Shown: positions 1 through 55,551 of the stretch, one piece after another | Layout: each line of letters begins with the position of its first letter | How positions within the stretch are numbered: position 1 is the stretch's first letter | DNA from: Limisphaerales bacterium | Lineage (GTDB): Bacteria; Verrucomicrobiota; Verrucomicrobiia; Limisphaerales; SXTU01 | Direction of reading: 5' to 3' | Assembly: GCA_009773355.1 (NCBI GenBank) | Contig: WRPG01000001.1 | Location: 402,526-458,076, forward strand | DNA length: 55,551 nt | Program-made: the position numbers and the translations under genes | Notes under the pieces: model-generated | Databases searched by the model: none | What the model was told of the DNA's origin: nothing | What the model saw: the letters and a program-made list of their open reading frames with translations, nothing else

Positions 1-88
1 GGCCGCAGCGGCAGCGCGTGTTCGCGGCGTCCGGTTGCCCGTGGCCGGCTCCGCAAGGTTGCCGCTGCGGGCCGGAGTCCCGCGCTCC
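1..88. repeat. Truncated copy of palindromic element B
   Basis: The first bases (GGCCGCAGCGGCA) are matched near 61-73 by the inverse TGCCGCTGCGGGCC, and the block ends in CCCGCGCTCC at 79-88. The same layout and ends occur at 39522-39628 and 44155-44261, where the whole element is 107 bp. Here the left end lies outside the window. It sits just downstream of the leftward DUF1549 gene. No gene is visible in 1-122. Confidence 0.6.
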
Positions 89-122
89 GCCTCATTGCAA
101 TCGGCATGGAAAATCACGGGCT

Positions 123-2384
123 TCACGGGATGCTGAGAAACTCACTCGTGTTCAGCAGCGTGTGGCAAAGGTGCGCCATCGCCTGCTCGCGCGCGGCCCC
201 GGTGCCTTCCCCGGCCAGCAGCCTCCGGACGCCCTCCGCCTCGACGGCTTTGCGACACCAGTTCGCTTCCGCCGCCGTCGGCGGGCGCGAGAGCACCAGC
301 CGGAACGCGTGGACGATGCGCTCTGACGTGCCCGCTTCCGCCGCGCCGACGCGGGCGGCGAGCGCGTGGGCGGAATCCAGCACGAAGGCGTCGTTCAGCA
401 TCGTGAGCGACTGCGAGACGACTGCGCTCGGGCTTCGGCGGGAACAAGTCGCGTTGAGCGTGGGCTGGTCGAAGGTCGCGAGCAGCGACGGATGATAGTT
501 GCGGCGCTGGAGCAGGTAGAGGCTGCGACGGAACTGGTCCTCCGGCCGCCGCAGCGCGTCCGCGCGGACGACAACGGAGCCGTCGGTGAGATTGGTCGTG
601 AGGATGGGCGGCCCGCCGGGGGTGAGGTCCAGCCGGCCGCTGACGGTGAGCAGCTCGTCGCGAACCATTTCGGATTCGAGCCGGCGCAGCCGCTGGTGCG
701 AGAGCAGGCGGTTGTCGGGATCCGTCCGTTCCGCGCGCGCGGCCAAGGCGGGAGGCGGAGTGGCCGATTGTTGATACGTGGACGACTCAACAATGAGCCG
801 GACCAGCGGCTTCAGGCGCCAGCCGTTGCGGATGAACTCGCCGGCGAGCCAGTCGAGCAGCTCGGGATGCGAGGGCCGCGCTCCGGTGACCCCGAGGTTG
901 TCGCTGGTCTCGACGAGGCCGCGCCCAAAGAGCTGCTGCCAGACGCGGTTGACAAGCACGCGGGCGACGAGCGCTGACGCGCGGCTGTCCGGAGCGGTGA
1001 ACTGTCGGGCGAGGGCAAGGCGGCGGCCGGTGGCGGACGCAGGTTGGACACCTGCGCTCCGCAGCACGGCGGGCAGTGCGGGCTGCACTTGCTCCGCCGG
1101 CTTGTCGAACTCGCCACGGCGCAGGACGTGGACCGGCGGGGGCTGGCCGTGGTCATAGACGGCGTGGATGAGCGGCGGCGTCTTGCGGCGCACGTTCACG
1201 GCGGCGATGGCGCGGTCGAGCCGTTCCCACTCGGCCTTGTCCGCCGGCGTGAGCGTTGCCTTGAAGTCGTCGAGGCCCTGCCGGAGAAACCGCTCGAAGC
1301 GGCCCACGAGCCGGCGCTGGTCCTCGGTGCGCTTCTCGAAGGGCGTGCGCGCGGCGGCCTGCGCCTCGTCACGCAGCGCGGCGGGCACTTGTGGCAGGCG
1401 CGCTTCGAGGAACTGGTCGCGGTAGCGCTCGCGCATGGCCTGCTGCTGCTGGCGGAAGGCCTCGACCTCCTTGTCGAGCGCCGCGTTGTGGCGGTCGAAG
1501 TCGGCCTTGGCCGGCTTGGCAAGATCGGCGAGCACGCGGTCCTTGGGCTGCAGCCAGGCGGCGGGGTTGAATGCGGGCACAAAGTGGGCGAGCAGGCTGT
1601 AGTAATCGGCTTGGGAGACAGGCTCGTATTTGTGGTCGTGGCAGCGGGCGCAGTTGAGCGTGAGGCCGAGCAGGGTCTGACCGAGATTCTCAACCGTTTG
1701 CTGGAGGTGCGCGTGATGATTGGCTGCCGTGTTGATTTCGCTTTCGTCGGTATCGTCCGGGGCGACGCGCAGGAAGCCGGTGGCGACAAGCAGCGCGCGC
1801 ATCTCCCCGGTGAAGGTGTCGGCCCCGCGCCAGTCGGCCAGTTCGTCACCGGCGAGTTGTTCGAGCAGAAAGCGGTCGAAGGGCTTGTCGGCATTGAGCG
1901 ACTGCACGACATAGTCACGGTAGCGCCACTTGCCGTCGCCGAGCTTGATGGTGCCGGCGTCGTTGTCCATGCCCATCACATCCACGTAACCGGCGGCGTC
2001 AAGCCACCAGCGCGCCCAGCGCTCGCCGAATTGGGGCGAGGCGAGGAGTTCGCCAAGGCGCTGTCGGATGTTGGCTGCGGGAGACCGGGCTTGCTCCGCC
2101 GTGGGCGGCAGACCGGTGAGGTCGAAGCTGAGGCGACGGAACAAGACCGAAGGCGGCGCGGCGGGGGCAAGACGCAGGCCAGTGGCTTCCAGGCGCGCGA
2201 GCACGAAGGCATCCACCGGGTTGCGCACGCGGGACTTGTCCCTGACTGGAGGAATACCCTGCGGCGCGAGCGGCTGGAAGGCCCAGTGGTTGGTGGCGGC
2301 CGTAACGGGCGCGCTCCCGCTACGGCTGGCGAAACCAAGCAGCGCGCACAAGGTGAAGAGCGCGAGATGTTGCCGGGGCCGCAT
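123..2384 (-). CDS. DUF1549/DUF1553 (PSCyt2-PSD1) secreted protein
   Basis: A 753-residue protein of the family widespread in Planctomycetes and Verrucomicrobia, whose biochemical role is not settled; members often lie with DUF1501 or sulfatase genes in polysaccharide-degradation loci. The DUF1549 region spans about residues 50-270 and holds a CARCH motif (c-type-haem-like CxxCH, residues 245-249) followed by HDHKYEP. The DUF1553 region fills the C-terminal half, with [14 protein letters not shown] and a DNLGVTG segment. The N-terminal PSCyt1 haem domain found in many relatives is absent. I start at the ATG at 2384 because it gives a signal peptide ([20 protein letters not shown]); the open frame runs to 2528 but the extra codons come from palindrome A. 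Residues about 442-449 (SAGVQPAS) are encoded by half of the same palindrome, inserted in the linker before GRRLALARQ. Family assignment is secure; function is not. Confidence 0.9.
1038..1060. repeat. Half copy of palindrome A inside a coding region
   Basis: CGCAGGTTGGACACCTGCGC followed by TCC matches the right arm of the 67-bp palindrome at 2456-2522, without its partner arm. It is read in frame in the DUF1553 part of the leftward gene, at a place where this family has a variable linker. Confidence 0.75.
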
Positions 2385-2455
2385 GGTGATCTGAGTCGCG
2401 GCAAGTTTGGTCAGCGCGAGGACGAAAGCAAAGGGAGTTTTGCCGGCCTCGCGCC

Positions 2456-2522
2456 GGAGCGCAGGTGTCCAACCTGCGCGATGTCGCCCGCTTTCAACGC
2501 GCAGGTTGGACACCTGCGCTCC
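2456..2522. repeat. Palindromic element A, full 67-bp copy
   Basis: Two perfectly complementary 25-bp arms (2456-2480 and 2498-2522; left arm begins GGAGCGCAGGTGTCCAACCT) enclose a 17-nt loop. It lies 2 nt past the MarR stop and about 70 nt before the DUF1549 start, so it would form a strong hairpin in a read-through transcript. A second full copy of equal length and loop size is at 47741-47807. Confidence 0.9.
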
Positions 2523-2524
2523 TT

Positions 2525-3025
2525 TCACTTGCCGCGCTTCGGGGATTGCTCGGCGGCTTCGCGGCAGGCGTCGGCGACGGCGGCGAGTTGGGTGAGGAAG
2601 TCTTCGCGCTTGGCTTCCGGCAGCACGGTGAGCACACCCGCCTGCAACTCGACGGCGAGCTGGCGCAATTCCAGATAGAGGTGTTTGCCTGAGGCTTTCA
2701 GCCGGATGCGGTAGGCGCGGCGGTCCTTCTCGTGCGGACGGCGTTCAACCCAGCCGGCGGCTTCCATGCGTTCGACGAGCGACGCGATGGTGTTCGGGTC
2801 GCTACTCATCATCTGCGTCAGCTCGCCCTGCGTGATGCCCTTGGGGTCGGCCTCGGTGAGGCAGCGCAACGCGGTGAACTGGTCGGGCGTGGCGCCCGTG
2901 TGCGCGATGCGGCGGCGGAAGGCCTGGTTCAGCCCATACCACGCGCGGCGCAGCAGCGGCGGCAGCCGGCGGCGGTCGGGCGAGTCAATCGGCGGGGCGG
3001 GTTTTGAATGTTTCCGGGCGGCCAT
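2525..3025 (-). CDS. MarR-family transcriptional regulator
   Basis: A 166-residue winged-helix regulator. The recognition part lies at about residues 47-110: FTALRCLTEADPKGITQGEL, then NTIASLVERMEAAGWVERRP, then a wing with the family's DRRA signature (HEKDRRAYRIRL). Flanking helices at both ends would form the dimer interface, and the length is normal for MarR proteins. The start ATG at 3025 has no longer alternative. It is divergent from the PQQ-like gene at 3194 across a 168-bp gap that holds an inverted repeat, so it probably represses itself and possibly its divergent neighbours. The ligand is unknown. The N-terminus is unusually basic (MAARKHSKPAPP). Confidence 0.9.
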   Translation of the reverse strand: MAARKHSKPAPPIDSPDRRRLPPLLRRAWYGLNQAFRRRIAHTGATPDQFTALRCLTEADPKGITQGELTQMMSSDPNTIASLVERMEAAGWVERRPHEKDRRAYRIRLKASGKHLYLELRQLAVELQAGVLTVLPEAKREDFLTQLAAVADACREAAEQSPKRGK

Positions 3026-3045
3026 GGGTCGGATGCTGTGTCTGC

Positions 3046-3068
3046 GGATAATACGTATCCGTAGTATT
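3046..3068. promoter_or_regulatory. Candidate MarR operator
   Basis: GGATAATACGTATCC (3046-3060) and the overlapping AATAC..GTATT (3050-3068) are nested inverted repeats in the AT-richest part of the divergent intergenic region, 20-45 nt upstream of the MarR start. MarR proteins commonly bind 15-20 bp palindromes placed like this. Assignment is inferred from position only. Confidence 0.4.
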
Positions 3069-3193
3069 TTGTTGCGCTGCGCCGGTCAGTGTGGAAAATC
3101 ACCGCAACGCTGGGAAGAAAATTAGTTGCAGCCCGGCGCGCGTTTGCCAATTTAGCCGCCACTTTGCCAGACCAACTTTAGCCGGCCGAAGCC

Positions 3194-5503
3194 ATGAAAC
3201 TCAACGCCTCCCTCCTTGCCGCCGCTGTCGGCTGCTCGCTCTCCGTCTCCGCCTCCGCCGCCGTCAAGGGCTGGCTCGCCTGGCGCGGGCCAAACCAGAA
3301 CGGCACGTCCGCCGAAAAGAACCTGCCCAGCTCCATTGACCCGAAGAAGCCGCTCTGGACCGCCAACTTCCCCGGCCAGTCGGCACCGGTCATCGCCAAC
3401 GGCAAGCTCTACATCATGGGCTACCTCGGCGAGGGCGCGGAGTTGCAGGAGGGCGTGCGCTGCTACGACGCGGAGTCGGGCAAGCTGCTCTGGGAGAAGC
3501 GCTACACGGATTTCCTCTCGGACACGATTTACCTGCGCTACGCGACGAGCAGTCCGGCGGTGGACCCGGAGACCGGCAACGTCTATATGCTCGGCACGCA
3601 GGGGATGCTCAAGGCGTTCACGGCGGACGGCAAGGAGCTGTGGGGCTACTCGATGATGGAGCAGTTCGGCCGGCTCACGTTCCCGAACTCGCGCACGGCG
3701 TCGCCGCTGATTGACAAGGATCTCGTCATCGTGCGCGGCGTCACGTCGAACTGGGGCAATCAAGGCCCGGCGGGCGACCGCCTGTATGGCTTCGACAAGA
3801 AGACCGGTGAGCTGGTCTGGTCGTGCTGGTCCGGCGAGCGGCCCAAGGACAACTCCTTCTCGCATTCAGTCCTGAGCTGGTTCAAGGGCCGGCGCGTGCT
3901 CATCACCGCGACCGGCGACGGCAACGTGCTCTGCGCCAATGCCCGCACCGGCCAGGCCCTCTGGCGCGTGCCACTCTTCAAGGCGGGCATCAATTCCACC
4001 GCCGTCGTCCATAACAATGACAAGGTCATCGCCATCTTCGGCACGCCTTACGAGCCGGGCCAGATGGTGTGCATGAAGATTCCCCAGGTCGAGCCGGCCG
4101 CTGACGCCACCGGGCCGGTGGTCGTCGAGCGGCAGGCGGTTGAGTTGTGGCACACGCCGGAGATTTCCACCTCGACGAGCCATCCGATTCTCGTGGGCGA
4201 CCGCGTGTATGTCGTCGCGGAGAAGGGCGACCTCTGCTGCGTGGACGTGAACAACGGGAAAATCCTCTGGCGCGTGAAGCTCGGCATCGAGCAGCGCAAC
4301 GCCGGCCTCGTCCACGCCGACGGCAAGCTCTACGTGCCGATGCTGGACGACCCTGCGAGCAAGACCGCGGGCGACAGCGAGGCGGGCACGTCCGGCGCGT
4401 TTTACATCATCCAGCCCAGCGACAAGGAAGGGAAGATTCTCAGCCACGTGGCGCTCGAAGGCCGCTGCTTCGGCACGCCGTCGGTTTACAACGGCAAGGT
4501 GTATATGCAGACCACGCGGAAGCTCTATTGCTTCGGCAAGCCCGGCAACAATCCAGGCCTCCCGCCCGAACCAGCGCCGGAAAAGTGGCCCACGCCCGGC
4601 AAGGCCACGCAGTTGCAGGTGATTCCCGCCGAAGTGCTCTTGAAGCCCAACCAGACCGCCTCGTTCCGCATCCGCTCGCTCGACGCGAACGGCTTCGTCG
4701 TGCAGGAGAACATTGATCCGAAGACGGTGAAGTGGGCCGGCTACATCCCGCCGACGGCCAAGGTGCGCGCGAGCATGAAAGGTGCGTTCAACGCGAACGG
4801 CCAGCTCGTCGCCGCGCCGGACGTGGTGCCGAGCGCGGGGGCGTTCGAGGGCACGTTGAACGGGATGCATGGCTACATTCGCGGTCGCGTGCTGCCGGGC
4901 CTGCCCATCAAGGAAAACTTCGAGCAGTTCGTGATAGACCAGAAGCACGAGACGGAGGAGGGCGTGGTCTTTGCGTATCCGCCGCTGCCGTGGATTGGGC
5001 CGCGCTTCAAGTTCGAGGTGCGCCAGGCCGGCGACACGAAGGCGCTGGTGAAGGCAATTGACAACAAGTTCTTCCAGCGTGCGACCGTCTTCATGGGCGA
5101 GCCGAGCCTGAAAAATTACACCGTGCAATCCGATGTGATGAGCGAGGGCAAGGCGCGCAAGATGTCCGAGGTCGGCCAGGTCAACCAGCGCTACCTCATC
5201 GTGCTCAAGGGCAACGCGCAGGAGATCGAGGTGAACTCGAACCAGGAGCGTCTCAAGGCCACGGCCCCGTTCAAGTGGAAGCCGAACGAATGGTATGTGC
5301 TCAAGTCCCGCGTGGACGTGAAGCCCGACGGCTCCGGCGTGGTGCGCGCGAAGGCTTGGAAACGCGGCGAGCCGGAGCCGGCCGCCTGGAACATCGAGGT
5401 GCCGCACAAGATCGCGCATCAGAGCGGCTGTCCCGGTCTCTACGGCTTCGCGCCGCAGGAGATGCGCGTGTTCATTGACAACGTGAGCGTGACGGCGAAC
5501 TGA
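3194..5503 (+). CDS. Secreted PQQ-like beta-propeller protein with C-terminal beta-sandwich
   Basis: A 769-residue exported protein. The signal peptide is residues 1-23 (MKLNASLLAAAVGCSLSVSA). Residues about 28-460 carry repeats of the PQQ/WD-like propeller type, each with a D..xGxxLW core (YDAESGKLLWEK, FDKKTGELVWSC, ANARTGQALWRV, VDVNNGKILWRV). The opening WRGPNQNGTS is typical of verrucomicrobial and planctomycete members, which are mostly not proven PQQ enzymes. Residues about 465-560 look like an Ig-like domain (IPAEVLLKPNQTASFRIRSL), and about 590-769 like a LamG/jelly-roll domain ending FIDNVSV. No CxxCH haem site is seen. It is first of three close rightward genes (gaps 33 and 38 nt). 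A role in binding or oxidising a periplasmic substrate is a guess. Confidence 0.85.
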   Translation: MKLNASLLAAAVGCSLSVSASAAVKGWLAWRGPNQNGTSAEKNLPSSIDPKKPLWTANFPGQSAPVIANGKLYIMGYLGEGAELQEGVRCYDAESGKLLWEKRYTDFLSDTIYLRYATSSPAVDPETGNVYMLGTQGMLKAFTADGKELWGYSMMEQFGRLTFPNSRTASPLIDKDLVIVRGVTSNWGNQGPAGDRLYGFDKKTGELVWSCWSGERPKDNSFSHSVLSWFKGRRVLITATGDGNVLCANARTGQALWRVPLFKAGINSTAVVHNNDKVIAIFGTPYEPGQMVCMKIPQVEPAADATGPVVVERQAVELWHTPEISTSTSHPILVGDRVYVVAEKGDLCCVDVNNGKILWRVKLGIEQRNAGLVHADGKLYVPMLDDPASKTAGDSEAGTSGAFYIIQPSDKEGKILSHVALEGRCFGTPSVYNGKVYMQTTRKLYCFGKPGNNPGLPPEPAPEKWPTPGKATQLQVIPAEVLLKPNQTASFRIRSLDANGFVVQENIDPKTVKWAGYIPPTAKVRASMKGAFNANGQLVAAPDVVPSAGAFEGTLNGMHGYIRGRVLPGLPIKENFEQFVIDQKHETEEGVVFAYPPLPWIGPRFKFEVRQAGDTKALVKAIDNKFFQRATVFMGEPSLKNYTVQSDVMSEGKARKMSEVGQVNQRYLIVLKGNAQEIEVNSNQERLKATAPFKWKPNEWYVLKSRVDVKPDGSGVVRAKAWKRGEPEPAAWNIEVPHKIAHQSGCPGLYGFAPQEMRVFIDNVSVTAN

Positions 5504-5536
5504 AATTTTCCGACGACAACTCTTCTAGAAATCAGC

Positions 5537-7123
5537 ATGAAACACCTCTCCCTCCTCACCACCGCGTTGCTCGCCGGTGGCCTCATCACCCAAGCCCAGG
5601 ACTGGTCCCAATGGGGCGGCGCGCAGCACCGCAACATGTATTCCTTCGCCAAGGGCCTGCCCGACAAGTTCGACCCCGGCAAGCTCGTGAAGGGCACTGA
5701 CAACTACGACCCCGCCACGCAGAAGAACGTCAAGCTCACCATCAAGCTGGGTTCGCAGAGCTACGGCAACCCCACCATCGCCAACGGGCGCATCTATGTC
5801 GGCACCAACAACGATGTGCCGCGCGACAAACGGCATCTCGGTGACCGCTCCATCCTGCTCTGCCTCGACGAGAAGACCGGGAACCTCAACTGGCAGCTCG
5901 TCATCTCGAAACTGAAGTCCGGCAAGGTGAACGACTGGGAGAGCCTCGGCCTGTTCTCCTCGGCCGTCATCGAGGGCAACCGCCTCTACATCGTGACCAC
6001 CCGGTGTGAAGTTCTTTGTCTCGATGTCGAGGGCATGGCGAACGGCAACGACGGCCCTTACAAGGACGAGGCAAAATATGTCGTGCAGGACGTGCTCGGA
6101 CCGGACGGCAAGCAGGCCCCGCCCATCTCGCCGGGACCGAAGGACGCCGACATCATCTGGCGTTACGACATGATGGACGAGCTGGGCGTCTTCCCGCACA
6201 ACGCCTCGAACTGCTCCATCCTCATCGTCGGCGACGTGCTCTACGTCTCCACATCCAACGGCCAGGACTGGACGCACGTCAACATCCCCTCGCCGCTCTC
6301 GCCCAGCCTCATCGCGGTGAACAAGAAGACCGGCGAACTGCTCGGCGAGGACGATGCGAAGATTGGTTCGCGCCTCTTCCACGGCCAGTGGAGTTCGCCT
6401 TCGACCGGCAAGGTCAACGGCAAGGACCTGGTCTTCTTCGGCGGCGGCGACGGCTTTTGCTACGCGTTCGACGCGGTTCCCAAGAAGGAGGGCGATGGTG
6501 CGTTCCTGAAGACGGTCTGGAAATACGACGCGAATCCGCCCGAATACAAGGCCAAGGACGGCAAGCCCATCAAGTATCCCGCCGCCGAAGGCCCGAGCGA
6601 AATCATCGCCACGCCGGTCCTCTACAAGAACCGCATCTACACCGCCACCGGTCAGGATCCCGAGCACGGCGAGGGCGTCGGCCATCTCGTCTGCCTCGAC
6701 GCCACCAAGACCGGCGACATCACCAAGACCGGTGTCATCTGGGAGTTCAAGGGCATCAACCGCAGCATCTCGACCGTCTCGATTGACCCGACGACCGGCC
6801 TGCTCTTCGTCGGCGACTTCTCCGGCTTCGTGTATTGCCTGGATGCCGAGACGGGCAAGCTGCACTGGAAGCACGACATGAAGGCGCACATGTGGGGTTC
6901 CACGATGGTCGCCGACGGCAAGGTCTATGTCGGCGACGAGGACGGCGACTTCGTCGTGCTCGCCGCGAAGGGCGGGCCGAAGGCCGAAGTCCTGAGCGAG
7001 TGCAACCTCGGCGCGCCGGTCTATTCCACGCCCGTCATCGCCAACGGTGTCATCTACATCGCCAGCAACTCGCACCTCTTCGCGTTGCACGATTCGGCGA
7101 AGGCGAAGACGCCAAAGCCGTAA
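5537..7123 (+). CDS. Secreted PQQ-like beta-propeller protein
   Basis: A 528-residue exported protein with a signal peptide (MKHLSLLTTALLAGGLITQAQ). The mature part is a single propeller: WSQWGGAQHRNMYSFAKGLP at the start, then blades with LDEKTGNLNWQL, VNKKTGELLGED, GGGDGFCYAFDA, CLDAETGKLHWKHD and VIANGVIYIASNSHLFAL. It lacks the extra C-terminal sandwich of the preceding gene, so the pair looks like diverged relatives rather than a recent duplication. Its position between that gene and the PaaK-like gene suggests cotranscription. Binding of PQQ itself cannot be judged from sequence; many members of this fold bind no cofactor. Confidence 0.85.
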   Translation: MKHLSLLTTALLAGGLITQAQDWSQWGGAQHRNMYSFAKGLPDKFDPGKLVKGTDNYDPATQKNVKLTIKLGSQSYGNPTIANGRIYVGTNNDVPRDKRHLGDRSILLCLDEKTGNLNWQLVISKLKSGKVNDWESLGLFSSAVIEGNRLYIVTTRCEVLCLDVEGMANGNDGPYKDEAKYVVQDVLGPDGKQAPPISPGPKDADIIWRYDMMDELGVFPHNASNCSILIVGDVLYVSTSNGQDWTHVNIPSPLSPSLIAVNKKTGELLGEDDAKIGSRLFHGQWSSPSTGKVNGKDLVFFGGGDGFCYAFDAVPKKEGDGAFLKTVWKYDANPPEYKAKDGKPIKYPAAEGPSEIIATPVLYKNRIYTATGQDPEHGEGVGHLVCLDATKTGDITKTGVIWEFKGINRSISTVSIDPTTGLLFVGDFSGFVYCLDAETGKLHWKHDMKAHMWGSTMVADGKVYVGDEDGDFVVLAAKGGPKAEVLSECNLGAPVYSTPVIANGVIYIASNSHLFALHDSAKAKTPKP

Positions 7124-7161
7124 GCAACTCATCAATCACAACTCATTCCTGAACTGACACC

Positions 7162-8244
<1,083 letters not shown>

Positions 8245-8263
8245 GCCGAAGCGGTTCTTGGCT

Positions 8264-8289
8264 GGCGGTGGAGGCGTGAAACCGCCTCC
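8264..8289. repeat. GC-rich hairpin after the PaaK-like gene
   Basis: GGAGGCG (8270-8276) and CGCCTCC (8283-8289) pair around a 6-nt loop, and GGCGGT/ACCGCC gives an overlapping alternative stem. It lies 20 nt beyond the stop codon and may end the three-gene transcript, but there is no T-run. The 204-nt gap to the next gene shows nothing else clear. Confidence 0.4.
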
Positions 8290-8448
8290 CCCCACACATG
8301 CAACCGTCGCCAGGTGGCCGGAGCCATTCTTGGTTGCCGGGGTGCTTGCCATGAGGGCGTTCCCTAGTCATTGTTCAGGGCGCGGAGTCCGTGACGCAGG
8401 CGGCTTCTTGAATTAGCTGTCAGTGTCGAGCGAACAACTGAACACGCC

Positions 8449-8784
8449 ATGGTCTATTTCACCGTTTATCTCAAGAACCTCAACAACGGCACCGGCTACG
8501 TGGACACCGCGCTGGCCGACGACCAGTTGATGCGGGACTTCCTCCAGTTCCTCGACATCGGCGTGAAGGCCCACAAGGCCTATGCCGTCGTGGACGCCGC
8601 CAACAACGACGCGCCGGTGGGCGTGTTCGCCGTGAACCTCGCCGACGTGGCGGCCATCACCGCCACCGTGCCGCAGCAGAACGACCACCCGGAGCTGTTT
8701 TCACCACCGGAGGTGGCTGCGGCGAAGCCTCCTGGCGAAGAAGCGGCTGCTTCCGAGATTGAGCCGGACGAGCGCGCGAAGTAG
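8449..8784 (+). CDS. Small hypothetical protein
   Basis: A 111-residue protein I do not recognise. Residues 1-75 look like a compact alpha/beta fold (MVYFTVYLKNLNN, then DDQLMRDFLQFLDIGVKAHKAYAVVD). The last 35 residues are low-complexity, rich in P, A and E (SPPEVAAAKPPGEEAAASEI). There is no signal peptide or membrane segment. The stop is 14 nt before the next gene, so the two are probably cotranscribed. Codon use matches its neighbours, which supports it as a real gene. Confidence 0.65.
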   Translation: MVYFTVYLKNLNNGTGYVDTALADDQLMRDFLQFLDIGVKAHKAYAVVDAANNDAPVGVFAVNLADVAAITATVPQQNDHPELFSPPEVAAAKPPGEEAAASEIEPDERAK

Positions 8785-8798
8785 CTTCGCCGCCAGTC

Positions 8799-9998
8799 AT
8801 GAGCTTGCCACCCGCATCCCGGGAGCCTCAGCCCGCGCACCCACCGGACGGGCCGGTCCATCCGCTGGCCGCCGGCCTGCTGGTCTTCGTGGACAATCTC
8901 TGGATGCTTGCGGACTGGAACGCCGTCACCTGGTTCCTCACCATCCCGCTGAGTTTCTGCTCGGTCGCGTTCACGACGGTTTTCATCCAGCGCTTCCTTC
9001 ATCGCGACGGCTGGGGCAAATCGCTGGGCAAGGGCCTGCTGCTCGGCGTGCTCGCGGGCGTGCCGACTTCCATCACGGGAACACCCGTGGGCCTCGCGCT
9101 GCTGACATGGGCGGGCATCATGCGGGCCAAGGGTGCGGCGGCTCCGACGGCAAGAATGCACGAGACGCGCGCCTCCGCCCACGCGCCTCCGCCGCCGATT
9201 CCGATTGAGGCGCAAGTCATCTCCTCCACGCCGTCCGGACCGCCGCCTCCGCCGGTCGCAACCGCTCCGCCACCGCCGCCTGCCGCCCCGGTTCCTCCGC
9301 GCCGCGTCGAGCCGTGGTGGGTGAAGCTTGCCATGGTCCTGCTGCTGTGCGCGACCGCCCTGCTCGTGACAAAGATGATCCTCGACCGCACGGACGGCCT
9401 CGCCGCGAAGTTCCGCCAGCAGACCATCACCGAGACGTTCCTGTCCGCGCTGCCCACGCTCGCGCGCACGCCCGGCGGGGCGCTGGAACTCGCCACCGCC
9501 ACCGCCACCGAGACGCTTGCCCGCGCCGACGAGAAGACCATCGCGTGGGACATGATCTACCTTGGCAAAACCGTCTCCGAAATCTCCGTCCCGGTGACTT
9601 ACCGCTACCACCTTGTCCTCCGCGACCCGTGGAAACTCGAAGTCTCCGGCAACACTTGCATCGTCCACGCGCCGGCCATCCGCCCGAGCCTGCCGCCAGC
9701 GATTCACACGGACCAGATGCGGAAGCACTCCGAGGCTGGCTGGGCGCGGTTCGACGCCCGCGAGCAGATGGCCGAGCTGGAGCGCAGCCTCACGCCCCGG
9801 CTCACGCGCAATGCCGGCGACCCGCGCCGCCTCGCGCTCGTCCGCGAGGAGTGCCGCAAGACCGTGGCCGAGTTCGTCCGCGACTGGCTGCTGCGCGAGA
9901 ACCACTGGCGCAAGGACCGCTTCACCGCCATCCAGGTCGTCTTCGTCGATGAACCCCAGGAAAAGTCCCCGCCCCCGGTGACCCTCCGGCTACCCTGA
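8799..9998 (+). CDS. Membrane protein, possible DUF4230-like periplasmic domain
   Basis: A 399-residue protein. Two hydrophobic stretches at about residues 25-65 and 75-105 (WFLTIPLSFCSVAFTTVFI; GLLLGVLAGVPTSITGTPVG) are followed by a proline-rich linker at about 125-170 (repeated PPPP). A third membrane span (AMVLLLCATALLVTKMIL) lies at about 178-196. The C-terminal 200 residues (VSEISVPVTYRYHLVL, then APAIRPSLPPAIHTDQMRK, then RLALVREECRKTVAEFVRDW) resemble the DUF4230 pattern, but only by eye. It pairs with the small gene upstream. No function can be assigned; anchoring of a soluble domain on a flexible arm is the visible design. Confidence 0.65.
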   Translation: MSLPPASREPQPAHPPDGPVHPLAAGLLVFVDNLWMLADWNAVTWFLTIPLSFCSVAFTTVFIQRFLHRDGWGKSLGKGLLLGVLAGVPTSITGTPVGLALLTWAGIMRAKGAAAPTARMHETRASAHAPPPPIPIEAQVISSTPSGPPPPPVATAPPPPPAAPVPPRRVEPWWVKLAMVLLLCATALLVTKMILDRTDGLAAKFRQQTITETFLSALPTLARTPGGALELATATATETLARADEKTIAWDMIYLGKTVSEISVPVTYRYHLVLRDPWKLEVSGNTCIVHAPAIRPSLPPAIHTDQMRKHSEAGWARFDAREQMAELERSLTPRLTRNAGDPRRLALVREECRKTVAEFVRDWLLRENHWRKDRFTAIQVVFVDEPQEKSPPPVTLRLP

Positions 9999-10105
9999 CT
10001 TATTCCCCATCCGCAATGGCACCCTCAAGGCCCGCGCCGGTGATTTGCAACGCCGCGTTGCGGGTGGACTGCTCGGGGCCGCCTCGAACTGTTGCTCCTT
10101 ATGGA

Positions 10106-10124
10106 CGGCGGTTACAAACCGCCG
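10106..10124. repeat. Perfect 8-bp hairpin in an intergenic region
   Basis: CGGCGGTT-ACA-AACCGCCG lies in the 213-nt gap between two convergent genes. Closer to the response-regulator stop, GCTTGC..GCAAGC (about 10179-10198) is a second stem. Either could end transcription. No gene is seen in 9999-10211. Confidence 0.45.
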
Positions 10125-10211
10125 GCACAGGTTCATGGGTGGTAAAACGCCGCGCTAAACTGAATCGCTCCGGGTTAGGCTTGCGCTCCCGAGCAAGCGC
10201 AGGAAACCGCC

Positions 10212-10646
10212 TCACGCCGCGCCGGATGCCTTCTTCCCCGCGTTGGCCAGGCGCTGGTTCAGCAGGTTCAGCGTGCCCATGAGCTTGCCCAGCGTGGTGG
10301 GCTTGTAGAGCACGATGCCGTTCACCTTCTTGAAGAACGCTTCGATCTTGGGATTGCCCTCGTAGCTGGTCACGAAGATGAACCGCGCGCACAGGTGCGG
10401 CTTCACCCGCTCGACCGCCGTGTAAAACATGTCGCCCGGCATGTGCGGCATCATCATGTCGCAAATGATGGCGTCCACCTCGTGCCGCATGATGAGCTTG
10501 AGCGCCTCCACGCCGTTGGGCGCGGTGTTCACGATGTAGCCCTGCGAGCCGAGCAACTCCTTATACATCATCGCCAGCTCCACGTCGTCGTCCACCACCA
10601 GCACGGAGCGGATGTGACGGGCGTTGGGGTCGGCGGCGTTGGACAT
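10212..10646 (-). CDS. Stand-alone response-regulator receiver protein
   Basis: A 144-residue CheY-like receiver with no output domain. VLVVDDDVELAMMYKELL gives the acidic pocket and AIICDMMMPHMPGD the phospho-acceptor aspartate. FIFVTSYEG carries the conserved T/S, and VLYKPTT the conserved lysine. The ATG at 10646 is chosen because the receiver begins just after it; the open frame extends to 10760 but those 38 codons have no family match. Two residues beyond a bare receiver are a short A/G/K-rich tail (NQRLANAGKKASGAA). No histidine kinase is adjacent. It is divergent from the exported propeller gene at 10759. Confidence 0.85.
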   Translation of the reverse strand: MSNAADPNARHIRSVLVVDDDVELAMMYKELLGSQGYIVNTAPNGVEALKLIMRHEVDAIICDMMMPHMPGDMFYTAVERVKPHLCARFIFVTSYEGNPKIEAFFKKVNGIVLYKPTTLGKLMGTLNLLNQRLANAGKKASGAA

Positions 10647-10758
10647 GCGTTTGACTGCGCAGATTGAAACCAGAGCCGGGCCGGGGCTGCAATTCAAAAC
10701 CGGCTCGCTGACAGCATTTTGAATCGCCCTCGCCCCTGCCCCGTCGCAAACTTCGCTC

Positions 10759-13077
10759 ATGCGTCGCCTGCTTTTCTGCCCATTCCTGGCCGTGGCCGCC
10801 CTGTCGTTTGTCGGGAAACTCGACCTCTGCGCTCAAACCGCGAAGGCCAAGGCCGCTGCCGTCACCCCGCGCTACGACCCGCCGGACCAGCCGTTCCGCA
10901 TGGCCCCGATGCCGCAGAGCACGCGCAGCATCGTGGTGCCGCTGGCGACGAACCTGCACCTGGCCTTCGACACCGCGCTGCTGCGCACGCACACCGTCTG
11001 GTCGGGCCGGGGCCTCGCGCTCCTCGGTCCGCAATACGGCCTGCCCAAGTCGCCCTTCATCAGCACCAACGACGGCACGGTGCTGTGGACCATGCCGCCG
11101 GTGTTTCCGTGGGCGGTGGGGAAGAGGCCAGATGAACCCGCCCGCGAAATGCCGAAGGGAGCGCGCTTCTTCGCAGTGAACACTTGGCCCTGGCCGACTG
11201 CACTGTTGCTTGAGCTGCCCACCGCCGAACCGTTTCGCGTGCGGGAAACACCGCTAGCTTTCGGCAACAGCCATGTGGTTCGCCACTTTGAGTTTCTGGG
11301 CAAACGCGACAGTGAGCTGTGGTTCTTGGCTCACGCAGAAATCGGCGTGGAGGTCACGACGAAGGCCGACGCCCGCACCGTGCTGAAACGCGGGCAGACG
11401 ACTTTGTCAGTGAGTGTCGAATCGGATTGTCAAGCGACGCTCTTGGTAGAGGACAAGCCTGTCCGTCGGGAGGTTGAGCGCGCCACGGAGGCGGGCGCGG
11501 AGAAGGGGCATCCCAAGGACATTATCGAAGGCCGCGAAACGCGCGTTTGGGTGAGAATTCCCACTGCGAGCGGCTCCGGTTCGGCGGTGGCGGTTTCAAC
11601 TCAACTCGGCGACCTCCCGGCTCCGGCGAACCTGCTGGCCACCGCAATCAAACTGGCTGCCTCCGATGCGCCGCGCCCGCGAGCGGTTCTTCCCAGCGAC
11701 CCACTCCGACGCCCAAGCAGCGCATCAACCCCATACTTCAAGGCCGAGTCGTTCTCCTTGCCCAAGGCGGCAAACCTGCTCATCACCGGCATGGACTTCC
11801 TGCCCAACGGGGACTTGGCGGTCTGCACTTGGAATGGCGAGGTATGGTTCATCGAAAAAGCACAAGGCCCGGCGCACGAAGCCAAGTATCGCCGCTTTGC
11901 TCGTGGTCTTGGTGAACCGATGGGGCTGGTGGCGCGCGACAACAAACTATTCGTCGGAACCAAACTGGCGCTAATCCAACTCACGCTGACCGACAACGGC
12001 CAGGAGGCGAAATGGTTCGCTTTCCTCAACCAAAGCTGGGGCTACACCGGCAGCTACAACGCCTTTTCCTACGGCCCAGTCTTCGACAAGGCGGGCAACT
12101 TCATCCTCGCCAACGCCGGGCACAGCGGACGTTGGGACGCGCCTTACATGGGCTGGGGCATTCGCATCTCGCCCGACGGCGCGAAGCTCGACGCGATTTG
12201 CTCCGGCTTCCGCGAGCCGAACGGCATCGGCACCTTCGGCCCCGACCGCGACGTGTTCGTCTCGGAGAACCAGGGCCAGTGGATGGCGGCGTGCAAGCTG
12301 AACCACGTCGCGCCCGGCAAGCTCTACGGCCACCCCAGCGCGTGGCCCGCGCCGCAGGAGGAATACGGCAAGCACACGCGCTTCGACCCGCCCGCCGTCT
12401 GGTTCCCCTACAAGCTCGCGCGCTCCACGACCGGCATCTGCGAGATCACCGACGACCGCTTCGGGCCGTTCAAGGGCCAGCTCATGGTGGGCGACTTCCA
12501 GAACGCCATCGTCACGCGCGTGCAGTTGGAGAAGGTCAACGGCGAGTATCAGGGCGCGGTGTGGCCGTTCCTGAAACAGTTTCAATCAGGCGTGAACCGC
12601 CTCGCCTACGGGCCGGACGGCAAGCTCTACGTCGGCGGCTGCCAGGCACCGATCTCGTGGAAGGCCGTCGCGCCGCTGGACTTCGCGCTGGAGCGCATCA
12701 GCTACACCGGCAGGCTGCCGTTCGAGGTGAAGGAAGTTCACGCGCTGCGCGACGGCTTCGAGCTGACCTTCACGCAGCCCGTGGAAGAGAAGGCCGCCGC
12801 GAATCCCGACAGCTACGACGTGACGCAATACGGCTACAAGTATCACGCCAAATACGGCTCGCCCGAATTCGACCACGACGGCAAGGAGAACGCCGCCACC
12901 GTCATCAAGATTGCCGCCGCGACCGTCTCGCCGGACAAGCTCAAGGTGCGCCTCAAGCTGGAAGGCTGGAAGACCGGCTACGTCACGATGGTTCGCAGCC
13001 TCGACGTGAAGAACGCGGCGGGCGACAGCCTCGTGAACGACACCTTCTGGTATACGCTGAACCAGTTGCCGAAGTGA
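10759..13077 (+). CDS. Secreted six-bladed-propeller (PQQ-dependent sugar dehydrogenase-like) protein
   Basis: A 772-residue exported protein (signal peptide MRRLLFCPFLAVAALSFVG, cleavage probably after LCA). Residues about 30-330 form a beta-rich N-terminal domain. Residues about 345-650 resemble the soluble glucose/sorbosone dehydrogenase or NHL fold: LLITGMDFLPNGDLAVCTWNGEVW, then GDFQNAIVTRVQLEK, then GVNRLAYGPDGKLYVGGC. The final 120 residues (LRDGFELTFTQPVEEKAAAN) look like a beta-sandwich. This layout is common in Planctomycetes and Verrucomicrobia beside haem- and sugar-related genes. Enzyme activity is not demonstrated for most members. The start follows a 112-nt divergent gap; it has no clear operon partner. 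Confidence 0.8.
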   Translation: MRRLLFCPFLAVAALSFVGKLDLCAQTAKAKAAAVTPRYDPPDQPFRMAPMPQSTRSIVVPLATNLHLAFDTALLRTHTVWSGRGLALLGPQYGLPKSPFISTNDGTVLWTMPPVFPWAVGKRPDEPAREMPKGARFFAVNTWPWPTALLLELPTAEPFRVRETPLAFGNSHVVRHFEFLGKRDSELWFLAHAEIGVEVTTKADARTVLKRGQTTLSVSVESDCQATLLVEDKPVRREVERATEAGAEKGHPKDIIEGRETRVWVRIPTASGSGSAVAVSTQLGDLPAPANLLATAIKLAASDAPRPRAVLPSDPLRRPSSASTPYFKAESFSLPKAANLLITGMDFLPNGDLAVCTWNGEVWFIEKAQGPAHEAKYRRFARGLGEPMGLVARDNKLFVGTKLALIQLTLTDNGQEAKWFAFLNQSWGYTGSYNAFSYGPVFDKAGNFILANAGHSGRWDAPYMGWGIRISPDGAKLDAICSGFREPNGIGTFGPDRDVFVSENQGQWMAACKLNHVAPGKLYGHPSAWPAPQEEYGKHTRFDPPAVWFPYKLARSTTGICEITDDRFGPFKGQLMVGDFQNAIVTRVQLEKVNGEYQGAVWPFLKQFQSGVNRLAYGPDGKLYVGGCQAPISWKAVAPLDFALERISYTGRLPFEVKEVHALRDGFELTFTQPVEEKAAANPDSYDVTQYGYKYHAKYGSPEFDHDGKENAATVIKIAAATVSPDKLKVRLKLEGWKTGYVTMVRSLDVKNAAGDSLVNDTFWYTLNQLPK

Positions 13078-13089
13078 GCGGAGCGAGAA

Positions 13090-13160
13090 GTAGCTCGACA
13101 TTCCAATGTCGAGAAGCCCCGCCAGCCACGCCCGCACTCGACATCGGAATGTCGAGCTAC
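13090..13160. repeat. Palindromic element I (71 bp)
   Basis: GTAGCTCGACATTCCAATGT plus CGAG (13090-13113) and its near-exact inverse (13137-13160) pair at 23 of 24 positions around a 23-nt loop. Each arm also contains a smaller CTCGACATT/AATGTCGAG palindrome. It begins 12 nt after the propeller gene's stop codon and 53 nt before the lipoprotein gene. Confidence 0.9.
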
Positions 13161-13213
13161 ACGCGCCGATGATTTGCCGTTGAACGCTCGCGGCCCGCGA
13201 TTAAACTCCCGCC

Positions 13214-13525
13214 ATGAAAATCCACCTTGTCCTGCTCCTGCTGACCGTGCTGGCCGCCCCCGGCTGCCGGAAAAAGCCCGCCGCCACGCCCGCCACTCCA
13301 TCGCCCACCCCGGCTGAAGCCAGCGGAGCCGCCGCCCAGAAGGACCCCGACCTCACCGCGCTCAACGCTGCTTACAAGAAGTTCTGGAGGGAACAAGGCA
13401 GCCCACCCGCCAAACTGGACGACTTGGTCACGCGAAAATACATGCCGAGCATCCCGGTGCCGCCACCGGGGAAGAAGTTCAACGTGGACTGGAGCAAGAT
13501 GGAAGTGACGCTGGTCAATCAGTAG
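13214..13525 (+). CDS. Small putative lipoprotein
   Basis: A 103-residue protein with a signal sequence ending LLTVLAAPGC; the cysteine at residue 18 would be lipidated, though proline at -2 makes the lipobox imperfect. An A/P/T-rich tether (residues about 20-45) leads to a small domain (DLTALNAAYKKFWREQGSPP, then LDDLVTRKYMPSIPVPPPGK). This resembles the short helical segment found after the methylated helix of pseudopilin-like proteins, where a residue count plus a 'PxxPxGxxF' end is typical. Its target is unknown. It converges on the pseudopilin gene, 18 nt away. Confidence 0.7.
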   Translation: MKIHLVLLLLTVLAAPGCRKKPAATPATPSPTPAEASGAAAQKDPDLTALNAAYKKFWREQGSPPAKLDDLVTRKYMPSIPVPPPGKKFNVDWSKMEVTLVNQ

Positions 13526-13543
13526 GCGTCCCGACGCTGAAGC

Positions 13544-14320
13544 CTACAGGTCCAAGGGAGCGACCTGTGGGTGGCCGAGATAGTTGAACTTGTTGGTGCG
13601 CAGTTCAACGTAAGTCATGGTTTCCGAGTGGCCGTCCATGAAAACGGCAACGGCCCGGTCCCCCTCGTGGCGTGCGGCAGGTTGTTGCTCATTCTGAGTG
13701 CGCCAAGTCGCAGGCGTGCCCGTGTTGCCCGAAGTGGTGTCCAACGCCCCGCCTCCACGAATGGCGATCCATGGGATGTAACCGCCCTTGGGCTGTTGGG
13801 GCACAAGGGTGCGTCCTGCGTCTCCCATCAGCCAGATCTGGCTCGTGCGGCGGATCTCATCCAACCGCCGGCTGCCCAGCGGCACCCCGGAGGCGTTAGC
13901 AGCGTAGCGAATGATGTTGTCCTCAATCGGCGCATAGCCTTCCCATGCCTGTGCGCCGCCCCCCCCCCAGCCGGCGGCAATTTGAGCGTCGGTCGCTGAC
14001 GGGCAGCGCCAAATGCCATTCTTGATCGTGTAGGACGGCAGATACTTCATGGGGTCAATGGTCTGATAATACCACTGGCCGCCCGCACCCGGCGCAGTGG
14101 TGAAGAGGTTTATGAGCTTGTTGTCGAAATCCCCCGCGTAGAGCAGGAAGCCCATGCCGATTTGCTTGCTGTTGTTGAGGCACTTGGTGGATTTTGCCTT
14201 CGCCTTGGCCTTGGACAGTGCAGGCAGGAGCATCCCGGCCAAGATCGCAATGATGGCGATGACCACGAGCAGTTCGATGAGCGTGAACGCGGACAGGCGG
14301 CGGAGGCGGTGCGATTGCAT
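13544..14320 (-). CDS. Type II secretion-like pseudopilin with DUF1559-type C-terminus
   Basis: A 258-residue protein. The N-terminus is a class III prepilin leader: a short basic stretch, then [20 protein letters not shown] with the conserved E at position 5 of the mature protein and [20 protein letters not shown] after it. The C-terminus ([16 protein letters not shown]) is close to the H-x9-DG motif of the large pseudopilin family expanded in Planctomycetes and Verrucomicrobia, with one extra residue. I start at 14320; the open frame runs to 14533 but the first codons come from a repeat. Such proteins are processed by prepilin peptidase. Whether each one forms a pilus is unknown. No other secretion gene is nearby. 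Confidence 0.9.
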
Positions 14321-14505
14321 AGGTGCGGTCGTGCTGGTTTCTGCCGCGAAACGTAGCCGGACACGCACGCCCCGGCCAGCGGTTTCTTCCCATGAACCCT
14401 CCCGAAATATCCTCGGGCGAAGCGACGACGACGCTTCGGCCTGCCACAAATGGAATGAACAGTTCGGGTTTTTGCAGCACCGCGACGCGGGACTCAAAGG
14501 CGCGG

Positions 14506-14533
14506 GGCGCTTCCGCTTCGCGCCGCAGTCCAA
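14506..14533. repeat. Fragment of palindromic element F
   Basis: GGCGCTTCCGCTTCGCGCCG followed by CAGTCCAA resembles the right arm of the 131-bp element at 38548-38678, with a few changes. The partner arm is missing. It creates a spurious N-terminal extension ([10 protein letters not shown]) on the pseudopilin frame. Confidence 0.55.
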
Positions 14534-14607
14534 GCTGCCTTCGACTTTCGCAGGATTGCTGACTTTGCCTCGAAGATTCTCACTTGCATCCCCGTCGGTT
14601 CTGCCGC

Positions 14608-14627
14608 TACCTACCGTTCGGTAAGTA
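14608..14627. promoter_or_regulatory. TetR operator abutting its own start codon
   Basis: TACCTACCGTTCGGTAAGTA is a near-perfect palindrome (TACnTACCG-nn-CGGTAnGTA), as is typical for TetR/AcrR proteins that control RND pumps. It ends 1 nt before the TetR ATG, so there is no room for a Shine-Dalgarno site. The transcript may be leaderless or have a very short leader. Confidence 0.7.
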
Positions 14628-14628
14628 A

Positions 14629-15225
14629 ATGGACACCACCGTCAACGCCACGCGGGACAAGATTCTCGCCGTCGCCCTCCGGCTCTTCGCCGACCGGGGT
14701 TACGCGGGCACGTCGGTGCAGGACATCGTCAGCGGCGCGAAGGTGACGAAGCCCGCGCTCTACTACTACTTCCCCAGCAAGGCGGACCTGTATCAGGCGC
14801 TCCTCGACCGCGCGCATGATGAGCGGTTCCGGCTGATGCAGGCGGCCGTGGCGCGGGGCAAGGATTTGCCCGGCAAGCTGGAGGAGCTGCTCAACGCCCA
14901 CTTCGAGTTCCTGCAAAGCCATCGCGAGCTGCTCGGGCTGGTGTATGCCACCGCCTTCGCCGCGCGGGGCGAAATGCCCAAGGAAATCCGCTACCTCGAC
15001 AAGTGCCAGCGCAACTTCAGCCTCGTCCGTGACCTCGTCCGCGAGGGCCAGCGCTCGAAGCAGCTCACACGCGGCTTCGATGTCGAGCACCTGGCGCGCG
15101 GCATCTTCGGCATGATGAACATCCATGTGCAGGCCGAGCTGGTGCAGCCCGGCAAAGTCCCCAACCGCAAGACGGCCCGGCAGATTGTGAAGCTGTTCCT
15201 CGAAGGCGCGACGGCCCGAAACTGA
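14629..15225 (+). CDS. TetR/AcrR-family repressor of the RND efflux operon
   Basis: A 198-residue regulator. The N-terminal helix-turn-helix is typical: [20 protein letters not shown], then [21 protein letters not shown] and [11 protein letters not shown] (residues about 6-58). The C-terminal part is a helical ligand-binding and dimerisation domain. It is 6 nt upstream of the adaptor gene and heads the TetR-adaptor-(four-helix)-pump operon. By analogy with AcrR-like proteins it would repress this operon and be released by a pump substrate. A palindrome lies immediately before its start codon, so it probably autoregulates. No ribosome-binding site is evident. Confidence 0.93.
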
Positions 15226-15231
15226 TTTCCC

Positions 15232-16377
15232 ATGCGATACCCCAGACTCCTCCTCCCCGCCGCCGCGTGTGCCGTGGCGTTGCTTGCCGCGTGCAAAAAA
15301 CCCGAGGCCGGCAAGGCCGCCGCGCCGCCTGCCATGCCGCCCACGCAGGTCGTCGCCGTCGAGGCGCGGCGCGAGTCGGTGGCGGAGTCGCTCTCGCTCG
15401 TCGGCACGCTCACGGCGAACGAGTGGGTGGAAATCAAGGCCGAGCTGGAGGCCGCGGTCATGGAAATCGGCTTCGACGAGGGCAAGCCGGTGACGAAAGG
15501 CCAGTTGCTCTTCCGGCTCGACGAGTCGAAGCTCACCACCGCGCTCGCGGAGGCCGAGGTGAACCTGAAACTCAGCAAGGTCAACTACGACCGCGCGCAG
15601 CAACTCCTCCGCGACAAGACGATTTCGCAACAGGAGTTCGACCAGCTCGCGTCGCGCTACGAATCCATGCAGGCCACCATCGCGGTGCGGCAGCGGGAGC
15701 TGAAGGACACGAAGATTTTTGCCGCGTTCGCGGGCGTGATGGGCGCGCGGAACGTCAGCGCCGGCCAGGTCATCAAGAAGGACACCGTGCTCGGCCAGCT
15801 CGTGGACCTGAACCCGGTGAAGGTGGAGGTGAGCGTGCCCGAACGCTTCCTGAGCCTGCTGAAGCTCGACCAGACCATCGAGCTGCGCGTCGCGGCATTT
15901 CCGGGGCGCACGTTCAAGGGGCAGGTCTATTTCATCGCGCCCCAAGTGGACACGAACACCCGCACCGCGCTGGTGAAAGCGCGGATTGCCAACCCCGACC
16001 TCGTGTTGAAGCCCGGCATGTTCGCGAACCTTGATCTCACGCTCCAGCTTCGCGCCGATGCCGTGGTCGTCCCGGAGCCGGCCATCATGGTGAACGCCGA
16101 CCGCGCGACGCTCTACGTCGTGGACAAGGACATGAACGCGCAAATCCGCCCCGTGAAGCTCGGGGTGCGGGCGGCGGGCGTGGTGGAAATCCTGCAAGGC
16201 GTCGCGGCCGGGCAGTTGGTCATTGTCGAAGGTGTCCAGAAAGTTCGTCCTGGCGCGAAGGTGAAGCCGGCGGGGCCGGAAGCGGCGGCGGCTTATCTAC
16301 CGAAAGCAGGTGAGAAAGCGGGAAAGCGGGAAAGTGAGACTGCGAGGACGGACGGTTCAGCGGGAGGAAAGCAATGA
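15232..16377 (+). CDS. RND efflux periplasmic adaptor (membrane-fusion lipoprotein)
   Basis: A 381-residue AcrA/MexA-like adaptor. The signal peptide ends in a lipobox (AVALLAAC, Cys at residue 21). Then come the first half of the lipoyl domain (GTLTANEWVEIKAELEAAVM; GKPVTKGQLLFRLD), a short helical hairpin (ALAEAEVNLKLSKVNYDRAQ to about residue 155), the second lipoyl half, the beta-barrel (PVKVEVSVPERFLSLLKLDQ; GTFKG-like RTFKGQVYFIAPQVD) and a membrane-proximal domain. It would join the inner-membrane pump to an outer-membrane channel, but no TolC-like gene is in the window. The last 25 residues (GEKAGKRESETARTDGSAGG) are encoded by the left inverted repeat of the inserted four-helix-bundle unit, so the original C-terminus was probably altered. 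Confidence 0.93.
   Translation: MRYPRLLLPAAACAVALLAACKKPEAGKAAAPPAMPPTQVVAVEARRESVAESLSLVGTLTANEWVEIKAELEAAVMEIGFDEGKPVTKGQLLFRLDESKLTTALAEAEVNLKLSKVNYDRAQQLLRDKTISQQEFDQLASRYESMQATIAVRQRELKDTKIFAAFAGVMGARNVSAGQVIKKDTVLGQLVDLNPVKVEVSVPERFLSLLKLDQTIELRVAAFPGRTFKGQVYFIAPQVDTNTRTALVKARIANPDLVLKPGMFANLDLTLQLRADAVVVPEPAIMVNADRATLYVVDKDMNAQIRPVKLGVRAAGVVEILQGVAAGQLVIVEGVQKVRPGAKVKPAGPEAAAAYLPKAGEKAGKRESETARTDGSAGGKQ
16309..16338. repeat. Left 30-bp inverted repeat of the four-helix-bundle unit
   Basis: GGTGAGAAAGCGGGAAAGCG continuing GGAAAGTGAG matches the inverse of 16767-16796 at 26 of 30 positions. It lies inside the 3' end of the adaptor gene. Confidence 0.85.
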
Positions 16378-16766
16378 GCGAGCGGATTCAGTTTCATTGG
16401 CAGTTGGAGGTTTATCAGCTTTCCGTCGAAGCAGGAATGACGGTCTTTGAGAAGTCGAAGTCGTTCCCAGCGGAGGAGAAATTCTCCCTGACTGACCAGA
16501 TTCGCCGCTCTTCTCGTTCGGTATCGGGACAGATATCAGAGGGCTGGCGGAAACGGAAGTATGAAGCCTCTTTCGTGAACAAGCTCAACGACGCCGAAGG
16601 CGAAGCCGCCGAAACCCAGACCTGGCTGGAGTATGCGGTGAAGTGCGGCTACGTCTCCCGGCTTGACGGCCAGAAGCTGCACAAGCTCTACGACCACATC
16701 ATCGGCAAGCTTGTGACCATGGGCAACAACCCAGCGCCGTGGCTCCTGCACAAGACGAGTTCCTAG
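16374..16766 (+). CDS. Four-helix-bundle protein (23S rRNA intervening-sequence type)
   Basis: A 130-residue, all-helical protein of the S23/IVP family: QLEVYQLSVEAGMTVFEKSK, then EKFSLTDQIRRSSRSVSGQI and SEGWRKRKYEASFVNKLNDA, then EAAETQTWLEYAVKCGYVS. The S-x-x-(I/V)-x-x-x-I-x-E-G-x-x-R core of the family is clear. In Leptospira and Coxiella relatives sit in insertions of the 23S rRNA gene; free copies are common but their role is unknown. Its ATG overlaps the adaptor stop (ATGA), and its stop touches the right inverted repeat. It interrupts the usual adaptor-pump pair, so it was most likely inserted as a 488-bp unit. Confidence 0.92.
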   Translation: MSERIQFHWQLEVYQLSVEAGMTVFEKSKSFPAEEKFSLTDQIRRSSRSVSGQISEGWRKRKYEASFVNKLNDAEGEAAETQTWLEYAVKCGYVSRLDGQKLHKLYDHIIGKLVTMGNNPAPWLLHKTSS

Positions 16767-16796
16767 CTCATTTTCCCGTTTTCCCATTTTCTCACC
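16767..16796. repeat. Right 30-bp inverted repeat of the four-helix-bundle unit
   Basis: CTCATTTTCCCGTTTTCCCA continuing TTTTCTCACC pairs with 16309-16338 (26 of 30). It begins right after the TAG of the four-helix-bundle gene and ends 7 nt before the GTG of the pump gene, so it replaces the normal translation-initiation region of the pump. Confidence 0.85.
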
Positions 16797-16803
16797 CGCT
16801 CCC

Positions 16804-19800
16804 GTGATACTCCCCCAAATCAGCATCCGCCGCCCGGTGCTCACCACCATGATGAGCCTCGCGCTCATCCTCTTCGGCCTCATCGCGCTGGACCGCCTGC
16901 CGGTGCGCGAACTGCCGGACATTGACCCGCCCATCGTCAGCGTGACGACGGTCTATCCCGGCGCGAACGCGGCGGTCGTCGAGACCGAGGTCACCGAGCG
17001 GCTGGAGGAGGAGATCAACAACATCGAGGGCATCAAGACGCTCACCAGCCAGAGCCGCGAGGAGGTCAGCACCATCACCATCGAGTTCGACCTCTCGCGC
17101 GACGTGGACCTCTCGGCGCAGGATGTGCGCGACCGCGTCTCCCGCGTGCGCGGCAAGCTGCCGCAGACCATCAAGGAGCCGATCGTCGCCAAGCAGGACG
17201 CCGACGCGCTTGCGGTGATCTGGATTGGCGTCAACAGCGCGGTTTATTCGCCGCTCGAACTCACGCAGCTCGCCGAGAAGCAGATCAAGAACCGCCTCCA
17301 GACCATCCGCGGCGTGTCCAACGTCATCATCGGCGGCGAGCAGCGCTTCGCCATCCGCCTCTGGCTCGATTCGGAAAAGATGGCCGCGCACCAGATCACC
17401 GTGCTCGACGTGGACCGCGCGCTGAAGCAGCAGAACGTCGAGCTGCCCAGCGGACGCGTCGAGAACCTCGACCGCGAGATGACCATCCAGACGCGCGGCG
17501 AGCTGAAGTCACCGGCCGAGTTCAACGACCTGGTCGTCAAGAACGACGGCGTGAAGATCGTGCGCCTCCGCGACATCGGCGAGGCGAAGTCCGGCGTCGA
17601 GAACGAGCGCACCATCGCGCGCAACAACGGCCGCCCGTGCATCTTCCTCGGCATCGTCAAGCAGTCGAAGGCCAACACCGTCGAGGTCGCGCGCGGCGTG
17701 AAGGAGGAGGTCGCCCGCATCCGCGAGGTCATCCCGCCGGGCATCGAGATGGTCTTCAACTATGACGAGTCCATCTTCGTCGAGGCGTCCATCAGCGAGG
17801 TCTGGGACACGCTCGGCGTGGCGTTTGTGCTGGTCGTCCTGTTGATCTGGGTCTTCCTCGGCAGCGCGCGTTCGACGCTCATCCCCGCCGTGGCCATCCC
17901 CGTCTCCATCATCGGCACGTTCGCCATTCTCTCCGCCTTTGGCTACTCGGTGAACATGCTCACGATGCTGGCGCTCGTGCTGGCCATCGGCGTGGTGGTG
18001 GACGACGCCATCGTGGTGCTGGAAAACATCTACCGCCACATCGAGGCGGGCATGTCGCCGCTGGAGGCGGCGAAGAAGGGCATGGATGAAATCTCCTTCG
18101 CCGTCATCACCATCACGCTTTCGCTCATCGTCGTGTTCCTGCCGCTGGCCTTCCTCAAGGGCGCGACGGGCCGGCTCTTCATCGAATTCGCGGTCGCGGT
18201 CTGCGGTTCCGTCGCGGTGTCGGCGTTCGTCGCCTTGTCCTTGTCACCGATGCTGGCCGCGCGCGTGCTCAAGCCCATCAGCGCGGACCACAAGAAGGTT
18301 TTCTTCCTGCGCTGGTTCGACGCGGTGCTCGGCTGGTTCACCCGGCTCTACGGCGCGATTCTGCGCGGCATGGTGCGGCTCGCCGCCGCCGTGCTGCGGC
18401 CGTTCGTGGCCGTGGGCTGGTTCGGGCGCGCGGTTGCGTTCGTCGGCACGCTCGCGGCGCTGGGGGCGATGATGTGGGCGCTGAACGTGCCGCTGCTCGG
18501 CAAGCTGGAGGGCGAGTTCCTGCCCGAGGAGGACAAGGGCCGGCTGCTGTGCTTCGTGCGGACGCCGGAAGGCTCGACCTCCGAATACACGGAGCGGCAG
18601 GTGCGCGAGATGGAGACAATGCTCAAGGAGACGCCCGAGGTGCAGGCGTTCGGCGCAGTCATCGCGTTCTCGATGACGGGAGCGCCCGGCCAGGCCAACA
18701 GCGCGATCGTCTTCGTGCGGCTGAAGGACCGCAAGGAGCGCACCCGCAACGTCCGTGAGATCGTGAACGGACCCGGCGGACTGCGCATGAAATTCTTCAA
18801 CGAGGTGGAGGGCGCGATTGCCGTGCCGAACATCCCCAGCGCAATTGGCCGGGGGCTGGGGGCGAAGTTCCAGCTCGTGTTGCAGGCGCAGGACCTGGAG
18901 ACGCTGGATGCGTTCACCGCCGACGTGCTCGGGCAACTGCGCAGCTCCGGCTACCTGCTCAATGCCTGGTCCTCGTTTGAAGTGACCAAGCCGGAGCTGC
19001 GGCTGGACATTGATCGCAACCGCGCCGCCGCGCTGGGCGTGAGCATCGAGGACGTGTCGCGCACGATGCAGATCCTCTTCGGCGGCCTCGACCTCAGCCG
19101 CGTGAAGCTCGATGGCAAGCAGTATCAAGTCATCACGCAGCTCCAGCGATCCTCCCGCCTCACGCCGCAGGACCTCGACCGCCTCTACGTGCGCAACCGG
19201 GACGGGCAGTTGATCCAGCTCAGTTCCATCGTGCGCCGCGAGGCCGGCAGCTCGCCCAACGTGATCGAGCACTACAACCGGATGCGGAGCACGACGATTT
19301 CCGCCTCGCTGAACAACGTGCCGTTGGGCACCGCAATCGAGCGGGTGGAAACCATGCTCGCCACGAACAAGCCCCCGGGCGTGCTTCACGCCTGGACCGG
19401 GGAGTCCAAGGAGTTCAAGGACGCCTGGAAGGAGTTCCTCGTCGTGCTCGTGCTCGCGCTCATCATCACCTACATGGTGCTGGCCGCGCAGTTCGAGAGC
19501 TTCCTGCATCCGCTCACCGTGCTGCTGTCCATCCCGCTGGCCGGCGTGGGCGCGCTGGGCCTGCTGTGGCTGGTGGATTACCTGGGCAAGACCGGGGTCA
19601 TTCCGCTCGTGCCCGCCATGAACATCAACCTGTTCAGCCTCATCGGCTTCGTGCTGCTCGTCGGCCTCGTCACCAAGAACGCGATTCTCCTCGTCGAGTT
19701 CGCCAACCAGGAGGTCGAGAAAGGCGTGGACCCGCGTGAAGCGATCGTGAACGCCGGCACCGTGCGCCTGCGCCCCATCCTGATGACCGCGCTCTCGACC

Positions 19801-20028
19801 ATCGCGGGCATCATCCCTATCGCCATCGGCTTCGGCGCGGGCGCGGAAAGCCGGCGGCCGATGGGCGTGTGCGTCATCGGCGGCATGGTGAGCAGCACGT
19901 TCCTGACGCTCTTCGTGGTGCCGGTGGTCTATACCGCCTTCAGCGCGGTCGCGGGGAAGTTCTCGAAACCCGCTCCCGCGACGACTCCCTCCCCTGCCCC
20001 GCCTGCGGAGGCAGTGCCGGTGAAGTAG
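16804..20028 (+). CDS. RND multidrug efflux inner-membrane pump (HAE1/AcrB type)
   Basis: A 1,074-residue proton-driven exporter of the hydrophobe/amphiphile type. It has the usual 12 membrane spans and two large periplasmic loops. TM1 follows MILPQISIRRPVLTTMMSLA. The proton-relay aspartates are in IGVVVDDAIVVLENIYRHIE (residues about 395-415), and the essential lysine is in GLVTKNAILLVEFANQ (about 955). The family C-terminal hairpin GAESRRPMGVCVIGGMVSS is present, and length is normal. It starts at GTG, with no Shine-Dalgarno site and an inverted repeat directly upstream. Its adaptor is two genes back. The substrate cannot be told from sequence. Confidence 0.95.
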   Translation: MILPQISIRRPVLTTMMSLALILFGLIALDRLPVRELPDIDPPIVSVTTVYPGANAAVVETEVTERLEEEINNIEGIKTLTSQSREEVSTITIEFDLSRDVDLSAQDVRDRVSRVRGKLPQTIKEPIVAKQDADALAVIWIGVNSAVYSPLELTQLAEKQIKNRLQTIRGVSNVIIGGEQRFAIRLWLDSEKMAAHQITVLDVDRALKQQNVELPSGRVENLDREMTIQTRGELKSPAEFNDLVVKNDGVKIVRLRDIGEAKSGVENERTIARNNGRPCIFLGIVKQSKANTVEVARGVKEEVARIREVIPPGIEMVFNYDESIFVEASISEVWDTLGVAFVLVVLLIWVFLGSARSTLIPAVAIPVSIIGTFAILSAFGYSVNMLTMLALVLAIGVVVDDAIVVLENIYRHIEAGMSPLEAAKKGMDEISFAVITITLSLIVVFLPLAFLKGATGRLFIEFAVAVCGSVAVSAFVALSLSPMLAARVLKPISADHKKVFFLRWFDAVLGWFTRLYGAILRGMVRLAAAVLRPFVAVGWFGRAVAFVGTLAALGAMMWALNVPLLGKLEGEFLPEEDKGRLLCFVRTPEGSTSEYTERQVREMETMLKETPEVQAFGAVIAFSMTGAPGQANSAIVFVRLKDRKERTRNVREIVNGPGGLRMKFFNEVEGAIAVPNIPSAIGRGLGAKFQLVLQAQDLETLDAFTADVLGQLRSSGYLLNAWSSFEVTKPELRLDIDRNRAAALGVSIEDVSRTMQILFGGLDLSRVKLDGKQYQVITQLQRSSRLTPQDLDRLYVRNRDGQLIQLSSIVRREAGSSPNVIEHYNRMRSTTISASLNNVPLGTAIERVETMLATNKPPGVLHAWTGESKEFKDAWKEFLVVLVLALIITYMVLAAQFESFLHPLTVLLSIPLAGVGALGLLWLVDYLGKTGVIPLVPAMNINLFSLIGFVLLVGLVTKNAILLVEFANQEVEKGVDPREAIVNAGTVRLRPILMTALSTIAGIIPIAIGFGAGAESRRPMGVCVIGGMVSSTFLTLFVVPVVYTAFSAVAGKFSKPAPATTPSPAPPAEAVPVK

Positions 20029-20077
20029 CGCCCGCAGGACTGCGCCTGATTCCGCCCGGCACGCCGGACGAAGGCGG

Positions 20078-21451
20078 TCATTCCCGCCAGACAATTCTTC
20101 CCCCGACCACCGTGGCCGAAGCCCGGCCCTTCAGCGTCCAGCCGTAGAAGGGGTTGTTCTGCGATTTGCTGGCGGTGTCTTTGCGCTCGAACACCCACTC
20201 GCGGTCGGGATCGAAAACCGTGATGTCCGCGTCCGCGCCGGGGCTGAGGGTGCCCTTCTTGAGGCGCAGCAGCTTGGCGGGGGCAACGGTGTATTTCTCG
20301 ATGACGGCGGCGAGGCCCAGGCGCTTGGCGTGGTAAAGCTGCATGAGGGCGAGCGCGAGTTCGTTCTCCAGCCCGGTGATGCCGAAGGGCGCGTAGTCGA
20401 ATTCGACCTCCTTCTCGTAGTTGCAGTGCGGCGCGTGGTCGCTGGCGAGGATTTCCAGGGTGCCGTCGGCGAGTGCTTCGAGAATCGCCTCGCGGTCGGC
20501 GGCGGAGCGCAGCGGCGGGTTCATCTTGAAGTTCGTGTCGTAGGCGGGCCACGTCGGGCGCGCGTAGCCGCCATCGCCGTAACCGAAGATGGCTTTGCCG
20601 TCGGCGACCCAGAATTTCTCGCTGCCGGCAATCGCCGCGTCCGTGAGCGTGAAGTGGTGGCAGCATGCCTCGCCGGAGATGGGCACGCCTCGCGACTTGG
20701 CCTCGCGCAGGAGCCGCACGCTGCCCGCCGTGCCGAGATGCTGGCAGTGGACGTGTGCACCGGTGAGTTCGGCCAGCAGAATGTTCCGCGCGACAATGGC
20801 GTCCTCGCCCGCCGACGGCCAGCCGCGCAGGCCCAGCACCGTGCTCCAGTAGCCCTCGTGCATCACGCCGTCGGTCACGAGCGGGTAATCCTGGCAGTGG
20901 TCCATGATGGGCAGGTCGAACATCTTCGCGTATTCGAGCGCGCGGCGCATCAGCTCGTTGTTCTGCACGCAGTGGCCGTCGTCCGTGATGGCCACCACAC
21001 CCGCGCCCTTGAGCGAGCCGATGGGCGCGAGTTCCTCACCCGCGATGCCCTTGGTGATGGCGCCGGTCACATACACATTCACCACCGCGTCGCGCACGGC
21101 CTTCTCGCGCACGAGCGCGACCTGCCCGGCGTTGTCAATGGAGGGCGACGTGTTCGGCATGCACACGATGCTGGTGAAGCCGCCGCGCGCCGCCGCCTTC
21201 GTGCCGGTCGCCAGCGTCTCCTTCGCCGATTGTCCCGGCTCGCGCAGATGGACATGCAAATCAATCAGGCCGGGACAGACCACCTTGCCGCGCGCGTCGA
21301 GTTCCTCGGTGACGACGCCGGCGGGAATCTTTCGCCGCGCGTCCGGGCCGACGACGGCGATCTCCCCGTCGAGCACCAGCACATCTGCGGGGGCATCGAG
21401 CTTGTTGGCGGGGTCAATCACACGGCCACCGGCGACGAGGAGCGCTTTCAT
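20078..21451 (-). CDS. pyrC: Dihydroorotase
   Basis: A 457-residue zinc amidohydrolase that interconverts carbamoyl-aspartate and dihydroorotate in pyrimidine synthesis. Metal ligands are clear: DLHVHLREPG (residues about 63-72), MDHCQD (about 184), QHLGTAGSVRLL (about 239), and SDHAPH with the catalytic Asp (about 313). PNTSPSIDN and the C-terminal GADADITVFDP are also typical. It is a class I dihydroorotase (about 425-460 residues, as in Gram-positive pyrC) rather than the E. coli type. The inactive pyrC-like paralogue found with some pyrB genes lacks these ligands, so this copy should be active. No pyrB is adjacent. It converges on the RND pump with a 49-nt gap. Confidence 0.95.
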   Translation of the reverse strand: MKALLVAGGRVIDPANKLDAPADVLVLDGEIAVVGPDARRKIPAGVVTEELDARGKVVCPGLIDLHVHLREPGQSAKETLATGTKAAARGGFTSIVCMPNTSPSIDNAGQVALVREKAVRDAVVNVYVTGAITKGIAGEELAPIGSLKGAGVVAITDDGHCVQNNELMRRALEYAKMFDLPIMDHCQDYPLVTDGVMHEGYWSTVLGLRGWPSAGEDAIVARNILLAELTGAHVHCQHLGTAGSVRLLREAKSRGVPISGEACCHHFTLTDAAIAGSEKFWVADGKAIFGYGDGGYARPTWPAYDTNFKMNPPLRSAADREAILEALADGTLEILASDHAPHCNYEKEVEFDYAPFGITGLENELALALMQLYHAKRLGLAAVIEKYTVAPAKLLRLKKGTLSPGADADITVFDPDREWVFERKDTASKSQNNPFYGWTLKGRASATVVGGRIVWRE

Positions 21452-21478
21452 GCGGCGCGGAGGTTAGCCGCCGATGAA

Positions 21479-21506
21479 TTGACAGGGCAAGCCCGCTCGG
21501 TAGAGT
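21479..21506 (+). promoter_or_regulatory. Sigma-70-type promoter for the tRNA pair
   Basis: TTGACA (21479-21484), a 16-nt spacer and TAGAGT (21501-21506) lie 12 nt before the first tRNA. The -35 box is a perfect match to consensus and the -10 matches 4 of 6. It starts 27 nt upstream of the divergent pyrC start codon. Confidence 0.7.
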
Positions 21507-21517
21507 CGCGGCGGATT

Positions 21518-21591
21518 GCGGGTGTAGCTCAATGGTAGAGCTCCAGTCTTCCAAACTGGCCACGAGGGTTCGATTCCCTTCACCCGCTCCA
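21518..21591 (+). tRNA. tRNA-Gly (TCC anticodon)
   Basis: GCGGGTG pairs with CACCCGC as acceptor stem. The anticodon stem CCAGT/ACTGG encloses CTTCCAA, giving anticodon TCC. The T-arm is present as GAGGGTTCGATTCCCTT, and CCA is encoded (21589-21591). The 71-nt body folds normally. It is four nt from the next tRNA. Confidence 0.97.
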
Positions 21592-21595
21592 GGTT

Positions 21596-21672
21596 GCGCG
21601 AGTAGCTCAATTGGATAGAGCGTCGGTCTCCGAAGCCGAAGGTTGTGGGTTCGACCCCCGCCTCGCGCACCA
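21596..21672 (+). tRNA. tRNA-Arg (CCG anticodon)
   Basis: GCGCGAG pairs with CTCGCGC. The anticodon stem TCGGT/GCCGA encloses CTCCGAA, giving anticodon CCG, which reads CGG. The T-arm is GTGGGTTCGACCCCCGC, and CCA is encoded (21670-21672). It is cotranscribed with tRNA-Gly. The 224 nt between this tRNA and the barrel gene show no gene. Confidence 0.97.
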
Positions 21673-21896
21673 TGTCTTTTTTGGAGATTTTCACAGCAGG
21701 TTGGCTTTTGGGGACAGTCTCGGCGTGAAAACCAGGGCGGGCGGAGTCGGGCATCCGGCCAAAGCCGCAAACTCGACGGCCGATGCCGAGGGTTCGCAGG
21801 ACGCCTTGGCTCACAGTTCCTCGACCGGGATTGGGTCGGGATACCTGGGATTCTCCGCCTTGAGGCAGGGACCGCCGTCGTGCGAGGCGCAGCAAG

Positions 21897-22967
21897 TCAG
21901 AAGCGGTAGGCGATGCCCGCCGCCAAGCCAACACCTTCAGAAAGGCTGATCTCACCCGAACGGGTCGGGCCGTTGTGGCGGATGGAATCCGTGAGCAGGT
22001 GGCGGACTTCGACGTGCGCGTCCCAATGCTCGCCCAGCCGGCGGTTGACGCGCAGCGAGCTGAAGAGGCCCGCCCAGAGGTGCGCGGCGGACGAACGCCC
22101 GCTCTGATTGATGACCGGCGTGGCCGGGTCCGCCACGGTGATCTGTTCGGCGAAGCTCAGTTGCGAAAAACCCACGCCCAGGGCGAGGCCGGCCTGCACG
22201 CCGATCTGCCAGTTGCGATTCGGCTCCCAGTTCAGCGCCGGGGCCACGCGGAACTGCAACGCGTGGAAGTCAAGCTGCCGCCGGCCCGCGACCGCGGCGG
22301 CGACCGTGGCCTGCGTGCGCGTGGGCGTGCTGCCGGACAGCGCGCCAAACGGAACCGGCGTGAACGAACCGTCAAACGGAGCGCCCGGCGGCAGCGCGAC
22401 GCCGCCGAGGCCGAACGTGTCCGTGATCAGGTCCACGGTCGAGCCGGGCGCGCCGTTCCGCTCCCAGTGGAAAAAGTGGTAGGCGGCGGCCAGTTCCCAG
22501 CTCGCCGTCCAGTTCTTCCCCGCCTTCCAGTCGTAGCGGTAAAACGTCTCCAGGCCGGGGAAGGGCTGGTTGTCCAGCGCGCGGGTGTAATCGCCGCCGT
22601 TGAGCTGGACGCTGTGCATGGCCAGCGTGCCAGCCCCCACCGCGTTGGCCACCTGCGCGTCGCTCTGGTAGCCGAAGAAGGACGTGCGCGGCTCGCCGCT
22701 CAGCACGGGGTTGCCGACAGAGTTCACGCGGTTGTAGCTGTCGTCGTAAAACCGGTCCACACGTCCGTCCGCCAGCGTGGCCGGGGCGGCGGGGGCCGCG
22801 CCGGGATTGGTCGCGCGGGTGGCGGTGAACTTGGCGTGGACCTTGAGCCAGGTGGGCACGCCGACGCCGAAGTGATGACGCGCGGCGGCTGGGATCGCCA
22901 GATCCTGCGCCCGCGCGCCGGCCTGCCACGCGCACATTCCGGCGATCAGAAGCGAAGTCTTTCTCAT
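21897..22967 (-). CDS. Outer-membrane beta-barrel protein
   Basis: A 356-residue exported protein (signal peptide MRKTSLLIAGMCAWQAGARA, cut before QDLAIPA). The mature protein is rich in alternating hydrophobic/polar strands (WTASWELAAAYHFFHWERN; LDFHALQFRVAPALNWEPNR; LWAGLFSSLRVNRRLGEHWD) and ends with phenylalanine (GLAAGIAYRF), the usual BAM recognition end. This suggests a barrel of roughly 10-14 strands. I do not recognise a specific family. It is the last gene of the 29.6-kb leftward gene run, 19 nt after the repeat protein, so it may be the outer-membrane partner or exit channel of that locus; this is inference. Confidence 0.75.
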   Translation of the reverse strand: MRKTSLLIAGMCAWQAGARAQDLAIPAAARHHFGVGVPTWLKVHAKFTATRATNPGAAPAAPATLADGRVDRFYDDSYNRVNSVGNPVLSGEPRTSFFGYQSDAQVANAVGAGTLAMHSVQLNGGDYTRALDNQPFPGLETFYRYDWKAGKNWTASWELAAAYHFFHWERNGAPGSTVDLITDTFGLGGVALPPGAPFDGSFTPVPFGALSGSTPTRTQATVAAAVAGRRQLDFHALQFRVAPALNWEPNRNWQIGVQAGLALGVGFSQLSFAEQITVADPATPVINQSGRSSAAHLWAGLFSSLRVNRRLGEHWDAHVEVRHLLTDSIRHNGPTRSGEISLSEGVGLAAGIAYRF

Positions 22968-22986
22968 GCGTTGGCGGCAGGTGGCA

Positions 22987-25900
22987 TCAGCGGTCGGTCA
23001 CGACCCGGTAAAAGCGCACCGGGCCGGGCGGCGTGTCCGTGTTGGGCGGGCCGTCGTCCATCCAGTGAACGATGAACCCCGTGCCCGTTATGACCACGGG
23101 CGAGGTCTTCCAGACCGGGCCGGCGACCTCCTGATACTGCACGTAGTAGAGCTGCCCCGCCCGCGTGGGGAACTGCACGTAGTTCTTCGTCAGGCCGTCC
23201 GGCGCGAAGCCGCGGCGCGGCGCGACCGCCGACATCACGGCGTTCGTCGGCGCGGCGGTGGCGCGCTGCTGGTTGAGCAGCTCAAGCTTCAGCCCCGGCG
23301 TGAAGGGCCGCAGGTCGCTGCTGAAATACTCCAGCTTGAGCGTCACGCTGCCGCCGGCGGCCACCGCCAGATTGTAATCAATGTAGGATCGCCCCCCGTT
23401 GGTGAGCGTGGCGTTCTGCAACGTCACCGTCGCCGGGAGGTTCGTGGCGGTGATGCGCAGGGCGGTGAAGTCGAACGGCGTGTTGTTCTGCACGCGGACC
23501 TTCTGCTCGTAGAGGCTGGTCTGGAGGTTGAACAACGGCGCGGCGAATGTTGCATCGTAGGCGTTGCTGTTCGTGGTCGTGGTCAGGAGCGGCTGATAGA
23601 CGATGACCGGCACGGTGATGAGTTCCGTGGTGCCGTCGCTGTAGCGCGCCAGCACGGTGACGGTCGAGCGGTTCGTCGAGCCGTCCTGCCCGCCGACCGG
23701 CTGCACGCGCACGACGTTGTTGGTCGGGTCGTAGGTGACGCCCTCTACCAGGTTGGTGTCCAACGTGACGGCCGTGGCGTTGGTGACCATCCGGCCCAGG
23801 CCGGGATTGTTAAAGCCATTCAGCGGCACTTCGAGCGAGGCTCCCCGCGCCGGGACTTCGACTTGGATGTCGAAGACGCCGTTGCCCCGGTTGGTGCGCC
23901 CGCCCTCGTCCTGCGCCACGAGCACGAGCGCGTCGTCACCGAAGTAGTTCGTGATCGAGACGTAGGCCAGGCTCTCCAGCGCGGCGTTGAGGTCAGTGAT
24001 GGGGCCGGCGAGCACGAGCGTGTTGGTGTTGGTGGAGCCGTTGGGGAACGTCAGGCCGTTGGTCACCGTCACGCCCAGCGTGCCGTTGGTCACGGTGAGC
24101 GTCAGCGTCAGCGTCGAGCTGTCCGGGTCGGCCACGCGGATGGCATTGAGGTCCGGCGCGTTCGTGGCGGAGAAGCGCAGCGCGGCACTGGAGAAGACCC
24201 GCTGCCTGCCGGGCGGCGGCGTGATGACCGGGCGGGCGGGCACACTCAGGCTCACCGTGGCGGCCGTGGAGTTCGAGGAGGCGTCCGAGGACCGGTAAGT
24301 GAAGCTGTCCACGCCGTAGAAATTCGTGTCCGGCGTGTAGGCGAAGCCGCCGTTGGCGTTGAACGTGAGCGTGCCGTGGGCCGGGTTGGTGAGCTTCGTC
24401 GCGGTCAACGGGTTGTTCTCCACGTCCGTGTCGTTGGCCAGCACGCCGGCGGCGGCCACCGTGAGCGCATCGCCCTGGCTCACCGTGTAGCTGTCGTTGC
24501 CCGCGACCGGCGTGTCGTTCACCGAAGTCACCACGATGGTGAAGGTGTTCGTGCTCTTGTCCACGCCGCCGTCTGACGTGCCGCCGTTGTCCTGGACAAC
24601 AACGGTGACGGTCGCGCTGCCGTTGGCGTTGGTGGCCGGGGTGAAGGTCATTATGCCCGCGTTGTTGATGGCCGGAGCCGAGGCAAACAACGCCGCGTTC
24701 CCCACCGTGACGGAGTAGCCCACAAGCGCCTGCACGGACTCATTGACGGGACCGGATGAGAAGGTCGCGAAGGCGCTGACGCTTTGCGCCCCCGCGTCTT
24801 CCACCACGGTCACGGTGCCCAGTGCGAACGCCACGCCCGGCGCGTCGTTCACCGGGACAACCGTGAGGGTGAGCGTGTTCGTGGACTTGTCCACGCCACC
24901 ATCGGCCGCCGCGCTGTTGTCCTGCACCACCACCGTCACCGTCACGCTGCCGTTGGCATTCGTGGCGGGCGTGAAGGTCAGCCGCCCGTCGTTGCCTATC
25001 GCCGGCTGCGCGCTGAACAGGGCGTTGCTGCTGTTGCTCACCGTATAGCCCACCAGCACCTGCGCCGACTCATTGGCCGGTCCGGCCGTGAAAGCCGCAA
25101 ACGCCGCGAGGCTCTGCGCGCCGGCATCCTCCAGCACCGCCACCACATTCGTCGGGAAACCCACGGATGGCGCGTCGTTCACCGGCGTGACCGTGATCAG
25201 GAAGCTGTTGGTCGTGCGGTCGCGACCGCCGTTCGCCGCGCCGCCGCTGTCCGAAGTGACCACCGTGACCGTGGCCGAGCCGTTGGCGTTGGTCGCCGGC
25301 GTGAACGTCAGCGTGCCGTCGGGCGCGATGGCGGGCTGCACGCTGAACAGCAGCGAGTTGTCGCCGGCCACCTGATGCGTGGGCGTCTGCCCCGCCTCAT
25401 CCGCCGGGCCGGGAACGAAGCTCGTCACAAAGCCGGCCCGGGTTTGTGCGCCGGCATCCTCCAACACGGTCACGTTCCCGGCCAGGGCCGCAGTCGGCTG
25501 GTCGTTCACGGGAGCCACGGTGATGACAAAGGTGTTGGTTGCCCTGTCCATGCCGCTGTCGCCCGTGCCGCCACTGTCCTGCACCATGACCGTGATTGTG
25601 GCCGAGCCGTTGGCGTTGGTCGCGGGTGTGAAGGTGAGCCGGCCCGCGACGTCAATCGCCGGCTGCACGCTGAACAGGGCGTTGCTGCCATTGCTCACCG
25701 TGTAGCCCACCAGCGTCTGCGCTGACTCATTCGTCGGGCCGGCGGTGAAGGTGGCGAAGCCCGCGACGCCCTGCGCGCCCGCGTCTTCGAGCACCACCAC
25801 TTCATTGGTCGAGAAGGCCACTGCCGGCGCGTCGTTGACGGCAGTCACCGTGAGAGTCACCGCCGTCGGCTCGGAGGCGACGAGGCTGTTCGTGGCCTGG

Positions 25901-26772
25901 TAGGTGAAGGTGTCCGTGCCATTGAAGTTGGTCGCCGCCAGGTAGCTGAAGGAGCCGTTGGCGTTGAGCGTGACCGTGCCGTTCGTGGGCGCGTCCACCA
26001 ACCGCACGCCGAGGCCCACGCCCACGTCATTCGTCAGCACGCCGGCACTGGCGATCACGGTCAGCAATCGGTCCTCGCTCACCGAATAGCTGTCCGGCGC
26101 GGTGCTGAAGGGCACCACGGTCAACGTGAAGGTGTTCGTCGCCTTGTCGGCGCCGCCGTTCGCCACTCCGCCGCTGTCCTGCACCACGACCGTCACCGTG
26201 GCCACGCCCTCGGTGCCCGCCGCCGGCGTGAAGGTGAGCGTGCCGCCGGGCGCGATGGCCGGCGTCACGCTGAAGAGCGCGGCGTTGTCCGAGGAAAGCG
26301 TGTAGGCGGGCGTCTGGGCCGACTCGTCCGCCGGCCCCGCCGTGAACGTGGCAAAGCCCGTGACCGTCCGCGCGCCGGTGTCCTTCACCGCGATCACGTT
26401 GTTCGTGGCGAAGGCCACGGAAGGCGCGTCGTTCACCGCCGTCACCGCGATGCTGAAAGTGTTGGTGAACCTGTCCACGCCGCCGCCGCTTGTGCCGCCG
26501 CTGTCCTGGAGAACCACGGTCACCGCCGCCAAGCCGTTCGCGTTGGCCGCCGGCGTGAACGTCAGCGTGCCATTGGCCGCCAGCGCGGGCTGGACACTGA
26601 AGAGCGCGGCGTTGTCCGCCGTGAGCGTGTAGGCCGCCGTCTGCGCCGACTCGTCCGCCGGTCCCGCCGTGAACGTGCCGAAGCCCGGGACACTCTGCGC
26701 CCCCGCGTCCTCCAGCACGGTCACGGTGCCCATCGCGTGGCTCACCGAGGGCTGGTCGTTCACCGCCGTCAC
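22987..26772 (-). CDS. Cadherin/Ig-like tandem-repeat surface protein, C-terminal fragment
   Basis: A 1,261-residue fragment of a longer gene. It has six units of about 107 residues, each marked by VLEDAGAQ, TAGPADESAQ, ALFSVQPAI, LTFTPATNANGSATVTV and VNDAPS. Two Big_9/VCBS-type domains (DSYSVSEDRLLTVIASAGVL; DSYTVSQGDALTVAAAGVLA) separate some of them. The C-terminal part (SYIDYNLAVAAGGSVTLKLE to the end YVQYQEVAGPVW) is a different beta domain. Its frame opens with GTG overlapping the stop of the preceding fragment (GTGA) and has no signal peptide. A single inserted G at about 26775 would restore the frame, so 22987-28201 is best read as one gene with two frameshifts. Likely a cell-surface adhesin or stalk. 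Confidence 0.8.
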   Translation of the reverse strand: MTAVNDQPSVSHAMGTVTVLEDAGAQSVPGFGTFTAGPADESAQTAAYTLTADNAALFSVQPALAANGTLTFTPAANANGLAAVTVVLQDSGGTSGGGVDRFTNTFSIAVTAVNDAPSVAFATNNVIAVKDTGARTVTGFATFTAGPADESAQTPAYTLSSDNAALFSVTPAIAPGGTLTFTPAAGTEGVATVTVVVQDSGGVANGGADKATNTFTLTVVPFSTAPDSYSVSEDRLLTVIASAGVLTNDVGVGLGVRLVDAPTNGTVTLNANGSFSYLAATNFNGTDTFTYQATNSLVASEPTAVTLTVTAVNDAPAVAFSTNEVVVLEDAGAQGVAGFATFTAGPTNESAQTLVGYTVSNGSNALFSVQPAIDVAGRLTFTPATNANGSATITVMVQDSGGTGDSGMDRATNTFVITVAPVNDQPTAALAGNVTVLEDAGAQTRAGFVTSFVPGPADEAGQTPTHQVAGDNSLLFSVQPAIAPDGTLTFTPATNANGSATVTVVTSDSGGAANGGRDRTTNSFLITVTPVNDAPSVGFPTNVVAVLEDAGAQSLAAFAAFTAGPANESAQVLVGYTVSNSSNALFSAQPAIGNDGRLTFTPATNANGSVTVTVVVQDNSAAADGGVDKSTNTLTLTVVPVNDAPGVAFALGTVTVVEDAGAQSVSAFATFSSGPVNESVQALVGYSVTVGNAALFASAPAINNAGIMTFTPATNANGSATVTVVVQDNGGTSDGGVDKSTNTFTIVVTSVNDTPVAGNDSYTVSQGDALTVAAAGVLANDTDVENNPLTATKLTNPAHGTLTFNANGGFAYTPDTNFYGVDSFTYRSSDASSNSTAATVSLSVPARPVITPPPGRQRVFSSAALRFSATNAPDLNAIRVADPDSSTLTLTLTVTNGTLGVTVTNGLTFPNGSTNTNTLVLAGPITDLNAALESLAYVSITNYFGDDALVLVAQDEGGRTNRGNGVFDIQVEVPARGASLEVPLNGFNNPGLGRMVTNATAVTLDTNLVEGVTYDPTNNVVRVQPVGGQDGSTNRSTVTVLARYSDGTTELITVPVIVYQPLLTTTTNSNAYDATFAAPLFNLQTSLYEQKVRVQNNTPFDFTALRITATNLPATVTLQNATLTNGGRSYIDYNLAVAAGGSVTLKLEYFSSDLRPFTPGLKLELLNQQRATAAPTNAVMSAVAPRRGFAPDGLTKNYVQFPTRAGQLYYVQYQEVAGPVWKTSPVVITGTGFIVHWMDDGPPNTDTPPGPVRFYRVVTDR

Positions 26773-27098
26773 CGTGACGTGAAGCTGTTCGTGCTGCGGT
26801 CCGCGCCGCTGTTGGCCGTGCCGCCGTTGTCCGCCGTGATGACGGTCACGGTGGCCGAACCATTGGCGTTGGTGGCGGGGGTGAAGGTCAGCGTGCCGTT
26901 GGCGGCGAGCGCGGGCTGGACGCTGAAGAGCGCGGCGTTGTCCGCCGTGAGCGTGTAGGCGGGCGTCTGCGCCGACTCGTCCGCCGGGCCGGCGTTGAAC
27001 ACGGCGAAGCCCGGGACACTCTGCGCCCCCGCGTCCTCCAGCACGGTCACGGTGCCCATCGCGTGGCTCACCGAGGGCTGGTCGTTCACCGCCGTCAC
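26769..27098 (-). CDS. Cadherin/Ig-like repeat protein, middle fragment (one unit)
   Basis: A 109-residue open stretch that holds one complete repeat unit (VTVLEDAGAQSVPGF to TVITADNGGTANSGADRSTN) and then ends in a frameshifted stop. Its first 31 residues are identical to those of the next fragment, and its DNA there is nearly identical too, which points to recent unit duplication. It is not a gene by itself. Both of its ends fall at the same motif position, just before VTAVNDQPS. Confidence 0.75.
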   Translation of the reverse strand: MTAVNDQPSVSHAMGTVTVLEDAGAQSVPGFAVFNAGPADESAQTPAYTLTADNAALFSVQPALAANGTLTFTPATNANGSATVTVITADNGGTANSGADRSTNSFTSR

Positions 27099-28201
27099 CG
27101 TGACACGGTGGCCGAGCCGTTGGCGTTGGTCGCCGGGGTGAAGGTCAGCGTGCCGTTGGCGGCGAGCGCGGGCTGGACGCTAAAGAGCGACGTGTTGTCC
27201 GCCGTGAGTGTGTAGGCCGGCGTCTGGGTGGACTCGTCCGCCGGGCCGGCAGTGAAGGCGGTGAAGCCCGAAACCGCCCGCGCGCCGGAATCCTCGAGCA
27301 CGACGACGTGGTTCGTGGCATGGGCCGCCGAGGGCTGGTCGTTCACTGCGGTCAGGGTGAGAGTGAACGTGTTTGTCGTGCGGTCTCCGCCGCCGTTCGC
27401 CGTGCCGCCGCCGTCCACCGTGACGACCGTGACCGTGGCCAGGCCGTTCGCGTTGGTCGCGGGCGTGAAGGTCAGCGTGCCGTTGGCGGCGATGGCCGGC
27501 GGCACGCTGAAGAGCGCCGCGTTGTCCGTCGTGAGCGTGTAAGCCGGCGTCTGCGCGGACTCATCGGCCGGGCCGGCGGTGAACGTGGCAAAGCTGCTGA
27601 GGCCCTGCGCGCCGGCGTCCTCCAGCACGGTGACGTTGCTGGCGAGCGAAACCACCGGCGCGTCGTTCACCGCCGTCACGACGATGGCAAACGTGTTCGT
27701 CGCCACGTCCACGCCGTCGGCGCGCACGACGACGGTGACGAGCGCGCTGCCATTCGCGTTGGTGGCGGTCGTGAAGCTGAGGGAGCGGTTGGTGGCGATG
27801 GCGGGCGGGGCGAGGAACAACGCGGGGTTGTCGTTCGACAACTGGTAGGTGGGCGGCTGCGCCGGTTCGCCGGCCTGGCCCGGATCGAAGACGGCGTAGG
27901 TGGCGCGCGTCTGCGGCCCCGCATCCTCCAGCACCGTGACCGTGCCCTGCGGGAAGAACACGGTCGGCACGGGGCTGGGAATCGTCGCGCCGAGGAAGCC
28001 CGTGTCCAGCGTGAACGCGCCGCCGGCCGAGCGCGGCGCGGCCTCCGGCTGGCCCACGGTGCTGAACAGGCCAAACTGCCCCCCCGCGCTCGCCCCCCCG
28101 CCACCGGGAATGCGCGTGCGGGTGAGATCGAGGGTCTGGGCCGCCGCAGGGCCGGCCAGCGCCACCAGGCAGAGCAACCAGATGGGGAGCGCGCGCTTCA
28201 C
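27095..28201 (-). CDS. Cadherin/Ig-like repeat protein, N-terminal fragment with signal peptide
   Basis: A 368-residue fragment that begins the repeat protein. The signal peptide is MKRALPIWLLCLVALAGPAA (cut near AQT). Residues about 22-75 are a beta-rich leader (RIPGGGGASAGGQFGLFSTV, a pattern I have seen at the start of other verrucomicrobial exported proteins). Three repeat units follow. It ends in LTFTPATNANGSATV then SR-stop, where about 23 residues of the usual unit plus 1 nt are missing. It starts 10 nt after the MORN lipoprotein gene, inside the operon. If frame-corrected, the whole protein would be about 1,740 residues with ten VLEDAGAQ units. Confidence 0.8.
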   Translation of the reverse strand: MKRALPIWLLCLVALAGPAAAQTLDLTRTRIPGGGGASAGGQFGLFSTVGQPEAAPRSAGGAFTLDTGFLGATIPSPVPTVFFPQGTVTVLEDAGPQTRATYAVFDPGQAGEPAQPPTYQLSNDNPALFLAPPAIATNRSLSFTTATNANGSALVTVVVRADGVDVATNTFAIVVTAVNDAPVVSLASNVTVLEDAGAQGLSSFATFTAGPADESAQTPAYTLTTDNAALFSVPPAIAANGTLTFTPATNANGLATVTVVTVDGGGTANGGGDRTTNTFTLTLTAVNDQPSAAHATNHVVVLEDSGARAVSGFTAFTAGPADESTQTPAYTLTADNTSLFSVQPALAANGTLTFTPATNANGSATVSR

Positions 28202-28211
28202 GGGGCGGAAG

Positions 28212-28805
28212 TCATTTCGCCGCCGCCGTCATCACCGGCGGGCCGGGCACCTCGCCATCGGCGAAAGTTTCGCGCGCCCTGACCTCGCCGCGCTCCACGC
28301 GCACGCGGGCCTTGAGGAAGCCGCTCGGATAGAACGCGAGCGACTCGCCGTGCGGCTGGTCGTCGCGCAGCTCAATCTGCTCGGCGGGCCTGCCGTTCTC
28401 GTGCCAGCGACGGAAGGTGCCGTTGAGCTTGCCGCCCACAATCGCGGCCTCGGAGAGCTTCGCGCCGCTGGGATGCCACTTCACCCGCACGCCCTCGGAG
28501 ACACCGTTGACAAAGTTCTCGCTGACCTGCCGGACGCCGTTGGTGTGCCAGCCCTCGGAGAGGCCGTGGAGCAGGCCGTTGGAGACGACGGAGCGGGACT
28601 GCAGCCGGCCGGACGAATAGTGCTCCACGACCGTGCCGGTGAACGGCTCGCCCTGCGCGGGGCGGAACAGCCTGCCGTCCTTCAAGACGAGCGAGGAGCG
28701 GGGAACTTCCGGCGCAACCGGCGGCTCGGGACGCGAGCAGCCCGCGAGGAGGGCGGCGCAGATCCCCAGCGAACCGAAAAGAATTGCTCCCGGTGTCCCA
28801 CGCAT
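28212..28805 (-). CDS. MORN-repeat lipoprotein (YwqK-like)
   Basis: A 197-residue lipoprotein. The lipobox is perfect (GICAALLAGC, Cys at residue 23). The mature part carries MORN_2-type repeats of about 22 residues with G-x-x-x-x-[YFW]-[YH]-x-[ND/S]-G-x-x: FTGTVVEHYSSGRLQSRSVV, GLSEGWHTNGVRQVSENFVN, GVRVKWHPSGAKLSEAAIVG, GTFRRWHENGRPAEQIELRD and GESLAFYPSGFLKARVRVER. The family is called 'antitoxin YwqK' in databases, a name without functional meaning here. It lies 6 nt after the 284-residue gene and 10 nt before the repeat protein, so it is part of the operon. It is probably held on the periplasmic side of a membrane. Confidence 0.85.
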   Translation of the reverse strand: MRGTPGAILFGSLGICAALLAGCSRPEPPVAPEVPRSSLVLKDGRLFRPAQGEPFTGTVVEHYSSGRLQSRSVVSNGLLHGLSEGWHTNGVRQVSENFVNGVSEGVRVKWHPSGAKLSEAAIVGGKLNGTFRRWHENGRPAEQIELRDDQPHGESLAFYPSGFLKARVRVERGEVRARETFADGEVPGPPVMTAAAK

Positions 28806-28811
28806 GGCGGC

Positions 28812-29666
28812 CTATTGAATCTGAAGCTTGTAGAAGAGCGGCCCCGCCCCGGTGGCCGGAGCCGGCACGGTGACCTGCAGCAGCCGCACGTCGGGCGAAA
28901 GGTAATTGCTGACCGGCTCAGGGTCCGCGTCCGGCAGCAGCGGGCGGAAAGCCACCGGCGCCCAGGTCTTCAGGTTCGTGGAGCCGACGATGGTGTAGTT
29001 GCGCCCGCGCACCGCGAGGAACTCCAGGACGGGCGTGCCGGCCTCGACGCGCGCGATGGTGAGATTCAGGCCGTTGGCATCCTCGAAGCCGTAGGTGCCG
29101 GCGACGTATTCCTGCAACAGGGTGACGCCGTTGCCGCCAAGCGAGGAGTCAGCCTTGAGGTCGGCAAGGCTGTTCGTCCAGCCGCGGGCCGCGAGCATCG
29201 CGCGCTCCCAGGCATCGGGCAGGCCGTTGCCGTTGGTGTCCTCGCCCAGCGTGAGGTCAATGCGCGTCCGTTTGCCCGGCTGGCCAAGCTGCGAATAGTC
29301 GCCGGTCATTTCGAGCGGCAGAAAAGTGGCGTTGTTGATCCTGACCTGGAGGCGGAAGGGCACGGTGCCCTGCAACGCGCCGTCCTTGTAGAGGTCGCTC
29401 TTCACCCCGGCGTCCAGCGGGACCACGAGCCGGTAGTTGACGCCCGGCTCGTCGTCAGGGTCCACGATGGCCGTGACCGTGGCGCCGGAGGACGTGGTGA
29501 GCACGATGGTGGCGTTGGTGCGGAGCGGGTTGCCGTATTCGTCTCGCGCCATGCCGTAGATGGTGTGCGGCAGCGCGGGCGGAAAGGCCTGCGCGGCGGT
29601 GGCGGCCAGCGCCAGCGCGGCCAGAACGATGCGGAGCCAGCGTTGGACAGGAGAATGACTGTTCAT
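28812..29666 (-). CDS. Exported protein with calcium-binding-like loop
   Basis: A 284-residue exported protein (signal peptide residues about 1-27, RIVLAALALAATAAQA). Residues about 30-130 suggest a carboxypeptidase-regulatory-like beta domain (TIYGMARDEYGNPLRTNATI). EDTNGNGLPDAWERA (about 142-156) is a D-x-N-x-N-G-x-x-D-x-x-E calcium-binding loop like those of thrombospondin type 3 and dockerin repeats. The C-terminus (AVRGRNYTIVGSTNLKTWAP ending LFYKLQIQ) matches a small beta domain common at the end of verrucomicrobial exported proteins. It follows the giant gene by 24 nt and precedes the lipoprotein by 6 nt. A small calcium-dependent partner of the giant protein is plausible but unproven. 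Confidence 0.7.
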   Translation of the reverse strand: MNSHSPVQRWLRIVLAALALAATAAQAFPPALPHTIYGMARDEYGNPLRTNATIVLTTSSGATVTAIVDPDDEPGVNYRLVVPLDAGVKSDLYKDGALQGTVPFRLQVRINNATFLPLEMTGDYSQLGQPGKRTRIDLTLGEDTNGNGLPDAWERAMLAARGWTNSLADLKADSSLGGNGVTLLQEYVAGTYGFEDANGLNLTIARVEAGTPVLEFLAVRGRNYTIVGSTNLKTWAPVAFRPLLPDADPEPVSNYLSPDVRLLQVTVPAPATGAGPLFYKLQIQ

Positions 29667-29690
29667 AGGACGGGAGGTTCGTTCAGTGCG

Positions 29691-32600
29691 TCAGTTGCCG
29701 GAGTAGGAATAAGTCACGTAGTGGAGCTTGATGTCCTTGACCGTGTTCACGAAGCGGTCGAGGCCCTCGTTGGGATCGTGGAGCAGCTTGTAGCCGGGGA
29801 TGACCAGCTTCCAGCGGGTGTTCCAGACCGAGCGGCCGATGAGCCGCGTGTTGGTGAACTGCGACTGCGTGAGCGAGCCGGTGAACACCGAGGTCTTCGA
29901 GACGGGCCGGAAGGCCGCGTGCTTGCGCAGGCCGAACAGCGGCTCCGTGAGCGAGTCGCTCGACGTGTAGAGCGGCTTGGTGGAGAACTCCGACCCGCCG
30001 ATGTTGAAGGGCAGCGGGATGGTGATGTCGTTCACCGTCCACGAGCGGATGGTGCTCACGTCGCCCAGCGGCGGGCTGCGCATGGCGTCCGCGCCCACCG
30101 GGATCAGGTAGATGCCCGGCGTGGCGGCCAGCGCCAGCGGGTCAAGGAAGGTCGTGGACGGATCGGACGGCGAAGTGCCGCCGGAGGAGCTGACGGTGGA
30201 ACCGTTCGCGGACGGATTGTCCATGCCCACGTAACCCTCCAGCGCCACGCCGACGGAGAAGATCTTCGTCGCGAAGTAGCTGGAGTCGTAATAATGGTCC
30301 CCGCCCGCCAGCTCGCGGCCGAACAGATTCAGGCTGTCCGTGACCGTGGTGCTGAACTCGACCACCAGGCCCGGCACGGGCAGCCCGTTGCCGGGATCAA
30401 TCTGCATGCAATAACGCGTCACGTCCGGGTCATCGAGCAGGTTGGCCTTGCGCGACTGGCTCAAGGCGTCCTTCCACGTCGTGTCGCCCTCCGCGCCGTT
30501 CACGATGCGCAGGTTCTCGGTGCGCAGGGAAACCGTGGTGCCGTAGGGCGTGGGGTTGTTGAAGCCCAGGCGGCCACGCAGCACGTCCCAGTCGGCCCGC
30601 ATCTCGGCGAGCACGCTGGAGAGGCCGGGGTCGCCGGTGTTGCTGCCGGCGTATTGCGGCTCGCCGCTCTTCACGATGCCCAGCGCGCGGGAGTTGACGA
30701 TGCGGTTGACGAAGGTCTTGCCCTTGGTCGTGTTGAGCAGGCCGGTCTCGTAGTCGTAGGCGTTGGCGGCGAGATACGTGTATTTGGCCGCCAGCTCGAA
30801 GAGCGTCTTGTAACGCTCCAGCTTCTCGTCCCGGAAGATGCGGAAGGCGGCGTCGCGCGTGCGATAGCCCTGCACCACCGTCGCCGTCCGCTGGCGGAAG
30901 ATTTCGCGCTCGCTCAGGACGCGCTGGCCCCGGGCCACCAGCGCGCGATAGCTGTTCACCGCCTGGTCATACTCCACGACGCGCCGGTTGATCTCGTAGA
31001 GCGTGGCATCCATCTTCCGCAGCGCCAGCTTCGTGTCATTCATCAACGCGGCGTTGGCGATCTTGAGCCGCAGCGGCACGAGCTGCGCGTGATAGACCAG
31101 GTTGGACTCGGTCGTGTTCTTGATCTCCTGCAGCTTCTGGACGCTGTCCGAGGCGTTGATGGCCGTGTCCTTGGCCGCTTCGGCGGCGGCGGTGCTGCCC
31201 TTGGTGACACTGCGAATCGAGGAGGTGGCGTCGCCACCGGCGGCCACGCCGGCGATGAGCGAGGTGGGCGGGGCCGTGGCGGCGGCGTCCGTGAGCTTCT
31301 CCGTGGTCTTTTGCACGGTCTTGGTGGTGGCCTTCTTCAGCTCATTGGCGGCGTTCTTGGCGGCCTTCTTCAGCTCGTCAATGGACACCTTCTTGTCGAA
31401 CTTGTGGGCCAGGGTGTTCTCCTTGTAACGGTCGGACAACTGGGTCATCAGCAGGTCGAAGCGCAGGCTCTCGGCGTCATTGGCCTCCAGGGCGGCGGCC
31501 ACGTTGTTCCGCGCCGTGATGACCTTGGCGACCGCGTCCTGGATCTGGCCGGGGGACTGCCGCTTGCCGGTCCAGTCCGAGGGCTTTTGGTAGAACCCGT
31601 CCGGGTCCAGCGTGAATTTCACCGTGCGCACCGAGCCTTTGACAAACGCCAGCTCGACATTGCGCGTGCTGAAGTAGGCCAGCGCGAACTTCAGGATGTC
31701 GCCGATGGAGAAGTCCGCGGCCGAGAAAGTCCGCTGCGAGTAATCAATCTCGTAGGTCTTGGTCTGCGTGGGCTGAAGGTTGCCCCGGAAGCCCATGTCC
31801 GGCCGGTCCACGTAGGCGAAGTGGAACAGGTCCGGGCCGGTGTAGCCCGTGTCGAAGGACTTGCCGGGTCCGATGTCGTCCGGATACGGGGTGCCATACA
31901 GCTCGATGAGCTGGTTGGTGTAAGCCTGCTCCTGCCGGGTGACGGCGGCCTGAACCTCGGCCAGGGTGTCCTGCTCGGAGCGCAACTGGCGCGTGACATC
32001 CTTCGCGTCATCGAAGGAGATCACCGCGTTGTTCAGCGCCTTGCGGGCGCGCTCGTAAATCTGCTCGAAGTGCGTCTGTGAATTGGCCGCCCCGACCACC
32101 AGGTTGGGATTGATGTCAAAGGCCAGGCTCCCCGCCGACAGCCCGAGCGGCGTGGCGTGCGCCTCGGCGTTGTCCAAGGTGAGCTGGATGCCCTGCGCGG
32201 TCTCCGGCAGCTCCAACAGCTCCGGCACCGTGGTGCGGTCCACTTTTTGGATGCCCTCATGCGTGGGGTCGGGATCCACCGCCGGCAGGATCGAGTTGCC
32301 CATCGCCCAGGTGAAGTAGGCCGCCTGCATGGTGCGGGAGGCCCACTGGTCCACGCCCCAGTGCCGGGTGGTGGGCACGTCGCGGGTCGTGTTCGTGGCC
32401 GTGACCGACAGCGATTCCCAGCCCACATCGCCGCCCGGCACGTAGTCCTTGCGCCAGGTGAGGTCGAGGATCTGGCTGCCGGCGCGCGCCAGCGAGGACG
32501 CCGCCGCCGCGAACTTGCGCTCGTTCTGGTAGTTCACCTGCACCGGCTGGCCGAGCACCGTGACCGCCTCGGAGTGCGGCACCCAGTCGAAGTTTGGCGA

Positions 32601-35600
32601 GATGAACAGCTCGGTGAACTGCTTCACCGCCGTGAGATAATGACCGTAGGCATCGCCGTGGCCCTGCGGATACATCTTCGCGGCGGCGGCGGCGTCAATC
32701 GCGGCGCTGCCCGCCAGCGGCTTGATGTTGTAGTTCAGCGCGTAGATCACCTCGCCGGCGTCAATGCCGCGCGTGTAATTCCAGAACATGCGGTTGTAGA
32801 CCGGCCGCGCCTGCACGCCGGGCTGGAGGAAGTCATCGCGTCCGCGCAGCAGCGCCAGCTCCTCCTCCAGCAAGGTGGCCACCTGGCCCTTGAAGGCGAA
32901 GAGCGCCGTGGCCACGTCGTTCTCCTTGGTGCCGACGCCGATGGTGGGATTGGAGGAATCCGCCCAGGCCTCGTTGCCCAGCATCATGTAGAGGTCGTTC
33001 AGGTAGCTGGCCGCCAGCAGCAGCGCGTCGTTGGCCGGCCCGTAGTTGATGCCGGAATCAATGCTGATGTTCCGCCCGCGCCGCAGCACGGTCTCGTAGA
33101 TTTCGATCAGCCCGTAGCTGTTGATGCTCTCCAGGTTCAGCGCCACGTCGCCCTCCCAGCGCTTGCCGGCCTGCGTCAGGATGCTCACGTCCGTGTTCAC
33201 GCTGTTGTTGAACAGGTCGGTGACGCGCTGGTTGAACGGGTTGATGCCCGCCAGCACGCGCTTGATCCAGCCCTCGGCGAGCTGCGGCTCCGTCCAGCGC
33301 GAGAAGCCTTTGGCGAAGGACGCGTGCGTGGTGTTGGTCGCCCGGTAGCGGGCGATCAGGTAGTTGTCCGACAGCGCCCGCACGTCCGCGCCCGTGCCGA
33401 GGATCGCGCGGACCTTGTCGCGGAACTTGCTCGCATCCAACGCGAGCCATTGCGTGCCGGGGAGGGAGGTCTGGTCCACGGACTCGTAGGCTTCGAGGCG
33501 GAGATTGAAGCTCAACTGCGAGCCGGGCAGCGCGCCGGAGAAAAGCTCGACCGCGATGCGGTGCGTAGCCACGCCGCCGCTGCGCGTGCCGCCGGAGAAG
33601 CGGTCGGGGTTGAGCTGATACACCTTGGCAAGCGGCGTGAAGCCGCCCGGCGCGATGGCCAGGTCCGTGTCGCCGACGCCGGTGTTGGCCACCGCCACCA
33701 ACTGGCCGTCGAGATACACCTTCGCGCCGAGCGTGGCGTCCAAGTCGAGGCTGAGGAAGAACTGCGAGTAGTCGCTGCCCTCGCTCACGGTGAACTCGCG
33801 GAACACGATGCTCTGCGGCTGGCCCGCCACGGAGCGCTCGTAGAGTTGCAGCACCGCGAGCGAGGCCGGGACATTCTCCTGGTCCGCGTCGAGCGCCACC
33901 ACGAGGTTCGTGGCCGGCTGGGATTGGTAGGTCGTTCCCGTCACGCTCGTGACGGTGGCGGTGAACTCGCTGCCCGCCGGTGAACGCACGATCAGCGGTG
34001 CGCCCACGGTCATCGTGTGCCGCTGGCCCGGCGTCAGGACGAAACTCAGCTTGTCGTCATTGGTCGCCACCGTGACGAACGGAACCAAGGCCACGGGCGT
34101 CACCGCCGTGGTCACCTCGGCCACCACCCGCGCGGGGTCGGTGAAGTGCACGGTCGCGGGCTGGTCCGTCGCCAGTGGGAAGCGCAGGTGGCTCCACGTT
34201 CCATCCCCGAGCAGCAGCCGGCGGGTGTTCTGATACACCGTGGGCGGCACGCCCTGCACCGGCGCGGCGATCAGCCACTCAAAGTCAAAGTCATCGGTCT
34301 TGCCGCCGAGGTCCACCACCTGCTGGAGCGTGAGCATCTCGCTCAACGGATTCGACGGCTTCACGATCTTGAGCTGGCCCGGATAGAGCGTGTCCACGAC
34401 CTGGATGATCTGCACGCTCACCGGCTCGGCGGTCGGCGTGAAGGCGAACCCGTCGCCCATGACCATCGTCACGTAGCCGACGCCCGGCCCGGTTGCGGTG
34501 AGCGCATACGAGTCCACGGCCACGTCCTGGTCCTTGGCCTCCGCCAGCACGCCGGGGCCGACGGTCTCGGAGCCGCCCACCTTGAACGTGCCGGGGCGGC
34601 CCGGGTCTTCGACGAACTTCTCCATCGTCGCGACGAGTCCGCTGTTGATGGCGCTGTCCCAATACGACTTCAGCGGATCGCTGCCGATGCACAGGCCGCG
34701 CAACGCCTCCGCGTCCTGCGGGCCGAGGACGTTCAGCAGCAGGTAATTGTCGCCCACGACCTCCTGCTTGAACTGCCCGCGCAGCACGAGCGCGCCGTTC
34801 ACGCCCCGGTTCGGGTCGTAGAAGAACCGCTCGACGAGATGCGGCGGCAGGTTCGGGAAGAAGGTCAGCCCCTGGTAGGCGCTGGTGCGCAGCGAGTCCG
34901 GCAGCCGGTTGAGCGCGCCCGCCGTGTTCTTGGCCGGCAGTTTGAACTGCTTCTCGCGGGTCGGATCGTGCAGCACCGCCGCGCGGACGGTCAGCCCGCC
35001 CGTCACCTGCGGCTGCTGGTAAAGCAGGTTGATGCTGGTCTGGCCGCGCACCGAGGGCAGGCCGCGCTTGGGCAGCGTCAACGACTCCGCCATCATCAGC
35101 ACCGGGGTGCTCTCCGGCCAGACCGGGCGATAGGCGATGCCCAGCGAGTTGCCGTCGCCGGTGTTGTCGCCGTTCAAGTCACCGTAGATGGCATCACCCA
35201 CAAAGGTTCCATCGGGATTCCGCGAGCGCAGGTAGGGCGTGATGATGCCCACGGCGGGTTGGGAGGCGAACGGCAGCGAGGGGAAGTAAAAGCCCTCGAG
35301 GGTCTTGTAGTAGAACTGCATCACCATCTTGCCGTTGGCGCCCGGCTGGTGCGGGCCGCGATAGAACCACACGTCGCCCTTGCGGTCCTGATAGGTGAAG
35401 CTCGCGAAGCGGTCGCGCGCGGCGGCGTCCGCGATGGCTTCCGGCAACGGCTCGTAGGCCAGCCGCCACGCGGTGAAGGCGCCGCCCGCCAGACCGCTCT
35501 CAGGCACGACGAGCACCGCGCCGCTTTGCGTGTCCGCCGGCGCGTTCCCGGTGAACTGAATCTCCACGAAGGTGTCGCCGGACACCGTGCCGGTGGCCGC

Positions 35601-38450
35601 GATGGTCGCCAGCCAGTTGGTCCGCAGCGTGGCATTCGCCAGCAGCACCGGGGCGTTCGCGGCCAGGCCGGCGGCGGTCGTCACGCGGAAGCGATACTTC
35701 GTCAAGTCCCCCGGCTGGGCCGAGGCCGTCCAGATGCCCAGCGCCACGGGCCGGGCGGCGGAAACCACGCCACCGAGCTGCGCGGACGTGCCGGTCGCGT
35801 TGGTGCCGTAGAACCATTTGGTCGTGAGCGGGCTGACGTTCTGCAAGGCCAGCAGCTCGTAAGGCTGGAAGAAATGCCGCCGCGTGGTGGTGATCGTGGC
35901 GTGCGAAATCCCGTCCGCCTCCGTGATCGCGGCGGCGGAGACGATTTCATTCTTCACCTCCGCGTTCAGGCTGCGCGGCGGCGTGCCGATGATCTTGCTG
36001 CCGAGCGGCCGTTCGAGCAGGGGCAGCGGCATCGGCGCCTGCAGGATGGTGCCGGCGGAGCGCGTGTAATCAAAGACCACGCTGTCCTTTTCGCGCAGCA
36101 CGCGGAACGCCGTCATGCTCGGACGGCCGTCCGCGTCGGTGTATTCCAGCAGCACGTAGGGATGCGAGGAATAGCCCGCGCTGTTGGTGACGTTCAGGTC
36201 ATCCCGCAACGCCCACGCCTGGCCGCCTTGCAGCAGCGCATGCTCCTCGTTCGGATTGTAGCCGGGCTGGCCGGGGTCGTTCTGGAAATACAGCGCGCCC
36301 TTGGCTTCGAGGCTGGTCAGCGCCTCGCTGCCGGCGTTGCTGGCGAGGATGATTTCACGGGCGAGCGGGTGGTTGGTCGGCCAGAGGACCGTGTGGCGCG
36401 CGATGGTCGAGGGCCAGTAGGTCTTCACGAAGCCGTTCACCTCGTCGGGCTGGTTGCCGCGATACCACCAGACCTCGAGGTTCGCGTTGTTGTTGCTGGC
36501 CGTGATGGGAATGATCGCCCCCGAGGAAGCCTCGGAGAAGCCGTTCACGAAGGGATCCTTGTAGGCGGTCACGCTGAAGCCCGTGCCCTGGTTCGTCCGC
36601 ACGAAGCCGGCGAGATAGACCGCCGTGGCGTTCGCCGCCGGCTCGCCATCCGGGGCGATGGTGATGGTCGTGGCCTCGCCCGCGGGCGCCGTCAGCCGCT
36701 GGCCGACCCACGCGGTGGTGTTCACCACGCGCGGCGCCTTCACCGGGTCGGTGAAGTTGAACGCGCCGCTGCCCGCGTTCCACGCGGACAACTCCGTCGC
36801 CACCGAGCCGGCGAAGTTCGTCGTCCGCAAATTCACATCCAGCCAGGAGAAGACGCGCTCGAAGGCGACGCGGTCGCCCGAGGTGTAGCGGATCAACGTC
36901 CGCAGCGCCGGGTGGCTGGAATCGAGATACGTGTAAAATTTCAGGTCCGCCGTCAGCTTGGAGCGGATGATGTCGCTGGGATCCTCGTATTCGATGGTCG
37001 GCGAGTTCTCCACCGGCACGGTGACCGCCGTGGCCTGAGCGGACGGCTCGTCGCTGACCGTTGGGCGCACGTAGTGGCTGTAGCGCGCCACGTCCGCCGG
37101 CCAGACCTGCTTGTAACGGACGAACCGGGCCGGCCACCAGAGGCCGGCGATGCCCTGCTCCAGCCAGTGGGCCTTGGAGGAATTCAGTTCCGGCGTCACG
37201 CGTGTGGCATACAGCTCCAGCGCGCCGTCGGTTCCGACATACCGCTGATACACGTAGTTCGGCCCGGTCAGGTTGATGATCGGCGCAGGCCGCAGGCTGG
37301 CATCCGAGGGCGAGTTGTTCGGATAGGCCGTGAGCCGCTCGCCCAGCTCGGTGGTCACGTCCTCGACGAGCGGCTCGCGCGTCACGTCCACCAGCTCGTA
37401 GCCGAGGTGCTCACGCGCGCCGTTGGTCAGCGAGTTGCCCAGCAGCTCCACAAACAGGCGGCCCTCCTTGTTGTTGGCGTTGATGTAGCCGTTCTCCGCC
37501 CAGACCGTGCGCGTGTCGAGCAGCACCGAATTCGTCCCCAGCGGACTGGAAGAACCGCTGGCCGCGAACACCTCGTTGCTCGCCACATACTGCGGGAAGG
37601 TCGCGTTGTAGCCGAACCGGAGGTCCTTCACCACCGCCGGCGGCACGGCGACGCGCTGGCCGGTGGTCAGGAAGATGCCCTCGGTCCAATACAGCTTGCG
37701 GGTCAGCTTGACCGCGCCTTCCGAGGCCGTCTGCTGCGTGGGCAGCAACTGGTAATACAGCCCGCCGAGGAACGCATACTTCACGTTCTCGTTGCCCGCG
37801 AAGTCCGCCGGCTGGCCGGCGAGCGCCGCGCTGCGCCGCCAGACGACGCGCACGTCGCCCGGCTGGATGGCGAAGACCTTGCCCGCGTGCGGGCTGTAGT
37901 AGTAGGCCGCGCCCGCGTGGTTGTTCGTGCTGAACGGCTCCGCCGCCCAGTAGCTCGTCAGCGCCGCGCCGGTGAGAGTGTTGCCATCGAGGTCCGTGTC
38001 CGGCGGCGGGACGACGGCCCCGAAGAGCAGCGAGGATTCCTGGCTGACCCAATACGCGCCGGCCTGCGCACGCAGGATGAGCTTCACCGTTGCGCCGTCC
38101 TTCGCGCGGGGGAAATCAATCGCGTCCGCGTTCGCCGCAAAGCTGCCCGCGCCGAGTGCCGCCGGATTCGCAGCCACCGTCACCGCACCGTAGCTCACGA
38201 TGCCCTGGAACTGGCCGGGCGTGGCCGTGGGCTGGCCGAGCGGGATGCGACCATCCGAGCCGGCGGGCGTGCCGACGGTGCCGGAGAGCGGCACGCCGCG
38301 TTGCGACTGGAGGTTGACGCCGCGCTGGAAGTCGTTCGTGGTGACATGGAGCAGCGCGGACGGCACGTCCGAGAGCGACTGTCCCCGCGCCACGGCCGCA
38401 AAGGCCAGCAGCGCGGTCACGCCAGAGAGGAGGCGGTTCAGGTGTTTCAT
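29691..38450 (-). CDS. Giant secreted protein (2,919 residues) of unknown function
   Basis: A 2,919-residue exported protein, the centre of the large operon. The signal peptide is MKHLNRLLSGVTALLAFAAV (cut near ARGQ). The ATG at 38450 is chosen for this; the frame extends to 38678 through palindromic element F. Residues about 25-1,750 are beta-rich and mostly unique, with a short D-N-G-D-N calcium-like site (YGDLNGDNTGDGNSLG). Residues about 1,780-2,130 contain a conserved-looking helical stretch (YLNDLYMMLGNEAWADSSNP; KMYPQGHGDAYGHYLTAVKQ). Residues about 2,130-2,550 are strongly helical, with a K/A-rich coiled coil (DELKKAAKNAANELKKATTK) around residue 2,355. The tail of about 370 residues is again beta-rich. 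No catalytic motif is evident. Very few cysteines. The helical-hub-in-beta layout faintly recalls Tc-toxin A proteins, but I see no convincing motif. Frame and codon use are steady over 8.7 kb, so it is a real gene. Confidence 0.85.
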   Translation of the reverse strand: MKHLNRLLSGVTALLAFAAVARGQSLSDVPSALLHVTTNDFQRGVNLQSQRGVPLSGTVGTPAGSDGRIPLGQPTATPGQFQGIVSYGAVTVAANPAALGAGSFAANADAIDFPRAKDGATVKLILRAQAGAYWVSQESSLLFGAVVPPPDTDLDGNTLTGAALTSYWAAEPFSTNNHAGAAYYYSPHAGKVFAIQPGDVRVVWRRSAALAGQPADFAGNENVKYAFLGGLYYQLLPTQQTASEGAVKLTRKLYWTEGIFLTTGQRVAVPPAVVKDLRFGYNATFPQYVASNEVFAASGSSSPLGTNSVLLDTRTVWAENGYINANNKEGRLFVELLGNSLTNGAREHLGYELVDVTREPLVEDVTTELGERLTAYPNNSPSDASLRPAPIINLTGPNYVYQRYVGTDGALELYATRVTPELNSSKAHWLEQGIAGLWWPARFVRYKQVWPADVARYSHYVRPTVSDEPSAQATAVTVPVENSPTIEYEDPSDIIRSKLTADLKFYTYLDSSHPALRTLIRYTSGDRVAFERVFSWLDVNLRTTNFAGSVATELSAWNAGSGAFNFTDPVKAPRVVNTTAWVGQRLTAPAGEATTITIAPDGEPAANATAVYLAGFVRTNQGTGFSVTAYKDPFVNGFSEASSGAIIPITASNNNANLEVWWYRGNQPDEVNGFVKTYWPSTIARHTVLWPTNHPLAREIILASNAGSEALTSLEAKGALYFQNDPGQPGYNPNEEHALLQGGQAWALRDDLNVTNSAGYSSHPYVLLEYTDADGRPSMTAFRVLREKDSVVFDYTRSAGTILQAPMPLPLLERPLGSKIIGTPPRSLNAEVKNEIVSAAAITEADGISHATITTTRRHFFQPYELLALQNVSPLTTKWFYGTNATGTSAQLGGVVSAARPVALGIWTASAQPGDLTKYRFRVTTAAGLAANAPVLLANATLRTNWLATIAATGTVSGDTFVEIQFTGNAPADTQSGAVLVVPESGLAGGAFTAWRLAYEPLPEAIADAAARDRFASFTYQDRKGDVWFYRGPHQPGANGKMVMQFYYKTLEGFYFPSLPFASQPAVGIITPYLRSRNPDGTFVGDAIYGDLNGDNTGDGNSLGIAYRPVWPESTPVLMMAESLTLPKRGLPSVRGQTSINLLYQQPQVTGGLTVRAAVLHDPTREKQFKLPAKNTAGALNRLPDSLRTSAYQGLTFFPNLPPHLVERFFYDPNRGVNGALVLRGQFKQEVVGDNYLLLNVLGPQDAEALRGLCIGSDPLKSYWDSAINSGLVATMEKFVEDPGRPGTFKVGGSETVGPGVLAEAKDQDVAVDSYALTATGPGVGYVTMVMGDGFAFTPTAEPVSVQIIQVVDTLYPGQLKIVKPSNPLSEMLTLQQVVDLGGKTDDFDFEWLIAAPVQGVPPTVYQNTRRLLLGDGTWSHLRFPLATDQPATVHFTDPARVVAEVTTAVTPVALVPFVTVATNDDKLSFVLTPGQRHTMTVGAPLIVRSPAGSEFTATVTSVTGTTYQSQPATNLVVALDADQENVPASLAVLQLYERSVAGQPQSIVFREFTVSEGSDYSQFFLSLDLDATLGAKVYLDGQLVAVANTGVGDTDLAIAPGGFTPLAKVYQLNPDRFSGGTRSGGVATHRIAVELFSGALPGSQLSFNLRLEAYESVDQTSLPGTQWLALDASKFRDKVRAILGTGADVRALSDNYLIARYRATNTTHASFAKGFSRWTEPQLAEGWIKRVLAGINPFNQRVTDLFNNSVNTDVSILTQAGKRWEGDVALNLESINSYGLIEIYETVLRRGRNISIDSGINYGPANDALLLAASYLNDLYMMLGNEAWADSSNPTIGVGTKENDVATALFAFKGQVATLLEEELALLRGRDDFLQPGVQARPVYNRMFWNYTRGIDAGEVIYALNYNIKPLAGSAAIDAAAAAKMYPQGHGDAYGHYLTAVKQFTELFISPNFDWVPHSEAVTVLGQPVQVNYQNERKFAAAASSLARAGSQILDLTWRKDYVPGGDVGWESLSVTATNTTRDVPTTRHWGVDQWASRTMQAAYFTWAMGNSILPAVDPDPTHEGIQKVDRTTVPELLELPETAQGIQLTLDNAEAHATPLGLSAGSLAFDINPNLVVGAANSQTHFEQIYERARKALNNAVISFDDAKDVTRQLRSEQDTLAEVQAAVTRQEQAYTNQLIELYGTPYPDDIGPGKSFDTGYTGPDLFHFAYVDRPDMGFRGNLQPTQTKTYEIDYSQRTFSAADFSIGDILKFALAYFSTRNVELAFVKGSVRTVKFTLDPDGFYQKPSDWTGKRQSPGQIQDAVAKVITARNNVAAALEANDAESLRFDLLMTQLSDRYKENTLAHKFDKKVSIDELKKAAKNAANELKKATTKTVQKTTEKLTDAAATAPPTSLIAGVAAGGDATSSIRSVTKGSTAAAEAAKDTAINASDSVQKLQEIKNTTESNLVYHAQLVPLRLKIANAALMNDTKLALRKMDATLYEINRRVVEYDQAVNSYRALVARGQRVLSEREIFRQRTATVVQGYRTRDAAFRIFRDEKLERYKTLFELAAKYTYLAANAYDYETGLLNTTKGKTFVNRIVNSRALGIVKSGEPQYAGSNTGDPGLSSVLAEMRADWDVLRGRLGFNNPTPYGTTVSLRTENLRIVNGAEGDTTWKDALSQSRKANLLDDPDVTRYCMQIDPGNGLPVPGLVVEFSTTVTDSLNLFGRELAGGDHYYDSSYFATKIFSVGVALEGYVGMDNPSANGSTVSSSGGTSPSDPSTTFLDPLALAATPGIYLIPVGADAMRSPPLGDVSTIRSWTVNDITIPLPFNIGGSEFSTKPLYTSSDSLTEPLFGLRKHAAFRPVSKTSVFTGSLTQSQFTNTRLIGRSVWNTRWKLVIPGYKLLHDPNEGLDRFVNTVKDIKLHYVTYSYSGN

Positions 38451-38727
38451 AACGGTTTGAGAGCGGTGGAAAGGGTCGGCGAACTCCGGTGGCAGAAATT
38501 TGACGCAAGGGCGCAAAGACGCAGGGACGCAAAGAACTGGGAGCTTCTTGGACTGCGGTGGCAGAGCGCAGCGGCGACACCGCTTTGGTTTCCCGCGGAG
38601 CGGAAGCCTTCCGCCGCGCGACGACTGCTCCGCAGAATGGAAAAGCGGCGTGGCGCTTCGCTTCCCGCCGCAGTCCAAACTGCGTCTCTGCGCCTTTGCG
38701 TCTTTGCGTTGAATGTGGCCTCGAGGT
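38451..38727. other. Longest gap in the large operon, filled by element F
   Basis: This 277-nt spacer separates the SurA-like gene from the giant gene. About half of it is palindromic element F. To the left of that (38500-38547) and right (38679-38712) are short repeats with GCAAAGACGCA / TGCGTCTTTGCG character, which may form an outer stem. No gene is seen. A promoter for the giant gene could lie here; I cannot point to one. Confidence 0.5.
38548..38678. repeat. Palindromic element F, full 131-bp copy
   Basis: TTGGACTGCGGTGGCAGAGC at the left and its inverse (..CCCGCCGCAGTCCAA) at the right form imperfect terminal arms of about 38 bp around an inner CGGAAGCCTTCCG palindrome. A 58-bp half copy at 44540-44597 is identical at 57 positions in opposite orientation. 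A fragment is at 14506-14533. Confidence 0.85.
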
Positions 38728-39585
38728 TCATGGATTTGTCCGCGCCTGCGCGGTCAGCCAGTCATCGAAACTCAGCCGCGAAATCTCCACGGCCTGCACC
38801 GTGAGCGCTTCGCCGGTGCGGCTGGCGGCCACGTAAAGGGTGAAGCTCTCGTCCGAGCCGAAGACCGCGCTCACGTCGCCGGGCTTCTGCAACTGCGCGG
38901 CGAGCACCTTCTGCATGTCGGCGTGCAGGTCGGAGAAATACGCCTTGGGCATTGCCGCTCCGAGCGACGGGCGCGCGGAGGCAAGGTCCGTCTTGGGCTT
39001 CGCGCCGAGCTGCCACGTCACCTCGCGCACATCGTTGCGGCTCTTGAGCAAGGCGGCGCGCTCGTCCGCCTTCGCCGCGAGCAACTGCGCCCGCAGTTTC
39101 TCCGCCTCAGCGCGCTTGCCGGCCTGCTGCGCCGCGTCCGCCTCGAAGCGGGCGCGCAGCACGCGGTCCACCACCAGCGGCTTGGCCACGCTGCGGGCGA
39201 AGCGCTCGGGGTTGTTCGCCAGCGACAGCTTGATCTGCGCGAGCATGTCGCCCGCCATCGTGGAACGCTCGATGCGCGCGACTTCCTCCGCCACGAGCTT
39301 CGGGGTGATTTCGAGGCGATAGACATTCTTGAGCACGCGCTCCTTGAGCAGTTCCTGCTGCACGCGCCGCTCGATGACCGAGCGCGACACGGCCTGCTCG
39401 AACGGAGCCTTGGCCCCGACCTGCTTCGCGTAATAAACCCGCTCGACCGCGAGCCGGTCATCCACCAACTCGCCCACGGAGGCGGCGAAGGCGGGCAGGG
39501 CGAGGGCGAGCAACGCGATGAGGAGCGCGGCCCTCCGGGCCGCAGCGGCAACTTGCGCAGCGGGGCGGACAGATGCCCGAGGCAT
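38728..39585 (-). CDS. SurA/parvulin-like periplasmic protein
   Basis: A 285-residue exported protein (from the ATG at 39585; signal core RRAALLIALLALALPAFAA). Residues about 37-130 look like the helical SurA N-terminal chaperone region (VGELVDDRLAVERVYYAKQV; VIERRVQQELLKERVLKNVY). A second helical stretch (AQQAGKRAEAEKLRAQLLAA) follows. The last 80 residues recall a degenerate parvulin (LQKPGDVSAVFGSDESFTLY, then VAASRTG), although the canonical active-site histidines are not seen. It could chaperone the large beta-rich proteins of this operon. The frame is open up to an ATG at 39954 that overlaps the Kelch stop (ATGA) and would add 123 residues encoded by elements G, D and B. The 39585 start lies inside element B, so even the signal peptide is partly repeat-derived. 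Confidence 0.6.
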   Translation of the reverse strand: MPRASVRPAAQVAAAARRAALLIALLALALPAFAASVGELVDDRLAVERVYYAKQVGAKAPFEQAVSRSVIERRVQQELLKERVLKNVYRLEITPKLVAEEVARIERSTMAGDMLAQIKLSLANNPERFARSVAKPLVVDRVLRARFEADAAQQAGKRAEAEKLRAQLLAAKADERAALLKSRNDVREVTWQLGAKPKTDLASARPSLGAAMPKAYFSDLHADMQKVLAAQLQKPGDVSAVFGSDESFTLYVAASRTGEALTVQAVEISRLSFDDWLTAQARTNP

Positions 39586-39628
39586 TTCGGTGTCGGGGTG
39601 GCCGCTGCGGGCGGGACGCCCGCGCTCC
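39522..39628. repeat. Palindromic element B, copy 1 (107 bp)
   Basis: GGAGCGCGGCCCTCCGGGCC at one end and GGCGGGACGCCCGCGCTCC at the other, with an inner GCCGCAGCGGCAAC / GCCGCTGCGG pair. It matches 44155-44261 over the same length. Read leftward it encodes ERGRPARSGHPDTE and then QVAAAARRAAL, the start of the signal-peptide core of the SurA-like protein. Confidence 0.85.
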
Positions 39629-39684
39629 GGGACGGCCACGAACTCAGACGGCTGGCCGACATCGCCGATGGCAGGCATCTGCGC

Positions 39685-39787
39685 GAAGCGTCTGGAGTGC
39701 GGACGCTTCAGCGCCGCTGTCCGAACCGTGCTGACCACAGGGACGCCTCCAAAAGCGGTGCTGAAGCCACCGCAGTCCAGACGCTCC
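39685..39787. repeat. Palindromic element D, copy 1 (103 bp)
   Basis: Terminal inverted repeats of 28 bp (GAAGCGTCTGGAGTGCGGAC.. and ..CCGCAGTCCAGACGCTCC) pair with about 5 mismatches around an internal 47-nt segment. Copy 2 (44414-44516) has the same length. Read leftward it encodes ERLDCGGFSTAFGG and TAALKRPHSRRF. Confidence 0.85.
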
Positions 39788-39828
39788 GCGACGCCGTGGC
39801 CCAGTGCGCGTCCAGCAGCGCCTTCGCG

Positions 39829-39924
39829 GGTAGCCGCCGACGTGAGGAGGCTCTGGCTGTCGTTCCGCGTTCCGCATTCCGCGTTCCGCATTGGCAACAG
39901 AGCCTTCTTACGTCGGCTGCTACC
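39829..39924. repeat. Palindromic element G with 7-bp tandem repeats in the loop
   Basis: Arms of 27 bp (39829-39855, GGTAGCCGCCGACGTGAGGA..; 39898-39924) pair at 24 positions. The 42-nt loop holds degenerate 7-bp tandem units (GTTCCGC, GTTCCGC, ATTCCGC, GTTCCGC). Read leftward the loop encodes MRNAECGTRN. Confidence 0.8.
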
Positions 39925-39950
39925 GGGGTTCAATTGTTCGTTCCGGCGCG

Positions 39951-42170
39951 TCATTGCTTCACGTATTGGTAGGCCTCGATGGGCGGCTGGTAGCTGATGA
40001 CCGACTGGTCGGTGTCGGGGAGCCAGCCACTGAAAATGAGAAGCTCCTTGCCAGTCCAGGTGAAGGGCTGGTGAGGGGTTTGCTTGGGCACGTTGGGCAT
40101 ACGCGTCCACTTGCTGGTCGCCGGATTGAAGCGGGCACACTCGCCGCGGACGCTGCTGCCATCCCAGCCGCCGACGATGAGCCACTCCGTGCCCGTCCAA
40201 GCGGCCTGATGATACACCTTGCCGGTGCCGTCGTTCGGGAGTCCGGGCTTGGCGGTCTGAATGGCGCTCCAGGTGTTGGACACCGGGCTGTAGCGGGCAT
40301 ACCGCATGTCCGAGCTGCCATGACCGAAGCCGTAGAGATACTCCGTGCCCGTCCACGCGGAGCTCGATCCAGCAAAGCTGAACGGGATGTCCGGCATCGG
40401 GGTCCAGTTGTCCAGCACCGGGTTGTAGCGCGCCGCCTTGTTGATGCCGGTGGTGGCGGTGACCGTATCGTGCCCGCCAGCGATGATCATCTCCGTCCCC
40501 GTCCACGCGAAGCAGTGGTCGCCGAAGCCGCCGCGCTGCGGGTTGGAAGCCATCGAGCGCCACGTGTCCGTCGCCGGGTTGTAGCGCGCGCCGGTGTTCA
40601 CCCAGGTCGAGCTGCCAAAACCGCCAAAGACGATGATCTCCGTGCCGGTCCAACACGCGCTAAACCGCGCTCGGGCACCCGCGCTGTTGGCCGAATTGAT
40701 GCTGGTCCACTGGTCGGTGGTCGGGTTGTAAAAAAAGCCGTTCCCTGTCCCATTCGGGCCGCGATCTCCGCCGTTGTAGCCACCGTAGAGCCACATCCGG
40801 TCACCCAGCCAGATGCACTGGAATTCATGCCGGGCGGATGGCGCGTTCTGCGTCGAAATGGGCGTCCAAGTGTTCAGCACGGGATCAAACATCGCTCCGG
40901 TTCCGAGGAAGGTGCTCTCATTCGCGTTCAAGCCACCCCAAACAATCCATTTCGTGCCGGTCCAACAGGTCTCCTGCGCCCGCATGTCGGCACTGCCCTG
41001 ATTGTAATTCCGGTTCACCGGTGCGTTGGGCGTCACTTCGCTCGCCTTCACCGTCCAGCGGTCGCCGCCGATGCGACGGCTGCCCACGTTCACGAAGCCT
41101 AGGCTCGTGAGCGACGCGTTGGTTGGACTCAGCGAGAACACCCCGCCGCCCGCGCCCACGCCGCCGGCCTGGCTCAGGATCAGATTGAGCGCGTCGCTGG
41201 TCAGCTTGTTGGTCTCCAGCGAGCCGTTGGCCAGCGCGCTGCCGGGCACCGTGCCGGGCACGAGCTTGGCCACCGTGATCGCGCCGTCCGCGATCTGCGC
41301 GCCGGAGAGCGTGCCCACGAGGCTCGCCACCGTCGTGGTCACGTTCGAGAGGCCCGTGCCGCTGCCTTGGAAGGCCGTCGCGCGCACCGTGCCGCCCACG
41401 TCCACCGTGGCGGTCGGGTTGTTCGTCAGGTTCACGCCCAGCCCCGCCGGGCCGACGCGGATGAGCAGGTTGCCGTCCGGTCCCGTCAACCCCGCCGCCG
41501 CGCGGCTGGCGTGGACAAACGGGCTGGCCATGAACTGCACGCGCGGCGAAAGCTCCGCACCGCCGCCCAGACGCACTCCCAGGTAGCGCTCCGAGACATC
41601 CGGCCCGAGGAAGACGCCGGTGAGGTTGTTCGTGAACTTGCCGGCATCCGTGGCCTGACCCGTAGGGCTGCCGCTGCCGAGCGTGACGCTGTAGTGGCCG
41701 CGATCCACCGTGACGATCTGCGTCTCTGCCCAGACGACATCCGCCGCCGTGGTGCCGCCGGCGCTGCGGTAGATGCGGAAGGTGACGGTGGCGTTCACCG
41801 GAGCCGCCGCACCGAGCGGGATGCCGGCGGTGTCCGTGAGGAAGCCCTGGTAGCTGATGCGGCCGGGCGGAAGGGAGTCTGCGGCGAGGGCGGGGAGGGT
41901 GAAGGCGAGCAGGAGCGCGGCGAGGAACCCGAGCGGCGACGGGCTGATCCGGGTGGAACGGGCCACCGGCCCGTTGCGGCGAGCGACCCGCTCGCCGCTC
42001 GTGCTGCGCCGGGAAAACTCCAAACAATTCGAGAGCGGGCAGTGCCGAAGCTCGGCGGCAGGTTGCCGCCGAGCACGGCCAGGTTGGCCGTTCCACCCGG
42101 CCCCATCAGGCTGCCATTGCAGGACGCCGCCGACCCGGTATGGGGGGAGGTTTGAAGAGGTTCGTTTCAT
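39951..42170 (-). CDS. Seven-bladed Kelch-like protein with tail-fibre-like N-terminal domain
   Basis: A 739-residue exported protein. Residues about 100-190 form a domain found in all the Kelch proteins here (GRISYQGFLTDTAGIPLG, FRIYRSAGGTTAADVVWAET, VDRGHYSVTLGSG). Residues about 190-320 resemble phage/S74-type tail-fibre stalks (TVDVGGTVRATAFQGSGTGL; GAQIADGAITVAKLVPG). Residues about 355-720 hold seven Kelch-type units, each with WTG-x-[EK]-x-x-[IL]-x-x-GG and YNP-x-TD-x-W. It ends PIEAYQYVKQ. The signal core (GFLAALLLAFTLPALAA) begins at residue 81 because element H encodes residues about 25-73. No in-frame ATG lies between; a GTG at 41966 inside the element would give a normal signal peptide and 671 residues. 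It starts 20 nt after the preceding gene. It is probably a surface-exposed binding protein. Confidence 0.85.
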   Translation of the reverse strand: MKRTSSNLPPYRVGGVLQWQPDGAGWNGQPGRARRQPAAELRHCPLSNCLEFSRRSTSGERVARRNGPVARSTRISPSPLGFLAALLLAFTLPALAADSLPPGRISYQGFLTDTAGIPLGAAAPVNATVTFRIYRSAGGTTAADVVWAETQIVTVDRGHYSVTLGSGSPTGQATDAGKFTNNLTGVFLGPDVSERYLGVRLGGGAELSPRVQFMASPFVHASRAAAGLTGPDGNLLIRVGPAGLGVNLTNNPTATVDVGGTVRATAFQGSGTGLSNVTTTVASLVGTLSGAQIADGAITVAKLVPGTVPGSALANGSLETNKLTSDALNLILSQAGGVGAGGGVFSLSPTNASLTSLGFVNVGSRRIGGDRWTVKASEVTPNAPVNRNYNQGSADMRAQETCWTGTKWIVWGGLNANESTFLGTGAMFDPVLNTWTPISTQNAPSARHEFQCIWLGDRMWLYGGYNGGDRGPNGTGNGFFYNPTTDQWTSINSANSAGARARFSACWTGTEIIVFGGFGSSTWVNTGARYNPATDTWRSMASNPQRGGFGDHCFAWTGTEMIIAGGHDTVTATTGINKAARYNPVLDNWTPMPDIPFSFAGSSSAWTGTEYLYGFGHGSSDMRYARYSPVSNTWSAIQTAKPGLPNDGTGKVYHQAAWTGTEWLIVGGWDGSSVRGECARFNPATSKWTRMPNVPKQTPHQPFTWTGKELLIFSGWLPDTDQSVISYQPPIEAYQYVKQ
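41951..42098. repeat. Palindromic element H (148 bp)
   Basis: GGGTGGAACGGGCCACCGGC (41951-) and the inverse of GGGTGGAACGGCCAACCTGG (ending 42098) form the ends. Each arm carries its own inner hairpin (GGCGAGCGACCCGCTCGCC; GGCGGCAGGTTGCCGCC). It lies wholly inside the signal-peptide-proximal part of a Kelch gene, in frame. I see only this copy. Confidence 0.8.
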
Positions 42171-42190
42171 GGTCGCGCTTGGATAACAGT

Positions 42191-44650
42191 TCACGGCTTG
42201 GCGTAGAGGTAGGCGGGGCGGGGCGGGCGGTAGGAATAGACGGCGTTGTTGCCGCCGTCGTTCCAGAAGCCCATCCACATGAACTCGCTGCCGGTCCAGG
42301 TGTAGAAGATGTCGTGCAGGCGGCCGCCGCCGCCGGGGTTGGTGCCAACGAAGTTGTTGCCCGTCGCCAAGGGCGTCCAGGTGTCCGTCACGGGGTTGTA
42401 GCGCACACCATCACTCAGGCCGGTGGCCCCGTTGCCGCCGCCCCAGATGATCATCTCGTGGCCCGTCCACGCCACGAGCGGGCGGTAGCGCGCCGAGAGG
42501 GTGGCGGTGCCGGGGCTGATGAGTTTCCAAGTGTTGCTGACCGGGTTGTAGCGCGCGCCGCCATGCACGTTGCCGCCGTCATAGCCGCCGTAGATGATCA
42601 TCTCCGTGCCGGTCCAGACGGCACCTTGGAAATTCGCCTTGCCGTTGGGGTGGAACGGTATCGGTGTCCAGGTGTCGGTCGCCGGGTTGTAGCGGGCACC
42701 ATCGTCGAAATAGGTGCTACCCGTGTTGACACCGCCCTGAATGATCATCTCCGTTCCAGTCCAGACAGCGCAGGGATCATGACGGCCCGCAAGTGGACTG
42801 GCAGCTAGCAAACGCCAAGTGTCCGTGCTGGGATTGTAAGCCGCTCCATCATTCCACGAGATCCCTCCTGACGTCCCGCCCCAAACGATGAACTCGGTGC
42901 CGGTCCAGATGCTGGCGAAGCGGGTGCGATTGTCCGTGTATCCCGGCAGGGTGATCGCGGCCATGTTCGACCATTTGTCCGTGGCCGGGTCATAAAGCTT
43001 GCCGTCGCCCAGCGTGACGCTGCTAAACCCGCCCCAAACAATGACCTTGCTGCCTGTCCAAGCGGTTTGCATCTCACGGCGTGCACTTGGGGCATTGACG
43101 CTCGACATCACCGACCAAGTCCCCAGCGCCGGGTCGAAGATGCGGCCATCGTTGTAGTTGGCCGTGGCCCCCGCCGTGGTGCCACCCCAGATGATCCACT
43201 TGCTGCCCGTCCACGCCGACTGGCGGGCCTGTGATTCGCCGCTCCCAGCAATGGCGAAGCGCACGCCCGGCGCATTGGGCGCGCCGACGAACGCCTTAAC
43301 CTGGTAGGTGTCGCCGTCCAGCGTGGCCGGGCCGAGGTTCACGAAGCCCAGTGCGGTGAGTGTCGGGTTGTTCGCGTTGGTCGAGACCACGATGGCGCCG
43401 GAGCCGACGCCGCCGACCGTGGCCGCCAATGTGTTGACCGCGTTGGCGCTGATGGCCGAAGAGCCGACGGAGCCGTCCGCCAGCTCCGCCGTGGTGAGCG
43501 GCGCGGCGAGCTTCGCGCCCGTGAGCGCGCCGTCCGTGATCTGCGCCGCCGTGATGGTGCCGGTGAGCCGCACTGCCGAGACGGAGACGCCCGTGAGCTG
43601 CGCGCCGCTGCCGACGAAGTTGGTGGCCTTGAGCGTGCCGGAGATTTCCAGCGGGAAGGCCGGCGTGTTGGTGAGGTTCACGCCGAGGTTCGTGCCGGAG
43701 GCATTGACGAGGGACGTGCCGCCCGCGCCCACGAGCATCGTGGCCGCACCGCTGAACTGCGCGAAGGGCGACGCGAAGAACTGGATGCGCGGGCGAAGCT
43801 CCGCGCCCGTGCCCACCGTCACGCCGAGGAAGCGGTCCGAGGCGTCCGCGCCGGTGAAGACGGTGGCGAGGTGGTTGGTGAACGGCTCCGCGCCCACCGA
43901 CGCGCCGCCGCCCAGCAGCACGGTGTATTGCCCCTGCTCCACGACGACGGTCTGCGACTCGGCCCAGACGATGTCGCCGGACGTGGTGCCGGTGGCGTTG
44001 CGGTAGATGCGGAAGGTGAGGTTGGTCTTGAGCGGACTGGCGAGGCCGAGCGGCTGGCCGGCGGCGTCCGAGAGGAAGCCCTGGAAGGCCATCTTGCCGG
44101 GAGGCGTGGGCGTGGCGGCGAAGGCGGGGAGGGTGAGGGTGAGGAACACGGCAAGGAGCGCGGCCCTCCGGGCCGCAGCCGCAACTTGCGCAGAGAGGCA
44201 GGCGGATGTCCGAAGCCATTCTGTGCCGGGGTGGCCGCTGCGGGCGGGACGCCCGCGCTCCTGGTAGGGCGCGTCTGTCCCCAGCGCGCCGCTGAACCAT
44301 TCGGACACCCAACCGGCGCGCTGGGACAGACGCGCCCTACCAGCTTCGGGGTGAGGGAGAGCGGCAACGAACTCAGACGGCTGGCCGGCATCGCCAAGGG
44401 CAGGAGTCTGCGCGGAGCGTCTGGAGTGCGGACGCTTCAGCGCCGCTGTGGGAACCGTGCTGGCCACAGGAACGCCTCCAAAAGCGGTGCTAAAGCCACC
44501 GCAGTCCAGACGCTTCGCGACTCCGTTGCCTGGCGCGCGTTCCGCTCTGCGGGAAACCAAAGCGGTGTCGCCGCTGCGCTCTGCCACCGCAGTCCAAGAC
44601 GGTTTGGTGAATTCGTTGCTCATGTTCGGACGGGGTTGCGGGAAGTTCAT
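42191..44650 (-). CDS. Seven-bladed Kelch-like protein with repeat-encoded N-terminal extension
   Basis: An 819-residue frame. The signal core (AALLAVFLTLTLPAFAA) lies at residues 163-179. After it come the shared domain (KMAFQGFLSDAAGQPLG; FRIYRNATGTTSGDIVWAES), a tail-fibre-like stalk (LEISGTLKATNFVGSGAQLT) and seven Kelch units (WTGSKVIVWGG, WTGTEFIVWGG, WTGTEMIIYGG and others). The end is PRPAYLYAKP. Residues about 18-160 are encoded by four stacked palindromic elements (F half, D, E, B). No in-frame ATG occurs between codon 10 and the mature domain, so translation must start at the ATG at 44650 or 44623 and cross the repeats, or use a rare start such as the GTG inside element E (residue 115). 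It starts 6 nt after the preceding gene. Confidence 0.85.
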   Translation of the reverse strand: MNFPQPRPNMSNEFTKPSWTAVAERSGDTALVSRRAERAPGNGVAKRLDCGGFSTAFGGVPVASTVPTAALKRPHSRRSAQTPALGDAGQPSEFVAALPHPEAGRARLSQRAGWVSEWFSGALGTDAPYQERGRPARSGHPGTEWLRTSACLSAQVAAAARRAALLAVFLTLTLPAFAATPTPPGKMAFQGFLSDAAGQPLGLASPLKTNLTFRIYRNATGTTSGDIVWAESQTVVVEQGQYTVLLGGGASVGAEPFTNHLATVFTGADASDRFLGVTVGTGAELRPRIQFFASPFAQFSGAATMLVGAGGTSLVNASGTNLGVNLTNTPAFPLEISGTLKATNFVGSGAQLTGVSVSAVRLTGTITAAQITDGALTGAKLAAPLTTAELADGSVGSSAISANAVNTLAATVGGVGSGAIVVSTNANNPTLTALGFVNLGPATLDGDTYQVKAFVGAPNAPGVRFAIAGSGESQARQSAWTGSKWIIWGGTTAGATANYNDGRIFDPALGTWSVMSSVNAPSARREMQTAWTGSKVIVWGGFSSVTLGDGKLYDPATDKWSNMAAITLPGYTDNRTRFASIWTGTEFIVWGGTSGGISWNDGAAYNPSTDTWRLLAASPLAGRHDPCAVWTGTEMIIQGGVNTGSTYFDDGARYNPATDTWTPIPFHPNGKANFQGAVWTGTEMIIYGGYDGGNVHGGARYNPVSNTWKLISPGTATLSARYRPLVAWTGHEMIIWGGGNGATGLSDGVRYNPVTDTWTPLATGNNFVGTNPGGGGRLHDIFYTWTGSEFMWMGFWNDGGNNAVYSYRPPRPAYLYAKP
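44155..44261. repeat. Palindromic element B, copy 2 (107 bp)
   Basis: Same ends and length as copy 1 at 39522-39628, with about 20 scattered changes in the middle. Read leftward it encodes ERGRPARSGHPGTEWL and QVAAAARRAALL, running straight into the signal core of the Kelch gene. Confidence 0.85.
44261..44343. repeat. Palindromic element E (83 bp)
   Basis: CTGGTAGGGCGCGTCTGTCC.. (44261-44290) pairs with 44315-44343 over 29 bp with only a bulged C. The loop is 24 nt. It sits between elements B and D, whereas the other B-D pair (39522-39787) has no E. That makes it a clean insertion. Confidence 0.92.
44414..44516. repeat. Palindromic element D, copy 2 (103 bp)
   Basis: Same length and ends as copy 1 (39685-39787). 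Terminal inverted repeats GGAGCGTCTGGAGTGCGGAC and GTCCAGACGCTTC. Encodes KRLDCGGFSTAFGG and TAALKRPHSRRS in the Kelch frame. Confidence 0.85.
44540..44597. repeat. Half copy of palindromic element F
   Basis: Identical at 57 of 58 positions to the inverse of 38548-38605. It lacks the other half of the element. Encodes part of AERSGDTALVSRRAER in the Kelch frame. Confidence 0.85.
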
Positions 44651-44656
44651 GGCGCG

Positions 44657-47600
44657 TCAGGGCTGGTAGGAGAGCACAGTGCGGTCGAGGGCATCCTCCC
44701 ACGAACCGAAGGTGAGGAGCTGGGTGCCGGTCCAGGTGAAGGGCATGTTGCGCTGCTGGATAGGCGCAACGGGCAATGTGCCCACGATGCCGGTGACGGG
44801 ATCGTAGGTGATGCCCCCTTTGCCGCTGCGATTGACCATCCCGACCGCGTTGATGCCGCCGGCCCAGATGACCTTGGAGCCGGTCCACACGGCGGTGGCT
44901 TCCTGCGACCAAGTATATTGGCCGGTGTTGAAGGTGGTCCATGTGTCGGTCGCGGGGTTGTAGCGTCCGCCGGTGTTGAGGTCGGAACTGAGGTTGGTGT
45001 GGCCGAGGTAGCCGCCCCAGACAATCATCTCCGTGCCCGTCCAGACAGCGAGGGCCAAGCCGCGGCCAACCGGCGCGTTGACTGAACTCATCGGCGTCCA
45101 AGTGTTACTGGTGGGGTTGTAGCGCGCGCCGTCTGCGCGCGGTGTGCCAAAAATGCTGGCATTGGTGGTGCCACCCCAGACCAGCATCTCCGTGCCGGTC
45201 CAGACGGCGAGGTGGTCAGCCCGGTTGGTGAAGCCCACGGGCACGGCGGCCATCGCGGTCCAAGTGTCGGTCGCCGGGTTGTAGCGCGCCCCGTTGTTGG
45301 TCACGGTCATGCCGGTGGCGATGGCCCCGCCCCAAACGAGCATCTCCGTGCCGGTCCAGACCGCCGTGTGCCGGCAGCGGGCCGACAGCGCGCCGGTGGC
45401 GGTGATGTTGCTCCAAGTGTTGTTCGCCGGGAAGTAGCGCTTCCCGTCGCCGATGAAGTTGTTGGTGTAGCCGCCCCAGTAGATGGCCTGGTCGCCCGCC
45501 CACACTGCGGAGAACTGAGTGCGCGGGCTGGGCGCGTTGGTCGGCGACATCGGCTGCCAACTGTTGTTCGCCGGGTCGAAGGCGGCACCAGTGTTCAAAG
45601 CGATAAAAGGGCTGATGTAAGGAGCGGCAATCCCCCCCCAGACCAGCCACTTTGAGCCCGTCCAGACCGACCGGTGCGGCGTGCCACTGTAGTCGAAAAC
45701 ACTCGGCAGCGGTGCGTTGGGCGTGTCCTTGGTGGCGCGGATGGTCCAGTTGTCGGTGGGCGGGGTGGTCTTGGCGTAGAAATAACTTTCCGTCTCGGGC
45801 TTGAAGGAGAGCACCGTGCGGTCGTTGCCGTCGCGGAAGGTGGCGAAGGTCAGCAGCTCGGTGCCGGTCCAGGTGAACGGCATCCACGTCTGGGTGATGG
45901 GGGCGGCCGGGATGTAGTCGAATTTGTTGTTGGCGGGGTCGAAGCTGAAGCCACTGGTGTTACCGCCATCGTTGGGATAGCCACTGCTGTTCCGGCCCTG
46001 GAGAAAATAGGCTTTGGAACCGCTCCAAAAGGCCGCGCCTTCAATCCCTTGATTGAAGTTTGCAGTGTTGAACGGAATCCAGGTGTCCGAGGCCACGTCA
46101 TAACGGCCGCCATCGGTGTTCCACCCGCCACCAAACCCACCCCACACGATCAACTCCGTGCCAGTCCATACTGCGGCTGCCCCCTCGCGTGCAGAAGGCG
46201 CGCTGAAACTGCTCATGGAACGCCAAGTGTTGCTGACTGGGTTGTAAAGCGCCCCGTCCCGCTGGTAGACCCCTGCCGCCACGCCGCCCCAGACGAGAAC
46301 CTCGGTGCCAGTCCAGAAGGCGTTGTAGTCACGCCGGCCCGCGATGGGCGCGGCGGGCAGCGCGCGCCAGCCATTGGTCGCGAGGCTGTAGAGGCCGCCG
46401 TTGTTGGGGTTGTTGTTGATGTTGTTCACCAGTTCGCCGCCCCAGACGAACAGCTCGGAGCCGGTCCACACGCTGCGGTGCCGGTTGCGCGCCTGCGGCT
46501 CGTTCACGGTGCCCATGGGCGACCAAGTGTTCGCAACGGGGTCGTAAATCCTGCCATCAGCGTAGGGATTACCATCGTGGCCGCCCCAAAAAAGGCCCTT
46601 CGTGCCGGTCCAGATGAAGTTGATCTCGTTGCGCGGGGTCGGCGCGCCGACGGTGGAAATGGGTGTCCATGAGTTGAGCGCCGGGTCGAAGATACCTCCA
46701 TCCGTGGCGTAGCCACCAACGATGGAATCTCCCGAATACAGGATCCATTTGCTGCCGGTCCAAATCGTGGCGGCGGCGCGATGGTCGCTGCCGCCGATGC
46801 TGTTGATGCGCGACACGGGCGCGTTGGGCGTGTCCTTCGTGGCACGGATGGTCCACTTGGGGCCGTCGAAGTTCGCGCGGCCGATGTTGACGTAGCCCAT
46901 GTTGTGCAGCACGGGGTCGAGCTTCTTGGTGGAGACAATGACGCCGCCGTTGGGCACGCCGCCGGCCTGCGCGGCGAGGGCGAGGGCGGCGTCCGGCGCG
47001 AGCTTGGCGGCGGTGACGGCCTGGTTCGCCACGAGCGACGCGGCGATGGAGTTCGTGGCGAACTTCGCGCCCGTCACCGTGGCGTCCGCGAGGCGCGAGG
47101 CGTCGAAGGTGCCGGTGACATTCGCCGCCTGCACGGGCACGCCGGTGAGGCCCGAGCCATCGCCGATTAGCGCGGTGGCCTTCGCGGTGCCGCCCACGTC
47201 GAGCGTCGCGCCGGGCGCACCGGGCGTGTTGACGCCGACCGCGCCGGGCGCGGTGTTGAAGACGGGCTGGCCGCTGTTGTTGAGCAGGTTCGCCGTGGTG
47301 CGCGCGAGGTGCGCGAACGGCGAGGACAGGAACTGCATGCGCGGCGCAATCTCCGCGCCCTGCCCCACGACCGTGATGCCGAGGAAGCGGTCGGAGGCGT
47401 CCGAACCGAGGAAGAGGCTGGCAAGGTTGTTGGTGAAGAACTCACCCGCGACGCCGGTGGCGTTGCCCGCGCCGAGCAGCGCGTTGAAGAAGCCGCGCGT
47501 GACCTTCACGGTCTGCTTTTCCGCCCAGACCAAGTCGCCTGGCGTGGTCCCGGCCGCGCTGCGCCAGAGGCGGAATTGCACCTGCACGTTCGTCGTTGCC

Positions 47601-47884
47601 GTCTGCCCGAGCGGCACGCCGGCGGCATCGGTGAGGTGGCCCTGGAAGGTGAGGCGGCCCGGCGGGAACTGGTCGGCAGCGGAGGCGGTGAGCGTCGCTG
47701 CCGCCAGCAACGCGAGCAGCAGACCATGCGTCCGCGTGGTGGAGCGCAGGTGTCCAACCTGCGCGATGAGGCCCAACAGCAACGCGCAGGTGGGACACCT
47801 GCGCTCCGGCGAATTGCAGCCGCCCCGACGGGCGGTGGGAAGGAGATACGTTTCCATAGGTCGGTGAAAGTTCGCGCGGTTCAT
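44657..47884 (-). CDS. Double Kelch-like protein (2 x 7 blades)
   Basis: A 1,075-residue exported protein. The signal core (HGLLLALLAAATLTASAA) is at residues 53-70 and is preceded by palindrome A (residues about 26-48). The shared domain (GRLTFQGHLTDAAGVPLG) and stalk (ATLDVGGTAKATALIGDGSG) follow. The first set of seven Kelch units ends in ETESYFYAK, the usual C-terminus of its neighbours. A second WTIRATKDTPNAP block then opens another seven units that stop at DRTVLSYQP, without the final strand. This looks like a fusion of two Kelch genes in which the joint keeps an old C-terminus. The start may be the ATG at 47884 or at 47857. It begins 3 nt after the preceding gene. Confidence 0.85.
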   Translation of the reverse strand: MNRANFHRPMETYLLPTARRGGCNSPERRCPTCALLLGLIAQVGHLRSTTRTHGLLLALLAAATLTASAADQFPPGRLTFQGHLTDAAGVPLGQTATTNVQVQFRLWRSAAGTTPGDLVWAEKQTVKVTRGFFNALLGAGNATGVAGEFFTNNLASLFLGSDASDRFLGITVVGQGAEIAPRMQFLSSPFAHLARTTANLLNNSGQPVFNTAPGAVGVNTPGAPGATLDVGGTAKATALIGDGSGLTGVPVQAANVTGTFDASRLADATVTGAKFATNSIAASLVANQAVTAAKLAPDAALALAAQAGGVPNGGVIVSTKKLDPVLHNMGYVNIGRANFDGPKWTIRATKDTPNAPVSRINSIGGSDHRAAATIWTGSKWILYSGDSIVGGYATDGGIFDPALNSWTPISTVGAPTPRNEINFIWTGTKGLFWGGHDGNPYADGRIYDPVANTWSPMGTVNEPQARNRHRSVWTGSELFVWGGELVNNINNNPNNGGLYSLATNGWRALPAAPIAGRRDYNAFWTGTEVLVWGGVAAGVYQRDGALYNPVSNTWRSMSSFSAPSAREGAAAVWTGTELIVWGGFGGGWNTDGGRYDVASDTWIPFNTANFNQGIEGAAFWSGSKAYFLQGRNSSGYPNDGGNTSGFSFDPANNKFDYIPAAPITQTWMPFTWTGTELLTFATFRDGNDRTVLSFKPETESYFYAKTTPPTDNWTIRATKDTPNAPLPSVFDYSGTPHRSVWTGSKWLVWGGIAAPYISPFIALNTGAAFDPANNSWQPMSPTNAPSPRTQFSAVWAGDQAIYWGGYTNNFIGDGKRYFPANNTWSNITATGALSARCRHTAVWTGTEMLVWGGAIATGMTVTNNGARYNPATDTWTAMAAVPVGFTNRADHLAVWTGTEMLVWGGTTNASIFGTPRADGARYNPTSNTWTPMSSVNAPVGRGLALAVWTGTEMIVWGGYLGHTNLSSDLNTGGRYNPATDTWTTFNTGQYTWSQEATAVWTGSKVIWAGGINAVGMVNRSGKGGITYDPVTGIVGTLPVAPIQQRNMPFTWTGTQLLTFGSWEDALDRTVLSYQP
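47741..47807. repeat. Palindromic element A, second full copy (67 bp)
   Basis: Same length and arm sequence as 2456-2522, with one arm mismatch (T/G). The 17-nt loop keeps only its ends (ATG..GCCC..CAA). Here it is inside a coding region, encoding about ERRCPTCALLLGLIAQVGHLR, directly before the signal-peptide core. Confidence 0.9.
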
Positions 47885-47887
47885 GCG

Positions 47888-49831
47888 TCAGGGCACGCTG
47901 AGGTGGTCAATGGTGCTGATGCGGTTGAGGATGAAGGTGCCGCGCGTGGAGACGGTGCGCGTCTCATTGGTCGTCACCGCGCCGAGCACGTAGGCGCGGC
48001 CGATGAACGAGATGGTCTCCTCGTAGCTGCCCGTCACGCGCGTGCTGCCGGAGGTGAGGCTGTTGTATTCCACGGACGGCTCCGTGAAGGTCAGGATCAT
48101 CTCCCGTTTCACGCCGAGCGACTCGACCCCGACGGGCTGCACGCCGTTGAACAGCGCGTTGAGGTTGTCGTGGTCCGGGTGGTAGGTGTGGAGGAAGGGG
48201 TTCGAGGCGTGGTCGTTGTAGTTCAGGACGATGGTGTTGGTCAGGCTGCGCCCGGTCTGGAACGCGCCCACGCCGGTCCAGGTGGTGTTGTTCGGCGACC
48301 AGGGCAGGTGCGCCGCGCTGATGCGGCGGGCGGAGGCGAGGCGGGTGGGGTCGAGCTGCTGCTCGGTCAGCGTGAGGGCGGCGTTGGTGCCGCGGTCCCA
48401 GCCGTTATAGACGCGCTGGAGGAGCCGGACGACGTCGTTGGTGTCGCTGTGCAGGATCAGCCGGAGGTTGAACGGCGAGGGCACCGCGCCCCACGAGGTG
48501 TCAATGCCGGTGATGACGAAGGGCGCGCCGTTGGTGGTGAGCGGGCCGACGACCGGCTGCCCGGCGGCGTCCTTCTGGTAGGCCTTGAGATAATGGCGGA
48601 CCTGGTTGACGGAGGCGTTGCCGATCCACAGGCCGCGATTGGAGGTCTTGACGGCGGTGACGGGAAGTTCGAGCTGCGTGTAGCCCAGCGAGTCGTTCAG
48701 GCGGAAGATGCCGGCATAGAAATCGCCGGGCTGGTTCGGCGCGTTGGTCATCGCGGCGCGGTTGAGGCCGATGACCAGCTCCGCGTCGGAACCGGGCGTG
48801 CCGGCGGGCGCGAGGGTGATGACCTGCGGCGTGGAGAAGTCGGTGAAGGTGAAGCTCTGGTTGGAGGCGTTGATCGCGCCGCGCAGGAGCAACGGGACCG
48901 TGGCCACGATGGGCGTGCCCTGCGGCGGCGGCGTGGCGGAGGCGACGAGCGAATTCGTCACCCGGATGGTGCCGGCGGTGAGGTTGCGCACGCGCAGGCT
49001 GTATTGGCCCAGCTCGACGCCGAAGTGGATGCCCTCGGAGTCCTGTGGGACGATTTGCAGCGGGCCAAAATAATTGTTGTGCAGGTTGTTCGCCCGGATC
49101 CAGAAGGCCTGCCCGCGCTTGAGCGGCGTGGAGAACAGCGCGAACAACTGCGCGGTGGCGGGCGGCGCGCCGGCCAGCTCGTTGCCGGGGTAGTGGAAGA
49201 TTTCCGCCTGGCTCTGGAAGGCCGGCACCGGGCTGAGAAACGTGTCCACCACCGGCGGGTTGACGGGCGGCGTGGGGAACCCGAGGAAGTTCACGCCCTG
49301 CGCGGTCCACGAGTAGTTCGGCGGGACGGGGCGGCCCACGATGTTCCAGGTGTAGCTGCCCGCGCCGCCGTTGCGGACGAGGTAGGCGTTGTTGGCCCGG
49401 AGCGTGGTGAGCGTGCCGGTGAGGGCGGGCGTGCGGTTCCAGGAAGACCAGTCATTGTTCACCACCGTGGGCACCTGCGGGTTGTTGATGAAGCGGCCCG
49501 GGGCGACGATGGGCTGCCACTGCCAGATCTCCGTGATGGGGTTGCCCCCGTCGCCGGTGATGGAGCCGTCGAGGTTCGTGTGCGTGGCGTCCACATGCAG
49601 ATACACGGCGTTCCAGCCGGGCTTGAGCGTGATGGACTGGGTGGTCCACTGGGCGTGCACTGACATCGCGAGCGCGAGAGTGAGCAGGAACGCCAGCGTC
49701 CAGGGCGTGCTCCGTGTGGCGTGTTCCGTGTCCAGCGCGCGGGCGGCCGGAGGCACGGCACGCAACACGCAACACGCAGCTTGTAGCACGGCCTGGCCGG
49801 CGACTCCGATTGAAGTGGTCTTGGTTCTCAT
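47888..49831 (-). CDS. Exported protein of unknown family
   Basis: A 647-residue exported protein (signal core WTLAFLLTLALAMSVHAQ, residues about 43-61). I recognise no family. The mature part is beta-rich with aromatic motifs: SITLKPGWNAVYLHVDATHT, then EIWQWQPIVAPGRFINNPQV and FHYPGNELAG. A later section (FYAGIFRLNDSLGYTQLELP) and the end (TYHPDHDNLNALFNGVQPVG, FIGRAYVLGAVTTNETRTVS) are also strand-rich. The phrase 'GWNAVYLHV' followed by an 'ANNAYLV' stretch is a pattern I associate with verrucomicrobial exported proteins beside Kelch genes, but this is recollection. It overlaps the preceding Kelch stop by 4 nt (ATGA). The start-proximal 40 codons (AACCVLRAVPPAARALDTEH) come from a palindromic tandem region at about 49705-49795. 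Confidence 0.75.
   Translation of the reverse strand: MRTKTTSIGVAGQAVLQAACCVLRAVPPAARALDTEHATRSTPWTLAFLLTLALAMSVHAQWTTQSITLKPGWNAVYLHVDATHTNLDGSITGDGGNPITEIWQWQPIVAPGRFINNPQVPTVVNNDWSSWNRTPALTGTLTTLRANNAYLVRNGGAGSYTWNIVGRPVPPNYSWTAQGVNFLGFPTPPVNPPVVDTFLSPVPAFQSQAEIFHYPGNELAGAPPATAQLFALFSTPLKRGQAFWIRANNLHNNYFGPLQIVPQDSEGIHFGVELGQYSLRVRNLTAGTIRVTNSLVASATPPPQGTPIVATVPLLLRGAINASNQSFTFTDFSTPQVITLAPAGTPGSDAELVIGLNRAAMTNAPNQPGDFYAGIFRLNDSLGYTQLELPVTAVKTSNRGLWIGNASVNQVRHYLKAYQKDAAGQPVVGPLTTNGAPFVITGIDTSWGAVPSPFNLRLILHSDTNDVVRLLQRVYNGWDRGTNAALTLTEQQLDPTRLASARRISAAHLPWSPNNTTWTGVGAFQTGRSLTNTIVLNYNDHASNPFLHTYHPDHDNLNALFNGVQPVGVESLGVKREMILTFTEPSVEYNSLTSGSTRVTGSYEETISFIGRAYVLGAVTTNETRTVSTRGTFILNRISTIDHLSVP
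49705..49795. repeat. Tandem/palindromic repeat region K
   Basis: Short CGTGTT/CGTGCC-type units (CGTGCTCCGTGTGGCGTGTT..) at the left are echoed in inverse by GCACGCAACACGCAACACGC at the right. The loop-like centre is GC-rich. The structure is like the tandem loop of element G, but arms are imperfect. It lies in frame before the signal core of the 647-residue protein. Confidence 0.5.
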
Positions 49832-51501
49832 GGCTTGCGGAAAAAGTAGAAGGCGGGCTGCGGGGTGAGGCGCTGCAGCGTGGCGATGGGCGTGCCGCCG
49901 GACTGCCCGCCGAAGATGACGAGCTGCGAGCCGGACCAGACGGCCGTCGAGAGCGTGCGGGCCACCGCGCCGGTCGCGGTGTCGAGGGTGCGCCACTTGT
50001 TCTTCACCGGGTCGTAAGCTGCGCCGGACGAAAGCGAGCCGGTGTTGTCCTCGCCGCCGTAGATGAGCATCTCCGTGCCAGTCCAGACGGCGACGTGGTT
50101 CGCCCGCGCGACCGGTGCGCCCGTGCCGGGCAGCGCGGTCCAGGTGTCCGTCGCCGGATTGTAAGCCGCGCCGTTGCCGAGGAACGCGCCGCTCTGCTGG
50201 CCGCCCCAGACAATCATGTTCGTGCCTGTCCAGACGGCGGTGTGCCGGCTGCGAGCCGAAGGCGCGCCGGTGGGGCTGACCGCCGTCCACGACTGCGGCA
50301 CGCCAGCGGTGCATTCCAGGCGCGCGCCGGTCGCCAGTTCACCGCTGTCGCCCTGGCCGCCCCAGATGATGGCGTTCGTGCCCGTCCAGATGGCGGTGGT
50401 GAACCGCCGGGCCGCCGGAGCGCCGGTCGTGGGCAGCGCGGTCCACGCGTTGCCCGTGGGGTCGTAGGCTCCGCCGTCGGCGAGCAGACCGGTGTTGTTC
50501 AGCCCGCCGAAGACGACCATGCGCGTGCCGGTCCAAAGGGCCACGTGCGAGCTGCGCATGGCCGGCATCCCGCTGGTGGTGACGGCGGACCATTCGCCGT
50601 TGCCGAGGTGATACTTGCTGTTCGTCGTGGCCTGCCCCGCCGCGCCGGAGCCGCCGAAGACGACCATCTCCGTGCCGGTCCAGACGGCCGTGTGGCCCGC
50701 GCGCGCGGAGGGTGCCTGGAAGGAACTGAACGTCGTCCACGAGTCCGACGCCGTGGCATACGCGCCGCCGCTGGAGCTGTAGGAAGCCCCGCCGAGATCA
50801 CCGCCCCACACGAGGAGCTGCTGGCCGGTCCACACAGCCGAGTGCCCGGAGCGACCCGAGGGCACGCCCGTGGCAGTGCCGTTGACCCACGGCGGCGCGG
50901 GCACCGTCTGGAAAAGCTGCAACCCCTGTCCGAGGAACGCCGGATCCGACGCGTCCGCCGAGACGACCGGGACACCCACCGGGATGTTCGTGGCGAAGTG
51001 GTTGGAGAACGTCGCCAGTTGCGTGGTCAGCGCGGTGATTTGCGCCGCGAGCGCGTCGGTGTTTGCCAGCACCGCGTAAGGCACCGGCGAGACCGGCGTG
51101 CGGGGCGCCAGCACGGTGTGGGCGGAGGCGGAGCCATTCGTGCGCGCGCCAATTTCCAGCCAGCGGGCCGCGCCGGTGAAGACACCCGCGCCGAAGTCCA
51201 GCGTGACGTTGAAGAGGCCATTGGTGACGCCCACGGGATTCAGCGTGAGCGTGCTGCCGACCGCGTTGCCGGCGGTGAGCGCGTCGCGCACGCCGAACTG
51301 AAAGTCATACAGGCCATTGGCCGGCACGCCGCCGTCGGTGAGGCGGCCTTGGAAGGTGAAGCTGGTGCCTTGGGCATGGGCGGCCGGCGGCTGCCCCAGC
51401 AGCAGCGCCCCGGCGAGGAGTGACAGCAGTGGCGGGCACCACCGTGCGACGCTGGTGGCGAGGGGCCGCAGCCAATTGGCGATTGCCGTGGTCTGTTTCA
51501 T
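49828..51501 (-). CDS. Seven-bladed Kelch-like protein, first gene of the large operon
   Basis: A 557-residue exported protein. The signal peptide has a normal length (about 44 residues; PPLLSLLAGALLLGQPPAAH then AQG). The shared N-terminal domain is present (FTFQGRLTDGGVPANGLYDF; TNGLFNVTLDFGAGVFTGAA) but the tail-fibre-like stalk is replaced by a short helix (DALAAQITALTTQLATFSNH). Seven Kelch units follow (WTGQQLLVWGG, WTGTEMVVFGG, WTGTRMVVFGG, WTGTNAIIWGG, WTGTNMIVWGG, WTGTEMLIYGG, WSGSQLVIFGG). It ends in PAFYFFRKP. I start at the ATG at 51501; the frame is open to 52050 but without signal. It is the most upstream gene, so the operon promoter should be in 51502-51695. Confidence 0.88.
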   Translation of the reverse strand: MKQTTAIANWLRPLATSVARWCPPLLSLLAGALLLGQPPAAHAQGTSFTFQGRLTDGGVPANGLYDFQFGVRDALTAGNAVGSTLTLNPVGVTNGLFNVTLDFGAGVFTGAARWLEIGARTNGSASAHTVLAPRTPVSPVPYAVLANTDALAAQITALTTQLATFSNHFATNIPVGVPVVSADASDPAFLGQGLQLFQTVPAPPWVNGTATGVPSGRSGHSAVWTGQQLLVWGGDLGGASYSSSGGAYATASDSWTTFSSFQAPSARAGHTAVWTGTEMVVFGGSGAAGQATTNSKYHLGNGEWSAVTTSGMPAMRSSHVALWTGTRMVVFGGLNNTGLLADGGAYDPTGNAWTALPTTGAPAARRFTTAIWTGTNAIIWGGQGDSGELATGARLECTAGVPQSWTAVSPTGAPSARSRHTAVWTGTNMIVWGGQQSGAFLGNGAAYNPATDTWTALPGTGAPVARANHVAVWTGTEMLIYGGEDNTGSLSSGAAYDPVKNKWRTLDTATGAVARTLSTAVWSGSQLVIFGGQSGGTPIATLQRLTPQPAFYFFRKP

Positions 51502-51695
51502 GACTTGCCCAAAATCCGCGCTGCCCTGGTGTCCCCGCCAAACAACCGGCGGGCACAACCCGGCAAGGGAGGGTTCGCGCGGGGCGAACCTCTTCTTGCA
51601 GGTTATCTTAGAATTCTGCGGGCAGTTCCGTAGCAAAAAACACCGGGCAATGCCAATGTGAATTCGGACAATTGCCCAAAGAATTTCGGACGAGC
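51502..51695. other. Divergent region upstream of the large operon
   Basis: A 194-bp spacer between the leftward operon and a rightward broken gene. GGTTCGC (51572-51578) and GCGAACC (51584-51590) form a 7-bp hairpin 70 nt before the operon start. On the leftward strand TAAGAT (about 51606-51611) could be a -10 box, but no good -35 is at the right distance. The AT-rich part (51600-51690) is the likely promoter area. Confidence 0.4.
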
Positions 51696-52311
51696 ATGAC
51701 CGCTTCCTTGAAAGAAACCCGGCTGCCGGACGAAGCAGCCCGCCTGAACGACTGCGGCGGGAAGACGGAAGCCATCCGCTTTGGCGCGGAGCTGCACCGT
51801 CTGCTGGCGCTCCTCGGAGTGAAACGCTCCACCTTTGGCGACCAGGGCTACACCTACTCGCTCCACAAGCAAATCTGCCGGGGCGAGCGTCCCCCCCAGC
51901 GCCCGGGCGCTGGCCTGCCTGGAAAAACTGCTGAACCACCGGCTGGCCGTGGCGCTGGCCGCCGCCCGCCGCGACGCCGCGAAGCTGGACCGGCTGGAGG
52001 GGCAGCTTGAGACGTTCACCTGGCTGCGCAGAAACAGCCGGGCCGGTCACTGGGTTGCGGATGTTTCAGTGCTGGGACGGCTCTGGCGGCACCGGCAGCC
52101 GCCCGGCCACGAAAACGGCCTGCCCATCCTGATTGAAGGCACCCTGATCGAACCCAAAATCGCGCGGGCAACCAACGCCCCCTTGCCGCGCCTCCGGCTG
52201 AAACACAAGCGGCTCATCCTGACGACCACTGAAAGCGGGGAAACGCACCTGACCGCGATTCTTTCCCCGGCTGGGGCGGAACGGCTGCGCCGGGCGTTGG
52301 CGGGCGAGTGA
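51696..52311 (+). pseudogene. Small gene broken by a one-base frameshift at a C7 run
   Basis: From the ATG at 51696 the frame reads MTASLKETRLPDEAARLNDC to ICRGERPP and then goes out of phase. The +1-shifted frame then continues SARALACLEKLLNHRLAVAL to AERLRRALAGE. The switch falls exactly on seven Cs (51891-51897); with six the product would be a continuous protein of about 204 residues. The N-terminal part (AELHRLLALLGVKRSTFGDQ) and C-terminal part (HKRLILTTTESGETHLTAIL) are unknown to me. It may be a recent pseudogene, a phase-variable gene or a sequencing error. It is divergent from the large operon. Confidence 0.65.
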
Positions 52312-52355
52312 ACTGTGACCCGCCGCGCCTCCCGCTGATCAACGGGGGAGCGCGA

Positions 52356-52388
52356 CTGGCTCCGGCCCGCACACGCTTTCGGAGCCAG
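52356..52388. repeat. 9-bp hairpin upstream of the metallo-hydrolase gene
   Basis: CTGGCTCCG and CGGAGCCAG pair around a 15-nt loop, 44 nt past the broken gene's end and 88 nt before the next start. It may be a terminator stem or part of another repeat. Confidence 0.45.
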
Positions 52389-52475
52389 AGCCGCCTTCCT
52401 CCGTCCCTGCCGAGGCACGGGTTGGGATGCGCGTTGGACGTTGATCGTTTCCCCGGCACTTCCTACCGTCGCCGC

Positions 52476-53258
52476 GTGTCCGTTCAGTTCACCATCCTCG
52501 GCAGCGGTTCCGGCGGCAACTGCGCCTATCTGGAGACGCCCGAGGTGCGTCTGCTCATTGACGCCGGGTTCAGCGGCCGGCAAATCCGCGAGCGGCTCGC
52601 GTCCATCCGCCGCACGCCCGAGACGCTCACCGGCATCCTGCTCACCCACGAGCATCAGGACCACACGCAGGGACTGACCGTGCTCGCCGCAAAGCTGCGC
52701 ATCCCGGTGTATTGCAACCGCCTCACCCAGGAGGCCACGGAGCGGCAGCTCGAAACGCGCTTCGAGGGGCGGCACTTCGTCACCGGCGCGAGCTTCGACC
52801 TCGGCGACGTGACGGTGGACACCTTCAGCGTGCCGCATGACGCGCAAGACCCGGTCGGCTTCCTGTTGCGCACACGCGCGGGCAACATCGGTTTCCTCAC
52901 CGACCTCGGCCATGCGACGAAGCTGGTGCTTGAGCGCGTCCGCCCCGCACACCTGCTCGTGCTGGAGGCGAACCACGACTTGAAGCTGCTGCAGGACGAC
53001 ACGAAGCGCCCGTGGAGCACGAAGCAGCGCATCCTCAGCCGGCACGGGCACTTGTCGAACGACGCGGCGGCAAGCGTCGCCGAGCAGGTCGCCTCCGCCA
53101 CGCTGGCGCGGATTTACCTCGGCCACCTGAGCCGCGACTGCAACCGGCCCGAACTGGCGATGGCGGCCGTTGCCGGCCGCTTGCACGGCGCGGGCGCAAC
53201 GCACATCCGCATCGAGTCCACTTCGCAAGACGCGCCCAGCCCGACCGTGACGCTCTGA
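52476..53258 (+). CDS. MBL-fold metallo-hydrolase (WalJ/YycJ-like)
   Basis: A 260-residue cytoplasmic hydrolase. It opens VSVQFTILGSGSGGNCAYLE and shows the metal motif LTHEHQDHTQGL (HxHxDH, residues about 60-65), DLGHAT with the bridging Asp (about 147), and SRHGHLSNDAAASVAEQ and LGHLSRDCNRPELA near the end. These are typical of the YycJ/WalJ group, which has been linked to cell-wall and DNA-end processing in other bacteria. The GTG at 52476 is chosen because the beta-strand that starts the fold follows at once; upstream codons to 52308 are not family-like. It converges on the PhoD-like gene with a 7-nt gap. Confidence 0.88.
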   Translation: MSVQFTILGSGSGGNCAYLETPEVRLLIDAGFSGRQIRERLASIRRTPETLTGILLTHEHQDHTQGLTVLAAKLRIPVYCNRLTQEATERQLETRFEGRHFVTGASFDLGDVTVDTFSVPHDAQDPVGFLLRTRAGNIGFLTDLGHATKLVLERVRPAHLLVLEANHDLKLLQDDTKRPWSTKQRILSRHGHLSNDAAASVAEQVASATLARIYLGHLSRDCNRPELAMAAVAGRLHGAGATHIRIESTSQDAPSPTVTL

Positions 53259-53265
53259 GCGGCGG

Positions 53266-55551
53266 TCACAAGCTCACCGTCAGGCTCGCGGCCGCCCCGC
53301 TCGGGGCGGCGACGCCCTTGAGCTCCTTCGCCTTCCCCGTTTCCGGATCGCTCACGCGCAACGTGTATTTGCCCGGCGCGAAAACCGGCGGGCGGAAGCC
53401 GCTGGCCGGGATGCGCAGACTATAAAGCACTTCCCTCCCGGCCTCGTCGAGCACCCGCACAACGGGAGCCTTCGCGCCCGTCACGTTGAGCGCAGGCAGG
53501 TGCGCGACGGCCTTGCGACCGTAGTTGGCCAGCACGTCAATGGTCTGCGGCCAGCCGGGCATCTGCGTGCCGGGCTGGGTCACGTCGGCGAGGTAGGGCC
53601 AGCACTCGATGGTGATCTGGCGCTTCGCCTTGTGGAAGCGCACGAGGCCAAGGCCGCTGGTCTTGGCGTGAACGTTGTCCAAGGAACCCTTGGGCAGCTC
53701 GGCGGGCATGTTGTTGACTGCGAGCACCGTGAGCGGGTGGCCGAAGCTGTCGCGGAAGTCGCCGAGCAGCCCCTGCCCTTCCTTGCGGTGGTTGGTCTTC
53801 GCGTTTGGTTCCCACCAGCGCGGGTAGCCCACGTTCACCGCCGGGCCGGCGAAGGCCACGCCCGCGTCCTGATGCGACTCGATGCCGTAGTGGACCAGCG
53901 CGGGCAGGTGCTGGTCTCCGGCGAGGTGAAACGCGAAGCACCGCCGCAGCTCGCGCAGCGCGCGGTTGCGCGCCGTCTGCGGCCACGCGTTCGTATCGTA
54001 GTCGGCGACGAGCCGGCCCACGCCGCCGTGCGTCGTGGCCATCGCGGTGAAGATGGTCTGCGAAATCACGGCCTTGAGGTCCGCGCCGCGCCAGTCCAGC
54101 GCCCACTCGCGGAGGAACTGCTCCTGTTTCGCGCCGAGCAGTTGCAGGCCGGGCACGTCGGCGGTCTTCGGGTCGAAGTTCTCGTCCTTCACATGGTCAC
54201 CGCGGTTGCTGCCGGTCGGCGGGACTTTGCCCTCCGGGCCGGACTTGTATTGCCGGTCCGCCAGCAGCGCGAAGCTGACGCGCCCATAAGTCATCGCGCC
54301 GAACCAGTTCATCGTGCCGCGCGCGCCGGGCTTCGGGTCATAGGCGTCCGGGTGATGCGAGGTCTGCGTGCGATGAACGACGTTCACCCAGTCGGCCGGC
54401 ATGTCGTAGCCGCCGGCTTCCTGCGTGGTCGCACGGCCCACCCCGCCCTCGCCCCAGAGGTTGCCCTGATAGACATCGTGGTCGTCGGGAATCGAGACGC
54501 TCGGCCGGTCACGCATCAACTCGCGCCAGGTCCAGCCGTGGAAAAACCACTTGCGGAGGTAATCCAAAATCGCCGGCTCCAGCGGCTGCCGCTGCACGCC
54601 GTAGCCGCCCGTGCTCTCGTAGAACTGGTCGCCGGTGAACGCCAGCAGGTCGGGGTTCAGCTTGGCCGTGCTGCGGACGATGGGCACGTTCGGGAAGACC
54701 GAGTGGATGTTGCACGAGAGGTCCGCGACGCTGAGTTCCGGCCTGTCCACCGGGTCGCGGCGGATGGTGCCGGGCCAGAGATGCTCGGCGCTGCCGGACT
54801 TGGACTTGAGCCGGTAGCTGACGCGGTAGGCCGTGTCCTTTGTGTCATCCCACTTCGCGACGCGGAAGGTAGCCGTGCGCGCCTGCGGGTGAATCTTCTC
54901 CTCGCCAACGGTCTGCCACGCGCCGCCGCGTTGGACTTGCAGGCGAACCGTCTGCTCGTCCTCCGTGCCCAGCGGCGGCATCTGCGCGGTAAGCTTCAGC
55001 ACGCCGCCGCTCAAGGTGTATTGGGTCCAGAGAATCGGCCCGAACGTGTGCGACTCGTCCGCCACGACCTTGCTGCCGCTGATGCGCCAGTCGCTGAACC
55101 AGAACTGCCCGAGGCCGGGATTCGGCCCGGCGGGCGCGGCTTTCTCCTTCGCCTTGGCCTTGCCCTTCGCGTTGGCCGCGCCGGGGCCGGGGAAGTTGCA
55201 CACGAGCGCGACGTTGCCGACGAGCTGATTGGCGGGCACGGAGCCGACGGCCTGCGCGAGCTGCCGGCCGGACTTCGCGTCCAGCGCGGTGAGCGTGACC
55301 GTGGAGCTGTCGCCCTTCGCCTCGGCCACAAGGCGCAGATCAATTTCGCGTTCCGCGAGGTCGAGCTTCACCTTCGCCGCGTCTGCCATTGCGCCGACGA
55401 ACAGCCCGCCGTCCGCCGTGACGCCCGCGTTGAAGCCGCCGCCGGGCGCGGGCCAGAGGTTGTTGCGGTGGTCGTGGTGCGCCGGGTAATCGCGCAACGT
55501 GCCGAGGATGCCGAGCCGGAACCCGAACGAGCCTTTGCCCGCGAGCGGCCC
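53266..55551 (-). CDS. PhoD-like alkaline phosphatase (5' end cut by window)
   Basis: At least 761 residues; the frame is open to the window edge, so the start is missing. The first 170 visible residues are an accessory beta domain. A fibronectin-like segment (AYRVSYRLKSKSGSAEHLWP) precedes the metallophosphatase part. Metal ligands are LLAFTGDQFYEST (GDQ), SIPDDHDVYQGN (DDHD), and FHLAGDQHLPALVHYG (GDQH). A final Ig-like domain begins near LPALNVTGAKAPVVRVLDEA. PhoD enzymes are calcium/iron phosphodi- or monoesterases, usually exported by Tat; the signal would be outside the window. Long relatives such as this one are common in Planctomycetes and Verrucomicrobia. Confidence 0.85.
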   Translation of the reverse strand, partial: GPLAGKGSFGFRLGILGTLRDYPAHHDHRNNLWPAPGGGFNAGVTADGGLFVGAMADAAKVKLDLAEREIDLRLVAEAKGDSSTVTLTALDAKSGRQLAQAVGSVPANQLVGNVALVCNFPGPGAANAKGKAKAKEKAAPAGPNPGLGQFWFSDWRISGSKVVADESHTFGPILWTQYTLSGGVLKLTAQMPPLGTEDEQTVRLQVQRGGAWQTVGEEKIHPQARTATFRVAKWDDTKDTAYRVSYRLKSKSGSAEHLWPGTIRRDPVDRPELSVADLSCNIHSVFPNVPIVRSTAKLNPDLLAFTGDQFYESTGGYGVQRQPLEPAILDYLRKWFFHGWTWRELMRDRPSVSIPDDHDVYQGNLWGEGGVGRATTQEAGGYDMPADWVNVVHRTQTSHHPDAYDPKPGARGTMNWFGAMTYGRVSFALLADRQYKSGPEGKVPPTGSNRGDHVKDENFDPKTADVPGLQLLGAKQEQFLREWALDWRGADLKAVISQTIFTAMATTHGGVGRLVADYDTNAWPQTARNRALRELRRCFAFHLAGDQHLPALVHYGIESHQDAGVAFAGPAVNVGYPRWWEPNAKTNHRKEGQGLLGDFRDSFGHPLTVLAVNNMPAELPKGSLDNVHAKTSGLGLVRFHKAKRQITIECWPYLADVTQPGTQMPGWPQTIDVLANYGRKAVAHLPALNVTGAKAPVVRVLDEAGREVLYSLRIPASGFRPPVFAPGKYTLRVSDPETGKAKELKGVAAPSGAAASLTVSL

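Follow-up and report, generated by a model that had tools for sequence, protein, structure and literature searches.

What the large palindromes at this locus are, and which part of them is conserved, is the question raised by the window analyzed here, a stretch of 55,551 nucleotides (positions 402,526 to 458,076 of contig C27) from the 6.16-Mb, 162-contig genome G000. Two 67-bp inverted repeats had been described in it, at 2456 to 2522 and 47741 to 47807, each with perfect 25-bp arms around a 17-nt loop. Both are present, and their loop sequences do differ when compared. The arms of the first match perfectly over 25 nt around a loop of 17 nt, but those of the second differ at one position in 25, so that it is not perfect. 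Read as 24-nt arms, the first pair consists of a left arm on the forward strand (2456 to 2479), made of a GGAG tag and a hairpin, a 19-nt spacer (2480 to 2498), and an inverted right arm on the reverse strand (2499 to 2522). It lies 2 nt behind the called stop codon of a MarR-family regulator gene (2525 to 3025, reverse strand; Pfam MarR) and 71 nt before the start of a gene for a DUF1549/DUF1553 protein (126 to 2384, reverse strand; Pfam PSCyt2 and PSD1). The second pair (left arm, 47741 to 47764, forward; spacer, 47765 to 47783; right arm, 47784 to 47807, reverse, with one mismatch to the left arm) is crossed near the N terminus by the open reading frame (ORF) of a Kelch-repeat protein (44657 to 47884, reverse strand). 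The earlier note placed this copy in a signal-peptide region; it does fall within the ORF, upstream of or inside that region, depending on where the protein truly starts. The half copy noted in the DUF1549/DUF1553 protein is indeed read in frame, as SAGVQPA, but it is a single arm spanning 1037 to 1060 (reverse strand) rather than 1038 to 1060.

The window palindromes are real and beyond chance. With up to 3 mismatches allowed, a 21-nt pattern matched 8 times where 1.34 matches were expected, and none of 100 shuffles reached 8. The palindromes fold as RNA at −56 to −58 kcal/mol (z about −9 to −11), and an Rfam search of the window returned two tRNAs only, with no match at the palindromes. Other inverted repeats in the window (38546 to 38605, 39481 to 39816, and 44114 to 44599), of the TCTTGGACTGCGGTGGCAGAGCGCAGCGG type with 60-nt arms that are 98% complementary, lie between or in Kelch genes.

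With up to 2 mismatches allowed, the host genome contains 150 occurrences of the 24-mer GGAGCGCAGGTGTCCAACCTGCGC and none of the reversed control. Each of 10 congeners has 0 to 3 copies, and one copy was found in 3 of 47 other genomes of the order. The exact 23-mer was also present in seven other public contigs, five of them titled Verrucomicrobia or Akkermansia and two "bacterium," and the paired copies there likewise have unrelated spacers. Within 1,587,740 bases of G000, 148 arms were identified, of which 6 stand alone and the others form 71 head-to-head pairs; an arm exceeding 4 mismatches was counted only if it had a perfect stem with a GTCC loop. The sampled regions were chosen partly for holding copies, so that copy densities are not unbiased. 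Among 50 close pairs, 49 point inward, 1 is tandem, and none points outward. The spacer is exactly 19 nt in 47 of the 71 pairs, and its sequence is unrelated between most copies; about six copies form one subfamily with a common spacer and flanks. The same 1.59 Mb also contains further palindromic families of the GCCGACGTGAGGAGGC, GTGCCGGCGACTTGCA, CGGACGCCCACGTCCG (GGAG tagged as well), and CAACCTTCAGGTTGCG types.

Alignment of the arms defines what is conserved. The repeat unit is 24 nt long and is made up of a GGAG tag and a small hairpin, CGCAGGT-GTCCA-ACCTGCG, with a 7-bp stem and the loop GTCCA. Over 148 arms, GGAG and GTCC have column conservations of 0.98 to 1.0 (0.99 to 1.0 for GGAG itself), and the 24th base, which is free to vary, reaches only 0.62. 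Mean identity is 0.94 among arms and 0.44 among the spacers (calculated on the 47 spacers of 19 nt only), against 0.42 for shuffled cores, which contradicts the opposite pattern of conserved loops and variable arms. The earlier description of conserved arms around a drifting loop thus stands as regards the arms and the fixed loop length, but loops of equal length are mostly unrelated, which goes beyond drift. Covariation falls within each arm. Positions 8 and 20 pair as A-T in 116 cases and C-G in 22, with 4 others, and positions 11 and 17 as T-A in 117 and A-T in 19, with 6 others (142 arms in 71 pairs for both); the stem variants AGGT/ACCT, AGGA/TCCT, and CGGT/ACCG accordingly covary within a single arm. 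The left and right arms are identical in only 26 of the 71 pairs, at least one mismatch being present in the other 45. Pairs of mixed arm type number 32 of 60, against 33.3 ± 2.4 expected from random pairing, 11 pairs whose spacers contain CTGAAC/GTTCAG having been set aside for this count. The conserved unit is therefore the 24-nt tagged hairpin and not the 25-bp stem. Because so few pairs have identical arms and arm types mix as if at random, the long stem is a by-product of two like units being paired; it does not hold up as the conserved entity that it was first taken for.

The 71 pairs are distributed as 37 between tandem genes, 12 between convergent genes, 7 between divergent genes, 11 within genes, and 4 at overlaps or edges. 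By our own home-made gene caller, pair edges 0 to 10 nt from a codon were seen in 29 of 61 cases facing a stop, compared with 5 of 51 facing a start. Arms within genes contain no stop in the frame that is read, and 8 of those 11 pairs are 67 bp long, the modal length and one that is not divisible by three (3n+1). In keeping with a prediction made for the half copy, none of six close DUF1553 orthologues (L109 to L114), about 65% identical and aligned over the site, has the SAGVQPAS motif; they provide no clean empty site, since the linker is variable and several have inserts of their own. Linkers filled by differing palindromic inserts in different species of the genus were seen in DadA (L122 to L134), GT2 (L084 to L095), spermidine-synthase-like (L096 to L107), and DUF1553 (L109 to L114) genes, some of the linkers being empty. 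The GT2 and spermidine-synthase-like genes, named from sequence, were set aside as empty-site cases because in relatives that linker contains other palindromes; two further intragenic cases, in large proteins with no family name (C132a and C139), were not decisive, relatives having other inserts or being unmatched. The names DadA, MurG, and racemase used here, and the kinship of orthologues, come from sequence and reciprocal likeness rather than from a family search.

A transposase gene of the RAYT type provides the link to mobility. Pfam Y1_Tnp had three matches in G000, one of them to a RAYT gene at 165,092 to 165,646 of contig C27, the contig that holds the window. That gene is flanked by the GGAG repeat on both sides (L022/L156), and the 185-residue query has, as judged by eye, the motifs NHVH, WQ, and YIENNP. 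In G000 its reading frame is continuous with that of a proline racemase, and its expression may therefore be abnormal. The single ORF (L022:109-1908; about 163.95 to 165.75 kb of C27) joins the RAYT and a proline racemase/hydroxyproline-epimerase-like protein via a REP pair; in relatives, the racemase ends with an Arg codon and then a stop. The racemase-DadA loci of relatives contain the racemase and DadA genes and gave no RAYT match. In the order as a whole, 157 of 245 genomes contain RAYT homologs. Among 30 RAYT loci, hairpins that carry the GGAG tag on a wide variety of stems adjoin the gene on at least one side in 20 and on both sides in 10. The remaining 10 loci have none by the same 6-bp-stem test, in which flanks were partly masked by fixed RAYT boundaries; under a strict 7-bp stem, GGAG lay on both sides in 5 of 30. 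Of all 256 tags, GGAG ranks first beside RAYTs, and the next two, GAGC and AGCG, are shifted registers of GGAG. GTAG scored 0 in the 30 loci, with two-sided hairpins in none of them. A second G000 RAYT (L023, at 210 kb of C27) is flanked by a GTAG-CTCGACATTCCAATGTCGAG repeat and served as an internal control; the 1.59 Mb contain about 50 copies of the core 16-mer of that CTCGACATTCCAATGTCGAG repeat. At the RAYT locus of another genome, G020 (L176), a run of N lies inside a repeat cluster upstream of the RAYT. Some relatives, such as G001, have the repeat with no detectable RAYT of this type, and G003 has a marginal RAYT match only.

Three features known from REPINs and REPtrons are found here: a hairpin tagged by a tetranucleotide, many inverted head-to-head pairs, and a RAYT flanked by its cognate repeat. 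The tag itself is GGAG, and this repeat carries neither the GTAG (or GYRG/GTMG) tag of the GTAG superfamily nor the CGTC tag of the CGTC superfamily; the system belongs to a GGAG class rather than to either described class. As the RAYT is flanked by the repeat and related RAYTs lie beside GGAG hairpins with other stems, we conclude that the palindromes of the window are very probably REPIN-like head-to-head pairs, with the tags outside, that have been spread by a RAYT of the Y1 family acting on single strands. The C27 RAYT would recognize GGAG and the small hairpin and move them. The pairs survive chiefly right after stop codons and in linkers of proteins that tolerate them, the reading frame staying open there, and their strong hairpins may have a secondary role in shaping mRNA 3′ ends, though not as classical intrinsic terminators. 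The earlier note had proposed selection on, or copying of, the stem. Copying is supported for the GGAG repeat, through the RAYT link, and selection on the long stem is not.

Selection on the long stem would be expected of a functional RNA element at 3′ ends, a bidirectional terminator or an mRNA stabilizer, and the very stable fold, the nearness of pairs to stop codons, and the filling of convergent gaps speak for such a role. It is nevertheless improbable. The sequence and small hairpin are conserved rather than the long stem, 11 of the 71 pairs lie within genes, Rfam gave no match, and the T-run of a classical intrinsic terminator is lacking, with 1.96 T per 10 nt behind the hairpins against a background of 1.70. 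A miniature inverted-repeat element with target-site duplication was also considered and rejected. Perfect flanking direct repeats among the 71 pairs were limited to 2 nt in four and 3 nt in three, with none of 4 to 10 nt, and flank identity was near that of shuffled pairs, slightly higher at 4, 8, and 9 nt.

If the REPIN-like reading is taken, what moves may be either the whole pair or the arms alone. The whole pair could have been copied as an ordinary REPIN unit, after which the arms would be maintained as, or converted to, the prevailing family type as the spacers drift, a course of events that we consider quite possible, if short of probable. At several loci, the position is occupied in relatives by a different palindrome or by GGAG hairpins whose stems differ, so that either sites are hit repeatedly or arms are rewritten in place. 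Whole-pair copying fits same-site elements whose stems differ between species (the C159, C44, and C109 loci), an orthologous pair at C110 with arms decayed in G003 and intact in G000, and a site at C57 where G000 and G003 share the same arms around unrelated spacers. It also fits a pair at the racemase end that is common to G000 and a distant metagenome-assembled genome (racemase 70% identical), in which the spacers are related and the arm types differ; the examined racemase locus of that genome gave no RAYT match. Highly diverse spacers are, moreover, general for REPINs in the accessible text of PMC8049555. However, spacer drift to saturation should have altered length more than is seen, given the 47 spacers of exactly 19 nt, random pairing of arm types is not predicted by whole-pair copying, and a 67-bp unit would break intragenic frames unless compensated. 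In the other course, the RAYT would insert one single-stranded hairpin of 24 nt per strand, at nicks separated by 19 nt, leaving host DNA as the spacer, a lone half copy then being an insertion into one strand only. We entertain this possibility tentatively. It accounts for spacers that are equal in length and unrelated in sequence, and for the random combination of arm types. Two 24-nt arms sum to a multiple of three, and frames that contain a 67-bp pair match orthologues on both sides, so the net addition was a multiple of three. What is informative here is only that the whole unit is not divisible by three, since removing 48 nt keeps an open frame open by arithmetic.

The clearest case for insertion of the arms alone is MurG (C69:2892). 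With the arms removed, the conserved blocks are 35 residues apart, where relatives have 35 (three), 36 (five), or 29 (one); nine relatives were read, and a tenth, G007, missed by the motif, is known by match length only. Removing all 67 bp breaks the frame, and with no target duplication to mend it, arms-only insertion is favored there. For the idea in general, a pair in G007 also counts, its spacer resembling the G000 sequence at the empty site (p about 0.02). Against this, the MurG spacer similarity is weak, being matched by 5 of 92 other spacers and 21 of 300 shuffles, the 29 residues of the G003 MurG fit a whole-unit insertion with a 1-nt loss, and comparison of spacers with host sequence over seven intergenic loci was null. 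In DadA, with a 39-nt spacer, excision of the arms alone leaves about 11 residues too many and excision of the whole about 2 too few, a better fit to whole insertion, and a GGAG unit in the DadA of G005 lengthens the gene by 78 nt relative to empty relatives, which have nothing there. The copies of the small subfamily, about six, must also have moved as longer units, because they share spacer and flanks. The full proposal, that a GGAG-class RAYT inserts paired 24-nt hairpins around host DNA and that arms of eight codons keep reading frames intact, is accordingly put forward with somewhat greater reserve still.

Much of this architecture has precedent. The accessible parts of PMC3116915, PMC3733652, PMC8049555, PMC6006769, and PMC8266576 describe REPs whose tagged hairpins form inverted pairs around diverse spacers, flank RAYTs, lie close to stop codons, and occur within genes. 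In the portion of PMC3116915 consulted, the REPINs of Pseudomonas fluorescens SBW25 are inverted pairs of short palindromes at fixed spacing with a less conserved spacer, mostly extragenic, with a RAYT flanked by the repeat; the present family differs in its GGAG tag, its mostly unrelated 19-nt spacers, its random arm pairing, and its repeated intragenic placement. The GTAG and CGTC superfamilies, which include Opitutus terrae of the Verrucomicrobia, similarly combine a tag with a small stem-loop in head-to-head dimers and have subfamilies with alternative complementary stem bases, copies close to stop codons, and intragenic copies, but the tags given in the available text of PMC3733652 are GTAG, GYAG, GYRG, GTRG, GTMG, GTGG, and CGTC, not GGAG. 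The by-eye motifs of the C27 RAYT agree with those of TnpAREP subclass 2.4 (NH[IFV]H, WQ, and YIxNNP), although the canonical subclasses in the sections seen of PMC6006769 have GT[AG]G tags. The Rickettsia palindromic elements, as cited in PMC3733652, are also palindromic repeats in frame within protein genes, but of other sequence and tag, and the passage on them that was available reports no RAYT link. As a REP tag, GGAG was not found as a word start in PMC3733652, PMC8266576, PMC6006769, PMC2817692, or PMC3686654, a search for which subscription literature was mostly outside the scope; within-word text searches show that GGAG does occur inside longer strings in other papers.

The spread of REP repeats is described as still poorly understood in the part of PMC8266576 that was accessible. 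With near-perfect arms, random combination of arm types, and unrelated spacers of fixed length, this family makes the transposed unit directly testable. The GTAG guide sequence has been studied in TnpAREP; the GGAG class supplies a naturally occurring variant of it and offers many RAYT and stem pairs in one bacterial order, in which protein linkers are shown to be repeated landing sites.

Follow-up and report, generated by a model that had tools for sequence, protein, structure and literature searches.

Mobile REPINs appear to have inserted serially into the signal-peptide n-region of K2, a gene encoding a secreted Kelch-repeat protein in a lake verrucomicrobial genus; the repeats would be translated from the upstream start and removed with the leader, leaving the mature Kelch protein unchanged. 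We place the probability of this reading at about 0.8. K2 lies in a window of 55,551 nucleotides from a draft genome of 162 contigs (G000), apparently a metagenome bin, as its named congeners are MAGs; G001, G003, G004, G007 and G010 denote congeneric genomes. Features of the window are listed in Table 1. An Rfam search of the window returned two tRNAs and nothing else.

Organization of the K2 leader

K2 matches the Kelch_KLHDC2_KLHL20_DRC7 (1.9e-29) and Kelch_1 (6.7e-18) domains in a domain search, and has orthologues in G001, G003, G004 and G007 (77-85%). Its mature protein starts near codon 180 (TPTPPGKMAF) and, judging from dN/dS values of 0.19-0.24, is under purifying selection. The initial annotation had assigned codons of about 18-160 to half of an element F followed by elements D, E and B, without any in-frame ATG from codon 10 to beyond the signal sequence. 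Both observations held: the elements map to codons 17-166, and codons 1 and 10 are the only in-frame ATG codons ahead of the mature part. In-frame GTG or TTG codons occur in the leader at positions 22, 31, 62, 115 and 168. The hydrophobic core lies directly after element B (AARRAALLAVFLTLTLPAFAA, followed by TP). By inspection of K2 and its orthologues, the leader has a charged n-region, a hydrophobic core and an A-x-A motif (RRAALLAVFLTLTLPAFAA, then TP), as in Sec signals; signal peptides were judged by eye and the K2 cleavage site is predicted. The n-region of about 160 residues is far above the usual length, the median on contig C27 being 7 codons.

Table 1. Features of the secreted-protein operon and of the K2 leader, in coordinates of the window.
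Feature	Coordinates	Strand	Description
K0	47888..50149	-	~40-codon in-frame insert in signal n-region, in G000 only
K1, upstream Kelch gene	44657..47884	-	In-frame GGAG (CGCAGGTGTCC) REPIN after METYLLPTARR
K2, Kelch-repeat secreted protein gene, 819 aa	42191..44650	-	Start ATG 44650-44648; second ATG 44623
K2 element F (half)	44540..44601	-	Codons 17-37; 98% complementary to 38546-38605; many genome copies
K2 element D	44362..44542	-	Codons 37-97; REPIN-like imperfect palindrome, arms 44411-44458 / 44472-44519
K2 element E	44261..44343	-	Codons 103-130; GTAG-tagged REPIN, 21-bp perfect outer arms; genome copies
K2 element B	44155..44264	-	Codons 129-166; GGAG-tagged REPIN, multicopy with well-defined ends
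K2 signal-peptide hydrophobic core and AFA cleavage motif	44114..44160	-	LLAVFLTLTLPAFAA; from translation, aligned with orthologue signal peptides
K3, downstream Kelch gene	39954..42200	-	GTGA-coupled start near 42200; in-frame palindromic insert ahead of signal core
PPIase/SurA-like gene (presumed)	38731..39954	-	ATGA-coupled start 39954; GTAG REPIN (X2), D and B in frame before a different signal core

Codons 11-155 contain no stop in the sense frame, and the remaining frames have one to three stops apart from one stop-free antisense frame; because that frame is likewise open, the openness of the leader is by itself weak evidence for translation. Codon statistics for codons 1-160, a check proposed in the initial annotation, revealed no codon bias (GC1/2/3 of 0.68/0.67/0.69), with a mean codon log-odds of -0.22 compared to about +0.5 in the mature part and mostly negative values up to the signal peptide. 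Codon usage thus gives no sign that the K2 repeats are translated, and it is uninformative here since the elements have equal G+C at all three codon positions. Within the inserts, dN/dS involves too few sites to decide.

Conservation of the reading frame across species

K0, K1, K2, K3 and a gene that we take to be PPIase/SurA-like, with no Pfam match, form a secreted-protein operon that is present in whole or in part in congeneric genomes, and its gene order is the same across independent assemblies. We compared these five consecutive genes in up to five genomes. Their starts are fixed, as each gene overlaps or nearly touches its upstream neighbor, through an ATGA or GTGA overlap or a start located 3-6 nt past the stop. 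In the insert-bearing operon genes (13 of 13), the distance from this start to the mature part is divisible by three and free of in-frame stops, the other frames mostly containing stops. No out-of-frame insert was seen among genes with anchored starts.

The inserts themselves differ between genomes. K2 carries F-D-E-B in G000; G001 and G003 have a GTAGCGCAAGC REPIN instead, and G007 has two others. At one and the same place, K1 harbors a GGAG REPIN in G000, element E in G001, another GTAG REPIN in G007 and none in G004 (MATKSFFAACLLMFALTATAADQ). K3 of G007 bears element F in the same frame as K2, and the PPIase-like gene of G001 has a different GTAG REPIN after the same start. For K0, the start-to-mature distance in G001, G004, G007 and G010 is 21-27 codons. 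The PPIase-like gene of G007, located at a contig edge, contains a TAG in its signal core after a B-like repeat, which may reflect either a pseudogene or a sequence error. The pre-signal insert of K3 from G004 (locus L115) is a CCCTCACCCCGGCCCTC...GAGAGGGCCGGGGTGAGGG palindrome (LPHPGPLPLGEGA...SLSQRERAGVREK) with no GTAG or GGAG tag, so untagged repeats use the same pre-signal niche.

Four insertions outside the operon, in genes for a membrane protein and a sulfatase, are all in frame as well, with empty sites in congeners. The start-to-mature distance of the multi-pass membrane-protein gene (L050, no Pfam match) is 102 nt in six congeners, 228 nt in G000 (B REPIN), 192 nt in G007 and 141 nt in G001. 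That of the sulfatase gene (L057, Pfam Sulfatase 1.9e-63) is 72 nt in six congeners and 156 nt in G000, where an E REPIN gives the N-terminus MNGTVRGSS-E-AVLAMLLFGFVSLLPAAEPRPN. Overall, about 16 independent insertions are multiples of three, which would have a probability of (1/3)^16, about 2e-8, if frame were irrelevant. In this count, the K2 insert common to G001 and G003 was entered once, and L077 was left out; the anchored-start script gave no anchor for L077, and its N-termini were compared by eye.

Since all of these independent insertions are in frame, translation most likely starts at the old upstream codon and passes through the repeats, which form a very long n-region. This supports the first of two options in the initial annotation, which had also called for alignment with orthologues lacking the elements; the alignment exposed empty sites in congeners, and inserts that are all multiples of three. 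At the level of sequence, the comparison establishes the identity of the elements, the anchored starts, the frame kept across species and the empty sites; that the long leader is in fact translated and then cleaved is inferred.

Proposed mechanism and alternative explanations

We propose that REP/REPIN miniature palindromes, presumably mobilized by RAYT (Y1 tyrosine) transposases, inserted successively downstream of the old start codon but ahead of the hydrophobic core. The original operon-coupled ATG, either codon 1 or codon 10, would still serve as the start of translation, and F, D, E and B would be read through as a passive Arg/Ala-rich n-region. Signal peptidase would then remove the whole leader between AFA and TP. 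Insertions would survive in the n-region for two reasons: the gene stays functional only if they are in frame and free of stops, and the peptide that they add is discarded. The finished protein is thus probably unaltered by inserts that are cut off with the signal. Several observations stand against this reading: K2 codons 1-160 are without codon bias, the n-region is far beyond the usual length, the G007 PPIase-like gene has a TAG in its signal core, no RAYT was found flanked by E, B or D, and the strong hairpins might hinder translation.

The repeats could instead be untranslated 5' sequence, with the real start at a GTG or TTG that they contain (element D has GTG 62 and element E has GTG 115) or at a non-standard codon beside the core. 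The lack of codon bias would agree with such an internal start, as would the opinion of Di Nocera et al. (PMC3733652), who considered many N-terminal REPs to be extragenic and their apparent position in genes to result from wrong start calls, with translation maybe starting downstream. The single well-positioned Shine-Dalgarno candidate, a GGAGG-like site (-9.3 kcal/mol), also lies upstream of GTG codon 62, but it means little since called starts in this genome are poor in Shine-Dalgarno sites (values of -6 or lower in 3%, versus 12% of random sites). Initiation at either codon 62 or codon 115 would leave E and/or B translated, and GTG 168 falls within the core. The frame of the anchored ATG, which an internal start would not need, is kept in 13 of 13 operon cases and 4 of 4 outside cases. 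We regard an internal start as unlikely, and the second option of the initial annotation, a GTG start within a repeat, is disfavored by the old-ATG frame being kept in every anchored insert-bearing gene. In general, Shine-Dalgarno-like sites are scarcer at called starts of G000 than at random positions, and scoring of such sites is not useful in this genome.

Translation of the repeats is compatible with a selected role of the extension, such as slowing of translation by hairpins, an autotransporter-like ESPR, regulation or targeting. The hairpins are indeed very stable, long autotransporter signals contain functional domains (PMC2805444), and the K2 inserts of G001 and G003 differ at 3 of 102 nt while the mature genes differ at 248 of 1893 nt. 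However, the type, number and length of the elements vary freely among orthologues, some of which have none, which argues for tolerance over conserved function; a comparison of D and B between two genes gave dN/dS values of 0.38 and 1.38, from few sites. A selected role seems to us as improbable as an internal start. An assembly of 162 contigs with repeats prone to mis-assembly, and the stop in one orthologue, might also suggest mis-joined repeats or a dead gene. This is very improbable, given the same operon order in independent assemblies, the recurrence of this kind of insert at one position in five genomes, the purifying selection on the mature gene and the lack of out-of-frame inserts among anchored genes. 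Passive in-frame insertion with removal of the leader is the reading that we retain.

Repeat elements and RAYT transposases

E and B are built as REPINs, in which tagged REPs are paired head to head, and both are multicopy. Each combines a REP tag with an imperfect hairpin, GTAG-GGCGCG...CGCGCC in E and GGAG-CGCGGGCG...CGCCCGC in B. F and D both begin with TGGAC and lack the GTAG/GGAG tag. An inverted REP pair with a variable spacer is present in D, E and B, F being represented in K2 by a half only. The predicted RNA fold energies are -72.7 kcal/mol for E, -82.4 for D and -66.8 for B. The elements have the high copy number and dispersal of REP/REPIN sequences: the 441-base repeat block of K2 gives 70 matches in its own genome (6.5e-231 for itself, then 90% over 179 nt and 94% over 87 nt), B about 45 and E about 48, both strands being counted; some 40 other genomic hits to B measure about 107 bp.

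D and B of K2 recur in the PPIase-like gene, 4.7 kb away, with 89% identity over 184 nt and 84% over 160 nt; the D copy at 39633-39816 aligns ungapped at 89% identity. The two genes share the order of D and B and their distance to the core although they encode unrelated mature proteins. K2 contains E (about 96 nt), which is missing at the D-B junction of the PPIase-like gene. This arrangement fits a leader duplication or gene conversion between the two genes, E being a later arrival or having been lost from one of them. The last codons of B specify AARRAALL, corresponding to the charged n-region and the beginning of the K2 hydrophobic core; as the end of B encodes AQVAAAARRAALL in both genes, the repeat supplies positive charges and the first core residues.

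The genome contains three Y1_Tnp matches. L023 is a RAYT of 262 aa with a YVVMPNHVHVL motif and GTAGCTCGACATT/GTAGCTCGACATTCCAATGTCGAG REPINs on both sides. L022 scores 89.1 bits against NCBIfam REP_Tyr_transpos (cut-off 80) and sits among GGAGCGC[A/C]GGTGTCC (GGAGCGC...GTGTCC) repeats, the K1 insert being of the same type. Within this genome, which is 95% complete, the two RAYT genes are flanked by other REPIN families, and none was found next to E, B or D; mobilization of exactly these families by RAYTs is thus presumed. At positions 109-1908 of L022, a single open frame of 599 aa joins the RAYT to a second ORF, presumably proline-racemase-like; a GGAG REPIN lies where the two meet, and another lies at the RAYT 3' end. 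L021 is an IS200-like Y1 transposase flanked by a different palindromic repeat (CCTGGGGCGTTGCCCCAGGCTGGGATGGG).

Comparison with known systems

GTAG-tagged REPs and many intragenic ones are reported from the verrucomicrobium Opitutus terrae in a study that also describes the RAYTs of such repeats (Di Nocera 2013, PMC3733652). The elements described here resemble REP/REPIN systems (Bertels & Rainey 2011, PMC3116915) in their GTAG/GGAG tag next to a hairpin, head-to-head pairing, dozens of copies, REPIN-flanked RAYTs and partly intragenic location. They differ by the stacking of four elements over about 145 codons of one n-region, whereas the larger clusters in PMC3733652 span 43-82 aa, by their likely preference for signal-peptide n-regions, and by comparative evidence for translation of N-terminal copies where that study suspected mis-annotated starts. 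The initial annotation had likened the repeats to Rickettsia palindromic elements, palindromes of up to about 150 bp that insert in frame in unrelated genes whose function is kept (PMC10969869). The analogy is apt, in that in-frame insertion into functional genes occurs here too (in the operon, at outside loci and in gene bodies), but GTAG/GGAG-tagged REPs/REPINs are the nearer kind; the Rickettsia elements belong to another phylum, and RPE-4 and RPE-6 are CGTC-tagged (PMC3733652), a distinction drawn from their descriptions.

Among enterobacterial RU/ERIC sequences fused to ORFs, a mobile repeat lies within the predicted signal peptide of one Yersinia gene (Delihas 2007, PMC2759123); that prediction concerns a single case and involved no comparison of empty sites or reading frames, whereas here the pattern is repeated over genes and species. 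Autotransporters also have N-terminally extended signal peptides (PMC2805444), but the extension here consists of mobile repeats, varies among orthologues and occurs on non-autotransporters. Our literature search, of incomplete coverage, returned no description of repeated in-frame REPIN insertion into signal n-regions. What looks new is good evidence for the translation of N-terminal REPs, and for signal n-regions as a preferred and probably tolerated landing site. The REP literature has left in doubt whether 5' repeats are translated or reflect wrong start calls; the species comparison makes translation very probable in the present case. It also suggests a general reason for the presence of mobile elements inside genes, namely that the protein segment they occupy is removed in any case. 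If this is right, gene callers that choose the start nearest to the core would misplace the starts of many secreted proteins in genomes of this kind, and the length limits of n-regions in Sec export could be tested with natural variants, since n-regions of related genes range from about 7 to 160 residues.

Genome-wide distribution of the inserts

Further copies of B, E, D or F lie in frame before signal cores in L003, L012, L018, L050, L057, L076, L077 and others; by motif, we take L003 and L012 to be cytochrome-type PSCyt1 proteins. Copies are also found in frame within gene bodies, in apparent linkers of L043 and L061, presumably DUF1553/PSD1-type proteins. We surveyed contig C27 (458 kb) using a simple gene finder (375 genes, 88% coding) and hand reading. 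An arm-pairing scan yielded 62 REPIN-like elements of several families (an earlier strict hairpin rule had found 20), of which 25 are intergenic, 13 lie in frame in gene bodies and the rest are near gene starts. The location next to signal peptides, pointed out in the initial annotation, is therefore real for K2 and other genes but not exclusive.

Eight n-region calls were made automatically on C27, three of which were dropped on reading: 49525, with an ATG inside the core; 144100, with a GTG in between and no start upstream; and 391716, with a proper ATG after the element. Five genes have n-region REPINs with no intervening ATG (K1, K2, the PPIase-like gene, C27:167252 and C27:23074). As n-regions make up about 0.9% of coding DNA on this contig (3.7 kb versus 399 kb), their share of genic REPINs, 5/18, corresponds to an approximately 40-fold enrichment (P of about 5e-7); without the three operon genes that prompted the search, 2/15 still exceeds the 0.14 expected, if modestly. 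Enrichment of REPINs in n-regions is likely but not settled. It is conceivable, at a little under even odds, that n-regions are a systematic safe harbor for mobile palindromes in this lineage, and that B, whose RRAALL end supplies charges and core, lets secretion signals be rebuilt from mobile DNA.

At C27:22994-23187 of G000, E and B are again adjacent and in frame ahead of a hydrophobic core, as they are in K2, and REPINs may thus insert next to REPINs. The long gene body of L239 (G000 C27:372228-376094) has two GTAGCACGACATT REPINs in frame, at codons ~738 and ~877. The F copy at 38546-38605 is in frame near the open N-terminus of a gene of about 3000 codons (29691-38753, minus strand); it probably lies 5' of the true start, as the proper start MKHLNRLLSGVTALLAFAAVARGQ comes after the element.
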